This document shows, in pieces, positions 1 to 64,000 of a stretch of DNA of 64,000 nt. Under the pieces are notes generated by a model. The model was not told where the DNA came from. It saw only the letters and a list, made by a program, of their open reading frames with translations, and ran no database searches. The DNA is from Cyanobacteria bacterium SIG27. GTDB taxonomy: Bacteria; Cyanobacteriota; Vampirovibrionia; Gastranaerophilales; Gastranaerophilaceae. Each line of letters starts with the position of its first letter. The stretch's first letter is position 1. Both the position numbers and the translations under genes were made by a program. The stretch covers positions 1-64,000 of the forward strand of contig SUTT01000005.1 in NCBI GenBank assembly GCA_015152565.1, in the 5' to 3' direction.

Positions 1-57
1 GGACGCCCAAAATTTTCTTAACGAACATTAGTGAGTTTAGAAAATGGAAGTGCCCTT

Positions 58-121
58 GGGGTATAATTGAGCAAGCGAATGACAACGAAGTGATAATGAG
101 CCTTGCGAAATACCCACAGGT
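58..121 (+). repeat. Dispersed repeat, copy 1
   Basis: This stretch contains ATAATTGAGCAAGCGAA and ends in CTTGCGAAATACCCACAGG. The same modules recur inverted at 1776-1846 and in diverged form at 29069-29140. The two outer blocks are well conserved and the middle varies, as expected of a short mobile or extragenic repeat. Confidence 0.6.
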
Positions 122-187
122 GGAAAAAATGCGTAAGTTGTGTCCACAAGAGTTTTTTTGTATAAAATGTATTATTTTACACAAATC

Positions 188-214
188 GTCACCCTGAACT
201 TGTTTCAGGGTCTT
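188..214. repeat. Short palindromic repeat (GTCACCCTGAAC type)
   Basis: The segment reads CACCCTGAACTTGTTTCAGGG, an imperfect hairpin. It resembles the GTCATTCTGAG...AATCT elements at 849-970. No gene is attached to it. Confidence 0.5.
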
Positions 215-278
215 ACAAAGTTTATTTTCTTTTTTAGGGCTTTCGCCCTAGTTTTCTTTAAAGAAACTAAAGTTTCTT

Positions 279-329
279 GTCTACTTTTCTCTTTTTTCTC
301 ATGCGCCGACGAAAAAGAGAAAAGTAGAC
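279..329. repeat. Perfect 18-bp inverted repeat
   Basis: Arms at 279-296 and 312-329 (GTCTACTTTTCTCTTTTT and its complement) enclose a 15-base loop. A smaller palindrome, AAGAAACTAAAGTTTCTT, lies just upstream near 261-278. No coding region sits close enough for either to be an ordinary terminator. Confidence 0.6.
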
Positions 330-662
330 GGAAAAGAGAAAAACACGGCTTGATTGAATGTTAGTTTCTTCTTTTTTAAATTTTTATCTACTCAAAAAAC
401 AGTCGAGAGCTTGTAATTAAGCTAATCTCATACAAAACATATATTTAATTTAAATCTAATTCTTTTTTCACAAGCTCTCTCCGATTTTTGATGTGATGAT
501 AAAAATTTAAAAAAGGCTAAATAGAATTTTCATGTGCACTTAGTGAAAAATAGTTGCGTGAGGCATGTCTGAGCGAAGCGAGTTGCCGTAAGCAATTATT
601 TTGAGCTTAGTGCACCACTAGTAACTAACAAACAAACCAAGCCCTGTTTTCTTTTCTTTTTG

Positions 663-715
663 CTTCATTTTTCTTTTCTTTGGTGGGCGGTTGAAAAAAG
701 AAAAGAAAAATGAAG
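663..715. repeat. Perfect 19-bp inverted repeat
   Basis: Arms at 663-681 and 697-715 (CTTCATTTTTCTTTTCTTT and its complement) surround a G-rich 15-base loop. The organisation matches the 279-329 hairpin, so both may belong to one family of pyrimidine-armed palindromes. Confidence 0.6.
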
Positions 716-848
716 AAGTCTGAAAGACTTGAAAAAAGATATATTTAATTTTGTATAAAATAATACATTTTATTCAATTATCAAAGTACAATTGTTATTT
801 CCTAGATTGCCACGAAAAACTTACGTTTTTCTTGCAGTGACAAGTTAC

Positions 849-970
849 GTCATTCTGAGCGTAAGCGAAGAATCTTTTATATAAAATTAAACTTTCACAA
901 GAGATTCTTCGGTCGTTTTACTCCCTCAGAATGACGATTTTAGTCATCTTGAGTGAAGTGAAAGATTTTT
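849..970. repeat. GTCATTCTGAG/AGATTCTTC repeat cluster
   Basis: GTCATTCTGAGCGTAAGCGA with AATCTT (849-876) faces an inverted partner AGATTCTTCGG...CAGAATGAC (902-936), forming a palindromic element of about 90 bases. A third, direct partial copy (GTCATCTTGAGTGAAGTGAA) starts at 943 and runs up to the stop of the prepilin-like gene. The form is that of a small non-autonomous element. Confidence 0.55.
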
Positions 971-1748
971 ATTCTTCCATAACCTCCTTTGCAAGCCACT
1001 CTTGCGCACGTTTACCAGCAACAATTTTGCCATCCCATCGAATACCATAACCAAAAGGATCTTCACCTTCATTAATACCATCAATATCTAGACAAAATAT
1101 TTTATATTGTTTATAAAGACTACCTACTGGTTTGTCTGTCCAATTACTATTCCAATTTATTTGCAATTTAAAATATATATCTTGATTGTTATTTTCTCCA
1201 TTTTCCATTACAGAAGCAAATTGTTGCAAATTTATTCCAAAAGGAATTTTTGGATTGCAATCATATAAAATAATGTTATCTGATGTTATAATTTCAGAAC
1301 CAACTGTGTTTTGTACTTCTTTGCAATTATTATCAAACTTTCTTGCAGCACTTTCGATTGTAGCCCCGCTCACCGCAGGAGATATTTGCGCTTCACCAAT
1401 ATATCCAGCTCCTCCACGCAAATCTTTACAATCGACTTTTTTAGTATTTAATACATCGGCAATTGTTTGGCATAAATATTGATTATCTCCATCATGGGTT
1501 CCATTAATTAAATCACCATTGGGTCTTGTTGTTAAATCTCCGTCAAGATAATATTCATCACTCGTCACAAGTTCACGTATTACTGTGCCTAGGGTATTAT
1601 GAACTTTTTTAAATTTCATTAGGTTTTCATCTGGCATTGATTGTCTAGCAACAGGCAAAAGAATTGCAGTTAATACACCAATGACAGTTAAGACAATCAT
1701 AACTTCAGCAAGGGTAAAACCCTTGAAATACGCACATTTTTTAACCAT
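969..1748 (-). CDS. Type IV prepilin-like / pseudopilin protein
   Basis: Probable pilin- or pseudopilin-family protein, processed by a prepilin peptidase and assembled at the inner membrane. The N-terminus MVKKCAYFKGFTLAEVMIVL shows a short basic leader, the G|FTLAE cleavage/methylation site and a hydrophobic helix; the rest is a Cys-containing periplasmic domain of about 225 residues. I chose the ATG at 1748 because AGGAG lies five bases upstream. The longer frame from 1796 reads through a dispersed repeat and delays the leader. C-terminal features (a CLDIDG segment, then DPFGYGIRWDGKI) are of the kind seen in gut Melainabacteria prepilins. No assembly ATPase or platform gene lies nearby, so the exact pilus system is unknown. 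Confidence 0.8.
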   Translation of the reverse strand: MVKKCAYFKGFTLAEVMIVLTVIGVLTAILLPVARQSMPDENLMKFKKVHNTLGTVIRELVTSDEYYLDGDLTTRPNGDLINGTHDGDNQYLCQTIADVLNTKKVDCKDLRGGAGYIGEAQISPAVSGATIESAARKFDNNCKEVQNTVGSEIITSDNIILYDCNPKIPFGINLQQFASVMENGENNNQDIYFKLQINWNSNWTDKPVGSLYKQYKIFCLDIDGINEGEDPFGYGIRWDGKIVAGKRAQEWLAKEVMEE

Positions 1749-1775
1749 AAGAACTCCTAGAGCAAAAACTACAAG

Positions 1776-1846
1776 GCTCCTGTGGGTATTTCGCAAGACT
1801 CACTTGCGCTTCGCTGTCGTTCGTTTGCTCAATTATCCTACGTCGC
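1776..1846 (-). repeat. Dispersed repeat, copy 2
   Basis: Read on the minus strand this gives GCGACGTAGGATAATTGAGC, then a variable middle, then CTTGCGAAATACCCACAGGA, matching copy 1 and copy 3. It sits just upstream of the prepilin-like start and encodes the rejected upstream extension of that gene. Confidence 0.6.
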
Positions 1847-1973
1847 CATCGTACGGTTCTCGCGCTGCGCCAAGCTCATCGCTTGCCGCTTTAGCGCTCC
1901 ACACACGGCTTACGCTTTTAATTCTAATATATATATATATTACAAGCCCTAATCAAAAATTAATTCAAAAAGC

Positions 1974-3008
1974 CTACTTTTTATATTTATCCCATCTTTC
2001 TTCAAACGCTTTAACGAGCGCTATTGCTTCATCTTGGGTATATTTATATTTTGATAAGCTAATTAAAATTCTTCCTTGCGATTCTTCAAAAAGTTTTTGT
2101 TTAATCTTATATGGATAAGTTTCGTTTCCAAGTAAAAGCCCATTATGAATTTGCTCAATTATGCAATCAATGTATTTTTGGCAATATTGCGGAATATTTG
2201 GGTGTCTTTTAATATATTCAACTAACGGCATATTTTCCCTATATCTATTTCCACTGGCGCTTGTTAATAAAAAATTACCCATAGTGTTTGCGCCACCCAA
2301 CGAAGCAGGAATAATATGTTCAATTGTAGCGGTTGAAGCAACAAAAAGTCTTCTAACTATTTCTTTTTGAGTTCTTTTAGAATATTTCACAACAAAAGCA
2401 TTTTTAGAACTTTCTGAAGTTGGAAGAAAAAGCGCTTTGTTTTTAATATCGGAAAAAATTTCTTTTTCGTTTTCTTTTGGAATAATCCCCTCTAAGGAGG
2501 CTAAGAAAACTTTTCTTTTAAAGAAATCTCTTTCATTGTTTGAGATGATAATTTGCCTGCATTTTGTTGTTTTAGCTCTAAATTCTAGCGCAGTTTTAGC
2601 GCAAAGCTTATGAGTTAATAAATCAACTTCATCTAAAACCTCTAGTTCTTCAAGCTTTAATTTAGTAAGGCAATTACCTCTTATCATCTGCAAACAATTT
2701 TTTAAGTTATCATTTGGATTTAACCCGACAAAAGCTTTAAAAATTGCAAAAATTTCTTTTTCTGTTGGGAGCATATTATCTTGATATTTTGACAATAACT
2801 CAACGCAATCGAGCGCAGTTTTGCACTTTTCAAGCTTTTTTTCAAAGTCTTTTATTGTTTCACTTGGAATGATTTCAATTCCTCGATAAGGGCAAATTAT
2901 ATTTCTTAATTTCCTTAAAGGTTTTCCAGCAGAAGTTGAACCTTCATAAGGAACATCGTAATAATATTTTAGATAATCTTGGGGAGATAAATTTTTCTTT
3001 GCAGACAT
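1974..3008 (-). CDS. HNH nuclease-like protein
   Basis: A 344-residue protein with an HNH-type core in its C-terminal half: TIEHIIPASLGG, then a conserved-looking N-x-L block and a following N-R-Y, the layout of the HNH beta-beta-alpha metal site. The N-terminal half is helical and unrecognised. Near residue 39 there is CPYRG, where many HNH relatives carry a CPYCG zinc knuckle, so the knuckle appears half lost. Likely role: DNA-cleaving enzyme, substrate unknown. It stands alone between repeats with no methylase, toxin or phage gene beside it. The ATG at 3008 has only a weak Shine-Dalgarno. Confidence 0.65.
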   Translation of the reverse strand: MSAKKNLSPQDYLKYYYDVPYEGSTSAGKPLRKLRNIICPYRGIEIIPSETIKDFEKKLEKCKTALDCVELLSKYQDNMLPTEKEIFAIFKAFVGLNPNDNLKNCLQMIRGNCLTKLKLEELEVLDEVDLLTHKLCAKTALEFRAKTTKCRQIIISNNERDFFKRKVFLASLEGIIPKENEKEIFSDIKNKALFLPTSESSKNAFVVKYSKRTQKEIVRRLFVASTATIEHIIPASLGGANTMGNFLLTSASGNRYRENMPLVEYIKRHPNIPQYCQKYIDCIIEQIHNGLLLGNETYPYKIKQKLFEESQGRILISLSKYKYTQDEAIALVKAFEERWDKYKK

Positions 3009-3095
3009 AACTGTTCTTGTTAGCTATTCTATCTTCATGATAGCAGATTTTTTGCGCTTTACAAGATTACCTGCCAAGTAACTTTGTAGAGTTTT

Positions 3096-4373
3096 TTAAT
3101 TTATTAAAACTTCTAAAGCATCTATTCCAAAAACAGGAATATTTAAATTTTCAAAAACTTTTTTTCTTTCACTATAAGAATCGTCAATAAAAAGCGAGTT
3201 TTTATCTTTAATGAAAACTGATTTTTCATCCTCTTTTTTTAAATGAATAATTTCATCAAATAAACTATCGCAAATATGAAGTTTAGCAAGAGTTTGTTTA
3301 ACATCATTCGCATGCTTTGTAATTAAGATAATCTTTTTATTTTCGTTTTTGGCTTGATATAAAAATTTAATTGCATCTGTGTTAACTTTATCGTTGAATA
3401 TGATTGTGTCATCAAAGTCAATATAGACTGTATTGTATTCTATGTTGTGTTTGTATTTTGCAAACAATGCTCTATCTATTTCTATATTGAAATTGTTTTT
3501 TATAACATCAACCTTAAAATCCATTGCATCGTATAAAGCTAGTTGTGCAAAATTAATGCCTAAGCCACGATACATTCCCATTGTTCCGGCTATTCGTGGA
3601 GCAATTTCAAGAAGTGCGAGTTTGCCATCCTTGTTTTCTTTTAATTGGAAAAACCACATTCCTCTAAATTTTATAACTGAGTTGATTTTTTCTGCAATTG
3701 CAATAAATTCTGGATTATCAACAGGATATGAATTAACGCTGATTCCGCTTTTAATTCTAGTTCTTTGCCTTCCGCCTGCAAAAAGAAGTTGCCCATATCT
3801 ATCTGTAAAACAATCGATAGTGTATTCTTTTCCTGTGAGTAATTCTGATATAACAATATTTTTATTGTTATTGTATTCTATGTCTAATTCTTTTTTGTTG
3901 TTAATTTTCTTAGCGCCTTGAGACCCTTGTCCAACATCTGGTTTAATAAAAATTGGATATTCTATATTTTCATCATCGATATTGTATGTTTTTGGGCATA
4001 AAATAGTGTCTTTAAGTATTTCATACGTTCTTTTTTTTGAGCGTGCAATTTCGCAAGTTTCAAGCGGAGAAGTTATGACTTTCGCTTTTAATTTTTCAGC
4101 ATTTTGAGCTAGTTTTAAAACAACGCTATCGTGCGCAGGAATGATAAAGTCAATTGAATATTCTTGGCAAATATTATTGATTGTAGAAATAAAATTATTA
4201 TCTTCTACATAAGGAATACCTTCTATATAGTTTTTATACACAAATTTACCATGGTCAGGCAAGCTTGAAGCTCCAAATAATTCAAAATGAATATCATTGG
4301 CTAATGCTCTATTGATTTCTAAACCTATTTCGCTTCCACAAGGGAAAACTAAAACTCGTTTTTTGTTTGTCAT
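3096..4373 (-). CDS. ATP-grasp ligase fused to HAD-type phosphatase domain
   Basis: Residues 1 to about 300 form a carbamoyl-phosphate-synthase-like ATP-grasp enzyme: an N-terminal Rossmann-like region, the nucleotide loop KPDVGQGSQGAK and the late acidic motif LLEIAPRIAG. From about residue 312 a HAD domain follows, with the nucleophile motif VYIDFDDT, motif II ILITKHA and the acidic motif FIDDSYSERK. ATP-grasp enzymes join a carboxylate to an amine or similar nucleophile; the HAD part should hydrolyse a phosphate. It is the last gene of the surface-polymer operon, so it may make or attach an amino-acid-like decoration. The substrate cannot be told from sequence. AGGAAAG precedes the ATG at 4373. 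Confidence 0.75.
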   Translation of the reverse strand: MTNKKRVLVFPCGSEIGLEINRALANDIHFELFGASSLPDHGKFVYKNYIEGIPYVEDNNFISTINNICQEYSIDFIIPAHDSVVLKLAQNAEKLKAKVITSPLETCEIARSKKRTYEILKDTILCPKTYNIDDENIEYPIFIKPDVGQGSQGAKKINNKKELDIEYNNNKNIVISELLTGKEYTIDCFTDRYGQLLFAGGRQRTRIKSGISVNSYPVDNPEFIAIAEKINSVIKFRGMWFFQLKENKDGKLALLEIAPRIAGTMGMYRGLGINFAQLALYDAMDFKVDVIKNNFNIEIDRALFAKYKHNIEYNTVYIDFDDTIIFNDKVNTDAIKFLYQAKNENKKIILITKHANDVKQTLAKLHICDSLFDEIIHLKKEDEKSVFIKDKNSLFIDDSYSERKKVFENLNIPVFGIDALEVLIN

Positions 4374-4457
4374 TTTCTTTCCTATATTGCAAAACTGTAA
4401 TTAAATATTAATTCTACTCTCTCTCTCTCTCTCTCTCTCGTTGCGTTTATAAATGTT
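4371..4457. repeat. Direct repeat copy A with (CT)11 tract
   Basis: An 87-base segment covering the 3' end of one acyltransferase, the intergenic gap and the next start codon. It is nearly repeated at 5526-5610 in the same position relative to the paralogous acyltransferase. It includes a pure 23-base CT tract at 4417-4439. Confidence 0.8.
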
Positions 4458-5528
4458 ACAAGGAACTTCTATAAAATGATATGTAGCTATTCCAAGAAAA
4501 AAAACTAAACTTAGTGCTATGCATATCTGCAACTCAGGACACGAATATACGAAATCTTTATGATATTTCCATAAAGTATTTTTTAAAATGTAATATACAA
4601 ACCAATGTGTCATAAAGAGGGAATATGAGTATTTAGAAATTTTAACCCAAAAAGAACTGTCTAATATTCTGCTTATATATCCTTGTTTTGCTACAAATAA
4701 AGTAAGTGTTAGTGCAAAAATAATAATAAAAATAATGTCATTATTATATTTAATTTTGTGAAGCATTAAATTGTTTATCATAAAAAACAAACAACAAAAT
4801 TCGCAAATTGTGAGTAAATAAGTTTTAAGGCGACAATTTGTTTGAAAAGCATTGTTACGTTCGGTTTTGTACCAAAGAGCAATAAAGTAGCCAATGCCGA
4901 CGCCTGCAAATGCTCTTAAAATTCCCAAATTGAAGATATTATTAATGTTTTCAATTTTTCCCCATATATGACCATTTGTATGACTCAGTATCAGCGTATA
5001 AGCAAAAAATATTCCAATCGCAATAAATAGATTTACATTTTTTGCTTGATAATTTTTTAATAGATAATAAAAGAGCGTTAATACAAACAACAATGATGAT
5101 ACATACCAAAATACAAAAATTGTTCCCCAAGCATTATATAGCCCTGTTCCACTAAGTCCTGCCAAGGTTATTATTGCTTCGTAAATATTAAAAGTTCCAA
5201 TTTTAAATAAAGAAGCTATAAAACATAGTAAAATAACAAAAATTAATACCGGATAAAAGCGTTTGATTTTATGTTTTATAAAATCAAGAGTTGTTTTTGT
5301 TGTATTTAATTTATAAGCAAAAAGAAAACCGGATAAAATAAAAAATAGATCCACTGCTTTTTGTCCATTTGATGTCATTATTTGCAATTTGTTGTATAGC
5401 TCAATATTGTTAAACATTGAACCAAAGCCATAATTATTGAATAAATGTAAAACTATAATGACTATGCATCCAATTATTCTTAGAAATTCTATATTATATA
5501 TTTTATTGTCTGTTTTTTTCTCTGTCAT
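4401..5528 (-). CDS. Membrane O-acyltransferase (acyltransferase family 3), copy 1
   Basis: A 375-residue multi-pass inner-membrane protein of the OafA/acyltransferase-3 family, which transfers acyl groups to extracytoplasmic sugars. Near the N-terminus are the family landmarks FLRIIG...VLHLF (conserved Arg and His) and DLFFILSGFLFAYK; about ten hydrophobic segments follow. The C-terminus runs through a CT dinucleotide tract, giving an alternating ERERERE tail. One added or lost repeat unit would change the last residues and the stop position. It is paralogous to the gene at 5557-6657 and lies in the same operon; it probably O-acylates the surface polymer. Confidence 0.85.
   Translation of the reverse strand: MTEKKTDNKIYNIEFLRIIGCIVIIVLHLFNNYGFGSMFNNIELYNKLQIMTSNGQKAVDLFFILSGFLFAYKLNTTKTTLDFIKHKIKRFYPVLIFVILLCFIASLFKIGTFNIYEAIITLAGLSGTGLYNAWGTIFVFWYVSSLLFVLTLFYYLLKNYQAKNVNLFIAIGIFFAYTLILSHTNGHIWGKIENINNIFNLGILRAFAGVGIGYFIALWYKTERNNAFQTNCRLKTYLLTICEFCCLFFMINNLMLHKIKYNNDIIFIIIFALTLTLFVAKQGYISRILDSSFWVKISKYSYSLFMTHWFVYYILKNTLWKYHKDFVYSCPELQICIALSLVFFLGIATYHFIEVPCNIYKRNERERERESRINI
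4417..4439. repeat. Dinucleotide tract (CT)11
   Basis: A pure 23-base CT run within the 3' end of the acyltransferase at 4401-5528. Dinucleotide tracts of this length are prone to slipped-strand mispairing. Confidence 0.9.
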
Positions 5529-5610
5529 TTATCTTCCCTATATTGCAAAACTGTAATTAAATATCAATTCTATTCTCTCTCTCTCTCTCTTGGTTGCGCT
5601 TATAAATGTT
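5526..5610. repeat. Direct repeat copy B with (CT)8 tract
   Basis: Near copy of 4371-4457. Both contain CTATATTGCAAAACTGTAAT, then a CT tract (here 16 bases, 5575-5590), then TTGCGYTTATAAATGTT. The two copies bracket the 4401-5528 acyltransferase gene. Confidence 0.8.
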
Positions 5611-6657
5611 TGTTAGAAACTTAGCTATCAATTTATCAAAGACAATGTAAGCAACGCTTGCAACTAAAAAATTAATTAAAAATAATATAAGCAAATGATT
5701 ACATTGGCTTGTTAAAAAATAATCCTTTGTTAGTCTCAGTGCAAAGCCTTGCCAAATATAAAATGGAAAAGTTATATTTGATAAGGTTTTTAAAATTTTT
5801 GAATTATTTAATTTTTTGCAAAAATCCCCTTTAATGCTTGCTAGAGAGTAGATTATTGCTGAAAACAAAGGAATAGTAATACAGCTGTAAAAAGTATTGT
5901 AATGTCCAAATTTTACATGAAAAAAGAAATTGTTTTTATATAAAATTGGTATCAAGGCAAATAATAAAGCAAAGCATACAATTGATGCCAAAATAGCGAA
6001 ACAATTTTTCAACTTTTCTTTTGTAATATATATCTTAGCAAGATACATCCCAATTAAAAATATTGGCAATCTATACATTGGATTGTAAAACAATCCGCCA
6101 AACTTGTATTTTGCTATAAGTATAGAACAATATACGATGAGTAAATACAATAGTACAATTACATATACATTCTTTTTGGTTGCATTTACTATTTTTGCCA
6201 AAATTGGAAAAAGCAAGTATGCAAAAAGCAAACAGGAAATAAACCAAGTCCCCCCATTTCCGGCGTATTTAAATAAAGCGGGAAAGAATGAATGAATGCA
6301 AAGAATTTCTGCCGGAATGATTGCCAGTACGAAATATTTTGAATAAAAAATAATAGTTAGTGTGTATGCAATATATTGCGGATAAATTCTTATAAGCCTT
6401 TTTGCGTAGAATTCTTTTAGTGTTGATTGTGTAAGATTTAATATTTTATCTTTATGTAAGTAGTACAACAAAAATCCTGACAACAAGAAAAAAGCGTCCA
6501 TATATATTGCGCCGGTAGATAAATTTCCATGTAAAAAAGTGCCTTTTGGTATAACCCAAATTTTGTGTAAAATTGCATGGAAAAATAGCACCATTGCACA
6601 CATGAATATTCTAAATAAGTCTATAAGTGGAAAATATTCTTTTGGTTGCTTGTTCAT
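5557..6657 (-). CDS. Membrane O-acyltransferase (acyltransferase family 3), copy 2
   Basis: A 366-residue relative of the 4401-5528 product. It has DLFRIFMCAMVLFFHAI and DAFFLLSGFLLYY near the N-terminus, followed by about ten membrane segments. The active-site Arg and His are both present. The C-terminus again runs into a GA/CT tract (Q-E-R-E-R-E tail). AGGAGACAAA precedes the ATG at 6657, a good ribosome site after a 65-base gap, so it may be translated independently of the genes upstream. It presumably transfers acetyl or another acyl group to a different position or sugar than its paralogue. Confidence 0.85.
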   Translation of the reverse strand: MNKQPKEYFPLIDLFRIFMCAMVLFFHAILHKIWVIPKGTFLHGNLSTGAIYMDAFFLLSGFLLYYLHKDKILNLTQSTLKEFYAKRLIRIYPQYIAYTLTIIFYSKYFVLAIIPAEILCIHSFFPALFKYAGNGGTWFISCLLFAYLLFPILAKIVNATKKNVYVIVLLYLLIVYCSILIAKYKFGGLFYNPMYRLPIFLIGMYLAKIYITKEKLKNCFAILASIVCFALLFALIPILYKNNFFFHVKFGHYNTFYSCITIPLFSAIIYSLASIKGDFCKKLNNSKILKTLSNITFPFYIWQGFALRLTKDYFLTSQCNHLLILFLINFLVASVAYIVFDKLIAKFLTNIYKRNQERERENRIDI

Positions 6658-6722
6658 TTTGTCTCCTGTTGTTTAAATGTTAATAATTTGTATAATTAAA
6701 AACCTGTTTTTATTTGTTGTTA

Positions 6723-7727
6723 TTATCCTAATTCTTTTAAGTGTTTGATTAATCTCTCATACATTTCATCTAGATTTACAAGCGCTTTCCAACCTAGTGT
6801 TTCAAGTTTTGATGTGTCTAGATTAATTTTTACCTCAGGATTATAGCCCCTATTTGTATTATCTATTTCAAAAACAACTTTGGTGTTTTTGTTTTCTAAA
6901 TTTTTAGCCATATCGGCGATAGATATGAAGGTATCTTTATTTGCCACATTATATGCTTGAGCAATTTCTCCTTTTGTTAAAATTGTATATATAGCTCTGA
7001 TTGCATCAGTAGTATAGCAATAATTTCTTTTTGTGTTGCCGGTTGTATGCAGAACAATATTTTCTTTGTTTATTACACTTTTAGCAAATTGTGCAAAAAC
7101 TCTATTGTCTTCTTTTGTTACACCTGCGCCAAAAGTTTGAGAAAGCCTTGCAATTTTTACTGAGACATTGTATTCTTTGGCGTAGGCAATGCATAAATTT
7201 TCTATAATTTTTTTGCTTTCAGAATAACTGCTTCGTGTATTTAATATATCAATATAGCCGTAATCGTCTTCTTTTACATTTTCCTCTGATGGAATTCCAT
7301 ACACTTCTAGAGACGATAAATAAACAACTCCTTGTGCATTTTTTTCTTTTGCAAATTCCAATACATTTTTTGTTCCATTAAGACCTGTAAGTATTGTTTC
7401 AACGGGTTTTTCTATAAAATCTTTTGAAGCAGTTATACTTGCACAATGAATTATATAATCAATATTACTATCGCAGTTTATTGGCTTGTTTATATCTTGA
7501 ATGATTAAATTCAATTTTGAATTAGTGCCAAAAAGTCTATCTGCTTTATCTTTATCGCGTACAAGCGCCAAGACATTTATATTATATGGAGCTTTTAATA
7601 GACTTAGGACGCATAGTTTTCCTATTAATCCAGTTGCACCAGTTATTAATATTGTTTTGTTATTAAAAACAGACATATCAAAATTTTTTATAATATTTTC
7701 AATGTCTTCTGCTAATACATTAGCCAT
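6723..7727 (-). CDS. NAD-dependent epimerase/dehydratase (extended SDR)
   Basis: A 334-residue Rossmann-fold enzyme with the cofactor motif ITGATGLIGK near residue 29, the catalytic serine region VYLSSLEVYG and the active-site YSESK. It acts on a nucleotide sugar or polyol precursor in the cytoplasm. Its frame overlaps the cytidylyltransferase gene by 8 bases. In other bacteria an IspD-like cytidylyltransferase next to an SDR can make CDP-ribitol (H. influenzae Bcs1 joins the two activities). A similar step is a reasonable inference here, but a plain sugar epimerase cannot be excluded. Confidence 0.8.
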   Translation of the reverse strand: MANVLAEDIENIIKNFDMSVFNNKTILITGATGLIGKLCVLSLLKAPYNINVLALVRDKDKADRLFGTNSKLNLIIQDINKPINCDSNIDYIIHCASITASKDFIEKPVETILTGLNGTKNVLEFAKEKNAQGVVYLSSLEVYGIPSEENVKEDDYGYIDILNTRSSYSESKKIIENLCIAYAKEYNVSVKIARLSQTFGAGVTKEDNRVFAQFAKSVINKENIVLHTTGNTKRNYCYTTDAIRAIYTILTKGEIAQAYNVANKDTFISIADMAKNLENKNTKVVFEIDNTNRGYNPEVKINLDTSKLETLGWKALVNLDEMYERLIKHLKELG

Positions 7728-8472
7728 CTTTTTTCTCCGTTAATCCAAAAGCTTCAATATCTTCTTTGTATCTAATTAATGCTCGAAGTAAATACAAATC
7801 TTCTATTGTTGTAATTTTTATGTTACCACGATTGCCTTCAATCATATATGTAGGTTTATTTAATGTTTTAAATAATGTACATGAATCAACAATGTTGTCA
7901 TATTTTGGATTAATTTTGCGAGTTATTTCGTGGGCTTCATAAATTTCGTTCAATCTAAAAGTTTGAGGTGCTTGCGCTGAAAAAGTATTCTTTCTATATG
8001 GGACATGTTGCGGATTGGTGTGATTTTCGCTGATTAAAATTGTTTCATAACATGGTGTGCAAGTTATTGCATTCCCGTTTTTCTTTGCGCAATCAATATT
8101 TCTTGAAATTGTTTTAAAGGTTATATTGGGACGAACTCCATCATGAATTAAAACAAGAGAATTTTCATCATTATCTTTTTTTGCCAAGTTTAATGCATTA
8201 TAAATTGAATCCTGACCTGTTTCACCACCTTCTATAATTCCAGCAATTTTTGATATATGGAAATACTCCACTAATTCTTTCATATATTTTTTATAGTCAG
8301 GATGAATAGCGACATATATTTTATCTATTTGTTCATGTTTTTGAAAAAGTTCCAAAGTATGAACAATAATTGGCTTTTCATTTATTTTCAAAAATTGTTT
8401 TGGGATTGAATTTTCATTGCTATTCAAACGTTTCCCAGCACCACCTGCAAAAATTATGGCAATGTTAGTCAT
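7720..8472 (-). CDS. IspD/TarI-like cytidylyltransferase
   Basis: A 250-residue nucleotidyltransferase with the signature loop AGGAGKRL, then PKQF, HDGVRPN, QAPQTFR and TTIEDL, all typical of IspD and TarI. It transfers CMP from CTP to a polyol phosphate (TarI) or to methylerythritol phosphate (IspD). The neighbours (a TagF-like polymerase upstream and an SDR downstream) favour a TarI-like role in activating ribitol phosphate or a related polyol. The true housekeeping IspD could still be this gene. GGAGG five bases before the ATG at 8472 decides this start; the longer frame begins with TTG at 8484. It overlaps the upstream gene by 8 bases. Confidence 0.8.
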   Translation of the reverse strand: MTNIAIIFAGGAGKRLNSNENSIPKQFLKINEKPIIVHTLELFQKHEQIDKIYVAIHPDYKKYMKELVEYFHISKIAGIIEGGETGQDSIYNALNLAKKDNDENSLVLIHDGVRPNITFKTISRNIDCAKKNGNAITCTPCYETILISENHTNPQHVPYRKNTFSAQAPQTFRLNEIYEAHEITRKINPKYDNIVDSCTLFKTLNKPTYMIEGNRGNIKITTIEDLYLLRALIRYKEDIEAFGLTEKKDG

Positions 8473-10807
8473 CCATACCTCCAAAATTTAATCTTTTCTT
8501 GAGTTCCTCAACAATTCGTTTTGAATTATTCACATTATTATACTCACTTGGCAACAAACTCTCTAAAACACTCATTCTGCGTTCTTTATATTCATCTACT
8601 CCGTTTGCCAATTTTTCTAACGCACAAATATTTTCAGACCAATCTTTTGTTAATTCACCAGCTAAATATTCATTATATGGTTTGTTGAAAGGTTGGTCAG
8701 TACTTTCAATGGTATCTATATCAAACGCAAAATAAATAACAGGTTGTTTGGTTATTAGAAAATCTTGTGCAATAGAAGAATAATCAGTAATTAAAACAGA
8801 ATACTTATATAATTCAGCATAAATATCTTTTGAATTATCTTTAAAAATATTGTCATATTGCAAGATTGCATCATTAATTTTGTTAGTATAATTTCTCCAA
8901 GTATGTGGATGAAGTCGAAGATATAATTCTCCATTATGTTTGCTTAAAAATTCATTTAATTTTGGAAGGTTTTTAATGAAATTGTTTACCATAAATTGTT
9001 CATCTTCCATATTCCAACGATAAGTTGGAGCATATAAAATTCTAAACTTATCATCGTTTGATGTGTTATTATAAGTTAAAATATTTCTTGGGTTTCCAAC
9101 TAAAAAACGTGCTTTTTCATTTGTTTTTATAGGTGCAGCAAATGTGTCAATAAAAATTTGTCCAGGACAACACATCATATAATATTGCTCAAATAATTCT
9201 CTAAATGGAGCAATGAATGGGTATTTTAATATTTTAATTAATTTGATTAAAATATTATCGGTATCTCCAATTAATATATCGGAAGAAAGTCTGGCACCTT
9301 TTACAGTCGTATTTGTTAAAAAATCCCCTTTTGGAATACTGCTTTTAGGCCCTACGCCATGCCAAAGTTGAACAAATTTAGTTCTAGCATTAAATCCATA
9401 TCGATTGTCATAATCTGTCATTTTAAAATGATCACTAAATGCTATTTCAGCTCTGGCTGTCGTCCAAATACCTTTTAAGCTTGTCATATTTAAAACAGGC
9501 ATTTTGTTTTCTTTAAGCAATTTTCTGATAGATTTATCTTTTGAAACCCATACGGCTTCAATTTCCGGATGGTTTTCGACAATATATTCAAATAGATATT
9601 TTGTATTATCAATGTAGTTTTTTTTATTAAATCCAGAAAAGACCCAGAGATTTTTCTTTTTAGGAACTAAAGCAAAAATCCAATAAGCAAAAAATGAGTG
9701 TGCAATTTTAATTAAACTTTTAATTTGTTTGCAAATTTTTTTACATCTATAAATACTTTTTAAAATAGGTTTTATAATTTTTAAAGTGCTATTTCTTCTT
9801 AATAAATTTGCTTGTTTTAACCCTAGTTTGTCTACCTGTTGTAATCTATATTTATATTCGCTAAGTAAAGAAATAACTTTATCATATTCACTTGGATATG
9901 ATTCTTTTAATTCGATTAATTTTTCCCATTTTCCAGATTTTATGATGGCATTTGTATAATTGATGATTTCTGTCCATAAGCGACTTTCAAGTGCGCCTAT
10001 ACCAAAAGAATTATAATGAACTTTAAAATAATTAATACTACCACCTAAAATACGAAAATAATCATTTACCCGTGTGTTTAAAAAATGTTCGGTAATATCT
10101 TGATTGTTATAAACTACCCCTTGCTCAACTCGTCGATATATGCTCATGTATTCATCTATTATATACATGGATTTATCACCAAGGTTTAAAAAAATCACAC
10201 TCATATCTCCGCCAGGACCGCCAGATTTTGCCCAATTTGGATATTTTTTGATTATGTTTCTTACTAGCAAACTTGACGTGTGAGGCCATTGTTTCATAAT
10301 GTGTTCTATTTTGATAAATCTGCCTACAGGTGTTTTTTTTCTATCCGGAATGGTTAGTGGTTCTTCTTGCTTTGAATAGTAATTATATAGGTTCCAGCTT
10401 TTATTAGCCAAAATATAAGTTTTATGTGCGCAAATATTTACATCTTTATTTTTTTCCATAAAATCAAATTGCTTTTGCAATTTGTTTTCATCTGTCCAAT
10501 AATCATCGCCATCACAAAATGCTGCATAAGGTGCCGTTACATTTTCGCACAAATCCATAAAATTAGCTAAACAACCCATATTTGGATTTCTTCTGATGTG
10601 TTTGATTATATCTGGATATTTTCTTGCATATTCTGCTACAATTTCGCTTGTGCCATCTGTTGAACAATCATCGCCAACTAAAACTTCAAATTTAAAATTG
10701 GTTTTTTGCATTAAAAAACTGTCTAATGCTTCTTTAATATAATCTTTTTGATTGTATGTAACGCATACTACTTGCACTTTTACTTCTGATGCAGTGTTGG
10801 TATTCAT
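8465..10807 (-). CDS. Glycosyltransferase 2 fused to CDP-glycerol/polyol phosphotransferase (TagF-like)
   Basis: A 780-residue two-part enzyme. Residues 1 to about 230 are a GT-A family 2 glycosyltransferase (VVCVTYNQ, VGDDCSTDGT, FCDGDDYWTDEN). About residues 365-775 form a TagF/TarF-like polyol-phosphate transferase with FVQLWHG, LYAPTYRW, LRLHPHTW and VLITDYSSIAQDF. The first half should add a sugar and the second should transfer polyol phosphate from a CDP-polyol to build or prime a teichoic-acid-like chain. The adjacent cytidylyltransferase would supply the CDP-polyol. The gene abuts its upstream neighbour with no gap, using the ATG at 10807. Confidence 0.88.
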   Translation of the reverse strand: MNTNTASEVKVQVVCVTYNQKDYIKEALDSFLMQKTNFKFEVLVGDDCSTDGTSEIVAEYARKYPDIIKHIRRNPNMGCLANFMDLCENVTAPYAAFCDGDDYWTDENKLQKQFDFMEKNKDVNICAHKTYILANKSWNLYNYYSKQEEPLTIPDRKKTPVGRFIKIEHIMKQWPHTSSLLVRNIIKKYPNWAKSGGPGGDMSVIFLNLGDKSMYIIDEYMSIYRRVEQGVVYNNQDITEHFLNTRVNDYFRILGGSINYFKVHYNSFGIGALESRLWTEIINYTNAIIKSGKWEKLIELKESYPSEYDKVISLLSEYKYRLQQVDKLGLKQANLLRRNSTLKIIKPILKSIYRCKKICKQIKSLIKIAHSFFAYWIFALVPKKKNLWVFSGFNKKNYIDNTKYLFEYIVENHPEIEAVWVSKDKSIRKLLKENKMPVLNMTSLKGIWTTARAEIAFSDHFKMTDYDNRYGFNARTKFVQLWHGVGPKSSIPKGDFLTNTTVKGARLSSDILIGDTDNILIKLIKILKYPFIAPFRELFEQYYMMCCPGQIFIDTFAAPIKTNEKARFLVGNPRNILTYNNTSNDDKFRILYAPTYRWNMEDEQFMVNNFIKNLPKLNEFLSKHNGELYLRLHPHTWRNYTNKINDAILQYDNIFKDNSKDIYAELYKYSVLITDYSSIAQDFLITKQPVIYFAFDIDTIESTDQPFNKPYNEYLAGELTKDWSENICALEKLANGVDEYKERRMSVLESLLPSEYNNVNNSKRIVEELKKRLNFGGMDD

Positions 10808-11803
10808 CTATAATATTCTCCATAATAAAACCAAGCTTAAAACTATAGCTAAGCTTATAAATATAAAAAACAACTTTTTATATTTTTTGTATTTGTGCCT
10901 TAATTTTTTAGAACTGTTTATCGGGATAATTTTTTCCATTAGTTCTAAATTCTCTTCTTTAATTTTGATGCATTTATCAAAATTTCCATAAGCAAAGTGT
11001 GCTTGTAAAACTTCTTTAAGAGTTGGCAATAAGACATTATATAAATATTCGTCGGATTTTTCTGCAAACCTTTCCCATACTAATCTATGAAAATTAATTT
11101 TTTCAATTCCATATTCAAGGTTGAGTTTTATATTGTCTTTAAATGAGTTATACCAAACTCCTTTTGGTTGTCTTCTATAGGCTGCCATTACTTTATTTAT
11201 ATAACCAATTTTGCCTGTTTTTGCGTGTGCAAGGTGAATATACCAGTCTATTGGCATTATATTTTTTGGTAAATATTTTTCTATTCTTTCGTTTCTAAAA
11301 TTCCATCTATACATTACAGAATTTGTTTGTATAAAATTTGAATATAAAAGTTTTTCAAAAGTGAATTCTTTTTTATGTTTTGGGTAGATGTAATTTCTTG
11401 CTTCTTTGTTTTCAAAAATAACTTTTACAGGATGAAAACAGGTTGAATATTGCGGGTTTTTTTCTAAAAAATCAACTTGTTTTTGAAGTTTATTTTCATC
11501 TGTCCAATAGTCATCCCCTTCGCAAATTGCAACGTAAGGAGTATTGATGTCGCTATAAACATCGCATAAATTGCCATATATTTTAGTATTTTCTTTTTGA
11601 TAAATAGGCTTGATTATTTCAGGATATTTTTTTGCATATTCTTCTATAATTTTTTTTGTATTATCAGAAGAGCAATCATCGCCAATTTTTACAATAAAAG
11701 GGAAGTTGGTTTTTTGTGCAATAAAACCATCAAGAGCTTGCCTAATGTATTTTTCTTGATTGTATGTTATGCAGCAAATCGTGACCTTTGGCTCTTGGGA
11801 CAT
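10808..11803 (-). CDS. Family 2 glycosyltransferase
   Basis: A 331-residue GT-A enzyme with ICCITYNQE, IGDDCSSDNTK and CEGDDYWTDENK, very close to the first domain of the neighbouring fusion protein and probably a duplicate of it. A single hydrophobic segment at the extreme C-terminus (FFIFISLAIVLSLVLL) should anchor it to the membrane. It would add one sugar to the surface polymer or its linker. The start overlaps the aminotransferase stop by one base (TAATG), so the two are translationally coupled. Confidence 0.87.
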   Translation of the reverse strand: MSQEPKVTICCITYNQEKYIRQALDGFIAQKTNFPFIVKIGDDCSSDNTKKIIEEYAKKYPEIIKPIYQKENTKIYGNLCDVYSDINTPYVAICEGDDYWTDENKLQKQVDFLEKNPQYSTCFHPVKVIFENKEARNYIYPKHKKEFTFEKLLYSNFIQTNSVMYRWNFRNERIEKYLPKNIMPIDWYIHLAHAKTGKIGYINKVMAAYRRQPKGVWYNSFKDNIKLNLEYGIEKINFHRLVWERFAEKSDEYLYNVLLPTLKEVLQAHFAYGNFDKCIKIKEENLELMEKIIPINSSKKLRHKYKKYKKLFFIFISLAIVLSLVLLWRIL

Positions 11804-12915
11804 TAAAACACCTCTAAAATTGCTTCAAGTTCCTCTTGTTTTAGTGAGCCATAAAATGGCAAACATAAAACCTTGTGTTTCAAGTCATTCACAACAGATA
11901 AATCTGCAAGTTTTACCGCTAAATCGTTTTTATAACATTCATAATCAGTACAAGCTGGATAAAAATATTTTCTTGTTAAAATATTTCTTTCTTTAAATTT
12001 TTCATAAAGCTCATTTCTTGTTAAAGGGTAATCTTCTTCAATTACAATTGGATAATATTGATATGAATCTGTTGTATTATCAGGCATTTTCGGTAATCTT
12101 ATACCTTTAATTTTAGATAAATTTTCATTATAAAATTGTTTAACTATTTCTCTTTTTTCTTGTTCTTTTTTGTATAATTTTAAATTTTCCAAACCAACAG
12201 CCGCTTGAATTTCATTTAATTTGCCATTAATTCCAACTTCTTCTACAAGTTCTTCTGATTGAATTCCAAAGTTTCTAAGATTATAGATTTTTTTAACTAA
12301 GTTTGGGTCATTAAATGTTAAACAGCCACCTTCAATTGTGTTATATAGTTTTGTTGCATGAAATGAAAACATTGTTATATCACCAAATGTTCCAATTCCT
12401 CTACCATTAATTTCTGTTGTAAATGCATGGGCTGCATCATAAATTACTTTTAAATTATATTTTTTAGCGATTTTTTCAATGCGCTCAACATCACAAGGAA
12501 AACCATAAACATGAACACCTAATATTGCTGATGTATTTGGAGTGATTAAGCTTTCAATTTTATCGGCATCTATTGTCATTGTTTCTGGCTCAATATCACA
12601 AAAAACAGGTTTTAAGCCATTCCAAGAAATGCAGTGAGGGGTTGCTGCAAAAGTAAATGGAGTTGTAATTACTTCACTTCCGTATGGTAAATCAAGAGCT
12701 TTAATCGCAACTAAAAGAGCTATTGTTCCATTGTTAAACAAAGATACGTTTGGAACTTTTAAAACATCTTTTAGTTTGTTTTCAAGTTCATTATGTTTTG
12801 ATCCCATATTTGTAAGCCATTTTGAAGACCAAATTTCTTTTAAATGTTCTTGTATAGTTTCAAGGTTTGGTAACATTGGTTGAGTTACAAATATTTTTTC
12901 CAAAGTTTTTATCAT
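11803..12915 (-). CDS. DegT/DnrJ/EryC1-family sugar aminotransferase
   Basis: A 370-residue PLP-dependent enzyme that aminates a keto group on a nucleotide sugar. It shows VSLFNNGTIALL, PFTFAAT, YDAAHAF and the PLP lysine in FHATKLYNTIEGG. The ATG at 12915 is preceded by GAGG at suitable spacing; the longer frame starts with TTG at 12933 inside the upstream gene. No dTDP-sugar dehydratase is in the window, so its keto-sugar must come from elsewhere. It supplies an amino sugar for the polymer made by the genes downstream. Confidence 0.87.
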   Translation of the reverse strand: MIKTLEKIFVTQPMLPNLETIQEHLKEIWSSKWLTNMGSKHNELENKLKDVLKVPNVSLFNNGTIALLVAIKALDLPYGSEVITTPFTFAATPHCISWNGLKPVFCDIEPETMTIDADKIESLITPNTSAILGVHVYGFPCDVERIEKIAKKYNLKVIYDAAHAFTTEINGRGIGTFGDITMFSFHATKLYNTIEGGCLTFNDPNLVKKIYNLRNFGIQSEELVEEVGINGKLNEIQAAVGLENLKLYKKEQEKREIVKQFYNENLSKIKGIRLPKMPDNTTDSYQYYPIVIEEDYPLTRNELYEKFKERNILTRKYFYPACTDYECYKNDLAVKLADLSVVNDLKHKVLCLPFYGSLKQEELEAILEVF

Positions 12916-12922
12916 ATAGCCT

Positions 12923-13273
12923 CTACAGTGCAAAATTCCTATCTAATTCCAAAGACAAATTTTGTTCTTTATCAATGTATTTAAACGCTTGAGAAACGCC
13001 GCATTGATAAAAAATGTTCATTAATTTAGTTAAATCACCGGTTTGTATGCAATAATTATATGCAAATACCTTTCGCCAAGAAACAATCGAATATTTATCT
13101 TCCATTTTTAATTTTTTACAAACGGCACTAAAATGTTGATGAATTGAAAATTTATTAAAGTTATTTTTGTTAACTGACTCAAAAAGCGGCTCTTTGTATT
13201 TTGAATTATTACTATATTCTTCCTTGATTACCTCTATTGTTTTTATATCTTTAATAGGTAATTGCTTGCCCAT
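12923..13273 (-). CDS. Tyrosine-recombinase-like C-terminal domain protein (degenerate)
   Basis: A 116-residue protein. Residues from about 65 on (SWRKVFAYNYCIQTGDLTKL, then YQCGVSQAFKYID) follow the pattern of the C-terminal half of a tyrosine recombinase: the Arg of the H-x-x-R box, the helix with G-D-L, and the final Tyr. Both histidines of the catalytic set appear replaced (Val and Cys), so strand exchange is unlikely. It has a good Shine-Dalgarno (GAGGC) and heads the surface-polymer operon, so it may be a DNA-binding regulator or the remnant of an inversion recombinase. Family assignment is by pattern only. Confidence 0.5.
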   Translation of the reverse strand: MGKQLPIKDIKTIEVIKEEYSNNSKYKEPLFESVNKNNFNKFSIHQHFSAVCKKLKMEDKYSIVSWRKVFAYNYCIQTGDLTKLMNIFYQCGVSQAFKYIDKEQNLSLELDRNFAL

Positions 13274-13320
13274 TATTGCCTCTTAATTCCATTCTTAATT
13301 GCAAAATATTAAAATATAAC

Positions 13321-13342
13321 ATTGCATATTTAAAATTGCATA
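13321..13342. promoter_or_regulatory. Direct repeats upstream of the surface-polymer operon
   Basis: Two copies of ATTGCATA start at 13321 and 13335, 14 bases apart, in the AT-rich leader about 50-70 bases upstream of the operon's first start codon. Spacing and position suit an operator, but no regulator can be assigned. Confidence 0.3.
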
Positions 13343-13513
13343 AATACATGTTATCACGAAAAGTTTATTGTCTAGTGTTTATTAAAAAATGTTATATTTA
13401 TTTTGAATTTTGACAAATATTTTTTTAAACGCCGTAATCAATTGTTTTTTAAGTAATATCGCATGTTTAATAAAAATTGATGTTATATTTGCTAAAAATA
13501 AGGAGAAAAATTT

Positions 13514-13554
13514 TCGTAAAAATAAAACCCACTGATTAAGCCAGTGGGTTTTAT
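13514..13554 (-). terminator. Rho-independent terminator of a candidate small RNA
   Basis: A 13-bp stem (13522-13534 with 13542-13554, containing AAAACCCACTG) and a 7-base loop are followed on the minus strand by TTTTATTTTT. No protein gene ends just upstream, so it should terminate the transcript at 13555-13690. Confidence 0.75.
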
Positions 13555-13690
13555 AATGATAGCAGCAATGGAGTAAGCTGCTGCCTTTGTAGGTTTTGAA
13601 GCATAAAAACACGGAAGTAACAGTGAATTAACATTGAATTTTTCTTTAGATAACCCGTAAATTGGACAAAGTGCGCCGTCTGGGAAAAAA
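13555..13690 (-). ncRNA. Candidate small RNA between two terminators
   Basis: About 135 bases on the minus strand lie between the tRNA-Ile terminator and a second strong terminator and encode no plausible protein. A GC-rich hairpin AGCAGC/GCTGCT (about 13561-13584) stands out in an AT-rich setting. The part ACCTACAAAGGCAGCAGC resembles the apical SRP RNA motif (CC, loop, GG, then AGCAGC), but the pairing that SRP RNA needs further out is not evident. I call it an unidentified small RNA. The exact 5' end is not defined. Confidence 0.35.
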
Positions 13691-13694
13691 TGGC

Positions 13695-13731
13695 AAAAAT
13701 AAAACCCGGTAGATAAACTACTGGGTTTTAT
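13695..13731 (-). terminator. Rho-independent terminator of tRNA-Ile
   Basis: The stem AAAACCCAGTAG/CTACCGGGTTTT (minus strand, one wobble pair) begins right after the tRNA CCA end and is followed by ATTTTTG. Orientation and position fit the tRNA gene. Confidence 0.75.
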
Positions 13732-13807
13732 GGTGGGCCATCCTGGACTCGAACCAGGGACCTCACCCTTATCAGGGGTGCGCTCTAGCCACCTGAGCTA
13801 ATAGCCC
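13731..13807 (-). tRNA. tRNA-Ile (GAT anticodon)
   Basis: A 77-base cloverleaf on the minus strand: acceptor GGGCTAT pairs with ATGGCCC, the D arm contains AGCTCAGGTGG, the anticodon loop CTGATAA gives GAT, and the T arm has GGTTCGAGTCC. CCA is encoded. It decodes AUC and AUU. The tilS gene at 45561 would modify the separate tRNA-Ile(CAU), which is not in this window. Confidence 0.97.
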
Positions 13808-13877
13808 GAAAGTGCTTCAGATTTGTTCCGTAACCTTTCGCAAGATTTATAGTATCAAGAACAAAATTTAAAGTCAA

Positions 13878-15569
13878 CTACATTTTTTCTACAGGATTAA
13901 CTCCAATTAAATTAAGCATTGTAGCCATAATTATTCTAAAGCAATTAACAAGTGATAGTTTCATTAAGCTATCTTTTTTATCTTGCGATAAAACTCTTGT
14001 GTAATTGTAGAAATGATGGAATGAATTAGCTAATTCTGTTAAATATTTGCAAAGCATATAAGGAGCTCTGTATTTAACAGCGTTTGCTAATAAAGCTTTG
14101 CCTTCTTCAAGTTTTAATATCAATGCTTTTGTAGCTTCCAAACTTTCTTCTGACATATTATCAAACATATCTAAAATATTCGGTTGTTCATTAAATCCAT
14201 TGATTTCTTCTTGAGTTAAAAGTGGTTCTAATTCTGTTTTATTATCTATATCTATTCTTTTTTCAATTGCTTTTCTTAAAATTGAACATGCTCTAGCATG
14301 AGCGTATTGAACATAAAAAACGGGGTTTTTATCTGTTTGAGATTTAGCTAAATCAATATCAAAATCAATTGTTGTATCGGCTGAGCGCATCAACATCCAA
14401 AAACGAGTAGCATCAACTCCAACTTCTTCAACTAAATCATCAAGAGTAACCATTTTTTTGCGTTTACCCATACGTTGTTGTTCGCCATCTTGTATTAAAT
14501 TTACGAGCTGACCCAATAGCACTTCAAGTTTATTTGAATCATATCCAAGTGCGTCAATTGCTGCTTTCATACGAGGAATGTAGCCGTGATGATCTGCTCC
14601 CCAGATGTTAATTAATCTTTCAAAACCTCTATCAAGTTTATTTTTATGATATGCAATATCTGCTGTTAGATATGTATTTTTACCATCGGTTTTAACTAAA
14701 ACTCTATCTTGATCATCTTCATAATCAGAACTTCTAAACCAAGTTGCACCGTCTTTTTCATAAATTTTGCCTGATTTTTTCAATGTTTCCATACAGCTTT
14801 CAACTTCTTTATTTTCATAAAGTGAAAGTTCTGAGAAAAATAAATCAAAATGTGTGCCAAATTTTTCAAGTAATTCTTTTTGTAATCTTAGCATATCTTG
14901 TTTTGCAAAATCGGCATAATTTAAGCCTTTATTATCTTCAAGATATCTTTTAGCGCAATCAATCAAATATTCTCCTGGATACATATCTTCTTCAAGTTCA
15001 ATATTTTCACCTTGAAGTTGTTTAACTCTAACTTCTAAAGATTTTCCAAGTTTATTAATTTGATTTCCTGCATCATTAATATAAAACTCTTGAAAAACGT
15101 CATAATTGCAATATTTCATTATGTTAGCTAGCGCTGAACCCAGTGCTGCCCAGCGACCGTGTCCAATATGAAAAGGTCCTGTTGGGTTTGCGCTAACGTA
15201 TTCAATGTTTACTTTTTCGCCATGACCTACGTCAGTTTTAAGATAGTTTTCTTTTTTATCCAAAATATCAACAATGATATTGTTTAAAAATTCTTTTTCT
15301 AATTTGAAATTAATGAAACCTGCAACAACATTAATTGTGAAGTTTTCAGTTTTAATATGCTTAACGATAGCTTGTGCTATCATTGGTGGAGCCATTTTGG
15401 CAGTTCTAGCTAGTGCTGAAATGTTTATTGCAAAATCGCCAAATTCTTTGTTTTTTGGGGTGTCGCAAACAAGTTCAAAAGTTAATTCTTTTGTTTCGCC
15501 AAGTTCATTTAATTTAATTGCATTTTTGATTGCGTTTTTTGTGATTTCAATAAAATAATTCTTTAACAT
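13878..15569 (-). CDS. argS: Arginyl-tRNA synthetase
   Basis: A 563-residue class I synthetase that charges tRNA-Arg. The N-terminal additional domain is followed by NPTGPFHIGHGRWAALG (HIGH motif), the substrate-binding INDAGNQ, a KMSK-equivalent region GKRKKMVTL and a C-terminal DALR anticodon-binding domain with HHFYNYTRVL. Length is normal for the family. It reads towards the tRNA-Ile gene and has no operon partner. The upstream gap of about 150 bases is shared with a divergent small gene. Confidence 0.96.
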   Translation of the reverse strand: MLKNYFIEITKNAIKNAIKLNELGETKELTFELVCDTPKNKEFGDFAINISALARTAKMAPPMIAQAIVKHIKTENFTINVVAGFINFKLEKEFLNNIIVDILDKKENYLKTDVGHGEKVNIEYVSANPTGPFHIGHGRWAALGSALANIMKYCNYDVFQEFYINDAGNQINKLGKSLEVRVKQLQGENIELEEDMYPGEYLIDCAKRYLEDNKGLNYADFAKQDMLRLQKELLEKFGTHFDLFFSELSLYENKEVESCMETLKKSGKIYEKDGATWFRSSDYEDDQDRVLVKTDGKNTYLTADIAYHKNKLDRGFERLINIWGADHHGYIPRMKAAIDALGYDSNKLEVLLGQLVNLIQDGEQQRMGKRKKMVTLDDLVEEVGVDATRFWMLMRSADTTIDFDIDLAKSQTDKNPVFYVQYAHARACSILRKAIEKRIDIDNKTELEPLLTQEEINGFNEQPNILDMFDNMSEESLEATKALILKLEEGKALLANAVKYRAPYMLCKYLTELANSFHHFYNYTRVLSQDKKDSLMKLSLVNCFRIIMATMLNLIGVNPVEKM

Positions 15570-15659
15570 AGTAGATTTATTCTAATACAAAATCTATCTC
15601 AAAAGCAAATGTTAAGCAATGTAAAAAAAATATTTAAAAGTGCTACGACTATAACAATC

Positions 15660-15687
15660 TTGACTTTTCAGGGTGTTTTGCTATACT
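15660..15687 (+). promoter_or_regulatory. Sigma-70-type promoter for the small gene at 15719
   Basis: TTGACT (15660-15665) and TATACT (15682-15687) are separated by 16 bases. The predicted transcript begins about 25 bases before the ATG, which has AAAGGAAAG as ribosome site. Confidence 0.7.
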
Positions 15688-15718
15688 AGAATTTGCCCCA
15701 AAATTCAAAGGAAAGAAA

Positions 15719-15928
15719 ATGAGTCGTATAAATGGTATCGGATTTAACACTGTAAATAACACCATGAGTCTGTACACAAAGCGTACATGTTCGGATAATT
15801 CAGAGTTATTTATTACATCTAAATTGAATATGCTTTATCAACAAGCATTATCAAGCAGAAATCAATATAACAGCAAAAGAAATTTAAGAAAGATGGTTGA
15901 GGGTAATCATCTTGATGAAACAGTTTAG
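15719..15928 (+). CDS. Small hypothetical protein
   Basis: A 69-residue protein I do not recognise, rich in Asn, Ser and Tyr with a basic C-terminal half (SKRNLRKM). No signal peptide or membrane segment is visible. It has its own strong promoter (15660-15687) and a clear Shine-Dalgarno, so it is very likely expressed. Its stop overlaps the convergent gene at 15925 by 4 bases. The start MSRINGIGFN recalls, weakly, the N-termini of the lineage-type proteins elsewhere in the window. Confidence 0.65.
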   Translation: MSRINGIGFNTVNNTMSLYTKRTCSDNSELFITSKLNMLYQQALSSRNQYNSKRNLRKMVEGNHLDETV

Positions 15929-16455
15929 TCTATTTTCTTTTTGATTTTGGTTTGTAATTCGTTTGCATAGCTGATGTATTTTATTAAATTTTGATATCTT
16001 ATTTCCCCTTCACCATAAGGAATGGTTTTATCTAGTAGTTTGCTTGTATCTATATTTAGTTCTTTTAATTTAGACATAGCATCACGTGCTAGTTTGGCTT
16101 TATATAGCTTAGGGAAAAAAGCAAAAAGAAAGTTCTCAATAGCACTCAGTGCGCCTTTTGAGGCTAGATTTTCTTTAAAATTTAAAAAACGTTTAATAAT
16201 TTTAAAAGAACTATTGTTCAAATTGCTTTCGTTGCTGCTAACCATTTCTAAATCTGATTGATTTAATCTTTTTTTGGTTTTTTGCAGAGCCTTTGGAATA
16301 TCAATTTTTTCTTCATCAAAAGGTGAATCGATAATATTTTCTATCGATTCTGTTTTGAAAAAATTTTCTTCTTTGTCAGACGATTCATCTATATTTGGTA
16401 AAATTCCATTTTGCATTAATTTTTTTGCAAGAGAATCGTAGTTTTGATTGCTCAT
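15925..16455 (-). CDS. Hypothetical protein
   Basis: An unrecognised protein of about 176 residues: an acidic, low-complexity N-terminal half, then a basic helical segment (KIIKRFLNFKENLASKG), an aromatic stretch NFLFAFFPKLYKAK and a Lys-rich end. It could associate peripherally with the membrane. I place the start at the ATG at 16455 because GATAAT lies six bases upstream, the leaderless pattern seen at other genes here; the longest frame starts with GTG at 16470. It is divergent from nifU. Confidence 0.6.
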   Translation of the reverse strand: MSNQNYDSLAKKLMQNGILPNIDESSDKEENFFKTESIENIIDSPFDEEKIDIPKALQKTKKRLNQSDLEMVSSNESNLNNSSFKIIKRFLNFKENLASKGALSAIENFLFAFFPKLYKAKLARDAMSKLKELNIDTSKLLDKTIPYGEGEIRYQNLIKYISYANELQTKIKKKID

Positions 16456-16461
16456 ATAAAT

Positions 16462-16467
16462 ATTATC
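16462..16467 (-). promoter_or_regulatory. Possible leaderless -10 element (GATAAT)
   Basis: GATAAT on the minus strand, six bases before the ATG at 16455. This is the weakest member of the leaderless set; a TATAAT about 12 bases further upstream is an alternative. Confidence 0.35.
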
Positions 16468-16485
16468 CACTTAATTATAAAATTT

Positions 16486-16519
16486 TTGACATACACAAGT
16501 AGGATTTTTGGGTTATAAT
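16486..16519 (+). promoter_or_regulatory. Possible nifU-nifS promoter
   Basis: TTGACA (16486-16491) and TATAAT (16514-16519) are each perfect but 22 bases apart, longer than the usual 17. Either the -35 is not used or an activator helps. The nifU ATG is at 16550. Confidence 0.4.
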
Positions 16520-16549
16520 TTATAAAAATAGAATGAGAGAGTAAAGATT

Positions 16550-17383
16550 ATGTGGGAATATACAGATAAAGTTAAAGAGCATTTTACAAATCCTAAAAAT
16601 GTTGGCTCAATTGAAAATGCAGACGCAATTGGAGAAGCAGGAGCTTTGTCTTGCGGAGATAAATTAAAATTATATTTAAAAATAGATAAAAATATTATTG
16701 TTGATGCTAAGTTTCAAACATTTGGTTGTGGTTCTGCTGTTGCTGCAAGTAGTGTTTTAACTGAAATGTTGATTGGCAAAACACTTGAAGAAGCAAGAAA
16801 AATTACAAATAAACAAATTGCAGATGAATTAGGTGGTTTGCCTCCTGAAAAAATGCATTGTTCTGTTATGGGTCGTGAAGCGCTAGAAGATGCACTTCGC
16901 AATTACTATCAGGAAGATTGGCAAGAACTTGTTGAAGAAGAAATATACGAAGCAGGTTCTAATATAATTTGTCATTGTTTTGGTGTAACTGAAAAACAGA
17001 TTGAAGATGCTATATTGAATAATGGTGCTAAAACTTTTGAAGATGTTTCAAAAATCACATCTGCGGGACTTGCTTGTGGAAGATGCAGGGAAAATATTAA
17101 GGCTATTATCGCTCGTCATGTCAAGCAAGAAGATAAACCAATTTTAACTCCTGTTCAAAAAATTATTAAAATCAATAGTGTGATTGAAACAGTGATTTCT
17201 CCAGAATTACAAAAAGACTTCGGGGATATTGAACTAATTAACGTTGAAAATGATAATGTATATGTTAAATTAAAAGGGCATTGTTCGCAATGCGCTAATG
17301 CAAAATTGACTCTTAAAAACTTTGTTGAAGCAAAGTTGAAAGAGCTTGTAGATGATAATATTACAGTTTTTGAAGAGCAATAA
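16550..17383 (+). CDS. nifU: Fe-S cluster scaffold NifU (three-domain)
   Basis: A 277-residue scaffold on which NifS-derived sulfur and iron are built into clusters. Residues 1-125 are IscU-like with cysteines in ALSCGDK, FGCGSA and MHCSV. About residues 135-190 form a BFD-like [2Fe-2S] domain (ICHCFGVT and ACGRC). About residues 200-277 are the C-terminal NifU domain with GHCSQCA. The stop overlaps the nifS start (TAATG), coupling the pair. Nothing here concerns nitrogenase; general cluster assembly in an anaerobe is the likely role. Confidence 0.95.
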   Translation: MWEYTDKVKEHFTNPKNVGSIENADAIGEAGALSCGDKLKLYLKIDKNIIVDAKFQTFGCGSAVAASSVLTEMLIGKTLEEARKITNKQIADELGGLPPEKMHCSVMGREALEDALRNYYQEDWQELVEEEIYEAGSNIICHCFGVTEKQIEDAILNNGAKTFEDVSKITSAGLACGRCRENIKAIIARHVKQEDKPILTPVQKIIKINSVIETVISPELQKDFGDIELINVENDNVYVKLKGHCSQCANAKLTLKNFVEAKLKELVDDNITVFEEQ

Positions 17384-18576
17384 TGAAAGAAATATATTTA
17401 GATAATAATGCAACAACTCGTGTAGATGATAAAGTTTTAGAAGCCATGCTTCCATTTTTAAAAGATAACTATGCTAACCCATCTAGCATGTATGACCCTG
17501 CAAGAACTACTTCTTGTGCTATTGAAAAAGCAAGAGAACAAATTGCAGATTTTTTAGGGGTAAATGACCCTAAAACAATTCTTTTTACTTCTTGTGGAAC
17601 TGAAAGCGCTAATACTGCTATTAAAGGCGTAGTTGAAAAATTTGGAAACAAGGAAACTAAAAACCATATTATTACAACAAGGGTTGAACATCCTTGCGTG
17701 TTATCGGTATATGAAAATTTAGAAAAAAAAGGCTATAAGGTTAGCTATGTTGGAGTTAATGAAAACGGTGAATTAGATATTGAAAATCTAATTTCTCTAA
17801 TTACTCCAGAAACGATTTTAGTTTCTGTTATGCATGCTAATAACGAAATAGGAGCAATTTATCCTGTATATGAAGTCGCTTCAAAAGTTAAAGAAAAAAA
17901 TAAAGATATTAAGGTTTTTGTTGATGGTGTTCAAGCGGCAGGTAAAATTCCAATTAAACTTCAAGATAGCGAGATTGATTTTTATTCGATTTCTGCTCAT
18001 AAGTTCCACGCTCCAAAAGGCGTTGGAGCGCTATACGTTAAGAAAGGAACATTGTTTGAGCCTTTTATGCTTGGTGGCCATCAGGAAAATTCTCTTCGAG
18101 CAGGTACTCAAAACACTCCTTATATTGTAGCTATGGGTGTTGCCGCAAAATTAGCAAAAGACGCTCTTGATTATGAGCTAACAGAAGTTAAAAGATTAAG
18201 AGATAAACTAGAACAAGGAATTTTATCTCAATTGGGAAATGCTAAATTAAATTCAAAAGCAAGTTCTAGAGTTCCGAACACTACAAATATTGGCTTTGAA
18301 TACATTGAGGGTGAATTAATTTTATTATATTTAAACGAACTTGGAATTTATGCTTCATCAGGAAGTGCCTGCACATCTGGTTCGCTAGACCCATCTCATG
18401 TTTTAAGAGCGCAAAAAGTGCCATTTACTTCTTTGCATGGTTCAATTCGTTTTTCTTTATCTCGTTTTACAACAGAGGAAGAAATAGACTATGCTATTGA
18501 AAAAGTTCCTGAAGTCATTAAAAAGCTTGCTAAAATTTCCCCATTCCAAAAAGAATTAAATGAACTTGGGCTTTAA
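17383..18576 (+). CDS. nifS: Cysteine desulfurase NifS
   Basis: A 397-residue PLP enzyme that converts cysteine to alanine and hands the persulfide sulfur to NifU. It shows YLDNNATTRVD at the start, the PLP-binding lysine in SAHKFHAPKG and the catalytic cysteine loop SSGSACTSGSLDPSHVL. Length fits NifS/IscS. Coupled to nifU by a one-base overlap. A group of NUMOD-like repeat proteins begins 41 bases downstream on the same strand and may share the transcript. Confidence 0.95.
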   Translation: MKEIYLDNNATTRVDDKVLEAMLPFLKDNYANPSSMYDPARTTSCAIEKAREQIADFLGVNDPKTILFTSCGTESANTAIKGVVEKFGNKETKNHIITTRVEHPCVLSVYENLEKKGYKVSYVGVNENGELDIENLISLITPETILVSVMHANNEIGAIYPVYEVASKVKEKNKDIKVFVDGVQAAGKIPIKLQDSEIDFYSISAHKFHAPKGVGALYVKKGTLFEPFMLGGHQENSLRAGTQNTPYIVAMGVAAKLAKDALDYELTEVKRLRDKLEQGILSQLGNAKLNSKASSRVPNTTNIGFEYIEGELILLYLNELGIYASSGSACTSGSLDPSHVLRAQKVPFTSLHGSIRFSLSRFTTEEEIDYAIEKVPEVIKKLAKISPFQKELNELGL

Positions 18577-18617
18577 AATAAAAAGCAAAAATATAAATTT
18601 AGTTGTTTTAAATTAAT

Positions 18618-19583
18618 ATGCAAATAAGTTTAATAAGACCAATTTATCCTAAAATAAACAAGCTAAACACTTTAAAACAAACACAAATTCAAAGTAATTC
18701 TAAGTTTGAATTAGGCAATATTCAACCACATTTTTTAGGTATTAGAATTGCTCGTAGTGTTTGTTTGATTTTTGAAGATGGCTCAATAGAAAAATTAGAT
18801 AGTTATCAAGCAGCTGCTGAAAGATTAGGCGTTTCCGGTGATGTGATGTATAACTATTTAAGAACAAATTCTAAAGCCAAATTAAACGGCGCAATTTGCA
18901 CATATAGCGATATTATCGAGAAGAAAAATGACAATGGTTCAACTGAGTACGATAATGAAGCTATTGAACAATTAAAAATTAGAGCTAAAATTCAAGGAAT
19001 ATCAAGCCCAAAAACTGATAAAATTAACGCAAAATACAAAAAACAGATTTATATGGTGTCTTTAGATGGTTCAATTAAAAAATTTAATTCTAGAGCTGAA
19101 GCTTCAAGAGAAACAAAAATTCCGACTGGTGGTATTTCAAATATTTTAAACCCTGAGCACCCGCATACAGCAACAAGGGAGCGCAAAACTTTTATTAGTG
19201 TTTATGATGCGTCTATTAAAGATAAAAATGGTGACTTAATATTAGATGAAAATAATGAACCAATTTTAGATGAAAAAGTTATTTTTGGAATAAGAAAAAT
19301 GTTATCAAAACTTCCTGTTCCTCAAATTGTTTCAATTGACAAAGACTGCAACGTTAAAATTTTTCAATCAAGAGCGGAAGTTGTTGAAAAAGAAAATGTC
19401 TGTCCATCAACACTTGATTGGAATATTGTATGCATGGCAAGAAAAATTGGCGATAAAACATACGCCAAATTGAGCGATGTTATTTTAAAAGACGATGATG
19501 GTTTTGCTGTTTTTGATGAAAATGGCGATTATATTTTAGATAGGGCTAAAATTGAAGCCTTAAAGGATATTGCAGGTTTATAA
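18618..19583 (+). CDS. NUMOD1-like tandem-repeat protein (3 repeats)
   Basis: A 321-residue cytoplasmic-looking protein of unknown function. After an N-terminus MQISLIRPI and HFLG at about residue 37, three units of about 90 residues follow. Each starts with a short beta hairpin (VCLIFEDGSIEKLDS, IYMVSLDGSIKKFNS, IVSIDKDCNVKIFQS), then a helix-turn-helix-like segment (AAAERLGVSGDVMYNYL), then an acidic D-x-N-G linker. The hairpin plus HTH resembles NUMOD1 modules that accompany homing nucleases, but no nuclease motif is present. First of three paralogues in a row. Confidence 0.7.
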   Translation: MQISLIRPIYPKINKLNTLKQTQIQSNSKFELGNIQPHFLGIRIARSVCLIFEDGSIEKLDSYQAAAERLGVSGDVMYNYLRTNSKAKLNGAICTYSDIIEKKNDNGSTEYDNEAIEQLKIRAKIQGISSPKTDKINAKYKKQIYMVSLDGSIKKFNSRAEASRETKIPTGGISNILNPEHPHTATRERKTFISVYDASIKDKNGDLILDENNEPILDEKVIFGIRKMLSKLPVPQIVSIDKDCNVKIFQSRAEVVEKENVCPSTLDWNIVCMARKIGDKTYAKLSDVILKDDDGFAVFDENGDYILDRAKIEALKDIAGL

Positions 19584-19633
19584 TTTATAAATAAAATACG
19601 GCAAAAATTAATCTTTAGGGGTTTTGTAGGATT

Positions 19634-21211
19634 ATGAAAATCAGTCCTATTAAACAAAACTTTATAAATTATAAAAACAATTCAAATAATAAATTTCAAA
19701 TAAAAGAAAATGCAAATAAAAAACCGCAAAATTTTAATTTTCCTTTTGATTATTCGATGTTGAATTTTTGTGCTCAGTCAGCTAAACCTGTTTATTTATT
19801 TGATGTTGTTAGTGGAGCATGTACAAGATTTAACTCTGTTGATGATGTTGCCTCTTTTTTAAAAGTTGCAAAAAGCTATATATATAATTCTGCAATTCAG
19901 AAAAAAGCAATCAATGGTTTTGTGATTTTAAAGGCAAGCGAAGTAGAGCTTAAAGATGAAAACGATGAAATTAAATTAGATTTTAAAGGTAGCCCTCTTT
20001 TAAATCAAGATTTAATAAAGCAAGCTCGTGCTGAGGGATTGAGCGGCGGTTATGATTTTCCTGTTTTATTTTTCGATAGAAGTGGAAAAGTGAACTTTTT
20101 TTCAACAAAAAAATTATTGCTATATAGTGACATTAACCCTGATAAAGGGAGAGTTGTTGCTTTATCTGATGTTGTATTAAAAAAAGATAACGAAGTTGTT
20201 TTTGATGAAGAAAATAATTTTATGCTAGATTATGATAAATTAGAACAATTATACAAAGAAACCTTTGTTGATTCAGCTTTTAATCCTTTTGCAATTTATA
20301 AAAAGATGATTTTGAATAGACAAGAAGCTGAATCTAAAATGTCTATTTTATCTCAAATCGAAAAAGCGAAAGATACTGCACAAGATAAAAAAGAACAACA
20401 AGGTTATTATATTTTAAGATATGATGGAACTTATGAAAAATATCCTACGATGAGCGCTATACTTGAAGCTTTAGATGGGGATGTTACAAGAGCTTCTGTT
20501 AGAAATTCGATTTATCAAAATAAAAAAGCCATTGGCGAGCGTTGTTTTTTTGAAGCTTCTAGCTTAGAAACTCAAAATGAAGATGGTGTTTGGGAAGTTG
20601 ATAAGCAAAAAGTTAAAAAGGCTTTAGAAAAATTCTCTGGCGGAAGCAATCAGCCCCTTTATTTAATTGATATTGACGGAACTTACAAAAGATATTCTTC
20701 AAGAAATGAATGTATAAAACAAGAAAATGTTCAAAGATCTGAATTTGTTAGCTATCTTAATGGAAGCCGTTCGACTTTTAGAAGCGGAGCTTGCGTTGAA
20801 GCGTTTGATTTTGAATTAAGAGATGAAAATGGCGTTTTGTTAAAAAATCCTGACGGAACACCAAAAATAAACACTGAAATGCTGCGAAAAATTATTCAAG
20901 AAACCATAAAAAATTCAAGGCATATTGTTTCTGTTCATAAATCGGGCAAAGTTGAAATTTTCCCTACAGCAAAAAGAGCAAGTGACGAGCTTTTGAGTCT
21001 TGCTTTGCGTGTTCCAAGAGGTGCTCGAGATGTTCATTCAATCAGGGGCGAATATGCATTTTTGCATTTATCTCAAGCAATAAAACGTGATGAAAATGGA
21101 AACTTTGTTTTTGATGAATTTAATAAATATGTTTTAGATGAAGAATATTTAAATGAATTGGCAGACATTTTAGTGAGCAAGAGAAGCAAGAAGGATAAAA
21201 ATGAAAATTAA
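19634..21211 (+). CDS. NUMOD1-like tandem-repeat protein (5 repeats)
   Basis: A 525-residue paralogue of its neighbours. It starts MKISPIKQNF and has LNFCAQ at about residue 53, after which about five repeats follow. Unit starts include VYLFDVVSGACTRFNS, VLFFDRSGKVNFFS, YILRYDGTYEKYPT, LYLIDIDGTYKRYSS and IVSVHKSGKVEIFPT. The second unit has lost most of the HTH-like part. Linkers carry DENGxxxxD-type acidic turns. No signal peptide, membrane segment or catalytic motif is visible. Its 3' end overlaps the next gene by 11 bases. Sequence-specific DNA binding is the best guess, from NUMOD1 likeness only. Confidence 0.7.
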   Translation: MKISPIKQNFINYKNNSNNKFQIKENANKKPQNFNFPFDYSMLNFCAQSAKPVYLFDVVSGACTRFNSVDDVASFLKVAKSYIYNSAIQKKAINGFVILKASEVELKDENDEIKLDFKGSPLLNQDLIKQARAEGLSGGYDFPVLFFDRSGKVNFFSTKKLLLYSDINPDKGRVVALSDVVLKKDNEVVFDEENNFMLDYDKLEQLYKETFVDSAFNPFAIYKKMILNRQEAESKMSILSQIEKAKDTAQDKKEQQGYYILRYDGTYEKYPTMSAILEALDGDVTRASVRNSIYQNKKAIGERCFFEASSLETQNEDGVWEVDKQKVKKALEKFSGGSNQPLYLIDIDGTYKRYSSRNECIKQENVQRSEFVSYLNGSRSTFRSGACVEAFDFELRDENGVLLKNPDGTPKINTEMLRKIIQETIKNSRHIVSVHKSGKVEIFPTAKRASDELLSLALRVPRGARDVHSIRGEYAFLHLSQAIKRDENGNFVFDEFNKYVLDEEYLNELADILVSKRSKKDKNEN

Positions 21212-22328
21212 TCCAATAATTTTAAATAAAAATTATAATTTTAAATATAGCAAAGCACAAAAAAGCGAAAAAATGTGTGAAAATTTTAACTACACAAGTT
21301 CGCTTCAGTGTCTTGCTAATCAAAACATCTCTTTTTGTGCTAAAAAACCAGTTTATGCCATGGGTAAGGATTTCAAATTAATTTATTTTGATTCAGCGCA
21401 ACGAGCAAGCTTGGTTCTTGGAGTGAATGATTCTGCAATTGCTAGCGTTTTAAAAGGAAGAAATCATTTGGCAGGAGATTATGCTTTTGCTTATGCTTCC
21501 GAATTGGAAATAGAAAATAAAGATGGCAAAAAAGAATTGAGTCCTGATGCCGTTGAAAGATTAAAAGAAAATTTTAAAAATGCAAAAACTGTTCCGACAT
21601 ATATTTTAGATTATGATGGTAATTTAACAAGATGTGACACCCAAACGCTTGCCGCAAGAGTACTTAAAACAACACTCAAGGTTGTTAATAAAGCTGCTTG
21701 CGGATATGCTTATCTTGCTAAAAATCATATTGTTATTCCGGCAGATGAAATTGAACTAAAAGACGATAATGGCGATACTATGCTCGGTTTTAATTCTAAA
21801 CCGTTGTTAAACTATGAAAAAGTTAGACTGGAATTAGCAAAATTTTCCAATACTCAATTTGCACCAGTTTGTACAGTTGATTATTTAGGAAATATTCAAA
21901 GATTTAACAACAAACAAGAGTTGATTGATGAAAAAGATGTTTCACTTGGTACTGTTTCAAGTTGTTTAAATAGTGGAAAACCAACTCGAGATAAAATCAT
22001 TGTTTATGAAAACGATATTTTATTTAGGGATGAATTTGGTAAAACTAGAAAAGATATCAATGGTAATTATATTTACGATTTATCTAAAATAAATAAACGT
22101 TTGCAAGTTTTTGCAGATTCAAAATTGAAACCAATTAGAGTTAAGGATGTTAAAGGTGATAAAATACATTACTATTATTTTGACCATGGGCAACATGCAG
22201 CTGAACAGCTAGGCATCACAAAACAAATGGTTTCAAGGTGCTTAAAACAAGAGCGCCCTTGGAATGGATATTATTTTGAATATATGTATCCAACTTATTT
22301 AGATAAATATACTATTGTATCTAATTAG
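21201..22328 (+). CDS. NUMOD1-like tandem-repeat protein (4 repeats)
   Basis: A 375-residue third paralogue: N-terminus MKINPIILNKNYNF, then ISFCAKKPVYAMG, then four units. The first (FDSAQRASLVLGVNDSAIAS followed by VLKG) and last (AAEQLGITKQMVSRCLKQ) are the clearest HTH-like segments in the family; the last ends with WNGYYFEYMYP. Acidic linkers such as KDDNGDTMLG separate the units. It shares the transcript with the preceding paralogue and ends in an 8-base convergent overlap with the AsmA-like gene. Function unknown. Confidence 0.7.
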   Translation: MKINPIILNKNYNFKYSKAQKSEKMCENFNYTSSLQCLANQNISFCAKKPVYAMGKDFKLIYFDSAQRASLVLGVNDSAIASVLKGRNHLAGDYAFAYASELEIENKDGKKELSPDAVERLKENFKNAKTVPTYILDYDGNLTRCDTQTLAARVLKTTLKVVNKAACGYAYLAKNHIVIPADEIELKDDNGDTMLGFNSKPLLNYEKVRLELAKFSNTQFAPVCTVDYLGNIQRFNNKQELIDEKDVSLGTVSSCLNSGKPTRDKIIVYENDILFRDEFGKTRKDINGNYIYDLSKINKRLQVFADSKLKPIRVKDVKGDKIHYYYFDHGQHAAEQLGITKQMVSRCLKQERPWNGYYFEYMYPTYLDKYTIVSN

Positions 22329-25300
22329 TTTCTTGTGTTTCTTGTTGTATTTGTGTAGCTGTTGGAATTTTCAATTTTTCTTGAAGTTTTAATTTAAGAG
22401 CATTTTGAGCATCAAGAAGCTTTTGCTCTTGTTCTTGTTTTTTAAGCTCAATTGCTTCTTGGAGTTTTTTAGCGTTTTCTTCTTGTTTTTGTTGAACTTT
22501 TTGTTCAAGTTCTTTTGCTTTTGCTTCAAGTTCTTTTTTAGTTTCTTCTTTTTTAACTTCAACCGCCTGTTGAACGCTTTGAACAGCTTGTTCTTTCTTT
22601 TTAGCTGCTTCTTGTTCTAAAATCTTTTTAACTTCAGGAGCAGTTGTATCCATTTGAAGGATTTTTTCTAATCCAACTTTAATCTTGTGATTTTGTTCAT
22701 AATCATTTTGAAGTTGTTTTATTAGCTCTTCTTGAACAAAATTTGCACTAAATTCTGTTGCCTTGTCCATATCTTCTTGTAAAACAAGCCATTTAAAAGA
22801 TTTAACTAAAGAAAGTGGTTTTAAGACGCTTCCATCTAAAACAACTTGAAATTTTGTAGCGTTAGCGTCTGAATGATCTTTTGCAAAATCAGGAATTTCT
22901 TTATATTCGCTTTCTTCTACAACTTCAGAGAAAACTGAAAACAGTTTAGCACTTGCGATGTTTAATCCTGGAGTATTTTTAACAAGGTTTATAGGGTTTG
23001 CCATGGCGATTGGTCCAAGCATATCTGAAACAGTGCTTGCAAGGCGAACTCTCACTTTTGAATTTAAATCGTTTGTTAAAAGATTCATATTTCCATTAAC
23101 CAAAACGCAAAGAATATCCCCTTGGGATTTGATTGAACCTAAATTTACAACCCCATTATTAAAGCTAACTTTGCCTTCTAGAGTTTCATAGTGTGAACTA
23201 TCAATTGTTGTAATCGGAGTTAAAACAACCCCGATAGTGTTTTTAAAGAATGCATTTTCTCTTATATTTTCCGCTAAAAAGAAATTTTCTAATTTTGCAA
23301 AAGGGCCATATTGACCATCTTTAAGATTAAAAGTTACATCTCCTTTTAGTGATTTCATTTGTTCTTCATAAGTTGCGCCTTTAAGCGAAATATCAGTTTT
23401 AAAATTCATTGTTCCTGATATTGTGTTTTTTAAATTTGCAGCATCAGACGCTGCTTTATCAGCGTTTAATCCTTTCCCGTTTAGTTTTATAGTTAAAAGC
23501 GAACTTAATAAATTCATTTTAATGTCGCCATCAACTTTTCCGTCAAATGCGTCACAATTAAGATTTTTAATTGTTAAATTATTGTTTTTAATTCCCAAAT
23601 CACCTTTGATATTTCTAATCACCATATTTCCTGTGGTTAATTTTTTAATATCAAATTTTCCATCAGCAGCAAGCGGAATATCAGCTGGAGCTGCATTTTT
23701 GTTGCTTGTTGCTGGAGCTGGTGGCATATATTTCATTAATTTATCTAAAACAACTAATGCGCTATCAACATTTAATATTCCTGATTTAACTTCAATGTCG
23801 CTAATTTTAAATACATCTGCTGGTTTTAAGTCTGCCTTTAAACCTGCATCAATTTTGGAACCATTAATATCTATATTTTTTGTTTTTAAATTTAAACCAT
23901 TTGAAATAAAATCAAGGTCAATTAATTCTGTTTTAAATAGAATTTCAGGGATATCAACATTTGAAACTTTTAAGTCCCCACCAAAACTCAAATCATCAAA
24001 TGAACCGTTTAGTGTGATTTTGCCTTTGGTGTTAAATTTAGAATTTTTAAAAATGCCAATTTGTCCGCTTTGAACTTCTGGAATATTAATTCTAAATAGA
24101 TTAATATGTCCATTATCAAGAATAGTTGTTAATTCTGCTACTCTTTGAGCATTTAGCATATTTGCTTCAAGGTCATTATTAAATCCATTTTGAACTTTAA
24201 ATAGACCTGAATTTTTAATATTAATTTTGTTTTTGTGAATTTTAATATCTGCCTGAGCTATGCTTTGACCTCCAACAAGCGAATTTAGGTTGATTGGAGT
24301 TATAAAATTGTTATTATCGGCATAAATTTGAGCCAAGATTTCTTGCTTAGATAAATCTCCTTTAATTGAAACTTTTGCTGGAATTATCCCTTTGGATGGA
24401 ATAAAATGGGCGATTTCTTTTCCAAGAGTTTCGTTGAGGTTTTTTGTTGAAATTTTAGCGTCGGCAAATATATCAATATTTGGATTTTTTGTGTAGTTTA
24501 AAATGTTACCTTTTACATTGATTTTAGATAAATCATTGTATGTAAAATCAAAAGGACTAATTTGAATATTTTCGCTATCTAGAGCAATATTTAATTTATC
24601 AATTTTTCCTATCGTTTTTAATTGAGGTAAATTGATTTTAAAATTGTTATTTGCAATTTTTCCGTTGATTGCTGTTGGAGTTGCACTAAAGTTAATATCA
24701 AGATTGTCATTTGAAACAATCATTGTTTTTTTAGGGTCAGATAAATTTAAATTATTTAATTTTGCATCTAAATTAGCAGTTAGGTTATCAAGTTTTCCTT
24801 TGATATCAACGTTTGTTGTTAAATATGCTTTGTTTAAAACAATTGAATTTTTGAGCTCTTTTGGTGCAAAAGCTGAATATAATTCACTTAAAGATAGATT
24901 ATCTATGTTTAACTTGATATCTGCATTTGACTTTGTATCAATTGAGCCTTTTGCGTTTAGTTTTGAATTGTTGATTGATAAAGATGTATCTTTAATATTT
25001 AAAATGTTGTTATCTAAAATCAAATTAACAACAATGTCTTTTATTCCAATATTGTTTTTAGGGCTAATAAAAGAGCCGTCTTTAACAATAATTGAGCCTT
25101 GAGATTTTAGTTTTTTAAAGTTTGTTTTAATGGAAGCGTCAGCTATTAAATAACCCGTTGTTTTAATTTGTTTTAATTCGTTTTTAATGTTTAAACTGTC
25201 TAAAAGCCCTGCTAATAGGTCAATTAAATTAGTAAAGTGAATTTTATCTGATAAGATTTGTGTTTTAATTCTTGGTTTTTTGCCGTATTTTAGCTCGCCA

Positions 25301-26298
25301 ATTAAAGCAATTTTTTCATTATCTTTTGCATATAAATTAGAATCAAATATTACCTTTTTGCCGTGGGTTTTAGCGTGGATATAGCTATTTGGAAGCCTAA
25401 TATCTGAAAGTTTTAAATTAATATCATCAATATTAAAATATCCAAAAGAAATAAAGCCTTTTTGAGAGTTTTTAATTCTTAATGTTGAATCGATATTTGC
25501 TTTTAAATCGTAAGTTTGATAAATTTTAACAATGTTTACAAAAGGAAGCGCAATTTTTTCTTCTGGGTCTTTTGCTTCTGTTGCTGGTTGTGGTTTTGGA
25601 AGCTGTGCTTTTACGTTGATAGAAGCTAAAATATTTTCTTTGTCATCAGATAACAATTTAGCGTTCGTTTTGATTTTTATTGAATTATTTGCGCTATTGT
25701 AGCCAACAATTAATTCTTCAGAGTTTAATTTTAAGTTGTGACTTGTTTTTAAATCGTTTATTAAAGCTTCAAAGTTAACAATTTTAATTGCTGGGATTTT
25801 AATTTTAATATTTTTTACTATTTTTTCAACAAGTTCGTTTTGTTCTGCTGCAGGGGCTTTTGGCTTTGCATTATTTTCGTTAATAATATCTTCAACAATG
25901 CTTAAAATTTTGTACTGTTTATCATCTAAAATTTCTAAATTAATATAAGGATTAATTACTTCTGTTTTTGCTGTTTTAATGGTTAAAGTTAACAAAGATG
26001 GTAGTGCAATTCCACCTTTAATTTTTTCTGTTTTAAATACGCTTGATTTATCATCTAAAGTGACATTAATATCTTCAATTATTGCGCCTATAGATAACAA
26101 TGGAGTTGAATAAATCTTAATTTTTGAATAATCAAGATTTAATTTTGCACTATCTTTAACGATTTTTTGAATATCTTTTTTATGCTTATCAAGGTCATAA
26201 ACTGCGTTAAAAATTGGTGGTGCAATTAAAAAGGTTAAATATAATAAACCTAAAATTATAGCTAAGCTAATTGAAAATATAGTAAAAAATTTTTTCAT
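22321..26298 (-). CDS. Giant AsmA-like envelope protein
   Basis: A protein of about 1325 residues: a single N-terminal membrane anchor (about residues 7-30), a long series of beta-rich segments of AsmA/TamB style (repeated D-I-x-L-S, N-G-x-I and S-x-G-x-I patterns; late domain with LNGKGLNADKAASDA and LKGDVTFNLKDGQYGP), and a Gln/Glu/Lys coiled coil over the last 130 or so residues. AsmA-family proteins span the periplasm and take part in outer-membrane lipid transport, which supports a diderm cell. GGGGAG before the ATG at 26298 decides the start; the longer frame begins with TTG. Confidence 0.8.
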   Translation of the reverse strand: MKKFFTIFSISLAIILGLLYLTFLIAPPIFNAVYDLDKHKKDIQKIVKDSAKLNLDYSKIKIYSTPLLSIGAIIEDINVTLDDKSSVFKTEKIKGGIALPSLLTLTIKTAKTEVINPYINLEILDDKQYKILSIVEDIINENNAKPKAPAAEQNELVEKIVKNIKIKIPAIKIVNFEALINDLKTSHNLKLNSEELIVGYNSANNSIKIKTNAKLLSDDKENILASINVKAQLPKPQPATEAKDPEEKIALPFVNIVKIYQTYDLKANIDSTLRIKNSQKGFISFGYFNIDDINLKLSDIRLPNSYIHAKTHGKKVIFDSNLYAKDNEKIALIGELKYGKKPRIKTQILSDKIHFTNLIDLLAGLLDSLNIKNELKQIKTTGYLIADASIKTNFKKLKSQGSIIVKDGSFISPKNNIGIKDIVVNLILDNNILNIKDTSLSINNSKLNAKGSIDTKSNADIKLNIDNLSLSELYSAFAPKELKNSIVLNKAYLTTNVDIKGKLDNLTANLDAKLNNLNLSDPKKTMIVSNDNLDINFSATPTAINGKIANNNFKINLPQLKTIGKIDKLNIALDSENIQISPFDFTYNDLSKINVKGNILNYTKNPNIDIFADAKISTKNLNETLGKEIAHFIPSKGIIPAKVSIKGDLSKQEILAQIYADNNNFITPINLNSLVGGQSIAQADIKIHKNKINIKNSGLFKVQNGFNNDLEANMLNAQRVAELTTILDNGHINLFRINIPEVQSGQIGIFKNSKFNTKGKITLNGSFDDLSFGGDLKVSNVDIPEILFKTELIDLDFISNGLNLKTKNIDINGSKIDAGLKADLKPADVFKISDIEVKSGILNVDSALVVLDKLMKYMPPAPATSNKNAAPADIPLAADGKFDIKKLTTGNMVIRNIKGDLGIKNNNLTIKNLNCDAFDGKVDGDIKMNLLSSLLTIKLNGKGLNADKAASDAANLKNTISGTMNFKTDISLKGATYEEQMKSLKGDVTFNLKDGQYGPFAKLENFFLAENIRENAFFKNTIGVVLTPITTIDSSHYETLEGKVSFNNGVVNLGSIKSQGDILCVLVNGNMNLLTNDLNSKVRVRLASTVSDMLGPIAMANPINLVKNTPGLNIASAKLFSVFSEVVEESEYKEIPDFAKDHSDANATKFQVVLDGSVLKPLSLVKSFKWLVLQEDMDKATEFSANFVQEELIKQLQNDYEQNHKIKVGLEKILQMDTTAPEVKKILEQEAAKKKEQAVQSVQQAVEVKKEETKKELEAKAKELEQKVQQKQEENAKKLQEAIELKKQEQEQKLLDAQNALKLKLQEKLKIPTATQIQQETQETN

Positions 26299-26377
26299 AA
26301 TACTCCCCAAATAATGTTAATTAAATTATATGATAAAAATTATTTCGTTCTTTATTGAAACAAAATTTTTACAATTG

Positions 26378-27901
26378 TTAAAGCCAGTTGATTGAAGTTT
26401 TAAATTTTGTTTTGTTGTAATAATTTTTATCTTTTGTTGGTTGAATAAATTTTTTGTTTTTCATTTTGCTTGGTAAATATAGCCCAAATTCATTGCTTTC
26501 ATATGCTAAAAACCAATTATTATTTGATTTTAGTTTTTCGTAAAGTGGATATGTTTTTTCGGTTATTAAAATGTCTGTGTGATATTTTTTGAAAAATTCA
26601 TCTTCGTTTAACCCTAAGAAAACATCTCCCATTTCGTTGATTATATTATTATCGTAAACTTCTTCATATCTTCCATCCATAAAAACATAATTATTTGGAT
26701 AAAGCTTATATGCAATATAGCTTCCTGTGTGAAATATTGCAAAAATATTTCCCTTTAAATTGTTTTGTTTGATAAACTCCACGCAATAAATCGGGTAATC
26801 TTTCTCATAAACAATGTTTTGAAATTGATTTTGATGAATATGAGAAAATGCCGAAATCGCAATTAAAACGAATAAAATAATTTCTTTTGCGCTATCTATA
26901 ATTTCTGGTAATTTTTTGTTAAATATATTATAAAAATCGCAATAACAAAGCGCTAATACGCAATATGTAAAAAATACGTGACACCTTAGAGCTTTAAGCG
27001 AAATTAAAATACAAAACAATAAAATTAAGCATTTAGTTTTATCAATGTCATTATAATAGTTCTTAAAGCCTTTTGTTATAATGTTTTTTGTTATTGAAAT
27101 TATAAAAAGAATAATTGTTATAAAGAAAAACAATTTGAATTTTAAATATTTATGAAGATGGATTTTGCTAAAAAATGCGCTTTGCCATTCTGTAACATGG
27201 ATTCTATCCAGCATAAAAGCTTCAAAAATATATGTTATATATTTTATTCCATAAGGATTAATTAAACAGGAAAACAAAGTAGTCACTAAAGTTAATAAAA
27301 TATATTTATTGAAATTTGATTTTCTATCATTTAAAAATTCGCCAATAAGAAAGATAAAAATTAAGGCAATACCCATTACAAAGCCGCCATGCATATTTGC
27401 CCAAATAATATTTAAAACGGGTAAGCACCATAAAACCCTATAGTTTTTCTTTATTTTTGCATATTTTAAAATATATAAAAATAAAATAAAAAATAAAAAG
27501 CTAAAAAGTTGACAGCGAACTGTTGAAAAAACATTGCTTATTACTGTGTGCAAAACAAAAAAGAAAAATAATATATGAAATTTTACTTCTTTATTTTCAA
27601 GTTTAATTATTTTTGTGATTAAAAATAAGGTTATGAAAACAACTATTGATTTTAGAAAATATATTCCAATATCGCCAAAATTATCTTGAACTAAATAAAA
27701 AATTAAACTTGAACCCCACTCGTGATCAATAAATTCGTGGGTTTTTCCGTAAGAATAAAAGTCATTATTAAAAAGTGTTCCTGTTTGAAAAAAGCTTTTT
27801 CCAACAATTAATCTTGCAAAAAAATCAAAATCTATATTGTTATATAGTGTTGAAAAAAGCAACACCAAGAAAAATAAGGTCAGATAAAATATAAAATCCA
27901 T
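26378..27901 (-). CDS. Multi-pass GT-C-like membrane protein
   Basis: A 507-residue polytopic membrane protein with about ten hydrophobic segments and a soluble C-terminal region of about 130 residues. The first loop has FDFFARLIVGKSFFQTG and a later HEWGSSLIFYL, the arrangement of the acidic first loop in GT-C glycosyltransferases that use polyprenyl-phosphate sugars. The C-terminal part carries FHTGSYIAYKLYP and VFMDGRYEEVY. A role in adding sugars on the outer face of the membrane is likely; donor and acceptor are unknown. It starts 7 bases after a TATAAT, so its message may be leaderless. Confidence 0.65.
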   Translation of the reverse strand: MDFIFYLTLFFLVLLFSTLYNNIDFDFFARLIVGKSFFQTGTLFNNDFYSYGKTHEFIDHEWGSSLIFYLVQDNFGDIGIYFLKSIVVFITLFLITKIIKLENKEVKFHILFFFFVLHTVISNVFSTVRCQLFSFLFFILFLYILKYAKIKKNYRVLWCLPVLNIIWANMHGGFVMGIALIFIFLIGEFLNDRKSNFNKYILLTLVTTLFSCLINPYGIKYITYIFEAFMLDRIHVTEWQSAFFSKIHLHKYLKFKLFFFITIILFIISITKNIITKGFKNYYNDIDKTKCLILLFCILISLKALRCHVFFTYCVLALCYCDFYNIFNKKLPEIIDSAKEIILFVLIAISAFSHIHQNQFQNIVYEKDYPIYCVEFIKQNNLKGNIFAIFHTGSYIAYKLYPNNYVFMDGRYEEVYDNNIINEMGDVFLGLNEDEFFKKYHTDILITEKTYPLYEKLKSNNNWFLAYESNEFGLYLPSKMKNKKFIQPTKDKNYYNKTKFKTSINWL

Positions 27902-27908
27902 GGCAAAT

Positions 27909-27914
27909 ATTATA
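27909..27914 (-). promoter_or_regulatory. Leaderless-type -10 element (TATAAT)
   Basis: TATAAT on the minus strand lies seven bases from the ATG at 27901, with no Shine-Dalgarno between. Transcription would begin at or within a base or two of the start codon. Confidence 0.5.
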
Positions 27915-27959
27915 GTATAAATTTTTTGTTTGGGCTATTATTGAACTTAGGAGAATATT

Positions 27960-28994
27960 ATGGAAAATAAAATACAAGAAATTAGAACTTTAGCTGTTAA
28001 AGAAATTGAAGAAACTGTTGATTTAAAAACATTGGAAGTAGTTAAAAATAAATATCTTTCAAGAAATTCCGAATTTAATAATTTAAAAAAAGGAATGAAA
28101 GATTTAACCCCAGAACAAAGACCGGTTATTGGCGCTTTGTTGAATAAGGTTTCTGCCGAATTAGAAAAAATGGTTAATGAAAAGAATGATATTTTCTATA
28201 AAAAAGAATTAGATGAAAGACTTTTAAAAGAAAAGATTGATGTATCCGCTGATGGCGATTATGTTTCTTTAGGTCACGTTCATCCTTTAACTCAGACAGT
28301 TAATGAAATAGTTGAAATTTTTAATTATCTTGGATTTTCTCTTGTTGAACATCAACATTCTCCTGAAGTTGAATTGGAAAAATATAATTTTGATTTGCTT
28401 AATGTTCCAAAAGAACACCCCGCAAGAGATGTTCAAGACACGTTTTATTGCGAAAATATGGATGAAGTTGTTTTAAGAAGCCAAACTTCAAACTCACAAG
28501 CTCGTCAAATGATGAACTCTAACCCACCTATCAAGGTTATTTCTCCGGGTAGAGTTTATAGAAACGAATCTGTTTCTGCTCGAAAAAACAACTTGTTCCA
28601 TCAAATTGAAGGCTTGTATGTTGATAAAAACGTTACAATTGCTCAATTAAAAGGCGTTTTAAACGAATTTATCAGACTATATTTTGGTTCATCTCGTCCA
28701 ACAAGATATAGAAGCAGCTTTTTCCCATTCACAGAACCATCCGTAGAAATTGATGTTCAATGTATTATGTGTCAAGGAAAAGGTTGTTCTGTATGTTCTC
28801 ATACCGGCTGGCTTGAAATTTTGGGAGCTGGTATGGTTGACCCTAATGTACTAAAAGCGGTTGGAATTAATCCTGAAATTTATTCTGGTTTTGCTTTTGG
28901 TATGGGTGTTGAAAGATTAACAATGCTTAAATATGCAATTGATGATATTCGTTTGTTTTTCAATAATGACACTAGATTTCTAAAACAATTTTAA
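27960..28994 (+). CDS. pheS: Phenylalanyl-tRNA synthetase alpha subunit
   Basis: A 344-residue class II catalytic subunit: an N-terminal coiled coil, then GHVHPLTQT, motif 2 around GRVYRNESVSARKNNLFHQI, a zinc-like CIMCQGKGCSVCSHTGW segment and motif 3 AFGMGVERLTML. It charges tRNA-Phe together with PheT. The start has GGAG at good spacing. pheT does not follow; the gene is succeeded by a repeat region and opposite-strand genes, so the two subunits are unlinked here. Confidence 0.95.
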   Translation: MENKIQEIRTLAVKEIEETVDLKTLEVVKNKYLSRNSEFNNLKKGMKDLTPEQRPVIGALLNKVSAELEKMVNEKNDIFYKKELDERLLKEKIDVSADGDYVSLGHVHPLTQTVNEIVEIFNYLGFSLVEHQHSPEVELEKYNFDLLNVPKEHPARDVQDTFYCENMDEVVLRSQTSNSQARQMMNSNPPIKVISPGRVYRNESVSARKNNLFHQIEGLYVDKNVTIAQLKGVLNEFIRLYFGSSRPTRYRSSFFPFTEPSVEIDVQCIMCQGKGCSVCSHTGWLEILGAGMVDPNVLKAVGINPEIYSGFAFGMGVERLTMLKYAIDDIRLFFNNDTRFLKQF

Positions 28995-29007
28995 ATGCGA
29001 AGCCAGG

Positions 29008-29058
29008 GTTACAGCTAAAAATGTCATTGCGTTGAGCGATGACATTTTTAGCTGTAAC
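29008..29058. repeat. Perfect 20-bp inverted repeat downstream of pheS
   Basis: Arms 29008-29027 and 29039-29058 (GTTACAGCTAAAAATGTCAT and its complement) enclose TGCGTTGAGCG. The second arm and loop recur at 29173-29213. Its location 14 bases after the pheS stop lets it act as a terminator, but the duplication points to a repeat element. Confidence 0.7.
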
Positions 29059-29068
29059 TGTTGAAATG

Positions 29069-29140
29069 CGACGTAGGATAATCGAGCAAATTTGCGACTG
29101 CGATAGCTAAGCAAATTGTAGCGAGATACCCACAGGAGCA
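29069..29140 (+). repeat. Dispersed repeat, copy 3
   Basis: It contains GCGACGTAGGATAATCGAGC and ends GCGAGATACCCACAGGAGC, matching the outer blocks of copies 1 and 2 with a diverged middle. It lies between two hairpin copies, so the whole 28995-29220 gap is repeat-derived. Confidence 0.55.
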
Positions 29141-29172
29141 AAAATAGCGAAGCCAGAGTTAAAGCGTTAATA

Positions 29173-29213
29173 AAATGTCATTGCGTTGAGCGATGACATT
29201 TTTAGCTGTAACT
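29173..29213. repeat. Partial second copy of the pheS-downstream hairpin
   Basis: AAATGTCATTGCGTTGAGCG followed by ATGACATTTTTAGCTGTAAC repeats the loop and right arm of the hairpin at 29008-29058, with a shortened left arm. Both copies are followed by TGTAACT and are preceded by GCGAAGCCAG. Confidence 0.65.
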
Positions 29214-29245
29214 ATTGATAGCCGCCGTGCAAATTTTAATTTGCT

Positions 29246-29863
29246 CTATGTTTTATTTTTAATCAAATAAAGTAAGTTTTTCTTTTTGATTATTAAAATA
29301 GTTTTTCTATCTGCTTTTGCGCCCTTTTGAATTAATTGTTGTGCAATATCTAGCATATTGTTCTTGAGTGCTAGATACAAAATTGTGTTTTGTGTAAGAG
29401 AATCGATATAGTGAATATTTGCATTTCTATCAAGCAAATATTGAGCCATTTCATTGTTTTTGTTTCTAACAGCTTCATAAAGTTCGCTATAAAAACCTTT
29501 GTCTAGTTTTGCGCCTTTTTCATATAATATTTTAACAATCTCAAAATGATTTTCTTTTGCTGCAATATGAATTGGATATTCCGTTGAATAATTGTTATTA
29601 GGGTTTAAGCCTGTATTTAGTAGCAATTCAACATTCTCTATGTTATTTTTTTTGATTTGTTGAATTAAACATTGCACAGTTGGAGATAATTTTTTGTAGA
29701 TTAAAACATCCTTTTGTTCTTGTGTCATGGTTTCCTTTTGTCCATTCATGATGATTGAACGAGAGGAAAAATCTCCAAAGTCTTTTATATCAATAGCTAA
29801 TGCCGACATTGCAATAAACAATATCGGCATTAGCGTAAAAAGTTTTTTAATTGATAAAATCAT
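29246..29863 (-). CDS. Exported ankyrin-repeat protein
   Basis: A 205-residue protein with a signal peptide (KKLFTLMPILFIAMSALAID) and about three to four ankyrin repeats over residues 85-200, for example YPIHIAAKENHFEIVKILYE and ILYLALKNNMLDIAQQLIQ. Ankyrin repeats bind other proteins, here presumably in the periplasm. The start overlaps the fabG stop by one base, which couples an exported protein to fatty-acid synthesis genes; the reason is not clear from sequence. Confidence 0.75.
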   Translation of the reverse strand: MILSIKKLFTLMPILFIAMSALAIDIKDFGDFSSRSIIMNGQKETMTQEQKDVLIYKKLSPTVQCLIQQIKKNNIENVELLLNTGLNPNNNYSTEYPIHIAAKENHFEIVKILYEKGAKLDKGFYSELYEAVRNKNNEMAQYLLDRNANIHYIDSLTQNTILYLALKNNMLDIAQQLIQKGAKADRKTILIIKKKNLLYLIKNKT

Positions 29864-30591
29864 TAAATAATTAATCCGCCATCAACCTCTAAAACTTGAC
29901 CTGTAACATAAGTTGAATCAACTGTTAAAAATTTAACAGCAGCTGCAATATCTTCAGGTGTCCCCATGCGTTTTAGTGGAATGAATTTCATCATTTCTTC
30001 TGTATTTGCCAAATCTTTTGTCATATCGGTTGCAATAAATCCTGGAGCGATTGCGTTAACTCTGATGTTTCTCGAGCCTAGTTCTTTTGCTAAAGATTTA
30101 GTAAAGCCAATTAAACCAGCCTTAGCAGCAGAGTAGTTTGCTTGTCCAATATTACCTGAAACGCCTACAACACTTGACATATTAACAATTGCACCAGAGC
30201 GTTGTTTCATCATAACTTTAATTACGGGTTTTGAAACATAAAATGCGCTGTTTAAGTTAGTGTTTATAACAGCATTCCATTTGTCAGCATCCATTCTAAT
30301 AAATAAATCGTCACGAGTAATTCCTGCGTTATTTACTAAAATGTCTATTCTTCCGTATTTTTCGACTATTTTTGCTATATTTTCATCAACACTTTCTTGG
30401 TTTGAAACATCAAACTTAAAAGCCTCAGCTTCAACTCCAAAAGCTTTGATTTCTTCTATTGTTTGGTTTGCAGCTTCAGTGTTTCCTGCGTAGTTGATAA
30501 CTACATCATAGCCTGCTTGCGCTAGTTTTAGTGCACATGCTTTTCCAATTCCACGTGAGCCGCCTGTCACTAATGCCAATTTTTCACTCAT
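29863..30591 (-). CDS. fabG: 3-oxoacyl-[ACP] reductase
   Basis: A 242-residue SDR enzyme reducing 3-oxoacyl-ACP with NADPH in the fatty-acid elongation cycle. It shows TGGSRGIGKACAL, NNAGITRDDL, the catalytic serine in MSSVVG, YSAAKAG and the C-terminal TGQVLEVDGG, all typical of FabG. It is next to fabD and plsX in the usual order. Length and motifs are complete. Confidence 0.95.
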   Translation of the reverse strand: MSEKLALVTGGSRGIGKACALKLAQAGYDVVINYAGNTEAANQTIEEIKAFGVEAEAFKFDVSNQESVDENIAKIVEKYGRIDILVNNAGITRDDLFIRMDADKWNAVINTNLNSAFYVSKPVIKVMMKQRSGAIVNMSSVVGVSGNIGQANYSAAKAGLIGFTKSLAKELGSRNIRVNAIAPGFIATDMTKDLANTEEMMKFIPLKRMGTPEDIAAAVKFLTVDSTYVTGQVLEVDGGLII

Positions 30592-30595
30592 AATA

Positions 30596-31540
30596 TTATA
30601 CTCCTACCATTAAACTTTCCACAGTAGTATTTAAGCTTTCTGTGTCGTAAACATTGTATGTTTTAATTTCTGATGAAATTTTTTTATTTAGACCTGCTAA
30701 AACTTTGCCATTGCCAAATTCAATAAATGTATCAACACCAAGTTCGATTGCTTTTTGAATTGTTTGAACCCACATAACGGATGAATTTATTTGATTTGGC
30801 ATTTTTTCAATAAATTCTTCAACTTTTGTAGTTTCAATAGCGTCAACATTAGTTATAACCGGAATTTGCGCTTCTTTCAAATCAAGCGTTTTTACAAAAT
30901 CAACAAAACCATCTTTAGCGCTTGTCATTAAATCAGAATGAAAACCGCCTGAAACGGCCAGTGGAACAACTCTTCTAGCACCTTTTTCTTTGATTAATTC
31001 ACAAGCTTTTTCAATTGCTTCAACTTCACCAGTAATAACTGTTTGAGTTGGGTCGTTGTAGTTTGCAATTTGCGCTAGACCAAGGTCTTTTACTTCTTCT
31101 AGAGCTTCTTTAATTGTATCTGTTGTTGCCCCTAGAACAGCCGCCATTGTTCCTTTTGTTGTTTTAGTTGCCTCATCCATTAATTCAGAGCGCTTTTGAA
31201 TTGCTTTCATTGTGGTTTTTAAATCCATAACATTAGCGCAATACATTGCGCAATATTCACCTAATGAATGTCCCATTGTAAGAACTGGTTTAATATCGCA
31301 TTTGCTTTGAAAAGCAGCTAATGCTGCAATTGAAGTTGCAACAATTGCGCTTTGAGCATTGATTGTTAGTTTTAAGTCTTCATCAGGTCCTTCAAAACAA
31401 ATTTTTGCAATATTTTTTCCTAATGTTTCATTTGCAGTTTTATATACGTTTTTAGCTGCTTCAAAATTTTCATATAAATCTAATCCCATGCCAGCACTTT
31501 GTGAGCCTTGTCCAGGGAAAATAAAAGCTATTTTGTTCAT
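30596..31540 (-). CDS. fabD: Malonyl-CoA:ACP transacylase
   Basis: A 314-residue enzyme loading malonate onto acyl carrier protein. It has FIFPGQGSQSAGMG, the nucleophile elbow TMGHSLGEYCA (serine) and the later catalytic histidine in SGGFHSDLM. It sits 4 bases before fabG and 16 after plsX in a clear fatty-acid and lipid operon. Confidence 0.95.
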   Translation of the reverse strand: MNKIAFIFPGQGSQSAGMGLDLYENFEAAKNVYKTANETLGKNIAKICFEGPDEDLKLTINAQSAIVATSIAALAAFQSKCDIKPVLTMGHSLGEYCAMYCANVMDLKTTMKAIQKRSELMDEATKTTKGTMAAVLGATTDTIKEALEEVKDLGLAQIANYNDPTQTVITGEVEAIEKACELIKEKGARRVVPLAVSGGFHSDLMTSAKDGFVDFVKTLDLKEAQIPVITNVDAIETTKVEEFIEKMPNQINSSVMWVQTIQKAIELGVDTFIEFGNGKVLAGLNKKISSEIKTYNVYDTESLNTTVESLMVGV

Positions 31541-31556
31541 TATGTCCTCAATTTGT

Positions 31557-32606
31557 CTAGTTTAGTGTTTGAGCAATTTTATCGCAAACGCCTGATTCAA
31601 CAGCTTCTTTTGCTACTCGAACAGCATTTTTGATTGCGTAAGAAGAACTTCTGCCATGCGAAATTACGGTTATCCCTTTTACACCTAGCAATAATGCTCC
31701 GCCAAATTCTTCATAGTTAATTTTTTTGTATATTCTTCTTAAAAATGGTTTAGCCAATAAACCAACCATCATTGATAAAATGTCGCTTTTGAATTGTTCT
31801 TTGATTAGTTTAAATAACATCATAGAACAACCTTCAACGGTTTTTAGTGCAACGTTGCCAACAAAACCGTCGCATACTACAACATCAACATTGCCATATA
31901 AAAGCTCTTTACCTTCAATGTTTCCAATGAAGTTGATTCCAAGAGTATTTTCTTTTAATAATTTATGAGCTTCTTTAACAAGTTGATTGCCTTTTTCTTC
32001 TTCTTCTCCGATGTTTAATATTCCAACACGAGGAGTCGGTCTGTTGTAAACTTTTTCAACAAAGGTTGAACCCATTAGCGCAAATTGCAACAGCATTTCA
32101 GCGCTGCTTTCGGAATTTGCTCCTGCGTCAATTAAAATAACAGGGTCTTGTAATGTTGGAAGAGTTGCTGCAATTGCAGGGCGTTCAATACCTCTAATTC
32201 TTCCTAAGCCAAATAGTGAAGCTGCCATCGCAGCTCCGGTAGAACCTGCTGCAACAACGGCGTCTGAGCTTCCTTTTGCAACTGCATCAACTGTTAAAAC
32301 AATTGAGGAATTTTTCTTTTTGCGAATTGCTGTTCCAACAGCTTCACCCATTTCAATGATTTCATCTGCTTGGGTTAACTTGATGTCTAGTTTTGATAAA
32401 TCTACTTTGATTTTTTTAACAAAATATCCGCCACGGTTTGAACGAATGCCTTTTCTTGCAATTTCGTCTAGAACTTTTTGGATTTTATCAACTTGACCTA
32501 CAAGTTCAATTGGAACATTGTAATCTTGCGCAGCCCAAACTGCACCCTTTACGATTTCAGAAGGGGCGAAATCTCCTCCCATTGCATCGACTGCAATTCT
32601 TGTCAT
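31557..32606 (-). CDS. plsX: Phosphate acyltransferase PlsX
   Basis: A 349-residue enzyme making acyl-phosphate from acyl-ACP for phospholipid synthesis. The N-terminus IAVDAMGGDFAP is diagnostic, with AGSTGAAMAAS and VCDGFVGNVALK further on. It lies between rpmF and fabD, the widely conserved gene order. Length is normal. Confidence 0.95.
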   Translation of the reverse strand: MTRIAVDAMGGDFAPSEIVKGAVWAAQDYNVPIELVGQVDKIQKVLDEIARKGIRSNRGGYFVKKIKVDLSKLDIKLTQADEIIEMGEAVGTAIRKKKNSSIVLTVDAVAKGSSDAVVAAGSTGAAMAASLFGLGRIRGIERPAIAATLPTLQDPVILIDAGANSESSAEMLLQFALMGSTFVEKVYNRPTPRVGILNIGEEEEKGNQLVKEAHKLLKENTLGINFIGNIEGKELLYGNVDVVVCDGFVGNVALKTVEGCSMMLFKLIKEQFKSDILSMMVGLLAKPFLRRIYKKINYEEFGGALLLGVKGITVISHGRSSSYAIKNAVRVAKEAVESGVCDKIAQTLN

Positions 32607-32630
32607 ACTAATTTCCCCAATTATCTATAC

Positions 32631-32969
32631 TTATTCTTCAGTTTTTTCTTCAGCTTCAACAATTTCTTCAGCTTTTTCGGTTTCTACTGTTTCTGTTGTT
32701 TCAGCTTTTTTAGCTCTAGGTTTTCTAGTTTTTTTAACTTCTTTTTCTTCTTTTACTTCTTCAACTTTAACTTCTTCTTTTACTTCAGTTTCAGCTTTTT
32801 TATTTGAAGCAAATCCGTCTTTATAATATCCGCATTCTGGGCATACTGTGTGAGTTAAAACAACTGCTTTGCAGTTAGGGCAAGTTGTAGTTGCAGGAAC
32901 TGCACCTTTCCAGTTTGCTCTTCTTGCGTTTTGTTTTGCTTTGCCTGTTCTTTTCTTTGGTGTAGCCAT
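32631..32969 (-). CDS. rpmF: Ribosomal protein L32 with long charged tail
   Basis: The first 60 or so residues are a standard bL32: MATPKKRTGKAKQNARRANW, then a four-cysteine zinc ribbon (CPNCK and CPECG). Residues 61-112 are an unusual low-complexity Lys/Glu tail rich in EVK and EEK blocks, about doubling the normal 55-60 residues. AAAGGAAAT precedes the ATG. It heads the plsX-fabD-fabG operon as in many bacteria. The tail is likely disordered and solvent-exposed on the ribosome. Confidence 0.93.
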   Translation of the reverse strand: MATPKKRTGKAKQNARRANWKGAVPATTTCPNCKAVVLTHTVCPECGYYKDGFASNKKAETEVKEEVKVEEVKEEKEVKKTRKPRAKKAETTETVETEKAEEIVEAEEKTEE

Positions 32970-33035
32970 TTTTATTTCCTTTTCTTTATTAATATATCTA
33001 TTTTATTAAACTCGACTATATTCTATTGTCATAAA

Positions 33036-33075
33036 AAAAGAAGTCCTTGTCAATAATTTAACAAGGACTTCTTTA
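33036..33075. terminator. Terminator hairpin downstream of the wHTH gene
   Basis: AAGAAGTCCTTGT and its inverse form a 13-bp stem with a loop of about 10 bases, flanked by A and T runs on both sides. It separates the leftward wHTH gene from the rpmF operon. Confidence 0.8.
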
Positions 33076-33095
33076 TAATAATTTTAATTTTAAAC

Positions 33096-33293
33096 TTATC
33101 TTAAGCTTACTTTTGTGTAAGAACCTTTTTTAGCGAAGTTAACTTTGTCTTCACGAGCTAACCAGCCTAAGCCAAGGCTTGTGAAGTTTTCGTTAAGACC
33201 TAGATCTTTGTTCATTTTTTTAGTTGTTACTTCACCGTTTTCGTTTAAGTATTCCCAGATTTTTCCTGCTGTTTCGATAATTGTTTCTTGCAT
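33096..33293 (-). CDS. Small winged-helix protein (DUF2582 type)
   Basis: A 65-residue winged helix-turn-helix protein: residues 5-35 (ETAGKIWEYLNENGEVTTKK) and the recognition-like helix before LGWLAREDKVNF, then a short wing KKGSYTKVSL. It matches the pattern of DUF2582 proteins found in anaerobes. Probably a DNA-binding or nucleoid-associated protein; its target is unknown. AAAGGAG lies before the start and its own terminator follows, so it is a single-gene unit. Confidence 0.8.
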   Translation of the reverse strand: MQETIIETAGKIWEYLNENGEVTTKKMNKDLGLNENFTSLGLGWLAREDKVNFAKKGSYTKVSLR

Positions 33294-33382
33294 TGTTTAC
33301 TCCTTTTAAATGCTGTATACAAGTTTTACTACTGTGTGCGAATTTGTAATACCAAATTCCTATTTGCATAATTATCTTAATT

Positions 33383-33388
33383 TATAAT
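33383..33388 (+). promoter_or_regulatory. -10 element for leuD-leuB-menG
   Basis: TATAAT about 27 bases before the first usable leuD ATG. No convincing -35 lies at 17 bases upstream. Confidence 0.45.
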
Positions 33389-33414
33389 ATAGTGGTTGTA
33401 TATAGTTTAAATGG

Positions 33415-33912
33415 ATGAAAATACTGATGAGTAAAAATTGGATTTATGGCGATAATGTAGACACAGACGTGATTATACCGGCTCGTTATTTAAACACACC
33501 AAATTCAAAAGAGCTAGCTTTACACTGCATGGAGGATATAGATAAAACTTTTGCAGCTGAAGTTAAACAAGGTGATTTTATAGTTGCAGGCTTTAACTTT
33601 GGTTGCGGTTCATCAAGGGAACACGCACCTTTGGCTATTAAAACATCAGGAATAAAAGCGGTTATTGCAAAAACTTTTGCTAGAATATTTTATCGAAACG
33701 CAATTAATATCGGGCTTGTTATTATCGAAAACAATGAAATTCAAACTGATATTGAAGCAAATGATGTTATTGATATAGATTTAAATCAAGGAAAAATATA
33801 TAATAAAACAAAAAACAAAGAATATAGCTTTTCGCCTTATCCAAAAGAAATTCAAAAATTGATTGAAGCTGGCGGATTGGTTGAATATACAAAACAAAAG
33901 AAAGAAAAATAA
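33415..33912 (+). CDS. leuD: 3-isopropylmalate dehydratase small subunit
   Basis: About 165 residues. Together with LeuC it isomerises isopropylmalate in leucine synthesis. It shows [18 protein letters not shown] and the swivel-domain block [14 protein letters not shown]. Two ATGs compete: 33415 and 33427 ([10 protein letters not shown], closer to the usual family start); neither has a clear Shine-Dalgarno. leuC, normally adjacent, is not in the window. The stop overlaps leuB by one base (TAATG). Confidence 0.93.
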
Positions 33913-35003
33913 TGAAAAATATTGCAGTTTTATTAGGTGATGGCGTTTCAAGCGAAATTTTAGATTCTGCTATTAAAGTATTAAATAAAGTTTCAGATGT
34001 TTACAATTTAAAATTCAATTATAATTATGCGCCAATTGGCGGTCGAGCTTATGATGAAGTTGGCGTGCCTTTGCCTGATAAAACTGTTGAAACTTGTTTA
34101 AAATCAGATGCTGTTTTACTTGGCGCTGTTGGTGATTGGAAGTATGATACTTTAGCCCCTGAGTTAAGACCCGAAAGAGCATTATTGGGTATTAGAAAAA
34201 AATTAAACCTTTTTGCTAATTTAAGACCTGTAAAAGTTTTTGATGAGCTTTTAAATTCATCTCCTTTAAAACCAGAAATAGCACAAGATGTTGATGTAAT
34301 GATTGTACGAGAGCTAACGGGAGATGTTTATTTTGGTGAGCCTAAAGGTATAACAAAAAAAAGAACACTTGATAACCGCGAGATTAAAGTCGGTTTTAAT
34401 AACATGATTTATGACGAAGATGAAATAAGAAGAATAGCACACGTCGCTTTTAAAGCCGCTCAAAAACGCAAAAAAAGAGTTTGCTGCGTTGATAAAGCAA
34501 ACGTATTAGATGTTTCTCGCTTGTTTAGAGAAGTTACAACCGAAGTTTCTAAAGAATATAATGATGTTGAACTGTCATATATGTATGTCGATAATTGTGC
34601 AATGCAATTGGTGTTAAACCCAAAACAATTTGATGTTATTTTAACTGGAAATATTTTTGGGGATATTTTATCTGATGAAGCTTCAACCATTTGTGGTTCA
34701 TTAGGCATGTTGCCTTCTGCATCCATGAGCAGCGGTAATACGCCTTATATGTATGAACCAATCCATGGTAGCGCTCCTGATTTAGCTGGAAAAAATTCGG
34801 TTAATCCAATTGCAACAATTTTATCCGTTGCAATGATGTTATATTATTCTTTTAATGAAAAATCAGCTTGTGATTCGATTTATCGAGCTGTGAAAGATGT
34901 ATTAAAACAAGGTTACAGAACAAGAGATATTTTTGATAAAAATAATACTGAGTTGTGTACGACTTCAAAAATTACCGATTTAATTATCGAAAGAATTAGA
35001 TAG
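33912..35003 (+). CDS. leuB: 3-isopropylmalate dehydrogenase
   Basis: A 363-residue NAD-dependent oxidative decarboxylase of leucine synthesis. It has [10 protein letters not shown] at the start, [20 protein letters not shown], the substrate arginines in [11 protein letters not shown] and the nucleotide-binding [13 protein letters not shown]. It is coupled to leuD by TAATG and to menG by a TAGTG overlap. Confidence 0.95.
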
Positions 35004-35653
35004 TGAATGACATTAAAAACACTTTTGATGAAGTTTCAAAAAATTATGATTTTTTGAATAATGTTATTTCTTTTAATACTCATTTTCTTTTTAAAAAATA
35101 TGTTGTAAATCAGCTTAATTTAAAAAATGGTATTAAAGTTTTAGATTTATGCTGCGGAACTGCTGATGTTTCAAAAATAATTAAAAAGAAATATTCAAAC
35201 ATTTCTGTAATTGGTGTTGATTTTTCATCTAATATGCTCAATATTGCAAAAATGAAAGTGGACGATGTTGTTTTTATTGAAGCTGACGCTACTAACTTGC
35301 CCTTTTCTGATGAAGAATTTGATGTTGTAATTGTTGGATTTGGCTTAAGAAATATTCCCGAAATAGAATTAGCGCTTAGCGAAGTGTATCGTGTTTTAAA
35401 AAAAGAAGGACAATTTTTAAATTTTGATTTTGATAAAACTTCGCCATTATTTACATTGTGGGAAAAGGTGACATTGTTTTTGTTAAATTTTTTTCTGTCG
35501 GAGTTGAAAAATTATAAATATTTAATGAAATCAATTAAAGAATTTTGTGCAACGAAAGAATTAATTGAGAAATTTATTTCGCATGGATTTAAACCTTTTA
35601 AACAAGGGAAAATGTTATTTGATATTGTGTCGTATCAAATTGTAAAAAAATAA
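35003..35653 (+). CDS. menG: Demethylmenaquinone methyltransferase (UbiE/MenG family)
   Basis: A 216-residue SAM-dependent methyltransferase for the last step of menaquinone (or related quinone) synthesis. It shows FDEVSKNYDFLNNVISFNTH, the SAM motif VLDLCCGTADVS, GVDFSSNMLNIAK and FGLRNIPE. The start is GTG at 35003, overlapping the leuB stop. No other men or ubi gene is present, so the quinone type is not settled by the window. Confidence 0.88.
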   Translation: MNDIKNTFDEVSKNYDFLNNVISFNTHFLFKKYVVNQLNLKNGIKVLDLCCGTADVSKIIKKKYSNISVIGVDFSSNMLNIAKMKVDDVVFIEADATNLPFSDEEFDVVIVGFGLRNIPEIELALSEVYRVLKKEGQFLNFDFDKTSPLFTLWEKVTLFLLNFFLSELKNYKYLMKSIKEFCATKELIEKFISHGFKPFKQGKMLFDIVSYQIVKK

Positions 35654-36049
35654 CTAGTAATAGTAGCGGTGGTTGTAATTATCTTGTGGGTTTTGATATT
35701 CAACTTTGCAAACTTCTATGTTTTCTAGATATTTTTTAGCGCCTTTTAGTGAGCTTAAACCGTTTTCAACCTTATAATTTTCATTTTTCATTTTTTTAAT
35801 TAAGTCTTCAAGTTCTAATGTTTTAAAGCTGCAAATTATTGTTTCTTTTGTGCTTATTTCTTTATAATAACATTTTCGAGTTGCCCAACCAAGAACGAAA
35901 GATATTCTTTTTTCGCCGTTTTCAAGGTATTTTGTGCAGGTAGAAAAATTGTTAATAAATTGCGCAGTATTTTCTGCGTAAACCGCCTGAAAAGCGACAG
36001 TTACGTAGATTATTAAGGCTAATATAATTTGGTGAGTTTTATTGTTCAC
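35654..36049 (-). CDS. Exported hypothetical protein
   Basis: A 131-residue protein with an N-terminal signal peptide (IILALIIYVTVAFQAVYAEN) and four cysteines in the mature part (in STCTKY, RKCYYK, IICSF and EVCKVE), enough for two disulfides, with a Tyr-rich tail. I do not recognise it. It starts with GTG after a GAGGT ribosome site. It is convergent with menG (adjacent stops). Confidence 0.65.
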   Translation of the reverse strand: MNNKTHQIILALIIYVTVAFQAVYAENTAQFINNFSTCTKYLENGEKRISFVLGWATRKCYYKEISTKETIICSFKTLELEDLIKKMKNENYKVENGLSSLKGAKKYLENIEVCKVEYQNPQDNYNHRYYY

Positions 36050-36125
36050 TATTCTACCTCAATAAGAATGTTATCACACAATTAATCATGTGGGCTTCAT
36101 TTTTTTGGTTGATTTTATAATAAAT

Positions 36126-36164
36126 AAAAATCTCGCAAAATTTTTATTTATTTGCGAGATTTTT
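36126..36164 (-). terminator. Terminator hairpin
   Basis: A perfect 14-bp stem (36126-36139 with 36151-36164, AAAAATCTCGCAAA) lies just past the stop of the 36177-38078 gene, followed by TTTTTATTTAT on the minus strand. Confidence 0.8.
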
Positions 36165-36176
36165 AATGATATTTAA

Positions 36177-38078
36177 CTAAGCTGTTTTTGCTGTTGCAGT
36201 CTGCTTTTTGTTCGTCCATTCTATTATTTTTTTCTTTAATTTTCCGCTGAATGGAACCATTAAAACTGGTACCAAGAAACGTACAACAAGTGTAAAGATT
36301 GTTAACGATTTAAACTTAGATAATTTTTTGCCATAAGTTTTTGTTAGACTTTCGATGGTTGTTTCTAAGGCTTTACTATCTCCAATTGAACGTGCTAGTT
36401 TTTTAGCAATATCTTCTGAGCCAATCATATCAGCACATGCTTGTTTAATTTGTTTTCTGATTGGTTCTGATTGTTCAAGTGAGTCTGCAACTTTTTTAAT
36501 TAGTTCAGGTTTTAAATCGAAACCTTTGAATGTTTCTGTTGCGCTAAGATTTTTTATAATGTTATCAATATCTTCTTGGGTGATTTTTGCTAATTCTTCT
36601 GTTTTTTTGCCGTCTAATACTCTTGTAACTTCGTCTTTGATGCCCATTTTGATTTTTTCTGAAACGTTGGCAAGTATCTTATCAAGACTTTCGCCATGTT
36701 TCATTGAGCTTACGCTTTTTGCAATTTCTTCTAATCTTTCTTTATATTTACCTTTGGACTTGTCAATTATTCCATCTAGTGCCCAGTCGATTATAAATGC
36801 TGCAGTACTTGAAACAATAGTAACTAATACAGAGTGAACATTTAAGCCAAGTTTTTGAGATGGGTCAATTTTCTTAGAGCGAGCTGTATTTTGGAACCAA
36901 TAACCGGTAATTCCAAATGATTCGATATCTGCCATTCTTGCTGATGGTTTTTTGGCATGTGATAATGCTTTTGCGAGGCTAATGCCAATGTTTGACATGC
37001 CCATGTTTTCAATCAATCTTGCACTGCCATCAATTGCACTTGTTAATAAATTTCCCTTAAAAGATAATCCAAGATTTTTATTTTTGTTCATCATTTTTTG
37101 GAATTGTTCTTGTTGAGCTTTAAATGATGAGTTATTTCTAAGAATATTTTCTTTTGCTTTTTCTTGAGCTTCTTTTTGCGCATTTTTCTTAGCAAATAAA
37201 AATGCCATAATGCTTGGAAGCAATAAGCTTGAAATTTTTGCTTTACCAATTGCTGTGATTGCTCCAGTTGAGTTTTTCCATAAAACTTCAAAAGCATCTT
37301 CATAAGTTGATTTATTTCCGGCGTCAGCTTTCATTTGTTTTAAAAATTCAATACTTTTTTCGCCTTCAAAAGCACCTTGGTGGTTTTTTATAAAGTTTGA
37401 AATTAATTCTTTTGCTTTAGCTGAAACTTCGTCAATGGTTGGTTCGTAATCAGTATCTTTAAATAATGTTGATAAATATTTACTTACTTTTTTAAGACCT
37501 TGTTCTTGTTGTGCTTGCTTAGAAGCGTTTTTAAATTTGTCTTTAATGCTGTTATGTTCGTCTTTGACGATATCTTTTGCGATTTCAAGAACTTTTGTAG
37601 TGTCTTCTTTGAAAACGTCGATTTCGTTTTTATCGTTAATTTTAAATAATTTTAAATTTGTCTTAACAACGTCAATTGCTTTTTTAATAAAACCGCCACC
37701 AATTGTTAAGCCAAGGAAACCGCCGATAAACGCTTGCAAGAAGTTTTTAGTTGCAACAATTTGTTTATCTTTTTCTTCTGAACCTGGCATATTTAAAACA
37801 AAAAGTGGTTTTAGCATGCCTGCAACAATCCAAGAATAAATTGCGTTGTAGGCTGCTTCGTTTTCGTATACAAATTCTACTGTTTTATTAAAAGCTTTCT
37901 TAACACCTTTATTTAAACTTGCAGACCCGCCAAAGCTTATCGCTCGTGCGGGTCTTAGTTGTTCTTTATTCTCTCTTACTTGTTCTTTTTGCTTTTGTAT
38001 TTTTGCTCTGTGCTTATGTGGCAGTAAATTGCCATTGTTGGTGTTGTTATATTGCGAATATGTTAAATTAGTTTTCAT
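36177..38078 (-). CDS. Large lineage-type membrane-associated protein
   Basis: A 633-residue protein of unknown function. A basic, Gln/Asn-rich N-terminus of about 47 residues ends in AISFGGSASLNKG, the F-G-G version of the N-terminal signature seen in other proteins here. Hydrophobic stretches (IYSWIVAGMLKPLFVLNMPG, FIGGFLGLTIGGGF, and near the end FTLVVRFLVPVLMVPF) suggest several membrane-associated segments, separated by long charged helices. There is no signal peptide or catalytic motif. It is a single gene with its own terminator. Confidence 0.7.
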   Translation of the reverse strand: MKTNLTYSQYNNTNNGNLLPHKHRAKIQKQKEQVRENKEQLRPARAISFGGSASLNKGVKKAFNKTVEFVYENEAAYNAIYSWIVAGMLKPLFVLNMPGSEEKDKQIVATKNFLQAFIGGFLGLTIGGGFIKKAIDVVKTNLKLFKINDKNEIDVFKEDTTKVLEIAKDIVKDEHNSIKDKFKNASKQAQQEQGLKKVSKYLSTLFKDTDYEPTIDEVSAKAKELISNFIKNHQGAFEGEKSIEFLKQMKADAGNKSTYEDAFEVLWKNSTGAITAIGKAKISSLLLPSIMAFLFAKKNAQKEAQEKAKENILRNNSSFKAQQEQFQKMMNKNKNLGLSFKGNLLTSAIDGSARLIENMGMSNIGISLAKALSHAKKPSARMADIESFGITGYWFQNTARSKKIDPSQKLGLNVHSVLVTIVSSTAAFIIDWALDGIIDKSKGKYKERLEEIAKSVSSMKHGESLDKILANVSEKIKMGIKDEVTRVLDGKKTEELAKITQEDIDNIIKNLSATETFKGFDLKPELIKKVADSLEQSEPIRKQIKQACADMIGSEDIAKKLARSIGDSKALETTIESLTKTYGKKLSKFKSLTIFTLVVRFLVPVLMVPFSGKLKKKIIEWTNKKQTATAKTA

Positions 38079-38141
38079 GGTATCTATACAAAACCTCTAA
38101 ATTTTAAAATTTGCCATAATTTTTTATATTGTTACAAAAAA

Positions 38142-39119
38142 TTATATTGTTGTTAAAAGCGCTGCACTTCTGGCATTTGAATAACTTTCTATTTTGTCTA
38201 CGATTATTTTTTCAAAATTAATATTAAATAATTCATTAATTTCTTTTATAAAAAAGCATGGACTTGTGATGTTGATTTCTATTATTTTTCCATCAATCAC
38301 ATCTAAACCTGCAAGATAAATTCCATCTTGCTCAAACTTATCTTTAACTTGAGATTCAATTAATTTATCATCGGCTGTCAGTTTTGCAATTTTTAAAGTA
38401 TTTTCATTGTGTTCATTAAATTTAAAATCGTTATTTGAAGCAATTTTTGTTACACAATATTCAAAAATCTCACCGCAAACATAAATTAAACGCTTATCCC
38501 CGTTGACTATTTGCGGTAAATAAACTTGTGCCATAACTTGGGTTGTGAATTTGTTTGTTGCACTTGATAAGATTGCATTAATGTTTTTATCTTTATCATT
38601 TAAATAATAAACCCCAGAACCAAAACAGCGATTTAGCGGTTTAATGATTATTTCTTTGTTTTCAAAAAGAAATTCTTTTAATATTTTTTCATCCGCACTA
38701 ACGATGTTGTCTGGAATTATGCCTTGAAATTCGTTAATGTATAATTTTTCGTTTCTTTCTCTGATTGTTTGAGGATCGTTGATTATAAAAACATCTTTAT
38801 TAACACAAGAAAGAATATAGCTTGCGTTAATATAATCAATATCAACAGGTGGATCTGGGCGAAAGAAAATTGTGTTGAAATTATTTAAACACTTAATTGT
38901 TGGTTTTTCTTCTTTGATGATGTCATTGTTTTTAATATGAGCTTCAAAAACAAGAGCGTAAGGAATATTTCTTTTTTGAAAGAGTTTATTTTTTAAAGTA
39001 ATAAATACTTTATTTTCTCGTCTTAAATATTCCCACACAAACCAAAAATTGGTTACAAGCTTGTTGAGCTCAAAATATTTGAATTCTATATCATCTATAA
39101 CGATTAATATATTTTTCAT
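38142..39119 (-). CDS. gshB: Glutathione synthetase (prokaryotic GshB type)
   Basis: A 325-residue ATP-grasp enzyme resembling GshB, which joins glycine to gamma-glutamylcysteine. It has FFRPDPPVDIDYI, INDPQTIRERNEKLY, the ATP loop KPLNRCFGSGVYYL, GDKRLIYVCGE and the metal/ATP end block IEINITSPC. The Cys in the glycine-rich loop departs from the common G-x-G-G pattern. No gshA is nearby; a related peptide-like ligase activity is possible. A TATAAT lies six bases before the ATG. Confidence 0.82.
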   Translation of the reverse strand: MKNILIVIDDIEFKYFELNKLVTNFWFVWEYLRRENKVFITLKNKLFQKRNIPYALVFEAHIKNNDIIKEEKPTIKCLNNFNTIFFRPDPPVDIDYINASYILSCVNKDVFIINDPQTIRERNEKLYINEFQGIIPDNIVSADEKILKEFLFENKEIIIKPLNRCFGSGVYYLNDKDKNINAILSSATNKFTTQVMAQVYLPQIVNGDKRLIYVCGEIFEYCVTKIASNNDFKFNEHNENTLKIAKLTADDKLIESQVKDKFEQDGIYLAGLDVIDGKIIEINITSPCFFIKEINELFNINFEKIIVDKIESYSNARSAALLTTI

Positions 39120-39125
39120 GACTTA

Positions 39126-39131
39126 ATTATA
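39126..39131 (-). promoter_or_regulatory. Leaderless-type -10 element for gshB
   Basis: TATAAT on the minus strand with exactly six bases (TAAGTC) before the ATG at 39119. No ribosome site can fit. Confidence 0.6.
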
Positions 39132-39150
39132 TCAAATAATAATTTTAGTG

Positions 39151-39156
39151 TATAAT
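39151..39156 (+). promoter_or_regulatory. Leaderless-type -10 element for the small Cys protein
   Basis: TATAAT with six bases (ATTCTT) before the ATG at 39163. It is divergent from the gshB element, the two hexamers lying 19 bases apart. Confidence 0.6.
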
Positions 39157-39162
39157 ATTCTT

Positions 39163-39369
39163 ATGAAAAATTGTCCATTTAAAAACGAAATCTGTACAAG
39201 TGAATGTGCCTTGTTTATTAGGGCTGACGAACTCAATGAAATGGTGGCGAATAGATTAAAATCAATCGGCGTTATTAGTCATGATTGCGATGGAATTTGT
39301 TCTCTTAAAAATATGGCATTAGCTCAAAGCAGATTTATTTTTGAAAATACAAAAGTATTTAATAGTTAA
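39163..39369 (+). CDS. Small cysteine-rich protein
   Basis: A 68-residue protein with cysteines arranged C-x7-C-x4-C in the first part (MKNCPFKNEICTSECALF) and two more in HDCDGICSL. The layout suggests a zinc or Fe-S site or a small redox-sensitive protein; I cannot name a family. The ATG at 39163 fits the leaderless promoter; the upstream GTG at 39148 overlaps the -10 and is rejected. It begins the long rightward gene string. Confidence 0.65.
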   Translation: MKNCPFKNEICTSECALFIRADELNEMVANRLKSIGVISHDCDGICSLKNMALAQSRFIFENTKVFNS

Positions 39370-39386
39370 TCTTTTTGGAGTTTACA

Positions 39387-40436
39387 TTGTTTAGAGAAAA
39401 TATTATTGCAGAATTGAAAGAAAAGATTATTCAAAATCCTGCTAATGTGGAAAATTATAAAAACCTTGCAAATTACTATATCGGTTGCGAGGATTTAAAT
39501 AATGCATTGATTACATATAAGGAAATTTTAAAGCTTGAGCCAAATGATTTTCAATCGTTGATTAATGTTGGAAGTATTTGCTTTTATAGAAAAATGTATT
39601 TAGAAGCAATTGAGTACTATAATAAAGCAATAAAGCTTGAAGTTAATAACTATGCTCCATATTATAACCTTGGAAATGTTTATGCTGAAATAGAAAATTT
39701 TGAACTTGCTTTATCAAATTACGAAAAAGCATTGAAACTAAATCCTAATAAACCTGATATCTATAGTGCGCTAGGTTATCTTTATCAAGATATAGATAAT
39801 TTAGAACAAGCTAAAAAATATTATCAGCAAGCAATAAAATTGGATTGCGCTAATGGTGAAAACTACATTAACATTGCAAACATTGAACAAAAAATCGGTA
39901 ATTTAATTGAAGCAAGCGTAAATTATCAAAAAGCAGTAGAGCTTAATCCACAAGATGTTAAAGCGATGTTGTGTTTAGCTAATACATACACTGCGCTTAA
40001 AGATTACGAAACAGCCTATGAATGCTTTGATAGAGTTTTATCACTCGATGAAAACTATTATTCGGCTTGGGTTTGTAAGGCTATTGCTTGTTGTGATGAC
40101 AATAAAAATAATGATGCAATAGAGTTATTAAAACACGCAATCGAAATTGATCCAAATAAAGCAAATGCATATATATTACTGGCTAATGTTTTAGTTGATG
40201 AAAAAAGATTAGAAGAAGCATTGTTGATATATAAAACAGTAGCTCAAATTATGCCAAATAATCCAAAAATATCCACTTTTATCGCTAATATTTATGTATT
40301 GCTTGATAATTACACACAAGCTGTTAAATATTACAAAAAAGCTATGAAGCAAGCGCCAAAAGACAATGAAATTAAGTTGATTTATATTGAGATGGCAAAC
40401 AGCTATATTAACGAAAAAATGAAAGGTGCTCGATGA
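39387..40436 (+). CDS. TPR-repeat protein
   Basis: About 349 residues, made almost wholly of roughly nine tetratricopeptide repeats (for example AIEYYNKAIKLEVNNYAPYY, NLGNVYAEIENFELALSNYE). TPRs scaffold protein complexes. There is no signal peptide. The start is probably TTG at 39387, six bases after GGAG; an in-frame TTG at 39375 overlaps the Shine-Dalgarno. The stop overlaps the next gene (ATGA), linking it to the membrane and FliO-like proteins. Confidence 0.85.
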   Translation: MFRENIIAELKEKIIQNPANVENYKNLANYYIGCEDLNNALITYKEILKLEPNDFQSLINVGSICFYRKMYLEAIEYYNKAIKLEVNNYAPYYNLGNVYAEIENFELALSNYEKALKLNPNKPDIYSALGYLYQDIDNLEQAKKYYQQAIKLDCANGENYINIANIEQKIGNLIEASVNYQKAVELNPQDVKAMLCLANTYTALKDYETAYECFDRVLSLDENYYSAWVCKAIACCDDNKNNDAIELLKHAIEIDPNKANAYILLANVLVDEKRLEEALLIYKTVAQIMPNNPKISTFIANIYVLLDNYTQAVKYYKKAMKQAPKDNEIKLIYIEMANSYINEKMKGAR

Positions 40437-40834
40437 AAACAGCAATTTCTGATAGATTAATTTCAATATTATTTTATTTTACTTTTGGCATGTTTAGTTT
40501 AATTTGGTTGATTTTTTCTAACGTTGCTAAAATTAGAATTACACCATTTGTTAATTTTAATATTTATCAATCTATTTTTATTTCGGTAATTTTTGCAGCA
40601 TTGTCTTGCATATATTCAATATTTTACGATTTGATTTTGAAAATTCCTTTTATTGGAACTTTGTTGTATAAAATTAATTTATTTTTCTTTGAAACACCAA
40701 TGTTTTTCACTTTCACCTTGTCGGGATTTTTAATTACTTTGTTAATGTTATATATTAGCGCAATGTTGCTAATAGGAAAAAGACCATATTTACCTATAAT
40801 TTCTGATATTATAAAAATGAATTTCGGAGAATAG
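40433..40834 (+). CDS. Small polytopic membrane protein
   Basis: A 133-residue protein with about four membrane helices (SILFYFTFGMFSLIWLIF, YQSIFISVIFAALSCIYSIF, a third around FFTFTLSGFLITLLML and a following short one). No family recognised. It is coupled to the TPR gene by ATGA and is directly followed by the FliO-like gene, so the three may form one membrane complex. Confidence 0.65.
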   Translation: MKTAISDRLISILFYFTFGMFSLIWLIFSNVAKIRITPFVNFNIYQSIFISVIFAALSCIYSIFYDLILKIPFIGTLLYKINLFFFETPMFFTFTLSGFLITLLMLYISAMLLIGKRPYLPIISDIIKMNFGE

Positions 40835-41242
40835 ATGAAAAAAATATTAGTGTTTAGTTTTTTGTTAAATTTTAAAAGTTTTGCAGATGAGCAAATCTTA
40901 TCTAAAAGTGAACAAATTAATGAAGTTTTGTCTAAAAATCCTTATGAGCCTAATTATTTCAGTATGATTTTAGGTTTATTTGTTGTCGTTGGTTTAATTT
41001 ATTTAACTGGTTTTTTATATCAAAAGCTCACTAAAGCAACAATTGCAAATGATGACTACTTATTAAATAAAGCTCAAATAATTTCTACTACATCATTGGG
41101 GCAAGGCAGAAATTTACATGTGATTAAAATCGGCAGTGAAGGCTGTTTAATAGGTTCTACTCAAAATAATATTACTTTTATAAAAGATGTGCAGTTGCAA
41201 ACTCAAAAATTAAAGGAGGAAGTTGATGAGAAAAACAGTTAA
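40835..41242 (+). CDS. FliO-like membrane protein
   Basis: A 135-residue protein: a short N-terminal hydrophobic region, one strong membrane segment (YFSMILGLFVVVGLIYLTGF), then a small cytoplasmic beta domain with AQIISTTSLGQGRNLHVIKI and GCLIGSTQNNITFIKD. This matches the fold pattern of FliO (flagellar export apparatus) and related MopB proteins. No other flagellar gene is in the window, so the flagellar role is unproven. It overlaps the NeuB-like gene by 17 bases. Confidence 0.6.
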   Translation: MKKILVFSFLLNFKSFADEQILSKSEQINEVLSKNPYEPNYFSMILGLFVVVGLIYLTGFLYQKLTKATIANDDYLLNKAQIISTTSLGQGRNLHVIKIGSEGCLIGSTQNNITFIKDVQLQTQKLKEEVDEKNS

Positions 41243-42092
41243 AGTTGGAAATAAAATCATTGGCGATAATCATCCTTGCTTTATAATTGGTGAAATCGGG
41301 ATTAATCATAATGGTTCATTGGATTTGGCTAAAAAATTAATCAGCCTGGCCCATTTTTTTGGGTGTGACGCTGTTAAGTTTCAAAAAAGAACTGTTGAAG
41401 ATGTTTATACAAAAGAAGAACTTGAAGCCCCAAGGCAAAGCGTTTTTGGTGAAACTAACGGAGAATTGAAGCGTGGGCTAGAATTTAGCTATGAAGAATA
41501 TCTTGAAATTGATAAACACTGTAAAGAGCTCGATATTCTTTGGTTTGCTTCTTGTTGGGATAAAAAAAGTGTAGATTTTATGGAAAAATTTGATACTTGC
41601 GCTTATAAAATTCCATCTGCACTCATAACCGATATTGAACTTTTAAAATATACAAAGACTAAAAATAAGCCAATTTTAATTTCAACTGGCATGTCAACTG
41701 TTGAAGAAGTTGATAAAGCAATTGATATTGTGGGTACTGACAACACTGTTATTTATCATTGTACTTCTACTTATCCAAGCGATAATAACGAACTAAATTT
41801 AAATGTCATTAAAACATTCAGGGAGAAATACGATTGTCCTATTGGATACTCTGGACACGAAAAAGGAGTTGTTTCTTCTGTTATTGCAGCTGTATTGGGG
41901 GCAAATTCTATTGAAAGGCACATTACTCTTGATAGAACACTTTGGGGTTCTGATCAAGCAGCAAGCCTTGAGCCTGAGGGTTTAAGAAAAATGATTCGTG
42001 ATATTAGAAACCTAAAAGGTTTTTTGGGCGATGGCATAAAAAAAGTTTATGATAGTGAGCTACCAATTAAAAAGAAATTAAGAAAGGTTTAA
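41226..42092 (+). CDS. NeuB-family sialic-acid-type synthase lacking the SAF domain
   Basis: A 288-residue TIM-barrel enzyme of the NeuB/SpsE family, condensing phosphoenolpyruvate with a hexosamine or hexose (phosphate). It has IGEIGINHNGSLDLAKKLI, AVKFQKR, YKIPSALITDIELL, LISTGMSTVEEVD, HCTSTYPS and IGYSGHEKG. It ends in KKKLRKV exactly where the antifreeze-like SAF domain normally begins, so that domain is missing. GGAGG before the ATG at 41226 fixes the start (the TTG at 41223 is rejected). The KdsC-like phosphatase next to it suggests a 9-phosphate nonulosonate route. Confidence 0.85.
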   Translation: MRKTVKVGNKIIGDNHPCFIIGEIGINHNGSLDLAKKLISLAHFFGCDAVKFQKRTVEDVYTKEELEAPRQSVFGETNGELKRGLEFSYEEYLEIDKHCKELDILWFASCWDKKSVDFMEKFDTCAYKIPSALITDIELLKYTKTKNKPILISTGMSTVEEVDKAIDIVGTDNTVIYHCTSTYPSDNNELNLNVIKTFREKYDCPIGYSGHEKGVVSSVIAAVLGANSIERHITLDRTLWGSDQAASLEPEGLRKMIRDIRNLKGFLGDGIKKVYDSELPIKKKLRKV

Positions 42093-42094
42093 AT

Positions 42095-42583
42095 ATGGCA
42101 CTACAATTGTCTGATGAAATTAAGCTTGTAGTAAGTGATTTTGATGGAGTATTCACAGATGGTTCTGTTTATATATCGGAACAAAACGAAGTACAAAAAA
42201 AGCTTAATTTTAAAGATATAATGGGTGTTTCAATGATTGTAAAAAAAAGTATAGATTTTGCAATCATTAGCGGTGAAAAAAGCAATATTTTAAATTATTT
42301 TAAAGATAAATTTGGACTTGCCGAAATCCATGGTGGCATTCGTCAAAAAGGCATAGTTTTAGATGAAATTATGAGAAAGTATAATCTAAAACCAACTCAA
42401 GTGCTATATATTGGAGATGATATTAACGATATTGCTGCAATGGAGCTTGTTAAATATCGCATAGCGCCAAAAAATGTTAATCCTGTGTTAACTTTTAAAG
42501 TTCAAAACCTGCAAATTACCGAAGCTTTTGGTGGAGATGGTGCAATTAGGGAAATTGCGGATACTTTAGTTGGGATGAATTAA
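42095..42583 (+). CDS. KdsC-like HAD phosphatase
   Basis: A 162-residue HAD hydrolase of the KDO-8-phosphate phosphatase type: VVSDFDGVFTDG (nucleophile Asp), KDIMGVSMIVK, FAIISGEKS and YIGDDINDIAAM. It probably removes the phosphate from the product of the adjacent NeuB-like synthase. It lies 2 bases after that gene, and its stop overlaps the following TPR gene (TAATG). Confidence 0.88.
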   Translation: MALQLSDEIKLVVSDFDGVFTDGSVYISEQNEVQKKLNFKDIMGVSMIVKKSIDFAIISGEKSNILNYFKDKFGLAEIHGGIRQKGIVLDEIMRKYNLKPTQVLYIGDDINDIAAMELVKYRIAPKNVNPVLTFKVQNLQITEAFGGDGAIREIADTLVGMN

Positions 42584-44280
42584 TGTTTTATAAAATTATC
42601 AGATATATAAATAATTTATTAACTTCGGTTGATACTTTTAATAAACACATTAACCAATATAAAACTATTTCAAAAGAGCCGGCGCTGCCATCTTATGCTT
42701 ATATTAATTGGGGAATGTTTTTGATTACCCATGGAAATAAGGAAAAAGGGCTTGAAAAGTTAAACCAAAGTATTTTAATGAATAAATCAAATCCTGAAGT
42801 TTACATGAATATTGGGGTAACTTATGCTCAAGTCGGCAAATTTGATGAAGCTTTAAAAAACTTCAGAAAAGCAGTTAGGCTCGATAATAATAACGCTCGA
42901 GCTTGGGGATATCTAGCAGGTGTTTATAGTGAGCTTAATGAAAACTCTGCTGCAAAATCTGCTTTTGAAAGGTCACTAAAGCTAGATAGAGCAAACCCTC
43001 ATACGTATTTAAATTATGGAATATATTGTGTTAAAAATAATCAAAAGGATTTAGCAAAAAATCTTTTTAAAAAAGCATATATACTTGACCCTGTCAATTT
43101 GCAACCTTTAATGATGTGGGGTCTTATTTTAGTTGAGGAAAATGAATTTAAAAGTGCATTTTATAAATTTGAAAAAATTGTTCAATCTCAACCATTAAAC
43201 GTCGACGCACTTTATTTGTGCGGTTTATGTTCTTTAAAAATGGGTAAATATCAAGATTGTATTGAATATTGCAAAAAAAGCTCAAGCATTCTTGTAGAAA
43301 AAAAAGAAAACTACTTGTTGCTGACTGAAGCCTATTTGAGCCTTGAAGATAAAGATAATTGTCTATCTTCTTTTGAAAAATATGAGCAATATTGTTTAGA
43401 TGATTGGAAGTATTATAATTCTTGGGGGATTGCACTTCAACATTGGGAAGATTATGAAGCATCTATTGATAAGTTTAGAAAATCAATTGAACTCAAACCT
43501 GATGAATTTATTGGTCATAATTCCCTTTCTTGTTCTTTGATTAAGCTTGATAGGCTTGATGAAGCAAAGCATGAAATTGATGAAGTTTTAAAGCTAGAGC
43601 CAGGCTACGCAAGTTGTTATTATAATCTTGGTCAAATTTATATGCGTCAAGAATTATATCAAAACGCAATTGATGTTTATAAAAAAGCAGTTTCGCTTGA
43701 TGCCAATTTAAAAAAAGTTTATTTTAATATAGGTGGAGCGTACCATTATTTAAACGATATTAAAAATGCTATGAAATATTGGCAAAAAGCTATTGATTAT
43801 GATAAACAGAACATTAACGCATATATTAATCTTGCTATGACATCTGTTAATAATTTGGATGATTCAACAAAAGCTTTACGATATATTAGAAGCGCTTATG
43901 AAATAAATAAGTATGAACCGAATGTTGTTTTTAATTATGGCTTAATTTTAATGAAAAGCAATGACTTGTATCGTGCACAAGAAAAGTTTGAAGAAGCGTA
44001 TAAGCTTGATTGTGATTTAATTATTACTCAAATAGCTCTTGCTGAGTGTAAAGTTAAATTAAATAAACCCAAAGAAGCCATTGAAATATTGGATAAAATT
44101 AAAGATAAAAAGCAAGAAGATAAAGACTATTTATTAACTAGAGTAATTGCTCTTAAGGAAATTCTAAAGCAAGAAGATGAAAATCAAGCAATAATTGATG
44201 AAATTAATCAAATTTGTGATAAAATACAAGAAGTATATGGCGATAGTGCCTTGGTCGAAGAGATAAAACAACAAAATTAA
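42583..44280 (+). CDS. Large TPR-repeat protein
   Basis: A 565-residue protein made of about fourteen TPR units (for example PEVYMNIGVTYAQVGKFDEA and ALKNFRKAVRLDNNNARAW). There is no signal peptide and no catalytic domain such as the O-GlcNAc transferase domain. It is coupled to the KdsC-like gene by a one-base overlap and could scaffold the neighbouring membrane and sugar enzymes. It is related in design to the TPR protein at 39387. Confidence 0.85.
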   Translation: MFYKIIRYINNLLTSVDTFNKHINQYKTISKEPALPSYAYINWGMFLITHGNKEKGLEKLNQSILMNKSNPEVYMNIGVTYAQVGKFDEALKNFRKAVRLDNNNARAWGYLAGVYSELNENSAAKSAFERSLKLDRANPHTYLNYGIYCVKNNQKDLAKNLFKKAYILDPVNLQPLMMWGLILVEENEFKSAFYKFEKIVQSQPLNVDALYLCGLCSLKMGKYQDCIEYCKKSSSILVEKKENYLLLTEAYLSLEDKDNCLSSFEKYEQYCLDDWKYYNSWGIALQHWEDYEASIDKFRKSIELKPDEFIGHNSLSCSLIKLDRLDEAKHEIDEVLKLEPGYASCYYNLGQIYMRQELYQNAIDVYKKAVSLDANLKKVYFNIGGAYHYLNDIKNAMKYWQKAIDYDKQNINAYINLAMTSVNNLDDSTKALRYIRSAYEINKYEPNVVFNYGLILMKSNDLYRAQEKFEEAYKLDCDLIITQIALAECKVKLNKPKEAIEILDKIKDKKQEDKDYLLTRVIALKEILKQEDENQAIIDEINQICDKIQEVYGDSALVEEIKQQN

Positions 44281-44297
44281 GCATGTGAGGTATGCAA

Positions 44298-45557
44298 ATG
44301 GGGTTAATTGTACAAAAATTTGGCGGAACATCAGTAGCAGATACTGCTAAAATTAAGAATGTGGCTCAAGCCGTAATTAAAGAAAAATTAAACGGCAATA
44401 ATGTCATAGTTGTTGTTTCTGCTATGGGACATACAACGGATAATCTTTTAAAGCTATCAAAAGAAATTACTTCAAACCCATCTACTCGTGAAATGGATAT
44501 GTTATTATCTACGGGTGAACAAATTTCAATGTCGCTATTAGCTATGGCGATTAATGAAGCTGGGCATAGCGCAGTTAGCTTAACCGGATATCAAGTTGGT
44601 ATTAAAACAGAAAACTGCCATATGTGTGCTAGAATTGTTGATATTGAAACTGCTCGTGTTAAAAAGCTTTTAAACGAAGGTAAGATTGTAATTGTTGCAG
44701 GTTTCCAAGGTGTCTGTGAAGGCAATGAAATCACAACACTTGGTCGTGGTGGTTCTGATACAACAGCAGTTGCTCTTGCATGTGCTTTTGGGGCTGATAG
44801 ATGCGATATTTATTCTGATGTTGAAGGGGTTTATACAGCTGACCCTCGTGTAATTAAAACTGCTAAAAAATTAGATAAAATTTCTTATGAAGAAATGCTT
44901 GAACTTGCTCGAGTTGGCGCAAATGTTTTACACCCAAGGTCAGTTGAAACCGCAAAGCCTTATAAAATGCCAATGAGGGTTAGAAGCTCATTTAAACTTG
45001 ATGACTTAGGAACTTTGATAATAGGAGTTGAAGAAATGGAATTAAATAAACCTGTTACTGGTTTTGCTTGTGATAATTCTCAAATTAGAATTGTAATCTG
45101 TGATGTTGTAGATGAACCTGGTAACGCCGCTAAATTATTCAATTTACTTGCAAGCAAAGATTTAAGCGTTGATATGATTATTCAATCTTATGCAAGACAT
45201 TCAAACAACACAAATGATATTGCATTTACTATTGCAAAATCTGATTTAGATAAATTCAATTCTTTAAAAGACGATATTAATAATATCGTTAAAGCAAGTA
45301 ATATTCTTGTTGATGAAGACATTGCAAAAGTTTCAATTGTTGGTGCTGGCATGATTGATAGACCGGGTATTGCTGCTAAAATGTTTGATACTTTAGCAAC
45401 TTCAAACATCAACATTAAAATGATTTCAACAAGTGAAATCAAAATCTCTTGTCTTGTTGAAAAACAATACGGTGAATTAGCAGCAAAAGTTCTATGCCGT
45501 GCTTTTGATTTAGATGGCGCCGCTATTGCTGATGTTAAAGGTGATTTACCAGACTAG
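44298..45557 (+). CDS. lysC: Aspartate kinase
   Basis: A 419-residue enzyme phosphorylating aspartate, the first step to lysine, threonine and methionine. It has LIVQKFGGTSVADT, LLSTGEQISMSLLAM, TLGRGGSDTTAVALA and two C-terminal ACT domains (about residues 265-419) for feedback control. The ATG at 44298 has GAGG seven bases upstream; the ATG at 44292 is too close to it. metX at 52087 uses homoserine derived from the same pathway. Confidence 0.95.
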   Translation: MGLIVQKFGGTSVADTAKIKNVAQAVIKEKLNGNNVIVVVSAMGHTTDNLLKLSKEITSNPSTREMDMLLSTGEQISMSLLAMAINEAGHSAVSLTGYQVGIKTENCHMCARIVDIETARVKKLLNEGKIVIVAGFQGVCEGNEITTLGRGGSDTTAVALACAFGADRCDIYSDVEGVYTADPRVIKTAKKLDKISYEEMLELARVGANVLHPRSVETAKPYKMPMRVRSSFKLDDLGTLIIGVEEMELNKPVTGFACDNSQIRIVICDVVDEPGNAAKLFNLLASKDLSVDMIIQSYARHSNNTNDIAFTIAKSDLDKFNSLKDDINNIVKASNILVDEDIAKVSIVGAGMIDRPGIAAKMFDTLATSNINIKMISTSEIKISCLVEKQYGELAAKVLCRAFDLDGAAIADVKGDLPD

Positions 45558-45560
45558 TAT

Positions 45561-46502
45561 ATGATTTTAGAAGTTGAAAAATTTTTAAATAAATATCAAA
45601 TTCAAAATAAAAAAGCCATAGTTGGGTTTTCGGCAGGTCCTGATAGCGTAACTTTGGCTTTTATTTTATCTAAATTAGCAAAAAAATATAACCTTGAAAT
45701 AATTTTGGCCTATTTTAACCACAATTGGCGCCCTGACGAAGCAAAACTTGAACAAGATTTTACTTTGGAATTTGCAAATAAAATTAACGCTCAATATTAT
45801 TTTGAAACCGCTCCATCTAATTGTGATAAAAACGAAGAAACTGCTCGAGAGCTAAGATATCAATTTTTTGAAAATGTAATGAAAAAATTTGATTGTGATA
45901 TTGTATTTTTGGCTCACAATAAAAATGATAATATTGAAACTCTTGTATATCGTCTAGTTAAAGGAACGGGTGTTAGGGGGCTTTGTTCGATTCCTGAAAA
46001 AAGAGACAATTACTATCGACCTTTATTAAATATTACAAAAGAAGAGATTTTAAAGTTTATCAAAGAAAACAATCTTGAATATAAAATTGATTCATCTAAT
46101 GAAGATGTAAAATATAAAAGAAATTTAATCAGAAAAGAAATTTTGCCTATTTTTGACAAAATTAATCCTAATTATTTAAATAATATTGAAAACTTGATTT
46201 TAAATGCTCAAATGACAAGGCAAATTGTAGATAATGAGCTCGATGAGTTAAAAAAAGAACTTTTAGAAAACAATGAAATTAATAGAGAAAAATATCTTTC
46301 AAAATCAAAAGCTCTAAGATATGAGTTTTTAAATAATTTTTTAGGTGATAAATTAAAATATAGAAATTATAAAAATATTAAAAAAATTGACGACTTTATT
46401 TTGGAAAATAAATCTTCTCAAATTTCGCTAAATAGAGAGTTGTTTTTAAAAGTAAAAAAGAATAAAATTTTCTTTGTGAAGCATAATAATTACGATAAAT
46501 AG
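45561..46502 (+). CDS. tilS: tRNA(Ile)-lysidine synthetase
   Basis: A 313-residue N-type ATP pyrophosphatase that turns C34 of tRNA-Ile(CAU) into lysidine so that it reads AUA. It has the P-loop VGFSAGPDSVTLAF (Ala where Gly is usual in SGGxDS), AYFNHNWRPDE, AHNKNDNIETLVYRLVKGTG and RNLIRKEILP. The C-terminal part is short, as in small TilS forms. It lies 6 bases before hpt, a common pair. Confidence 0.92.
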   Translation: MILEVEKFLNKYQIQNKKAIVGFSAGPDSVTLAFILSKLAKKYNLEIILAYFNHNWRPDEAKLEQDFTLEFANKINAQYYFETAPSNCDKNEETARELRYQFFENVMKKFDCDIVFLAHNKNDNIETLVYRLVKGTGVRGLCSIPEKRDNYYRPLLNITKEEILKFIKENNLEYKIDSSNEDVKYKRNLIRKEILPIFDKINPNYLNNIENLILNAQMTRQIVDNELDELKKELLENNEINREKYLSKSKALRYEFLNNFLGDKLKYRNYKNIKKIDDFILENKSSQISLNRELFLKVKKNKIFFVKHNNYDK

Positions 46503-46508
46503 GTAAAT

Positions 46509-47045
46509 ATGGAAAAAGATATTAAAGATTTAAAAATTTTAATTGATAATAAAACCTTAACTTCCAGAATTAAAGAACTTGCGGATGAAATTAATTCAAA
46601 ATACGATATTTCAAAACCACTTGTTTTAATTTGTGTTTTAAGAGGTGCTGTTATGTTTTATGCAGAACTTGCCAAATATCTTAAAATGCCTGTTAAAATG
46701 GAATTTGTTAGTTTATCAAGTTATGGAAATAGTCAGCAATCAAGCGGTAAAATTAAAACAATGAATTTAAATCTTCCGTCTTTTAAGGGTGAAAATGTTC
46801 TTGTTGTTGAAGATATTGTTGATACCGGTTTAACTTTAGACTTTTTAATTAAATTTATTAAATCAAATTGCGAAGCGCAAGATGTCAAATTAGCAGTATT
46901 ATTCGATAAAAAATGCGCTAGAAAATACGATGTCAAACCAGATTTTAGTGCATTTGATGTTGATAATAAATTTATTGTTGGTTTTGGATTGGATTATTGT
47001 GGTTTTTATCGCAATTTAGATTATATTGGATATTTTGAAGCTTAA
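46509..47045 (+). CDS. hpt: Hypoxanthine phosphoribosyltransferase
   Basis: A 178-residue purine salvage enzyme. It has LICVLRGAVMFYAEL, the PRPP loop VLVVEDIVDTGLTL, VKLAVLFDKKCAR and FIVGFGLDY. Pairing with tilS is widespread. It is the last gene of the rightward string that began at 39163. Confidence 0.94.
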   Translation: MEKDIKDLKILIDNKTLTSRIKELADEINSKYDISKPLVLICVLRGAVMFYAELAKYLKMPVKMEFVSLSSYGNSQQSSGKIKTMNLNLPSFKGENVLVVEDIVDTGLTLDFLIKFIKSNCEAQDVKLAVLFDKKCARKYDVKPDFSAFDVDNKFIVGFGLDYCGFYRNLDYIGYFEA

Positions 47046-47065
47046 ACCCCGCATTTTGCGGGGTT
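47045..47065. terminator. GC-rich hairpin after hpt
   Basis: AACCCCGCA and TGCGGGGTT form a 9-bp stem with a 3-base loop right at the hpt stop. The following T-run is weak (TAATTAATTATT), so termination efficiency is uncertain. It lies between convergent genes and could serve both. Confidence 0.6.
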
Positions 47066-47102
47066 AATTAATTATTAACTATTTAATTGTTGTTTTATTG
47101 AC

Positions 47103-49106
47103 TTATTGACCAAAAGCAATGGTGATGCATTCTTTAGGGTTAACCTTAGAAATTGGATTTCCAGATGGGTCAACTAAGTATGCAATCTCATCGCCTGTTG
47201 TTTGTAATAAGCCCATTGTACCCGATACTGCGGTTCTTGTTAAATCAATCGGAGCTTTAACGATTGTTTTTAAACCGTCTTGATAGCTTCTGCCTGCGGC
47301 TTTAAACTGCATTCCTAGTAATTCAGATGTACCAACACCAGCTTGATCTAATAATGCTTCTGCGGCATTTGAAATACCAATTGCTGCGCCACCTACAGTT
47401 CTGCCTGCTGTACCAATCACTGAACCTGCCCAAGTGAATGGAAGTTGAACTAATCTTAATACTGGGTTAATGTCTTTTTTGCGTTGAACTTGTGCTGTTA
47501 AGATTTGTTTTGGTAATTCCATTTTACAGCTTCCATGGCTAATTTGGTTGAATGAAAGTCTTAAGTTACCCTTGCAATTTTTGCTTGGTCTTGTAACTTC
47601 AACAACTTTACCACGCACGGTTGAGCCACATGGGAACGTTTGACCATTAATTGTAATATCACTCATTGTCGTAGCGCTAAATTGTTCACCAACATTAGCA
47701 TGTTTTGCATTAATTACGTCATTCATTGTTAATTGAAGAGTTGGAATAGTTACTTTTGTTTCTCTTTCAATAAATGTTTTTCCACCTAGGTCTTGGCTTG
47801 CTGTTTTTGTTGATTTATCATATCCGCCGGCAAGACGCATACTTTGTAGCATTGAGCTTGCTTCTGCACGAGTTGTTTTGTCGTTCGGTCTAATATAATC
47901 TTGATTTCTTTGATTTTTCAAAGCGCCATTTTCAATGGCTTTTGCTACATGCTGTTTTGCCCAGCAAGGAACAGATGAACCATCTTTATATTGAGATAAG
48001 ATTTGATCTGCTTTAGCATCATCCATTGGGCATTTTAAACCTTTTGAGATGATTGTTAAAGCTTCAGTTCTTGTAATATGATTATTTGGGTGGAATTTAT
48101 CGTTTGTCACACCTGCAATCATATCTTCTGCTACACCTTTTGAGATGTAATTGTGTGCCCAATGTGATCTTGGAACGTCTTTAAATGTTAAATTATCACA
48201 ATTTGAAGTTACATCAAGATTGTATCCCTTAACAACCATTGTTGCCATTTCTGCACGTGATACTTTTCGGTTTGGTTTGAACATTCCATCAGGATATCCT
48301 TCTAAAATACATTGTTCAGTTAAGCGGTTAATGTCGCCTGCTGCCCAATAACTATCAAATACATCAGGATATTGTTGTGATGTTACATCTGCCGCAGCTC
48401 CTGTAAAACCAAAGCAAGAGCATGGTTCTTTTGTTACTTTAATGATATCCATTGTTGTTGGTGAATATACATTTGGAGCAGCGTCACAGTTGTATTTTGG
48501 TAAGTCTGCCGAATTAATAACTGGAGCAGCACCTCCTGTTGGACAATTGCATTCAACAGGTACACCCATATCTATTGGCACAGCAGCGCCAGTGCAAGCA
48601 CAATTTGCGTTACTTCTGTAGTTTGGTGTTAATAAAGAGTCACCCTCGCTAATTCCTGCGGTGTTGTAAGACTCCCCCACTTGAGCATGGTCTGCGTTAG
48701 AATAGATTGAATTTGGGTAGGCATAAGTTTGCTGGTTTAGTGGTCTTGTTTCAATACAAGGGGCTGCGCCACCAGTTTGGCAGCCACAATCTGGCTTTTT
48801 TTCAACACAGCCGCAATCTGGTTTCTTTTCTTCACAACCACATGGTGCAGCTGCACCTGTTGTACATCCGCAATCATTGTTTTTGTTGAATAAGCCTGAG
48901 AAGAAATTTTTCTTTTCATTGCAACAGCAAGGATTTTGTTTGCATTTTGAACAAGTTGCATTGTCTGGTGTTACTATTGGAGCTTGTGCTCTTTCACATC
49001 CGCAATCAGGGGCAACAGGGCATGCTGCAAAACTCATCGGAACAGTTAGAGCAAGTGCGCAAAAAGTTGTAGTTGCACCTAATACTAATCTTTTTTTAAT
49101 AGTCAT
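47103..49106 (-). CDS. Cys-rich SLH-domain envelope protein
   Basis: A 667-residue exported protein: signal peptide (VLGATTTFCALALTVPMSFA), then about 200 residues dense in short Cys motifs (CGC, CSKCKQNPCCC, KKPDCGC repeated, each followed by TGGAAPC or TGAAAPC). Three SLH-like segments follow at about residues 250-420 (GDINRLTEQCILEGYPDG, DVPRSHWAHNYISKGVAED, CWAKQHVAKAIENGALKN). The C-terminal half has a beta-rich domain and Gly/Ala-rich helices. In cyanobacteria, SLH proteins of the outer membrane bind pyruvylated wall polymers; here it may link outer membrane and wall. AGGAGGAAAA precedes the ATG. Confidence 0.8.
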   Translation of the reverse strand: MTIKKRLVLGATTTFCALALTVPMSFAACPVAPDCGCERAQAPIVTPDNATCSKCKQNPCCCNEKKNFFSGLFNKNNDCGCTTGAAAPCGCEEKKPDCGCVEKKPDCGCQTGGAAPCIETRPLNQQTYAYPNSIYSNADHAQVGESYNTAGISEGDSLLTPNYRSNANCACTGAAVPIDMGVPVECNCPTGGAAPVINSADLPKYNCDAAPNVYSPTTMDIIKVTKEPCSCFGFTGAAADVTSQQYPDVFDSYWAAGDINRLTEQCILEGYPDGMFKPNRKVSRAEMATMVVKGYNLDVTSNCDNLTFKDVPRSHWAHNYISKGVAEDMIAGVTNDKFHPNNHITRTEALTIISKGLKCPMDDAKADQILSQYKDGSSVPCWAKQHVAKAIENGALKNQRNQDYIRPNDKTTRAEASSMLQSMRLAGGYDKSTKTASQDLGGKTFIERETKVTIPTLQLTMNDVINAKHANVGEQFSATTMSDITINGQTFPCGSTVRGKVVEVTRPSKNCKGNLRLSFNQISHGSCKMELPKQILTAQVQRKKDINPVLRLVQLPFTWAGSVIGTAGRTVGGAAIGISNAAEALLDQAGVGTSELLGMQFKAAGRSYQDGLKTIVKAPIDLTRTAVSGTMGLLQTTGDEIAYLVDPSGNPISKVNPKECITIAFGQ

Positions 49107-49148
49107 TTTTCCTCCTTTTATGGTTTTTGTTAATTTTTTTTCAAATTA

Positions 49149-49183
49149 AAAACGCACAATTTTATGTTAAAATTATGCGTTTT
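49149..49183 (-). terminator. Terminator hairpin after the HEAT gene
   Basis: A long stem (AAAACGCA and AATTTTA arms, one mismatch) with a 3-base loop lies 50 bases past the HEAT-gene stop and 43 bases before the SLH-gene start, ending in a T-rich run on the minus strand. Confidence 0.6.
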
Positions 49184-49236
49184 ATTTAATTTCTATTCAT
49201 TACCATAAAAGGTTATCTAAATTGCTAATTATTTTA

Positions 49237-49527
49237 TTATATTTCAGATAGAAGATAATCAGCCATCCATTGACATTCGCTGTTTTCAGTAGCTAGCGCC
49301 ATAAGAGGTTCTCTTGAACTTTCGCCAATTCTAATTAAGCTCATTGCAACAATTCCTCTTTGAATGCCTTTTAATGTTTGCAATTTTTCAACTAAAGCGT
49401 TAACAACTTTAGCGCCCATTGCAACGATTGTATTTTCAACATCATTTTTAGTTGTGTTATCAACGTCAGATAGTAAGTAGTCTAGTTTTTCGATAATATT
49501 TTCTTTTGGTGTTACAACAGCTTGCAT
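49237..49527 (-). CDS. Small HEAT-repeat protein
   Basis: A 96-residue all-helical protein with about two HEAT-type repeats (VENTIVAMGAKVVNALVEKL, IVAMSLIRIGESSREPLMAL). Such repeats bind proteins; similar ones occur in cyanobacterial bilin-lyase-like families, but no photosynthetic context exists here. GAGG lies upstream of the start. Single-gene unit with its own terminator. Confidence 0.7.
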   Translation of the reverse strand: MQAVVTPKENIIEKLDYLLSDVDNTTKNDVENTIVAMGAKVVNALVEKLQTLKGIQRGIVAMSLIRIGESSREPLMALATENSECQWMADYLLSEI

Positions 49528-49630
49528 ATTTTTCCTCTTTTTCTGATTTCTTATAGTATATACAAAAAAAATCGAAAAATCGGATTTCCTTATACAATCT
49601 TTATATCGTTATAAAGAAATTCAAAAAAGC

Positions 49631-50320
49631 TTAATCAATTGGTATTCTAAAGCCAAAAATGTTTGTATTATTTTCGTAACTTTTAGCTATCATTGAGCCC
49701 AGATGAGCGTTTATAATTTCTTTTGAAAGATATAACCCTAAGCCAACTCCGTTTTTGTTGTATAAACTAGAATGAGTTTTATATTTTTTGAAAATTTCTT
49801 TTAAAATTTCCGGTTCAATATAAGGGCTTTTGTTTGTAATTTCAAAAATGAATTGATTTTTTTGTGTTGTTAAATTTATCTCTACAGTTGATTTTTTAAA
49901 TGCATAATTTATACTGTTTGACAGCAGATTTTCAATTACTCTTTTAATTTGGAGTTTATCTGCATTAATGATTATTTTCCTTGAGCAATCAAAGGTGATG
50001 TTGAGTTCATAATATTTGATTAAAATATTTAATTCGTAAATTAGCGAATTGATTAATTCAACAATATCAAATTTTTCATAATTTAATTTTATTGTTTCAA
50101 AATTTAATTTGTTAACACTGTTAAAAATTTCAACAAGCTTATTTAAATAGTTGCAAGAATTTAAAGTAAGTTTTATTAAATCTTGCTCTTCTTGTGATAT
50201 TTTTTCACTTGCTGTTGTTAGAAATGATTGCAGTGCAGAAATTTGCGCATAAATTGGTGTTTTTAAATCATGAACTATTTTTGCAACATATTCGTCTTTT
50301 TTCTCTTTTAATTTTGCCAT
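49631..50320 (-). CDS. Sensor-less histidine kinase
   Basis: A 229-residue protein made only of a dimerisation/phosphoacceptor domain (KIVHDLKTPIYAQ, phospho-His) and a HATPase domain (VIENLLSNSINYAF, then GVGLGLYLSKEI). It has no sensor, membrane or PAS domain in front and no response regulator next to it. It must receive input from a partner protein. A TATAAT sits six bases before its ATG, with no Shine-Dalgarno. Confidence 0.85.
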   Translation of the reverse strand: MAKLKEKKDEYVAKIVHDLKTPIYAQISALQSFLTTASEKISQEEQDLIKLTLNSCNYLNKLVEIFNSVNKLNFETIKLNYEKFDIVELINSLIYELNILIKYYELNITFDCSRKIIINADKLQIKRVIENLLSNSINYAFKKSTVEINLTTQKNQFIFEITNKSPYIEPEILKEIFKKYKTHSSLYNKNGVGLGLYLSKEIINAHLGSMIAKSYENNTNIFGFRIPID

Positions 50321-50326
50321 AGAAAA

Positions 50327-50332
50327 ATTATA
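50327..50332 (-). promoter_or_regulatory. Leaderless-type -10 element for the histidine kinase
   Basis: TATAAT on the minus strand with exactly six bases (TTTTCT) before the ATG at 50320. Confidence 0.6.
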
Positions 50333-50383
50333 TTACATAAATATAAAAATGGAAATACAATTTATAAGAATAATGCAAATATA

Positions 50384-50977
50384 TTATCTAGATATAACAA
50401 AAACAACTTCTTGTGAGAAAAAGTTAGCAATATGCTTGATTAAAAAACCGCTTCTTGACTTGTTTCTTGTTAAATAAACCGATTTTTCAATTTTAATATT
50501 TCTTTTTTTGCAAAATTCAAAAAAGTCGCTAATTGTTAAAAGGTGGATATTTGGTGTGTCGTACCATTCATAAGGCAGTTGTTTAGATTTAGGCATTTTC
50601 CCTTTAAAAAATAAATAAAATCTTACTCTCCAATATGCAAAATTTGGAAATGAAACAATACATTTTTTTGAAACTCTAAGCATTTCATCGATAATCATTT
50701 CCGGGTACTTTGTTGATTGCAGAGTTTGGTTTAAAATTGCATAATCATAAGTTTTATCTTGAAATTCATCTAGACCTTTATCGATATCTCCTTGAATTAC
50801 ACTCAAACCCTTAACAAGAGCTTCTAATAGGCTATCTTGATTAATTTCAACTCCAAAACCTTTAACTTCTTTTTCTTTTTTTAATAGTTCAAGCAGCTCC
50901 CCGTTTCCACAGCCTAAATCGAGAACTTTGGAATTTTTTTCAATTAAATCGCATACAATTTTATAATTTAAATTCAT
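50384..50977 (-). CDS. metW: Methionine biosynthesis protein MetW
   Basis: A 197-residue methyltransferase-fold protein that partners MetX in many bacteria. It has SKVLDLGCGNGELLELL, GVEINQDSLLEAL, VIQGDIDKGL, YDYAILNQTLQ and SFPNFAYWRVR, all MetW features. It lies 12 bases downstream of metX. Confidence 0.9.
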   Translation of the reverse strand: MNLNYKIVCDLIEKNSKVLDLGCGNGELLELLKKEKEVKGFGVEINQDSLLEALVKGLSVIQGDIDKGLDEFQDKTYDYAILNQTLQSTKYPEMIIDEMLRVSKKCIVSFPNFAYWRVRFYLFFKGKMPKSKQLPYEWYDTPNIHLLTISDFFEFCKKRNIKIEKSVYLTRNKSRSGFLIKHIANFFSQEVVFVISR

Positions 50978-50989
50978 ATTTTTTATTTT

Positions 50990-52087
50990 CTAGCCTTTCA
51001 AGAAACTTTTTATTATTTTTGTTTGCTTTTCAAATTCTAATAAAAACGCATCATGTCCGCATTTGCTTTCAAGTTCAACAAATGAAACATCTTTGTTCAT
51101 TTTAACTAAAGCGTTAACCATTTGCTTAGATTGCTCTGTAGTGAACAGCCAATCTGTTGAAAATGAAATTACTAAAAAGCGCGAATTTGTGTTTTTAAAT
51201 GCTTCTTCCAAGGAGCCATGTTCTTTGATTGGGTCATAGTAATCTACTGCTTTTGTAATATATAAATAGCTATTAGCGTCAAACCTGTCTACAAAAACTT
51301 TGCCTTGGTGAGCTAGATAACTTTCAACTTGAAAATCTATTCCAAAATCAAAGCTTGGTGTTGTTTTAAACTCTCTTCCAAACTTATTATACATAGCTTC
51401 TTCGCATAGATAGGTAATATGCCCTATCATACGAGCAATAGAAAGTCCTGAATCTGGTGTTTTTTCTTTGTCGTAATAATTTCCGTTGTTAAAATTAACA
51501 TCTGTTAAAATTGCGTTTCGAGCCACTGCATTAAATGCAATTCCTTGAGCATTCAGACGAGCGCTTGTTGCAATTAAAATCGTCGATTTAACAGTATCCG
51601 GATATTTGATTGACCATTCTATTGCTTGCATACCGCCCATTGAGCCACCTGCAACGATTAGTTTTTTAATTCCTAAATAATCAATTAATTTTTTTTGAAC
51701 GTTAACTATGTCTTCAATGGTGACAACGGGAAAATCAAGCGCATATTGCTTGCCTGTTTCAGGATTAATCGAAGCAGGTCCTGTTGTTCCATAGCAACCG
51801 CCCAAAATATTTGATGAAATAACAAAATATTTATCAGTATCAAATGCTTTGCCTGAGCCTATCATATCATCCCACCAACCGGGTTTATTGGTATCTTTAT
51901 GATAATATGCAGCATGAGCGCTTCCTGTTAGTGCATGGAGAACTAAGATTGCGTTATCTTTGTTTTCGTTTAGTTTACCGTAAGTTTCATAAGCAATATC
52001 AATGCAAGGTAGAGTTTTTCCTGATTTAAGAACAGTTGGCTCTTTGATTTTTAAAAATTTAGTTTCTGAATAATTTATATTTCCCAT
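50990..52087 (-). CDS. metX: Homoserine O-acetyltransferase
   Basis: A 365-residue alpha/beta hydrolase-fold enzyme acylating homoserine for methionine synthesis. It has VLHALTGSAHA, GGCYGTTGPAS, the nucleophile elbow VAGGSMGGMQAIEW (Ser), and Asp and His in SFSTDWLF and KCGHDAFLLE. Acetyl versus succinyl specificity cannot be fixed by eye. A TAAAAT lies six bases before its ATG. Confidence 0.92.
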   Translation of the reverse strand: MGNINYSETKFLKIKEPTVLKSGKTLPCIDIAYETYGKLNENKDNAILVLHALTGSAHAAYYHKDTNKPGWWDDMIGSGKAFDTDKYFVISSNILGGCYGTTGPASINPETGKQYALDFPVVTIEDIVNVQKKLIDYLGIKKLIVAGGSMGGMQAIEWSIKYPDTVKSTILIATSARLNAQGIAFNAVARNAILTDVNFNNGNYYDKEKTPDSGLSIARMIGHITYLCEEAMYNKFGREFKTTPSFDFGIDFQVESYLAHQGKVFVDRFDANSYLYITKAVDYYDPIKEHGSLEEAFKNTNSRFLVISFSTDWLFTTEQSKQMVNALVKMNKDVSFVELESKCGHDAFLLEFEKQTKIIKSFLKG

Positions 52088-52093
52088 AATTTT

Positions 52094-52099
52094 ATTTTA
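52094..52099 (-). promoter_or_regulatory. Leaderless-type -10 element for metX
   Basis: TAAAAT on the minus strand with six bases (AAAATT) before the ATG at 52087. Less perfect than the TATAAT examples. Confidence 0.4.
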
Positions 52100-52218
52100 T
52101 CATCTTAAACTAAAGTATAAAAATATATTAACTAATGTATAAATTTTTAAAAAAATACTTCAGTTTTTAAAAAACGTGCCGTTATGGTAAAATATAAGTG
52201 GCACAGGATTGGGTATTT

Positions 52219-53502
52219 ATGAGTAAAACTAGGAAAAACAACGAAACAAATAATTCTTCAATGTATACAAGAAGTATTAATTTGCTTGAAGATGACCCAC
52301 TAGAAGAAATTTTTGCGCTGAATTTGGGAGATTTCTTAACAGAACATTTAATAAATCCTGAATTTGTTGATAAAATATCAAAAAAAGCTAAAGATAAAGA
52401 TAAAAAAGAAAGCCTAAAAGAGCAATTAAAAGAGCTTATTTCTTTTTATTCAATTGATAATACTTTGAGCTTATTGGGTTTTGAGAATAATGAAGATTTT
52501 GTTATTTATAATTCAATAGCTAAAACTGTTAAATTGATGTTAAATTTGGTTGAATGTAATATCTTTTTAGCTAAGAAAAATGAACCATTGCGTCATGCCG
52601 GTTCATCTGATGAAGAATTATCAAATGAAAATATAACTCAATATATTCAAGAAGTAATGGAAGTTGAACACGAAAGAGTGATTGAAAATGATGATGTTCA
52701 AATTTCGCTATTTCCAATGAAAAATAACTTTGAATGCATCGGCGTAATTGAAATTATAAGAAAAATCGAACGTCCGTTAGAATTTGAATATGCAGATTTA
52801 ATTCAAAATATGGCAGGTTTGTTCGTTACTTCTTTAGGGCTTCAAAAATTAATTGATGAAGTTAAAAGGCTATTATCGCTTGATACTGTTTCAATTGTCG
52901 AGCTTCAAAATTTAAGAGCGCAATTGACTGCTATAATTGGTGATTTAGGCGATCAACAGCAATCTTTTGTTGAAAAATTAGCTTACGCATCTGACTTAAA
53001 AGGTCAATATAAACGTTCTCATTCAAACGAATGTGCTGAGTTATCTCGTGAAATTTGCAATCATTTAGGATTGAATGAAAAGACTACAGATTTAATCTAT
53101 TATGCTGGTTTATTGCAAAATATCGGCAAAATTACTCTATCGGAAGAACTATTCACCAAAAAAGATAAATTAACAGACGCTGATTGGAATGAGCTTAAAA
53201 ACACTCCAAATGCCGGTGTAGATTTATTGATGAACATTAACTTTATGTCTGAAGTTGTTCCATATATTAACTATCAGCAAGAAAGATATAATGGTGGCGG
53301 ATATCCTGAAGGTCTATCTGGCAATTCAATTCCATTGGGTTCAAGAATTATTGCTCTTGCTGGTGCATATTGTGCGCTAACTCAGGATAGAGCTCATAGA
53401 AAAGCTATGTCAAACGCTAAAGCATTGGAAATTTTAAAGCAAGAAGCTGGAATTAAATGGGACCCTGCAATAGTTGATGTTTTAGTTGAAATTAAAGGTT
53501 AA
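52219..53502 (+). CDS. GAF-like plus degenerate HD-GYP protein
   Basis: About 427 residues. A central region (about 100-210) looks GAF-like. From about residue 235 there is an HD-GYP-like domain: RSHSNECAELSREICNHLGL, YYAGLLQNIGKITL, and ERYNGGGYPEGLSGNSIPLG. The metal- and c-di-GMP-cleaving residues are altered: HD of H-D-I-G-K is Q-N, and the usual HHE before the GYP loop is YQQE. It is probably a non-catalytic signalling protein. ATG 52219 was chosen because TATAAG/TAAAAT promoter-like sequence overlaps the longer GTG frame at 52198. Confidence 0.8.
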   Translation: MSKTRKNNETNNSSMYTRSINLLEDDPLEEIFALNLGDFLTEHLINPEFVDKISKKAKDKDKKESLKEQLKELISFYSIDNTLSLLGFENNEDFVIYNSIAKTVKLMLNLVECNIFLAKKNEPLRHAGSSDEELSNENITQYIQEVMEVEHERVIENDDVQISLFPMKNNFECIGVIEIIRKIERPLEFEYADLIQNMAGLFVTSLGLQKLIDEVKRLLSLDTVSIVELQNLRAQLTAIIGDLGDQQQSFVEKLAYASDLKGQYKRSHSNECAELSREICNHLGLNEKTTDLIYYAGLLQNIGKITLSEELFTKKDKLTDADWNELKNTPNAGVDLLMNINFMSEVVPYINYQQERYNGGGYPEGLSGNSIPLGSRIIALAGAYCALTQDRAHRKAMSNAKALEILKQEAGIKWDPAIVDVLVEIKG

Positions 53503-53503
53503 T

Positions 53504-54037
53504 TTAGCTAAAAAATATTGAACAAACTATTATTGCAGCAATTAAACCTACGATATCTGCTAAAATCCCCGCTAGAAGTGCGTGGCGAAATTTTTTAATT
53601 CCAATGGCGCCAAAGTATACGCTTGCAACATAAAAAGTTGTTTCACTGCTTCCTGTAATAACGGCAGCTAATTTTGTTGCATAAGAATTTACTCCTGTTT
53701 GATTAATGATATCAGCTAAAACTCCTAATGTTGCTGAACCTGATAAGGAGCGAGTTAGCATTATAGTTGACGTTTCAATTGGAATTTTAAAAAAGTCAAA
53801 TACAGGTGATAAAATTTTTTGTGCAATATCAATTGCTCCGCTTGCTCGAAGAGCGGCAGTGCAAACCATAATGGCTATTAAATATGGAATAATTTTAATT
53901 GCTATTTTAAACCCATCAGCAGCCCCAATTGTAAAATCTTCGTAAGCTGGAGTTTTTTTAATTAATGCATAAATTAAAATTGTTCCTATTATGATAGGTA
54001 AAATATAAATAGAAAGTGAATTTAAAAAATTAATCAT
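53504..54037 (-). CDS. spmB: Spore maturation protein B-like (nucleoside-recognition) membrane protein
   Basis: A 177-residue membrane protein with about five helices and the SpmB/nucleoside-recognition features TRSLSGSATLGVLADI and TGSSETTFYVASVYFG. The SpmA/SpmB pair occurs in many non-spore-formers; its transport role is not well settled. The start overlaps the spmA stop by 4 bases (ATGA). Confidence 0.88.
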   Translation of the reverse strand: MINFLNSLSIYILPIIIGTILIYALIKKTPAYEDFTIGAADGFKIAIKIIPYLIAIMVCTAALRASGAIDIAQKILSPVFDFFKIPIETSTIMLTRSLSGSATLGVLADIINQTGVNSYATKLAAVITGSSETTFYVASVYFGAIGIKKFRHALLAGILADIVGLIAAIIVCSIFFS

Positions 54038-54609
54038 TTAAAAACCCTTTCTAAAATTTTTGAGAAAAATAATGCTGAAATAAAAGCAATTGATGTCACT
54101 ATTAAAGTTGGAATGATTATTTGTGTTGGGTTTTGCATTCCATTTGCGCTTAAAATTGCTATGACTACTGCAGGAACTATTTGAAAACCTGCCGTGTTAA
54201 TTGCTAAAAATGTACACATTGAATTTGTTGCTTGGTCTTTTTTCTCGTTTTTTCCTTGCATATCTTCCATTGCTTTAATGCCGAATGGAGTTGCCGCATT
54301 CATTAACCCAAGTGCATTTGCGCTAATATTTAGTGCAATATTACTTATTGCGTTGTTATTTTCTTTTAAATCGGGAAATATTTTTAAAAGTGGTTTTTTG
54401 ATTAATTTTGAAAATAGTTCAACTAAACCTGAATTTTTAGCGATATTTACTATTCCAAGCCAAAATGCCATAATTCCAATTAAAGAAAAAGAAATCTCAA
54501 CTGCTTTTTGGCTGGATTTCAAAATTCCATTAATGGTATCCGACATTGTGCCGTTAAATATGGCGCAAATAAACGAAATTAACAGTAAAAAGATGAATAT
54601 ATAGTTCAT
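54034..54609 (-). CDS. spmA: Spore maturation protein A-like (nucleoside-recognition) membrane protein
   Basis: A 191-residue membrane protein with about five helices; SpmA features are LIGIMAFWLGIVNIA, ANALGLMNAATPFGIKAM and FLAINTAGFQIVPA. AAGGAT before the ATG at 54609 decides the start; the longer frame begins inside the upstream gene. It is coupled to spmB, and the pair probably forms one heteromeric membrane complex. Confidence 0.88.
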   Translation of the reverse strand: MNYIFIFLLLISFICAIFNGTMSDTINGILKSSQKAVEISFSLIGIMAFWLGIVNIAKNSGLVELFSKLIKKPLLKIFPDLKENNNAISNIALNISANALGLMNAATPFGIKAMEDMQGKNEKKDQATNSMCTFLAINTAGFQIVPAVVIAILSANGMQNPTQIIIPTLIVTSIAFISALFFSKILERVFK

Positions 54610-54610
54610 T

Positions 54611-56128
54611 TTATCCTTGGAATTTTTCAGCGAAATAACTTTCGCCATCCATTGTTATAGAATATTTTTTACCTTCATCGGTATCTATAGTTTTAATATA
54701 TTCTCTTGAAATCAATTCGTCAAGAATTGATAAGTTTGCAATTTTTCCTGTTGCTTGAAAGAGTTTTGAGTTAATAAATTTAATTGTAAATTCACTCTTT
54801 CTTAAAACATTTTTTATAAAATAAGCACAAATTAAAAATTCGTCAATTATTTCACTGCAAGCAAAACCCGCTAAAAATGGTTTAAAATCAAGCTCAACCG
54901 TTGGTGTTGGAGCTGGAGCTTGAGTTGGGTTTGTTTCTTGTACGTTTTGTTTTTCATCTTCATCATCTTCTGGAAGATAGTTATATTCTGGGTTTTTGAT
55001 AATTTCTTGTTGAGGTATAGTTGTTTGTTTTTCTTGTACTTGAATTACTTCTTCTTGTGTTTTGGTTGTTTCTTCTTGAATAGAAACGCTCATTTCTTCA
55101 ATATTAATTGGAAGTTCTTCAATTTGAGAAATTTCTTGTGCTATTGTTGTTAAAATTTCTTCTAGTTCGTAATCTGGCGCCATTGTTGGAGTTTGAACTT
55201 GTGGTTCTTGAGAAAAATCTGGCGTTGAATTAAAAATGTCATCAAGTTTTGATTGATAATGTTGCTCAATTTGCGATTCTTCAATTCTTACATCAGGGAT
55301 TATGGATAAATCTTCCATGTTGTCTTTGCTGAAATTGAGGTAGATGTCATCGTTGTGTGAAGTTTGTTTGATTTCAAGTTTTTCTTGTGCAAGATTAATT
55401 AGCTCATCAATATCACTTTGAATTTCTGGCGCTTGATTGGTTTCTTCAATTATAAAATCTTTAGTTTTAATTTCTTGTTTTTGAGTTTGAACTGGTGCTT
55501 CAACTTGCCTTGGTTGTTCTACAACCGTTGGTTTTGGGCTTATTGAGGGCTCGTTTTGAAAAGTTATTGTTTCGCTTGGAAGTGAATTTGTTATAGCTTG
55601 TTCTTTTTGTTTTTCTAATAAAAGAGCTTGTTCTTCTTGTTGTCTAGCTAGTTCTTGAGCTCTTTTTTGCATTTGTTCAACTTGCAATCTTGCAAGCTCT
55701 TGCGCTTGCTTTTTAGCGTATTCTTCTTCTTTAGCCCTCTGTTCTTGTTGTTTAATTAGTTCTTGTTTTTTTCTTTCTTCTTCTTGCTTTGCAAGTTTTA
55801 GAGCTTTTTTCTCTTCTTCTTGCTGTTGTTGAATTTTTTCTTCGATAATTTTTTGCGCTTTTAAATTTGCCATTTTTTCAATTTCTTCTTTAAGCAAAAT
55901 GGCTTTTGACGCTTCTTTTTGATTATTAGGTGTTAGTTTTTCTATTTCATTGATTGATTTTACATTTGTATTTACAATTTCAATTTTTTTGATTTTAGAT
56001 TTAAATTCTTCGCTCACATCAAAAATATGAGAAAAGTATATATCCATTTCTCTTTGGGTAACTTCTTTATTGTTGGACTCTAGACTAAATTCTGATCCAT
56101 TAGATTTTATTTTGATATTGTAATACAC
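54611..56128 (-). CDS. Coiled-coil protein with small N- and C-terminal domains
   Basis: A 505-residue protein of unknown function. Residues 1-45 (YYNIKIKSNGSEFSLESNN, then an amphipathic helix) form a small beta-hairpin-helix module that also constitutes the adjacent 41-residue protein. Residues 80-190 are a Gln/Glu/Lys coiled coil, 190-400 an acidic Pro/Gln/Thr-rich linker, and about 410-505 a helical domain ending SREYIKTIDTDEGKKYSITM, which looks like a winged helix. The start is GTG at 56128 after AAGGTGG. It lies directly before spmA. Confidence 0.7.
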   Translation of the reverse strand: MYYNIKIKSNGSEFSLESNNKEVTQREMDIYFSHIFDVSEEFKSKIKKIEIVNTNVKSINEIEKLTPNNQKEASKAILLKEEIEKMANLKAQKIIEEKIQQQQEEEKKALKLAKQEEERKKQELIKQQEQRAKEEEYAKKQAQELARLQVEQMQKRAQELARQQEEQALLLEKQKEQAITNSLPSETITFQNEPSISPKPTVVEQPRQVEAPVQTQKQEIKTKDFIIEETNQAPEIQSDIDELINLAQEKLEIKQTSHNDDIYLNFSKDNMEDLSIIPDVRIEESQIEQHYQSKLDDIFNSTPDFSQEPQVQTPTMAPDYELEEILTTIAQEISQIEELPINIEEMSVSIQEETTKTQEEVIQVQEKQTTIPQQEIIKNPEYNYLPEDDEDEKQNVQETNPTQAPAPTPTVELDFKPFLAGFACSEIIDEFLICAYFIKNVLRKSEFTIKFINSKLFQATGKIANLSILDELISREYIKTIDTDEGKKYSITMDGESYFAEKFQG

Positions 56129-56149
56129 TATCCACCTTTAATTTTGTTG

Positions 56150-56275
56150 TTATGCGTGTTTTTTTAAAATTTCTTCACGCCATTTTTCAAGTTGTTGTTC
56201 AACAAATTCAGCATCGTCAGAAGAAAATTCTATCTCTAAATCACCTTTTTTCATTTTGAAAACATATTGAGGCAT
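56150..56275 (-). CDS. 41-residue small protein (beta-hairpin-helix module)
   Basis: The frame begins MPQYVFKMKKGDLEIEFSSD and ends EKWREEILKKHA. It has GGAG seven bases before the ATG, a sensible charged sequence and a position 21 bases before the coiled-coil gene, so it is very likely real. Its pattern Y-x-x-K-x-K-x-G-x-x-x-x-x-x-S, then an acidic-start helix, mirrors the first 45 residues of the next protein, suggesting a shared interaction module. Confidence 0.7.
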   Translation of the reverse strand: MPQYVFKMKKGDLEIEFSSDDAEFVEQQLEKWREEILKKHA

Positions 56276-56502
56276 GTATAAACTCCTAATACTTTAGTTT
56301 TATTATAATCTAAATTAGCTTTATGAGTACATTTTTTTAAGTATTGTTAATAAAATTGTTAAAAAAGTCATGGAAAATTGATTTTCTTTAAAAAATAGTT
56401 AAATTGTTGTTAGAATAAGCCAAATTTTAATCTATTTGTATGACTAATTAAGCTAATATTTTCTCTATAATAATTTTGGGGAAAGAGCTTGGGAGCTTTA
56501 GT

Positions 56503-58011
56503 TTGTATAATTCAATTTATCCAATAAATATAAACTATACAAAGCACAATCAGTATAAGAAAAATACTGCTGATAATTCTGCTTCCCAAAGTAGTGCTCA
56601 AACTCAAGTAAATCAAGATAATAATCAAAGTCAAAATACTTTTCCTAACGGAGCAAAGGTTGCGATTGATTATACCAAAGGTCAGATTAATATTTCTCAG
56701 GTTTTGACCGATTTTAGAAGCACAATCCTTGCAATTAATGCGCCCGATGATGTTAGTGATGAAGTTAGCATATATTTAAATCTTGTTGATAAAGAATCTA
56801 AAAAAGAAAATCCATCTCGAGAAATCATTGTTGCAAACTTAAAAAACGCTTCAAGAATTTCTGACGCTTATATTGCAAAAGCGCTAAATAAACAATCTAA
56901 TGTTGTTGAAAAATGGATTGATACTTTGTTTTTGCAAAGAATTAACTTGAAAGCTGACCCAAACGAAATTAACCCCGATTTTCAGCTTGAGTTTCCCAAA
57001 AATGCGCAAGAAAGAATAGAAGCTCAAAAGCAAGCGCAAAATGAGTCTGTTATTGAACAACCTGTTGTTGCGGAAGCTGAAGAAGAAAAAGAAGAAGAAA
57101 CTGTTGAATCTCATTTTGAATTAGCTGATAGTTCAAGTGAAATTAAGTTGTCTAATCAAACTGAAGTAGTTGATGTTGAATCTCAATTTGAATTAGCGCA
57201 AGAAGAGATTAAGGCTCCGGTGACAATACAAAAGCAAACCCCCTTTAGCCCTAAAACCCAAGCCGACATTGAAGCACGTGCTCTTTTTGCTCGTGCAAAA
57301 GCTCTTCCTCAAACAAACCAAGGCGATATTGAAGCAATAAATCTTTTAAATGAGGCATTGGGTATAATGAACAATGACTTAGCTGCAAATAAAAATATTA
57401 GAGCTGCAATCCACATTGAACGTGGTAAAATATTTGATAGCTATGATTATGTTGATTATGCACTAAGAGATTATTACGAAGCAACTAAAGCTGACGATTT
57501 TAATCTAAAAGCTCAGGCGCATTATAAATCCGGTCAAATTTATGACGAATTTAGCGAGTTTTATCCTGCAATGGATAATTATTTTTCAAGTGTTGCATAT
57601 AGTGCTGAAGCTGAAAATATTGATGCTCAAACAAGGGTTTTATCAAAAATTGCAAGTTTATACACTAAACAATTTGATGTTCAAAGAGCTAGTGAATTTG
57701 GAGATTTGGCAATTGAAACTGCGCAAAATTCAAATAATAGCGAGTTGCTTGCTCAAACTTATTCAACCGATGCTCAAAATTCGCAATATTTAGGGCAAAA
57801 CGATAGAGCTCTTGATAGTTATAAAAATGCATTATCAATTTTTCCTAGAAATGACGAAAGTTTTGAACAAATGGCTTATAATTACGAACAAGCTGCAATT
57901 GTTATGAGAAAACTTGGAAACCATGCTAAAGCAGCGAAGCTTCAATTGAAGGCAAATCAATATTATCAAAAAGCGCAACTTGCGCCCTCTCAACTGGAAC
58001 AAGCAGGTTAA
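56503..58011 (+). CDS. TPR-containing lineage-type protein
   Basis: About 502 residues: an N-terminus YNSIYPININYTKHNQYKKN recalling the I-x-P-I starts of other proteins here, a Ser/Gln/Asn-rich linker, a domain at about 60-150 with helices, a Glu-rich segment, then TPR-like repeats from about residue 260 to the end (for example ALRDYYEATKADDFNLKAQA). The start is probably TTG at 56503, seven bases after GGGAG. The last 86 bases overlap aroB on the opposite strand. No signal peptide; function unknown. Confidence 0.7.
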   Translation: MYNSIYPININYTKHNQYKKNTADNSASQSSAQTQVNQDNNQSQNTFPNGAKVAIDYTKGQINISQVLTDFRSTILAINAPDDVSDEVSIYLNLVDKESKKENPSREIIVANLKNASRISDAYIAKALNKQSNVVEKWIDTLFLQRINLKADPNEINPDFQLEFPKNAQERIEAQKQAQNESVIEQPVVAEAEEEKEEETVESHFELADSSSEIKLSNQTEVVDVESQFELAQEEIKAPVTIQKQTPFSPKTQADIEARALFARAKALPQTNQGDIEAINLLNEALGIMNNDLAANKNIRAAIHIERGKIFDSYDYVDYALRDYYEATKADDFNLKAQAHYKSGQIYDEFSEFYPAMDNYFSSVAYSAEAENIDAQTRVLSKIASLYTKQFDVQRASEFGDLAIETAQNSNNSELLAQTYSTDAQNSQYLGQNDRALDSYKNALSIFPRNDESFEQMAYNYEQAAIVMRKLGNHAKAAKLQLKANQYYQKAQLAPSQLEQAG

Positions 58012-58987
58012 TTTTTGAATTTTCAACTTTTTTGTCTTGCTTCATAAGGTTGATTATATCTTCTTTTTTAAATTTAATTTGCTTGGTAGTAAGCTCGTAT
58101 TTATTTAATAAATTAATAATTTCTTCATAGTATTCATTTGTAATCATATTTTTAATTACAGCAAGTTTGCTTGCATATTTTATACCGTGAGCCACTGCTT
58201 CGCCATGGGAAAACTTTTTGTAGTTTGAAAGAGTTTCGATTGGATGAGCATAAGTGTGTCCAAAGTTGAGAATTTTTCTTAAACCACCCTCCAATCTATC
58301 ATTTACAACAACATTTGCTTTCAAAGATGCACAAGATTTAATTATAAAATCCATTTGCTTTTTGATATCTTTAATTGAATTTCTGGATAAAAATTCAATT
58401 AAATTAAATTCGCAATATTTATTGCAAGATTTTTCTATAAAAGCATATTTTAAGACCTCTCCTAAGCCGCATTTAAATTCGTATTCATTTAATGTGTTTA
58501 GAAGTAAAGGGTCTATTAAAACTTTGTTTGCCAAATAAAATGTGCCGATTAAATTTTTACCATAAGGACTGTTTATTCCTGTTTTTCCGCCGATTGAAGA
58601 ATCACACATTGCAAGAAGTGTCGTTGGCATTTGGATTAATTCAACTCCTCTTAAAACTGTGCTTGCAGCATATCCTGCTAAATCTCCAACAACACCTCCG
58701 CCAAAGGCAATAATTGAATCTTTTCTTTCGATTTTTTGTTTTAAAAGTTCGTTGATTATATAATTATAAGTTTTTATGTTTTTATATTTTTCTCCATCTT
58801 TGATGATTATCACTTGATTAGATGGAAATTTGTAAACTAATTCTGGATATAATTTTGCTAATTTTGTATTTGTTATAAGGAAATATCTTTTATCTTCAAA
58901 ATGCTCTTGAATAGTGTTTTTAAGATCATCTTGAATAATGATTTCGCTTTTGAAGTTTTCTTGTGTTGAAATTACGATTTTATCCAT
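57926..58987 (-). CDS. aroB: 3-dehydroquinate synthase
   Basis: A 353-residue NAD- and metal-dependent enzyme of the shikimate pathway. It has IIKDGEKYKNIKTY, AFGGGVVGDLAGYAASTVLRG, PTTLLAMCDSSIGGKTGIN, KYAFIEK and the metal-binding histidines in NFGHTYAHPIE and HGEAVAHG. It overlaps aroK by 8 bases. The C-terminal 28 codons lie opposite the end of the convergent TPR gene. Confidence 0.95.
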   Translation of the reverse strand: MDKIVISTQENFKSEIIIQDDLKNTIQEHFEDKRYFLITNTKLAKLYPELVYKFPSNQVIIIKDGEKYKNIKTYNYIINELLKQKIERKDSIIAFGGGVVGDLAGYAASTVLRGVELIQMPTTLLAMCDSSIGGKTGINSPYGKNLIGTFYLANKVLIDPLLLNTLNEYEFKCGLGEVLKYAFIEKSCNKYCEFNLIEFLSRNSIKDIKKQMDFIIKSCASLKANVVVNDRLEGGLRKILNFGHTYAHPIETLSNYKKFSHGEAVAHGIKYASKLAVIKNMITNEYYEEIINLLNKYELTTKQIKFKKEDIINLMKQDKKVENSKINLLVPVERAQVALFDNIDLPSIEASLL

Positions 58988-59489
58988 ATATTTTTAATAT
59001 TTCCTCTGCGATTTTTTGTTGTGTTTTATTGTCGGTTTCAATTGTTGCTTTTGCCAGATTGTAAAATTGTTCTCTTGAATTTAGAATTTTTTTAATTTCT
59101 TCTTTTGGATTTTTTACTAAAAGTAAAGGGCGAGTTTTGTCATCTTTAATTCTATTATAAATCGTTTCATAATTTGCGCTAAGATAAATTGTTAAAATGC
59201 TTTTATCTGAAAGTAAAATTCTATTTTCTTCTTTTAATACTATTCCGCCACCCGTTGAAATGATGCAATTTGACTTAGTTAGAGCTTTTTTTAAAATTTC
59301 ACTTTCAATTTCTCTAAACTTTTCTTCGCCGTATTTTTTAAAAAAATCTACAATTTTACATTTTTCTTGTTGTTCAAAAATTTCATCAGTGTCCAATAAG
59401 GAAAGATTTAATTTTTCACTCAAAAGCTTGGAAACTGTGCTTTTTCCGCTTCCCATCATTCCGATTAAAACGATTTTATTATATTTCAT
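58980..59489 (-). CDS. aroK: Shikimate kinase
   Basis: A 169-residue P-loop kinase phosphorylating shikimate. It has GMMGSGKSTVSKLL, LDTDEIFEQ, EEKFREIESE, CIISTGGGIVL and the lid DDKTRPLL. It overlaps aroC upstream by 11 bases and aroB downstream by 8. Confidence 0.95.
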   Translation of the reverse strand: MKYNKIVLIGMMGSGKSTVSKLLSEKLNLSLLDTDEIFEQQEKCKIVDFFKKYGEEKFREIESEILKKALTKSNCIISTGGGIVLKEENRILLSDKSILTIYLSANYETIYNRIKDDKTRPLLLVKNPKEEIKKILNSREQFYNLAKATIETDNKTQQKIAEEILKIYG

Positions 59490-60603
59490 TTATCCTCTTT
59501 TGATAATTTTCAAAAGCTAAATCAATATCTCTTTTTGTGTCTTTGCCAAATTTTTCTAAAAACTCATCTAGTACTATAATTGCACTCATATTTTTTGCTA
59601 CAACTCCACAAGCATAAACTGCGCAATTATCAGCTCTTTCAAAGTGGGCTTGAACGGTTTTGTGGGTTTTAATTTCAATTGAATTTAGGGCTTTTTTAAT
59701 GGTTGGAATTGGCTTCATTGCAATTGTTAAAATAATATCTTCCCCGTTAGACATTCCACCCTCTATTCCCCCTGAGTTGTTGGTTCTGTGGGTATGTTTT
59801 TCATCTTTAAAATAGATTTCATCATGTGAAAAGCTTCCACTATAGCTTGCGTATTGTTTTCCTAAACCCACTTCAACAGATTTTATGGCTGGAATTGACA
59901 TTAAAGCAGCAGCGAGTTTTCCATCCAGTCTTTTATCCCAATGCACAAAAGAGCCAAGCCCTATTGGAACATTTTTAATTGTTAATTTGATAACTCCACC
60001 TAAAGAATCGCCTTGTTGTTGATAATTTTTAATGTAATTATCAAATTCTTCTTTGTTTTGGCAAGTGCCAATTTGTAAAATTTCAAAATCAAATTCAATG
60101 TTGTAATTTTTTAATATATTTTGACAAATTGCCCCAATAGCAACTCTTGTTGCCGTTTCTCTTGCGCTGGAGCGCTCTAGAACATATCTTATATCATTAA
60201 AATCATATTTGATGCATCCTGCTAAATCAGCGTGTGCTGGGCGGAATTTGGTAATTTTCTTTTCTTCAATTTTTTCAATAATTTCAGCCTTTGTTTCTTC
60301 ATCCAATAAATCAAAATTGATTTTTTCAACACTCATTGGATAAATCCAATTTTGCCAATCTTTATTTTCTATTTCAAACGCTATTGGGCTTGCTGTTGTT
60401 ATTGAGTGACGAACGCCTGATTTTATTTTGATTTTATCTTTTTCAATTTGCATTCTTCCTCCTCTGCCTGTGCCTTCTTGGCGAGCAGAAAGTTCTGAAT
60501 TTATAAAATCAAAATCTAGCTCATATCCATAAGGAATTCCCTCAATGATTGCGCTTAGCGCAGCCCCATGAGATTCTCCTGCTGTTAAAAAACGTATTGC
60601 CAT
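59479..60603 (-). CDS. aroC: Chorismate synthase
   Basis: A 374-residue FMN-dependent enzyme completing chorismate. It has TAGESHGAALSAIIEGIPYG, RQEGTGRGGRMQIEKDK, FRPAHADLAGCIKYDF, RSSARETATRVAIGA and NNSGGIEGGMSNGEDI. It has a one-base overlap with the Nif3-like gene upstream (both share 60603). Confidence 0.96.
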   Translation of the reverse strand: MAIRFLTAGESHGAALSAIIEGIPYGYELDFDFINSELSARQEGTGRGGRMQIEKDKIKIKSGVRHSITTASPIAFEIENKDWQNWIYPMSVEKINFDLLDEETKAEIIEKIEEKKITKFRPAHADLAGCIKYDFNDIRYVLERSSARETATRVAIGAICQNILKNYNIEFDFEILQIGTCQNKEEFDNYIKNYQQQGDSLGGVIKLTIKNVPIGLGSFVHWDKRLDGKLAAALMSIPAIKSVEVGLGKQYASYSGSFSHDEIYFKDEKHTHRTNNSGGIEGGMSNGEDIILTIAMKPIPTIKKALNSIEIKTHKTVQAHFERADNCAVYACGVVAKNMSAIIVLDEFLEKFGKDTKRDIDLAFENYQKRINEI

Positions 60604-61340
60604 TAAACTCTCACCCAGGGTTTTTCTTCTTTAGCTACAATTACTTCGACTTTTGTTTTTGCAATTAAACCTTGAATTAAAGGTAATACGGGTAATTCTG
60701 ATTCAAAATGACCAATATCAATAACGGCAAACCCCTCAACTTCAAGAGCTTTATGGAATTTTATATCACCTGTAATAAAAACATCAACATCGTAGTTTTT
60801 TAATTTATCAATAAAACTTCCGCCTGCACCGGCGCAAATAGCGATATTTTTAACGATATCAATATTGTTAGGGTTAATTAGTTTAACTTGTTCAAGGTTT
60901 AGTGCTTGTTTGATATTGTCAACCAGTTGGCTAAGCGCTAATTCGTCTTTTAAGTGCGTAATTTTAACATAATCTTCAACTGTTACAAGGTTTTGCAAAC
61001 CTAAAACGCCACATAATGCATCAGTGGTTGAACCGTATGTTTTATCCAGATTAGTATGTGCGCTATAAACACAAATATTATTTTTAATTGTTTCTGTGAT
61101 TAGCGAATTATCAATTTTTTTGATTGAATTAAAAATCATTGGATGATGAGTAATGATTAAATCACAATCGTTTGTGATTGCTTGCTCTAGAACGTCTTTT
61201 GTCATGGAAAGTGCTACTAAAACTTTGTTTGTATAATCATGACCTAAATCAATCTGCCAGCCGGAATTATCCCACGGTTCAGCAAGTTCTAATGAAGCAT
61301 ATTTTTCAATTTTAGAAATAATATAATCAGTTTTAATCAC
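60603..61340 (-). CDS. Nif3/YqfO-family metal-binding protein
   Basis: A 245-residue protein of the Nif3 (DUF34) family, often labelled GTP cyclohydrolase I type 2 homologue, true function uncertain. It has EPWDNSGWQIDL, LIITHHPMIFNSI, HTNLDKTYGSTTDALCGVLG, CAGAGGSFI and IDIGHFESELPVL, with the His/Glu metal ligands. GGAGG six bases before GTG 61340 decides the start. It overlaps coaBC by 8 bases. Confidence 0.88.
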   Translation of the reverse strand: MIKTDYIISKIEKYASLELAEPWDNSGWQIDLGHDYTNKVLVALSMTKDVLEQAITNDCDLIITHHPMIFNSIKKIDNSLITETIKNNICVYSAHTNLDKTYGSTTDALCGVLGLQNLVTVEDYVKITHLKDELALSQLVDNIKQALNLEQVKLINPNNIDIVKNIAICAGAGGSFIDKLKNYDVDVFITGDIKFHKALEVEGFAVIDIGHFESELPVLPLIQGLIAKTKVEVIVAKEEKPWVRV

Positions 61341-62508
61341 AAACAACCTCCAAGATTTTTCTTGCAATATTTTCTTTTGTGTCTAAATCTATATCTATCA
61401 TTTTACCACTTTTTTCAATTATTGTAACCTTGTTTTTGTCTGTATTAAGAGCTGTTTTAACATCGTTTGCAATAATGAAATCTAGATTTTTATTTTCTAA
61501 TTTATTTTTTGCGCAATTGATTAAATCTTTATCGGTCAAGCAAAAGCCGATTATTTTTTGATTTTCTTTTTTATTTTTGGCTATTGTTGCAACGACATCT
61601 GGATTTTTGGTTAATTTTAAATTAAATTCTTGTTCAATATCTTCTTTTGATATTTTTGTTTCGGATTGATTTAAGGCTTTAAAATCGCCAACTGCTGCTG
61701 TCATAATTAAATAGTCAAAATCCTCTTGTTTTAGTGCTTCTAGCATTTCATCGGCACTATTTACATAAATTATTTCAAAAGGAGAGCTCAAATCAACGGT
61801 TGAAATTGCTTTAACTTCATAGCCAAGATAGTATGCCCAAGAAGCAATTGCTGAGCCCATCTTCCCAGAAGATGAATTTGTAATAAAACGAACTGAATCG
61901 ATTTTTTCTCTTGTTCCGCCTAGGGTTACTATGATTTTTTTAGAGTTATTTTTCTTATCTTGATAAAGCAATCTTAATGATTTTTGATAGATTAAATTGA
62001 TATCTGCCAATCTTCCTTTACCCTCTGAGCCACAAGCTAAAAATCCACTTTGTGGGTCAATAAAATCGCAATTTAGATTTTTTAATTTTAAAATATTTTC
62101 TTGTATAATCGGGTTTTCCCACATTCCATCATTCATTGCAGGAGCAAATAAAACCGGTTTTTTATATCCTAAATAAGCACAAAAAACACTTAATAATAAA
62201 TTATCTGCAATTCCTGTTGCACATTTTGAAATTGTATTAGCACTTGCTGGCGCTAAAACAAAAACATCCGCCCAAGTTGCAAGGGAGATATGTTCAACAT
62301 CTTCTCTTGAAGAAAACTGCTCAAAATAACATTTATTTTGTGATAGCGTTTCAATAACCAATGGTGAAACAAAATTAAGTACGTTTTTTGTTAAAACAAC
62401 TTTAACACTGTAGCCATTTTTTTTATACAGCCTAATAAGTTCGTAGATTTTATAGGCTGCAATTGATGAACTTATTCCAATTAAAATATTTTTGCAATTG
62501 GATTTCAT
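61333..62508 (-). CDS. coaBC: Phosphopantothenoylcysteine decarboxylase / phosphopantothenate-cysteine ligase
   Basis: A 391-residue bifunctional coenzyme A enzyme. The CoaC half has GISSSIAAYKIYELIRLYKK, the catalytic His in EHISLATWADV, and PAMNDGMWENP. The CoaB half has TLGGTREKIDSVRFITNSSSG, MGSAIASWAYYLG and KLTKNPDVV. It directly follows gmk; the omega subunit gene often found between them is absent. Confidence 0.95.
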   Translation of the reverse strand: MKSNCKNILIGISSSIAAYKIYELIRLYKKNGYSVKVVLTKNVLNFVSPLVIETLSQNKCYFEQFSSREDVEHISLATWADVFVLAPASANTISKCATGIADNLLLSVFCAYLGYKKPVLFAPAMNDGMWENPIIQENILKLKNLNCDFIDPQSGFLACGSEGKGRLADINLIYQKSLRLLYQDKKNNSKKIIVTLGGTREKIDSVRFITNSSSGKMGSAIASWAYYLGYEVKAISTVDLSSPFEIIYVNSADEMLEALKQEDFDYLIMTAAVGDFKALNQSETKISKEDIEQEFNLKLTKNPDVVATIAKNKKENQKIIGFCLTDKDLINCAKNKLENKNLDFIIANDVKTALNTDKNKVTIIEKSGKMIDIDLDTKENIARKILEVVCD

Positions 62509-63078
62509 TTATTTTGTTTCCTTGTTGTAAATTTCAAGTAGCTTATCTACTGCAACTTCTACTTTGTCATTTTCTATAATATAGTGAAATTTATTTGCGT
62601 TGTTTAATTCTTCATGTGCTGCAGCAAGCCTTTTTTGAATAGCTTCTTCTGTTTCTGTGTGTCGTCCTCTTAGGCGGTTTTCAAGCTCTTCAAAAGTTGG
62701 TGGTTTAATGAATATTGTAACTGCATCGGGGCAATTTTCCATCACCTGCAGTGCTCCTTGAAGTTCAATTTCAAGTAAAACGCTTTTACCTTGTGCTATT
62801 TTTTCGTCAACAAATTTTTTGTTTGTGCCGTAGTAGTTTCCGCTATAGCAAGCGTATTCAAGGAATTGGTTATCATTAATCATTTGCTCAAATTCTTCTT
62901 TAGAAATGAAAAAATAATGCATTCCGTTAATTTCTCCATCTCTTGGAGCACGAGTGGTTGAAGATACTGAATAAACAATTTTGTTATCAACTCGTTTGAA
63001 AAAATCGGCAAGCATTGTGCCTTTGCCAACACCTGATGGACCTGTAAATATAATTAATTTTGCTTTGTTCTTTTTCAT
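62509..63078 (-). CDS. gmk: Guanylate kinase
   Basis: A 189-residue GMP kinase. It has IFTGPSGVGKGTML (P-loop), VSSTTRAPRDGEINGMHYFF, YYGTNKKFVDE and LEIELQGALQVME. It is first in the leftward operon ending with aroB, with its promoter 10 bases ahead of the ATG. Confidence 0.96.
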   Translation of the reverse strand: MKKNKAKLIIFTGPSGVGKGTMLADFFKRVDNKIVYSVSSTTRAPRDGEINGMHYFFISKEEFEQMINDNQFLEYACYSGNYYGTNKKFVDEKIAQGKSVLLEIELQGALQVMENCPDAVTIFIKPPTFEELENRLRGRHTETEEAIQKRLAAAHEELNNANKFHYIIENDKVEVAVDKLLEIYNKETK

Positions 63079-63088
63079 ATTAAAAGTT

Positions 63089-63094
63089 ATTATA
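63089..63094 (-). promoter_or_regulatory. -10 element for gmk (very short leader)
   Basis: TATAAT on the minus strand, ten bases from the ATG at 63078, leaving a leader of at most a few bases. Divergent from the maf element. Confidence 0.5.
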
Positions 63095-63138
63095 CAATTA
63101 AATTTTCAAATTGAATAGTAGGTTTAAAATAACTATGA

Positions 63139-63144
63139 TATAAT
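63139..63144 (+). promoter_or_regulatory. Leaderless-type -10 element for maf
   Basis: TATAAT with exactly six bases (TCCCTT) before the ATG at 63151. Confidence 0.6.
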
Positions 63145-63150
63145 TCCCTT

Positions 63151-63711
63151 ATGAAAATTATTTTAGCGTCTGCTTCTCCAAGAAGAAAAGGAATATTGGA
63201 AAATTTTGGCTATAGTGTTGAAGTTATGCCATCAAATTATGATGAAAAAATTAATGGTTTAATTTACTCTGACACTTTGGTTGAAAATTGTGCCTATCAA
63301 AAAGCATTAGAAATTAAAAAACAAATTGGTGATGATGAATTAATTGTTGCCGCTGATACAGTTGTTGTTTTTGATGGAAAAATCTTGGGGAAGCCTAAAG
63401 ACGAACAAGATGCTTTTAATATGCTTCAAAGTCTTTCAAATAATGTTCATTTTGTGGCGACTAGCGTTTGTTTGATGTGTAAAAATAAAGTTTTAAAAAG
63501 CACAGATAAAACTTATGTAACTTTTAGAAATTTATCAAAAGACGATATTTTAAATTACATTAAAACTAAAAACCCGCTTGATAAAGCAGGTTCTTACGGT
63601 ATTCAAGATGAAAATTTTGATTTTGTAGTTTCTTTGAATGGCGAATTAGATAATGTTATTGGTTTTCCTATGAAGTTGTTTAGAAAGATGCTAGGAGAAT
63701 TAGGAGTTTAG
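63151..63711 (+). CDS. maf: Maf-family nucleotide pyrophosphatase
   Basis: A 186-residue house-cleaning nucleoside triphosphate pyrophosphatase. It has the N-terminal ILASASPRRKGIL signature, IVAADTVVVFDGKILGKP and DKAGSYGIQ. Length is typical. Probably read from a leaderless message. Its 3' end overlaps the convergent gene at 63700 by 12 bases. Confidence 0.93.
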   Translation: MKIILASASPRRKGILENFGYSVEVMPSNYDEKINGLIYSDTLVENCAYQKALEIKKQIGDDELIVAADTVVVFDGKILGKPKDEQDAFNMLQSLSNNVHFVATSVCLMCKNKVLKSTDKTYVTFRNLSKDDILNYIKTKNPLDKAGSYGIQDENFDFVVSLNGELDNVIGFPMKLFRKMLGELGV

Positions 63712-64000
63712 GTAGTTTACAAATTCTTGTATTTCTTTGTTTGTCCTTCCACACAATAAACGTTCTAAAATATGATAGTTCATTCCTTCTATCTCAAATA
63801 TTCGCATAAATAAACCGTGTGCTAAAGCTTCTGTGCTGTGACTCATTCCTCTCCCTTGGAGTTTCAAATGTTTAACACCGGAATCAACTAACATTTGGAC
63901 GGTTTCTTTGTCGTGACATACGCCATTTTTTAAAAAATTTATATCTTTTGGAATTTCTTCTAACACGCACCTGAAGTTGTCGTGAATTTCATATCCTTTA
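63700..64000 (-). CDS. U32-like protein, C-terminal part (cut by window edge)
   Basis: The frame stays open to the window edge, so the 5' end is missing; an internal GTG at 63966 is not convincing as a start. The segment EIPKDINFLKNGVCHDKETV followed by DSGVKHLKLQGRGM resembles the end of the U32 barrel, where a Val-x-x-Phe/Leu-Lys-Ile/Leu-x-Gly-Arg motif is usual. U32-family proteins include peptidase-like and tRNA/ubiquinone hydroxylation proteins with Fe-S clusters. The assignment rests on this short stretch. Confidence 0.5.
   Translation of the reverse strand, partial: KGYEIHDNFRCVLEEIPKDINFLKNGVCHDKETVQMLVDSGVKHLKLQGRGMSHSTEALAHGLFMRIFEIEGMNYHILERLLCGRTNKEIQEFVNYLNS

Follow-up and report, generated by a model that had tools for sequence, protein, structure and literature searches.

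NUMOD modules are familiar mainly as the part with which selfish homing endonucleases grip DNA. I-HmuI, an HNH intron endonuclease with a solved structure (PDB 1u3e), has a single such module, a C-terminal domain composed of a hairpin and a helix-turn-helix (HTH), alongside its nuclease. With loosely tethered NUMODs, homing endonucleases engage sites that can be as long as 30 bp (PMC3943268). The DNA-binding domain of I-TevI represses its own promoter without cutting, according to a review of T4 mobile elements (PMC2988022).

The repeats of the locus described here have the hairpin-HTH domain of I-HmuI, but the locus differs from I-HmuI in the serial arrangement of the modules, in the absence of a nuclease, and in an acidic extension which completes a unit of 78 residues. 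The domain of the PF22083 and PF07453 NUMODs is common to the arrays, and serial repetition without a nuclease is the feature of the arrays themselves. We propose a likeness to I-TevI in having a modular DNA-binding region that can work on DNA without cutting it; I-TevI differs in its GIY-YIG domain and its known operator, whereas regulation by the arrays is something we infer. A search of the open-access literature found no description of such nuclease-less NUMOD arrays. The original prediction spoke of a possible new DNA-binding family, and this is appropriate for the array architecture, which is new, but not for the module, which was already known.

The window, the whole stretch of 64,000 nucleotides that was analyzed, contains three consecutive genes with intact open reading frames (ORFs) encoding P0001, P0002, and P0003 (Table 1). 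Each protein opens with an N-terminal tail of 44-49 aa, and the remainder had been read as 3, 5, and 4 serial repeats. To keep the test non-circular, the repeat profile was made from the repeats of relatives only, with the window repeats excluded. This profile recovered exactly these 3, 5, and 4 repeats with scores of 108.0 (P0001), 165.3 (P0002), and 137.7 bits (P0003), and the top score in 900 composition-preserving shuffles was 11.5 bits. The repeat unit is about 78 aa long, with a median start-to-start spacing of 82 aa in 44 family proteins, and its consensus is KKPIYAIDKDGNYKKFDSQKEAAKELGISKSSISRVLNGKRKTIKGYVFVYANEVETKDENGNIVVDEEKIEELLKEF. A hairpin, a helix pair, and an acidic linker had been expected in every repeat; most repeats have them, but B2 is without the helix pair and C4 without the linker.

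Table 1. Features of the array locus and its flanks in the window.
Feature	Position	Strand	Evidence
nifU-nifS pair, upstream flank	16550..18576	+	
nifS-P0001 gap, holds terminator left arm AAAAAGCA	18577..18617	+	
P0001, 321 aa, 3 NUMOD-type repeats	18618..19583	+	ORF; PF22083 match; window-independent profile
P0001 N-terminal tail, residues 1-44, with QPHFLGIR motif	18618..18749	+	
Repeat A1 (P0001)	18750..18986	+	
Repeat A2 (P0001), long acidic linker	19038..19304	+	
Repeat A3 (P0001), long acidic linker	19320..19574	+	
P0002, 525 aa, 5 repeats	19634..21211	+	ORF; PF22083 match; window-independent profile
P0002 N-terminal tail, residues 1-49, with SMLNFCAQ motif	19634..19780	+	
Repeat B1 (P0002)	19781..20035	+	
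Repeat B2 (P0002, residues 141-210), degenerate, no helix pair	20054..20263	+	
B2-B3 insertion (P0002), probably helical	20264..20395	+	sequence
Repeat B3 (P0002)	20396..20635	+	
Repeat B4 (P0002)	20648..20914	+	
Repeat B5 (P0002)	20915..21172	+	
P0003, 375 aa, 4 repeats	21201..22328	+	ORF; PF22083 above cut-off; AF2 model
P0003 N-terminal tail, residues 1-47, disordered by prediction, QNISFCAK motif at its end	21201..21341	+	
Repeat C1 (P0003), AF2-modelled	21342..21575	+	
Repeat C2 (P0003)	21588..21845	+	
Repeat C3 (P0003)	21858..22112	+	
Repeat C4 (P0003), core only, no linker	22125..22289	+	
AsmA-like gene, convergent flank	22321..26310	-	

Judged by profile matches and a structure model, the array repeats are true NUMOD modules with a beta-hairpin and HTH core. 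PF22083 matched P0003 above the curated cut-off of 27 bits (48 bits, E 9e-13) and matched P0001 (23.1 bits, E 5.7e-5) and P0002 (21.1 bits, E 2.3e-4) under it; scores among the relatives of the three proteins reach 197 bits. A profile of 80 repeats matched residues 121-170 of I-HmuI (1u3e) in the PDB with an E-value of 4.9e-7. We modelled the single repeat C1 with AF2 from an 80-row alignment (pLDDT 96.6), and the model starts with a hairpin, followed by two helices, a strand, a short helix, a second hairpin, and a final helix. Its top solved match is 1u3e_M, with an rmsd of 0.6 Å over 51 columns and a probability of 1.00. The structure check that had been suggested for a single repeat therefore returned a predicted HTH and confirmed the NUMOD likeness. 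The particular resemblance to NUMOD1 was accurate as far as a NUMOD with an HTH is concerned, but the repeats are nearer to PF22083, the I-HmuI NUMOD, than to PF07453 (NUMOD1). Residues 1-51 of the unit correspond to the known fold of the I-HmuI DNA-binding domain, and residues 52-78 form the acidic hairpin-helix extension. The net charge per repeat is +2.95 for the core and -1.97 for the linker. In the AF2 model of full-length P0003 (pLDDT 80.9, pTM 0.67), the four modules are near pLDDT 90 and the tail of residues 1-45 is disordered. The second solved match of the C1 model was the anti-CRISPR protein AcrVA3 (PDB 9kja; E 0.038, TM 0.52, 68 columns), and it is possible that the two have a common HTH-type fold. 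Weak Pfam matches to DUF4479, PfaD_N, and TrbI were judged to be chance.

The absence of a nuclease domain, which had been noticed from the open reading frames, was upheld by a Pfam search of the window proteins with E-values up to 10, which gave neither HNH nor GIY-YIG. Homing-endonuclease profiles of PADLOC and PHROG match only the modules of these proteins, that is, the DNA-binding part. An Rfam scan of the 13-28 kb region found only one tRNA and no intron RNA. On these grounds the window proteins do not qualify as HNH or GIY-YIG homing endonucleases: no catalytic domain was detected in them, and their genes lie in the chromosomal gap between nifS and the AsmA-like gene and not in a self-splicing intron or mobile element.

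In several members of the genus that are without the insert, the AsmA-like gene follows nifS directly. In G011 and G013 the nifS-AsmA gap consists of the hairpin terminator AAAAAGCATTGG...CCAATGCTTTTT. Of this terminator the window keeps just the left arm, AAAAAGCA, and the P0001-P0003 genes fill the remaining place. The same site is occupied by one six-unit gene in G002 and by at least two genes in G021. Since the terminator is lost, we suggest that the P0001-P0003 genes are read together with nifUS, the upstream pair with which they are probably co-transcribed. A recent horizontal gain of the three genes was unsupported, as their GC and GC3 are near those of the neighbours.

Most viral matches to the array modules are homing endonucleases of the HNH and GIY-YIG kinds. 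The closest relatives outside the family are HNH endonucleases of Lactobacillus phages, which have 2-3 tandem modules of similar design. The orf143 protein of phage LP65 consists of NUMOD4 (a weak match), HNH_3, and 3 tandem modules, and it aligned with a family member in tblastn over 238 aa with 31% identity (E 9e-14); the phage tblastn with another family member as the query gave no match. Orf143 and its relatives in phages Iacchus and Ldl1 resemble the arrays in their tandem modules, acidic linker, and D-K-L helix, but they carry the N-terminal NUMOD4 and HNH_3, are phage-borne, and have fewer modules. The arrays probably originated from the DNA-binding part of a phage enzyme of the LP65 orf143 kind, an HNH homing endonuclease.

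P0001-P0003 are arrays of I-HmuI-type NUMODs with no detectable nuclease domain, and we propose, with a probability of about 55%, that they derive from homing endonucleases and act as sequence-specific, non-cutting binders that occlude DNA. In each 78-aa unit, the net basic hairpin-HTH core is followed by the acidic hairpin and helix that join it to the next unit. The modules may be placed one after another along the DNA, each adding a weak major-groove contact, and the whole array would read a long composite site. We propose that such long sites are bound without being cut, and the arrays may serve as repressors or roadblocks, akin to the DNA-binding half of I-TevI at its own promoter. A phage HNH homing endonuclease would have lost its NUMOD4-HNH head, and its DNA-binding half would have been multiplied in this bacterial family. 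DNA binding is probable from the fold, the charge, and the variability pattern. Because the neighbouring genes vary between sites, a regulon is not suggested. Two features count against the view of a DNA reader: P0001-P0003 have pI values of 8.0-8.9, which is only mildly basic, and several modules, B2 and C4 among them, are degenerate.

Diversity between modules peaks at the exposed positions of the recognition helix (pair identity 0.097 vs 0.131, p 0.0004). Columns 29-48 are better kept in orthologues than other variable columns, though modestly (0.69 vs 0.61, bootstrap P 0.001). This signal drops to p 0.08 when the core columns only are considered, and the recognition-helix columns alone have no excess orthologue conservation (p 0.5-0.9). 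The pattern of diversity, conservation, and charge is what would be expected of specificity-setting positions in a DNA reader, short of proof. The variable recognition positions would be compatible with modular reading, and the arrays are possibly a beads-on-a-string counterpart of TALE repeats. We more tentatively entertain the idea that NUMOD units which each read a short piece of DNA are gained, lost, and re-specified, so that the arrays would be a natural, modular bacterial reader of long sites that does not cut them. The same data bear on the unlikely alternative that the arrays are architectural nucleoid proteins which bridge or coat DNA with little sequence preference. The many modules per protein, the mild basic charge, and the multiple paralogues in each genome are in line with such a role, but the diversity of the recognition-helix positions fits retargeting better than a common grip on the backbone, and a presence as patchy as 11 of 28 genus genomes counts against a core nucleoid function.

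Profile searches of genus, family, and phylum samples found relatives, as the original prediction had required of a real family, with arrays in those 11 genus genomes and in a few other genera of the family. Thirteen of the 28 genus genomes match the repeat profile, the two without arrays having one weak match each. In an even sample of the bacterial family, 11 of 191 genomes match, and every match among 386 genomes sampled across the phylum, in 4 of 142 genera, falls within this one family, so no arrays were found outside it in that sample. Beyond the phylum, the reach was that of pattern-seeded scans together with phage and plasmid tblastn, and a wider occurrence is possible. No relative of the array proteins was found by plasmid tblastn, by pattern-based scans of viral contigs with two family proteins, or by a pattern-based scan of genome contigs with P0002; a second genome-contig scan found only a query-identical match (CADBOJ010000011.1, isolate RUG14156). 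The fetched loci contain 44 array proteins with 196 units, mostly 3-9 per protein, which span a median of 83% of the chain. The array genes are located at about 20 chromosomal sites, counted as distinct surroundings, and several array paralogues occur per genome. The densest cluster found has six tandem NUMOD-array ORFs within 7.5 kb (L051, G023:C1:35001-55000, positions 6611-14058). Arrays in two genera (L074, L075, L082) have a neighbour from one and the same gene family (cl7, about 208 aa). The match in G037 is one module in a phage-like region and no array: a single-module protein (L087, 7847-8467) with, by eye, an HNH-like N-terminal part, among short phage-like genes. It is likely an ordinary homing endonuclease inside the same bacterial family.

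A patchy distribution would also be expected if the arrays were defence or counter-selfish proteins that occupy target sites, whether of phages, of introns, or of homing endonucleases, and thereby prevent entry or cutting. The gain and loss of repeats, the diversified recognition helices, and the homing-endonuclease origin agree with this. We nevertheless regard such a function as improbable: no defence-island context was seen around the arrays, whose chromosomal neighbours look mostly ordinary, the PADLOC matches are confined to the DNA-binding part of homing endonucleases, and no phage target was identified.

The earlier idea of a simple three-fold duplication was not sustained. P0001 and P0002 have related modules (A2-A3, B4-B5, and also g2_2-g2_3 are related), but C1-C4 of P0003 are collinear with g3_1-g3_4 of a protein at a different locus in G003. 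Gain and loss of repeats did hold; one orthologue pair (L044/L049) has 4 vs 3 repeats. Five orthologue pairs of array proteins, the window proteins not among them, have dN/dS values of 0.14-0.37 (ratio of NG86 dN and dS), which indicates that the array family is under purifying selection. It is very unlikely that the arrays are functionless, decaying remnants of selfish homing endonucleases. The degenerate modules B2 and C4 and a stop codon within one array (L079, G063:C101), probably a decaying copy, would suit such decay, but the low dN/dS in these pairs, the long intact ORFs of 44 proteins, the collinearity of modules across distant relatives, and the lack of a detectable HNH or GIY-YIG remnant in the window proteins argue against it.

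The tails of P0001-P0003 and most family proteins (e.g., L045, L049, L074) are rich in N, K, S, and Q, start with M[KRN][IV], and end just before the first repeat in a motif of the form hydrophobic-x-F-x-[GSA]-[KR]. Similar motifs open unrelated GAPDH-, DHH-, HAD-, and nucleotidyl-transferase-like proteins of the same loci, and a 633-aa protein in the window with no Pfam match (36177-38078, minus strand) has one of similar kind, RAISFGGS. The motif is possibly a lineage-specific tag. Least likely of all is that it is an address tag for export or special localization, with the array acting outside the cytoplasm on DNA or another ligand: in most family proteins the motif does stand immediately ahead of module one, after a tail that is predicted to be disordered in P0003, and similar motifs recur in unrelated proteins of these loci, but by eye there is neither a signal peptide nor a transmembrane segment, enzymes of the GAPDH, DHH, and HAD types are among the unrelated carriers, and the enrichment beyond the family is weak (16 vs 4 internal of 242 proteins near family loci, p 0.01, with one threshold of the four tried) and absent in 133 control proteins from two array-free genomes.

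If the proposal of non-cutting NUMOD arrays is true, this host-chromosomal family would have kept only the DNA grip of a homing endonuclease multiplied it up to nine times, and diversified the recognition helix, and would represent a domesticated selfish element. The arrays would then offer a naturally occurring way to test if NUMOD modules strung together can read long DNA.
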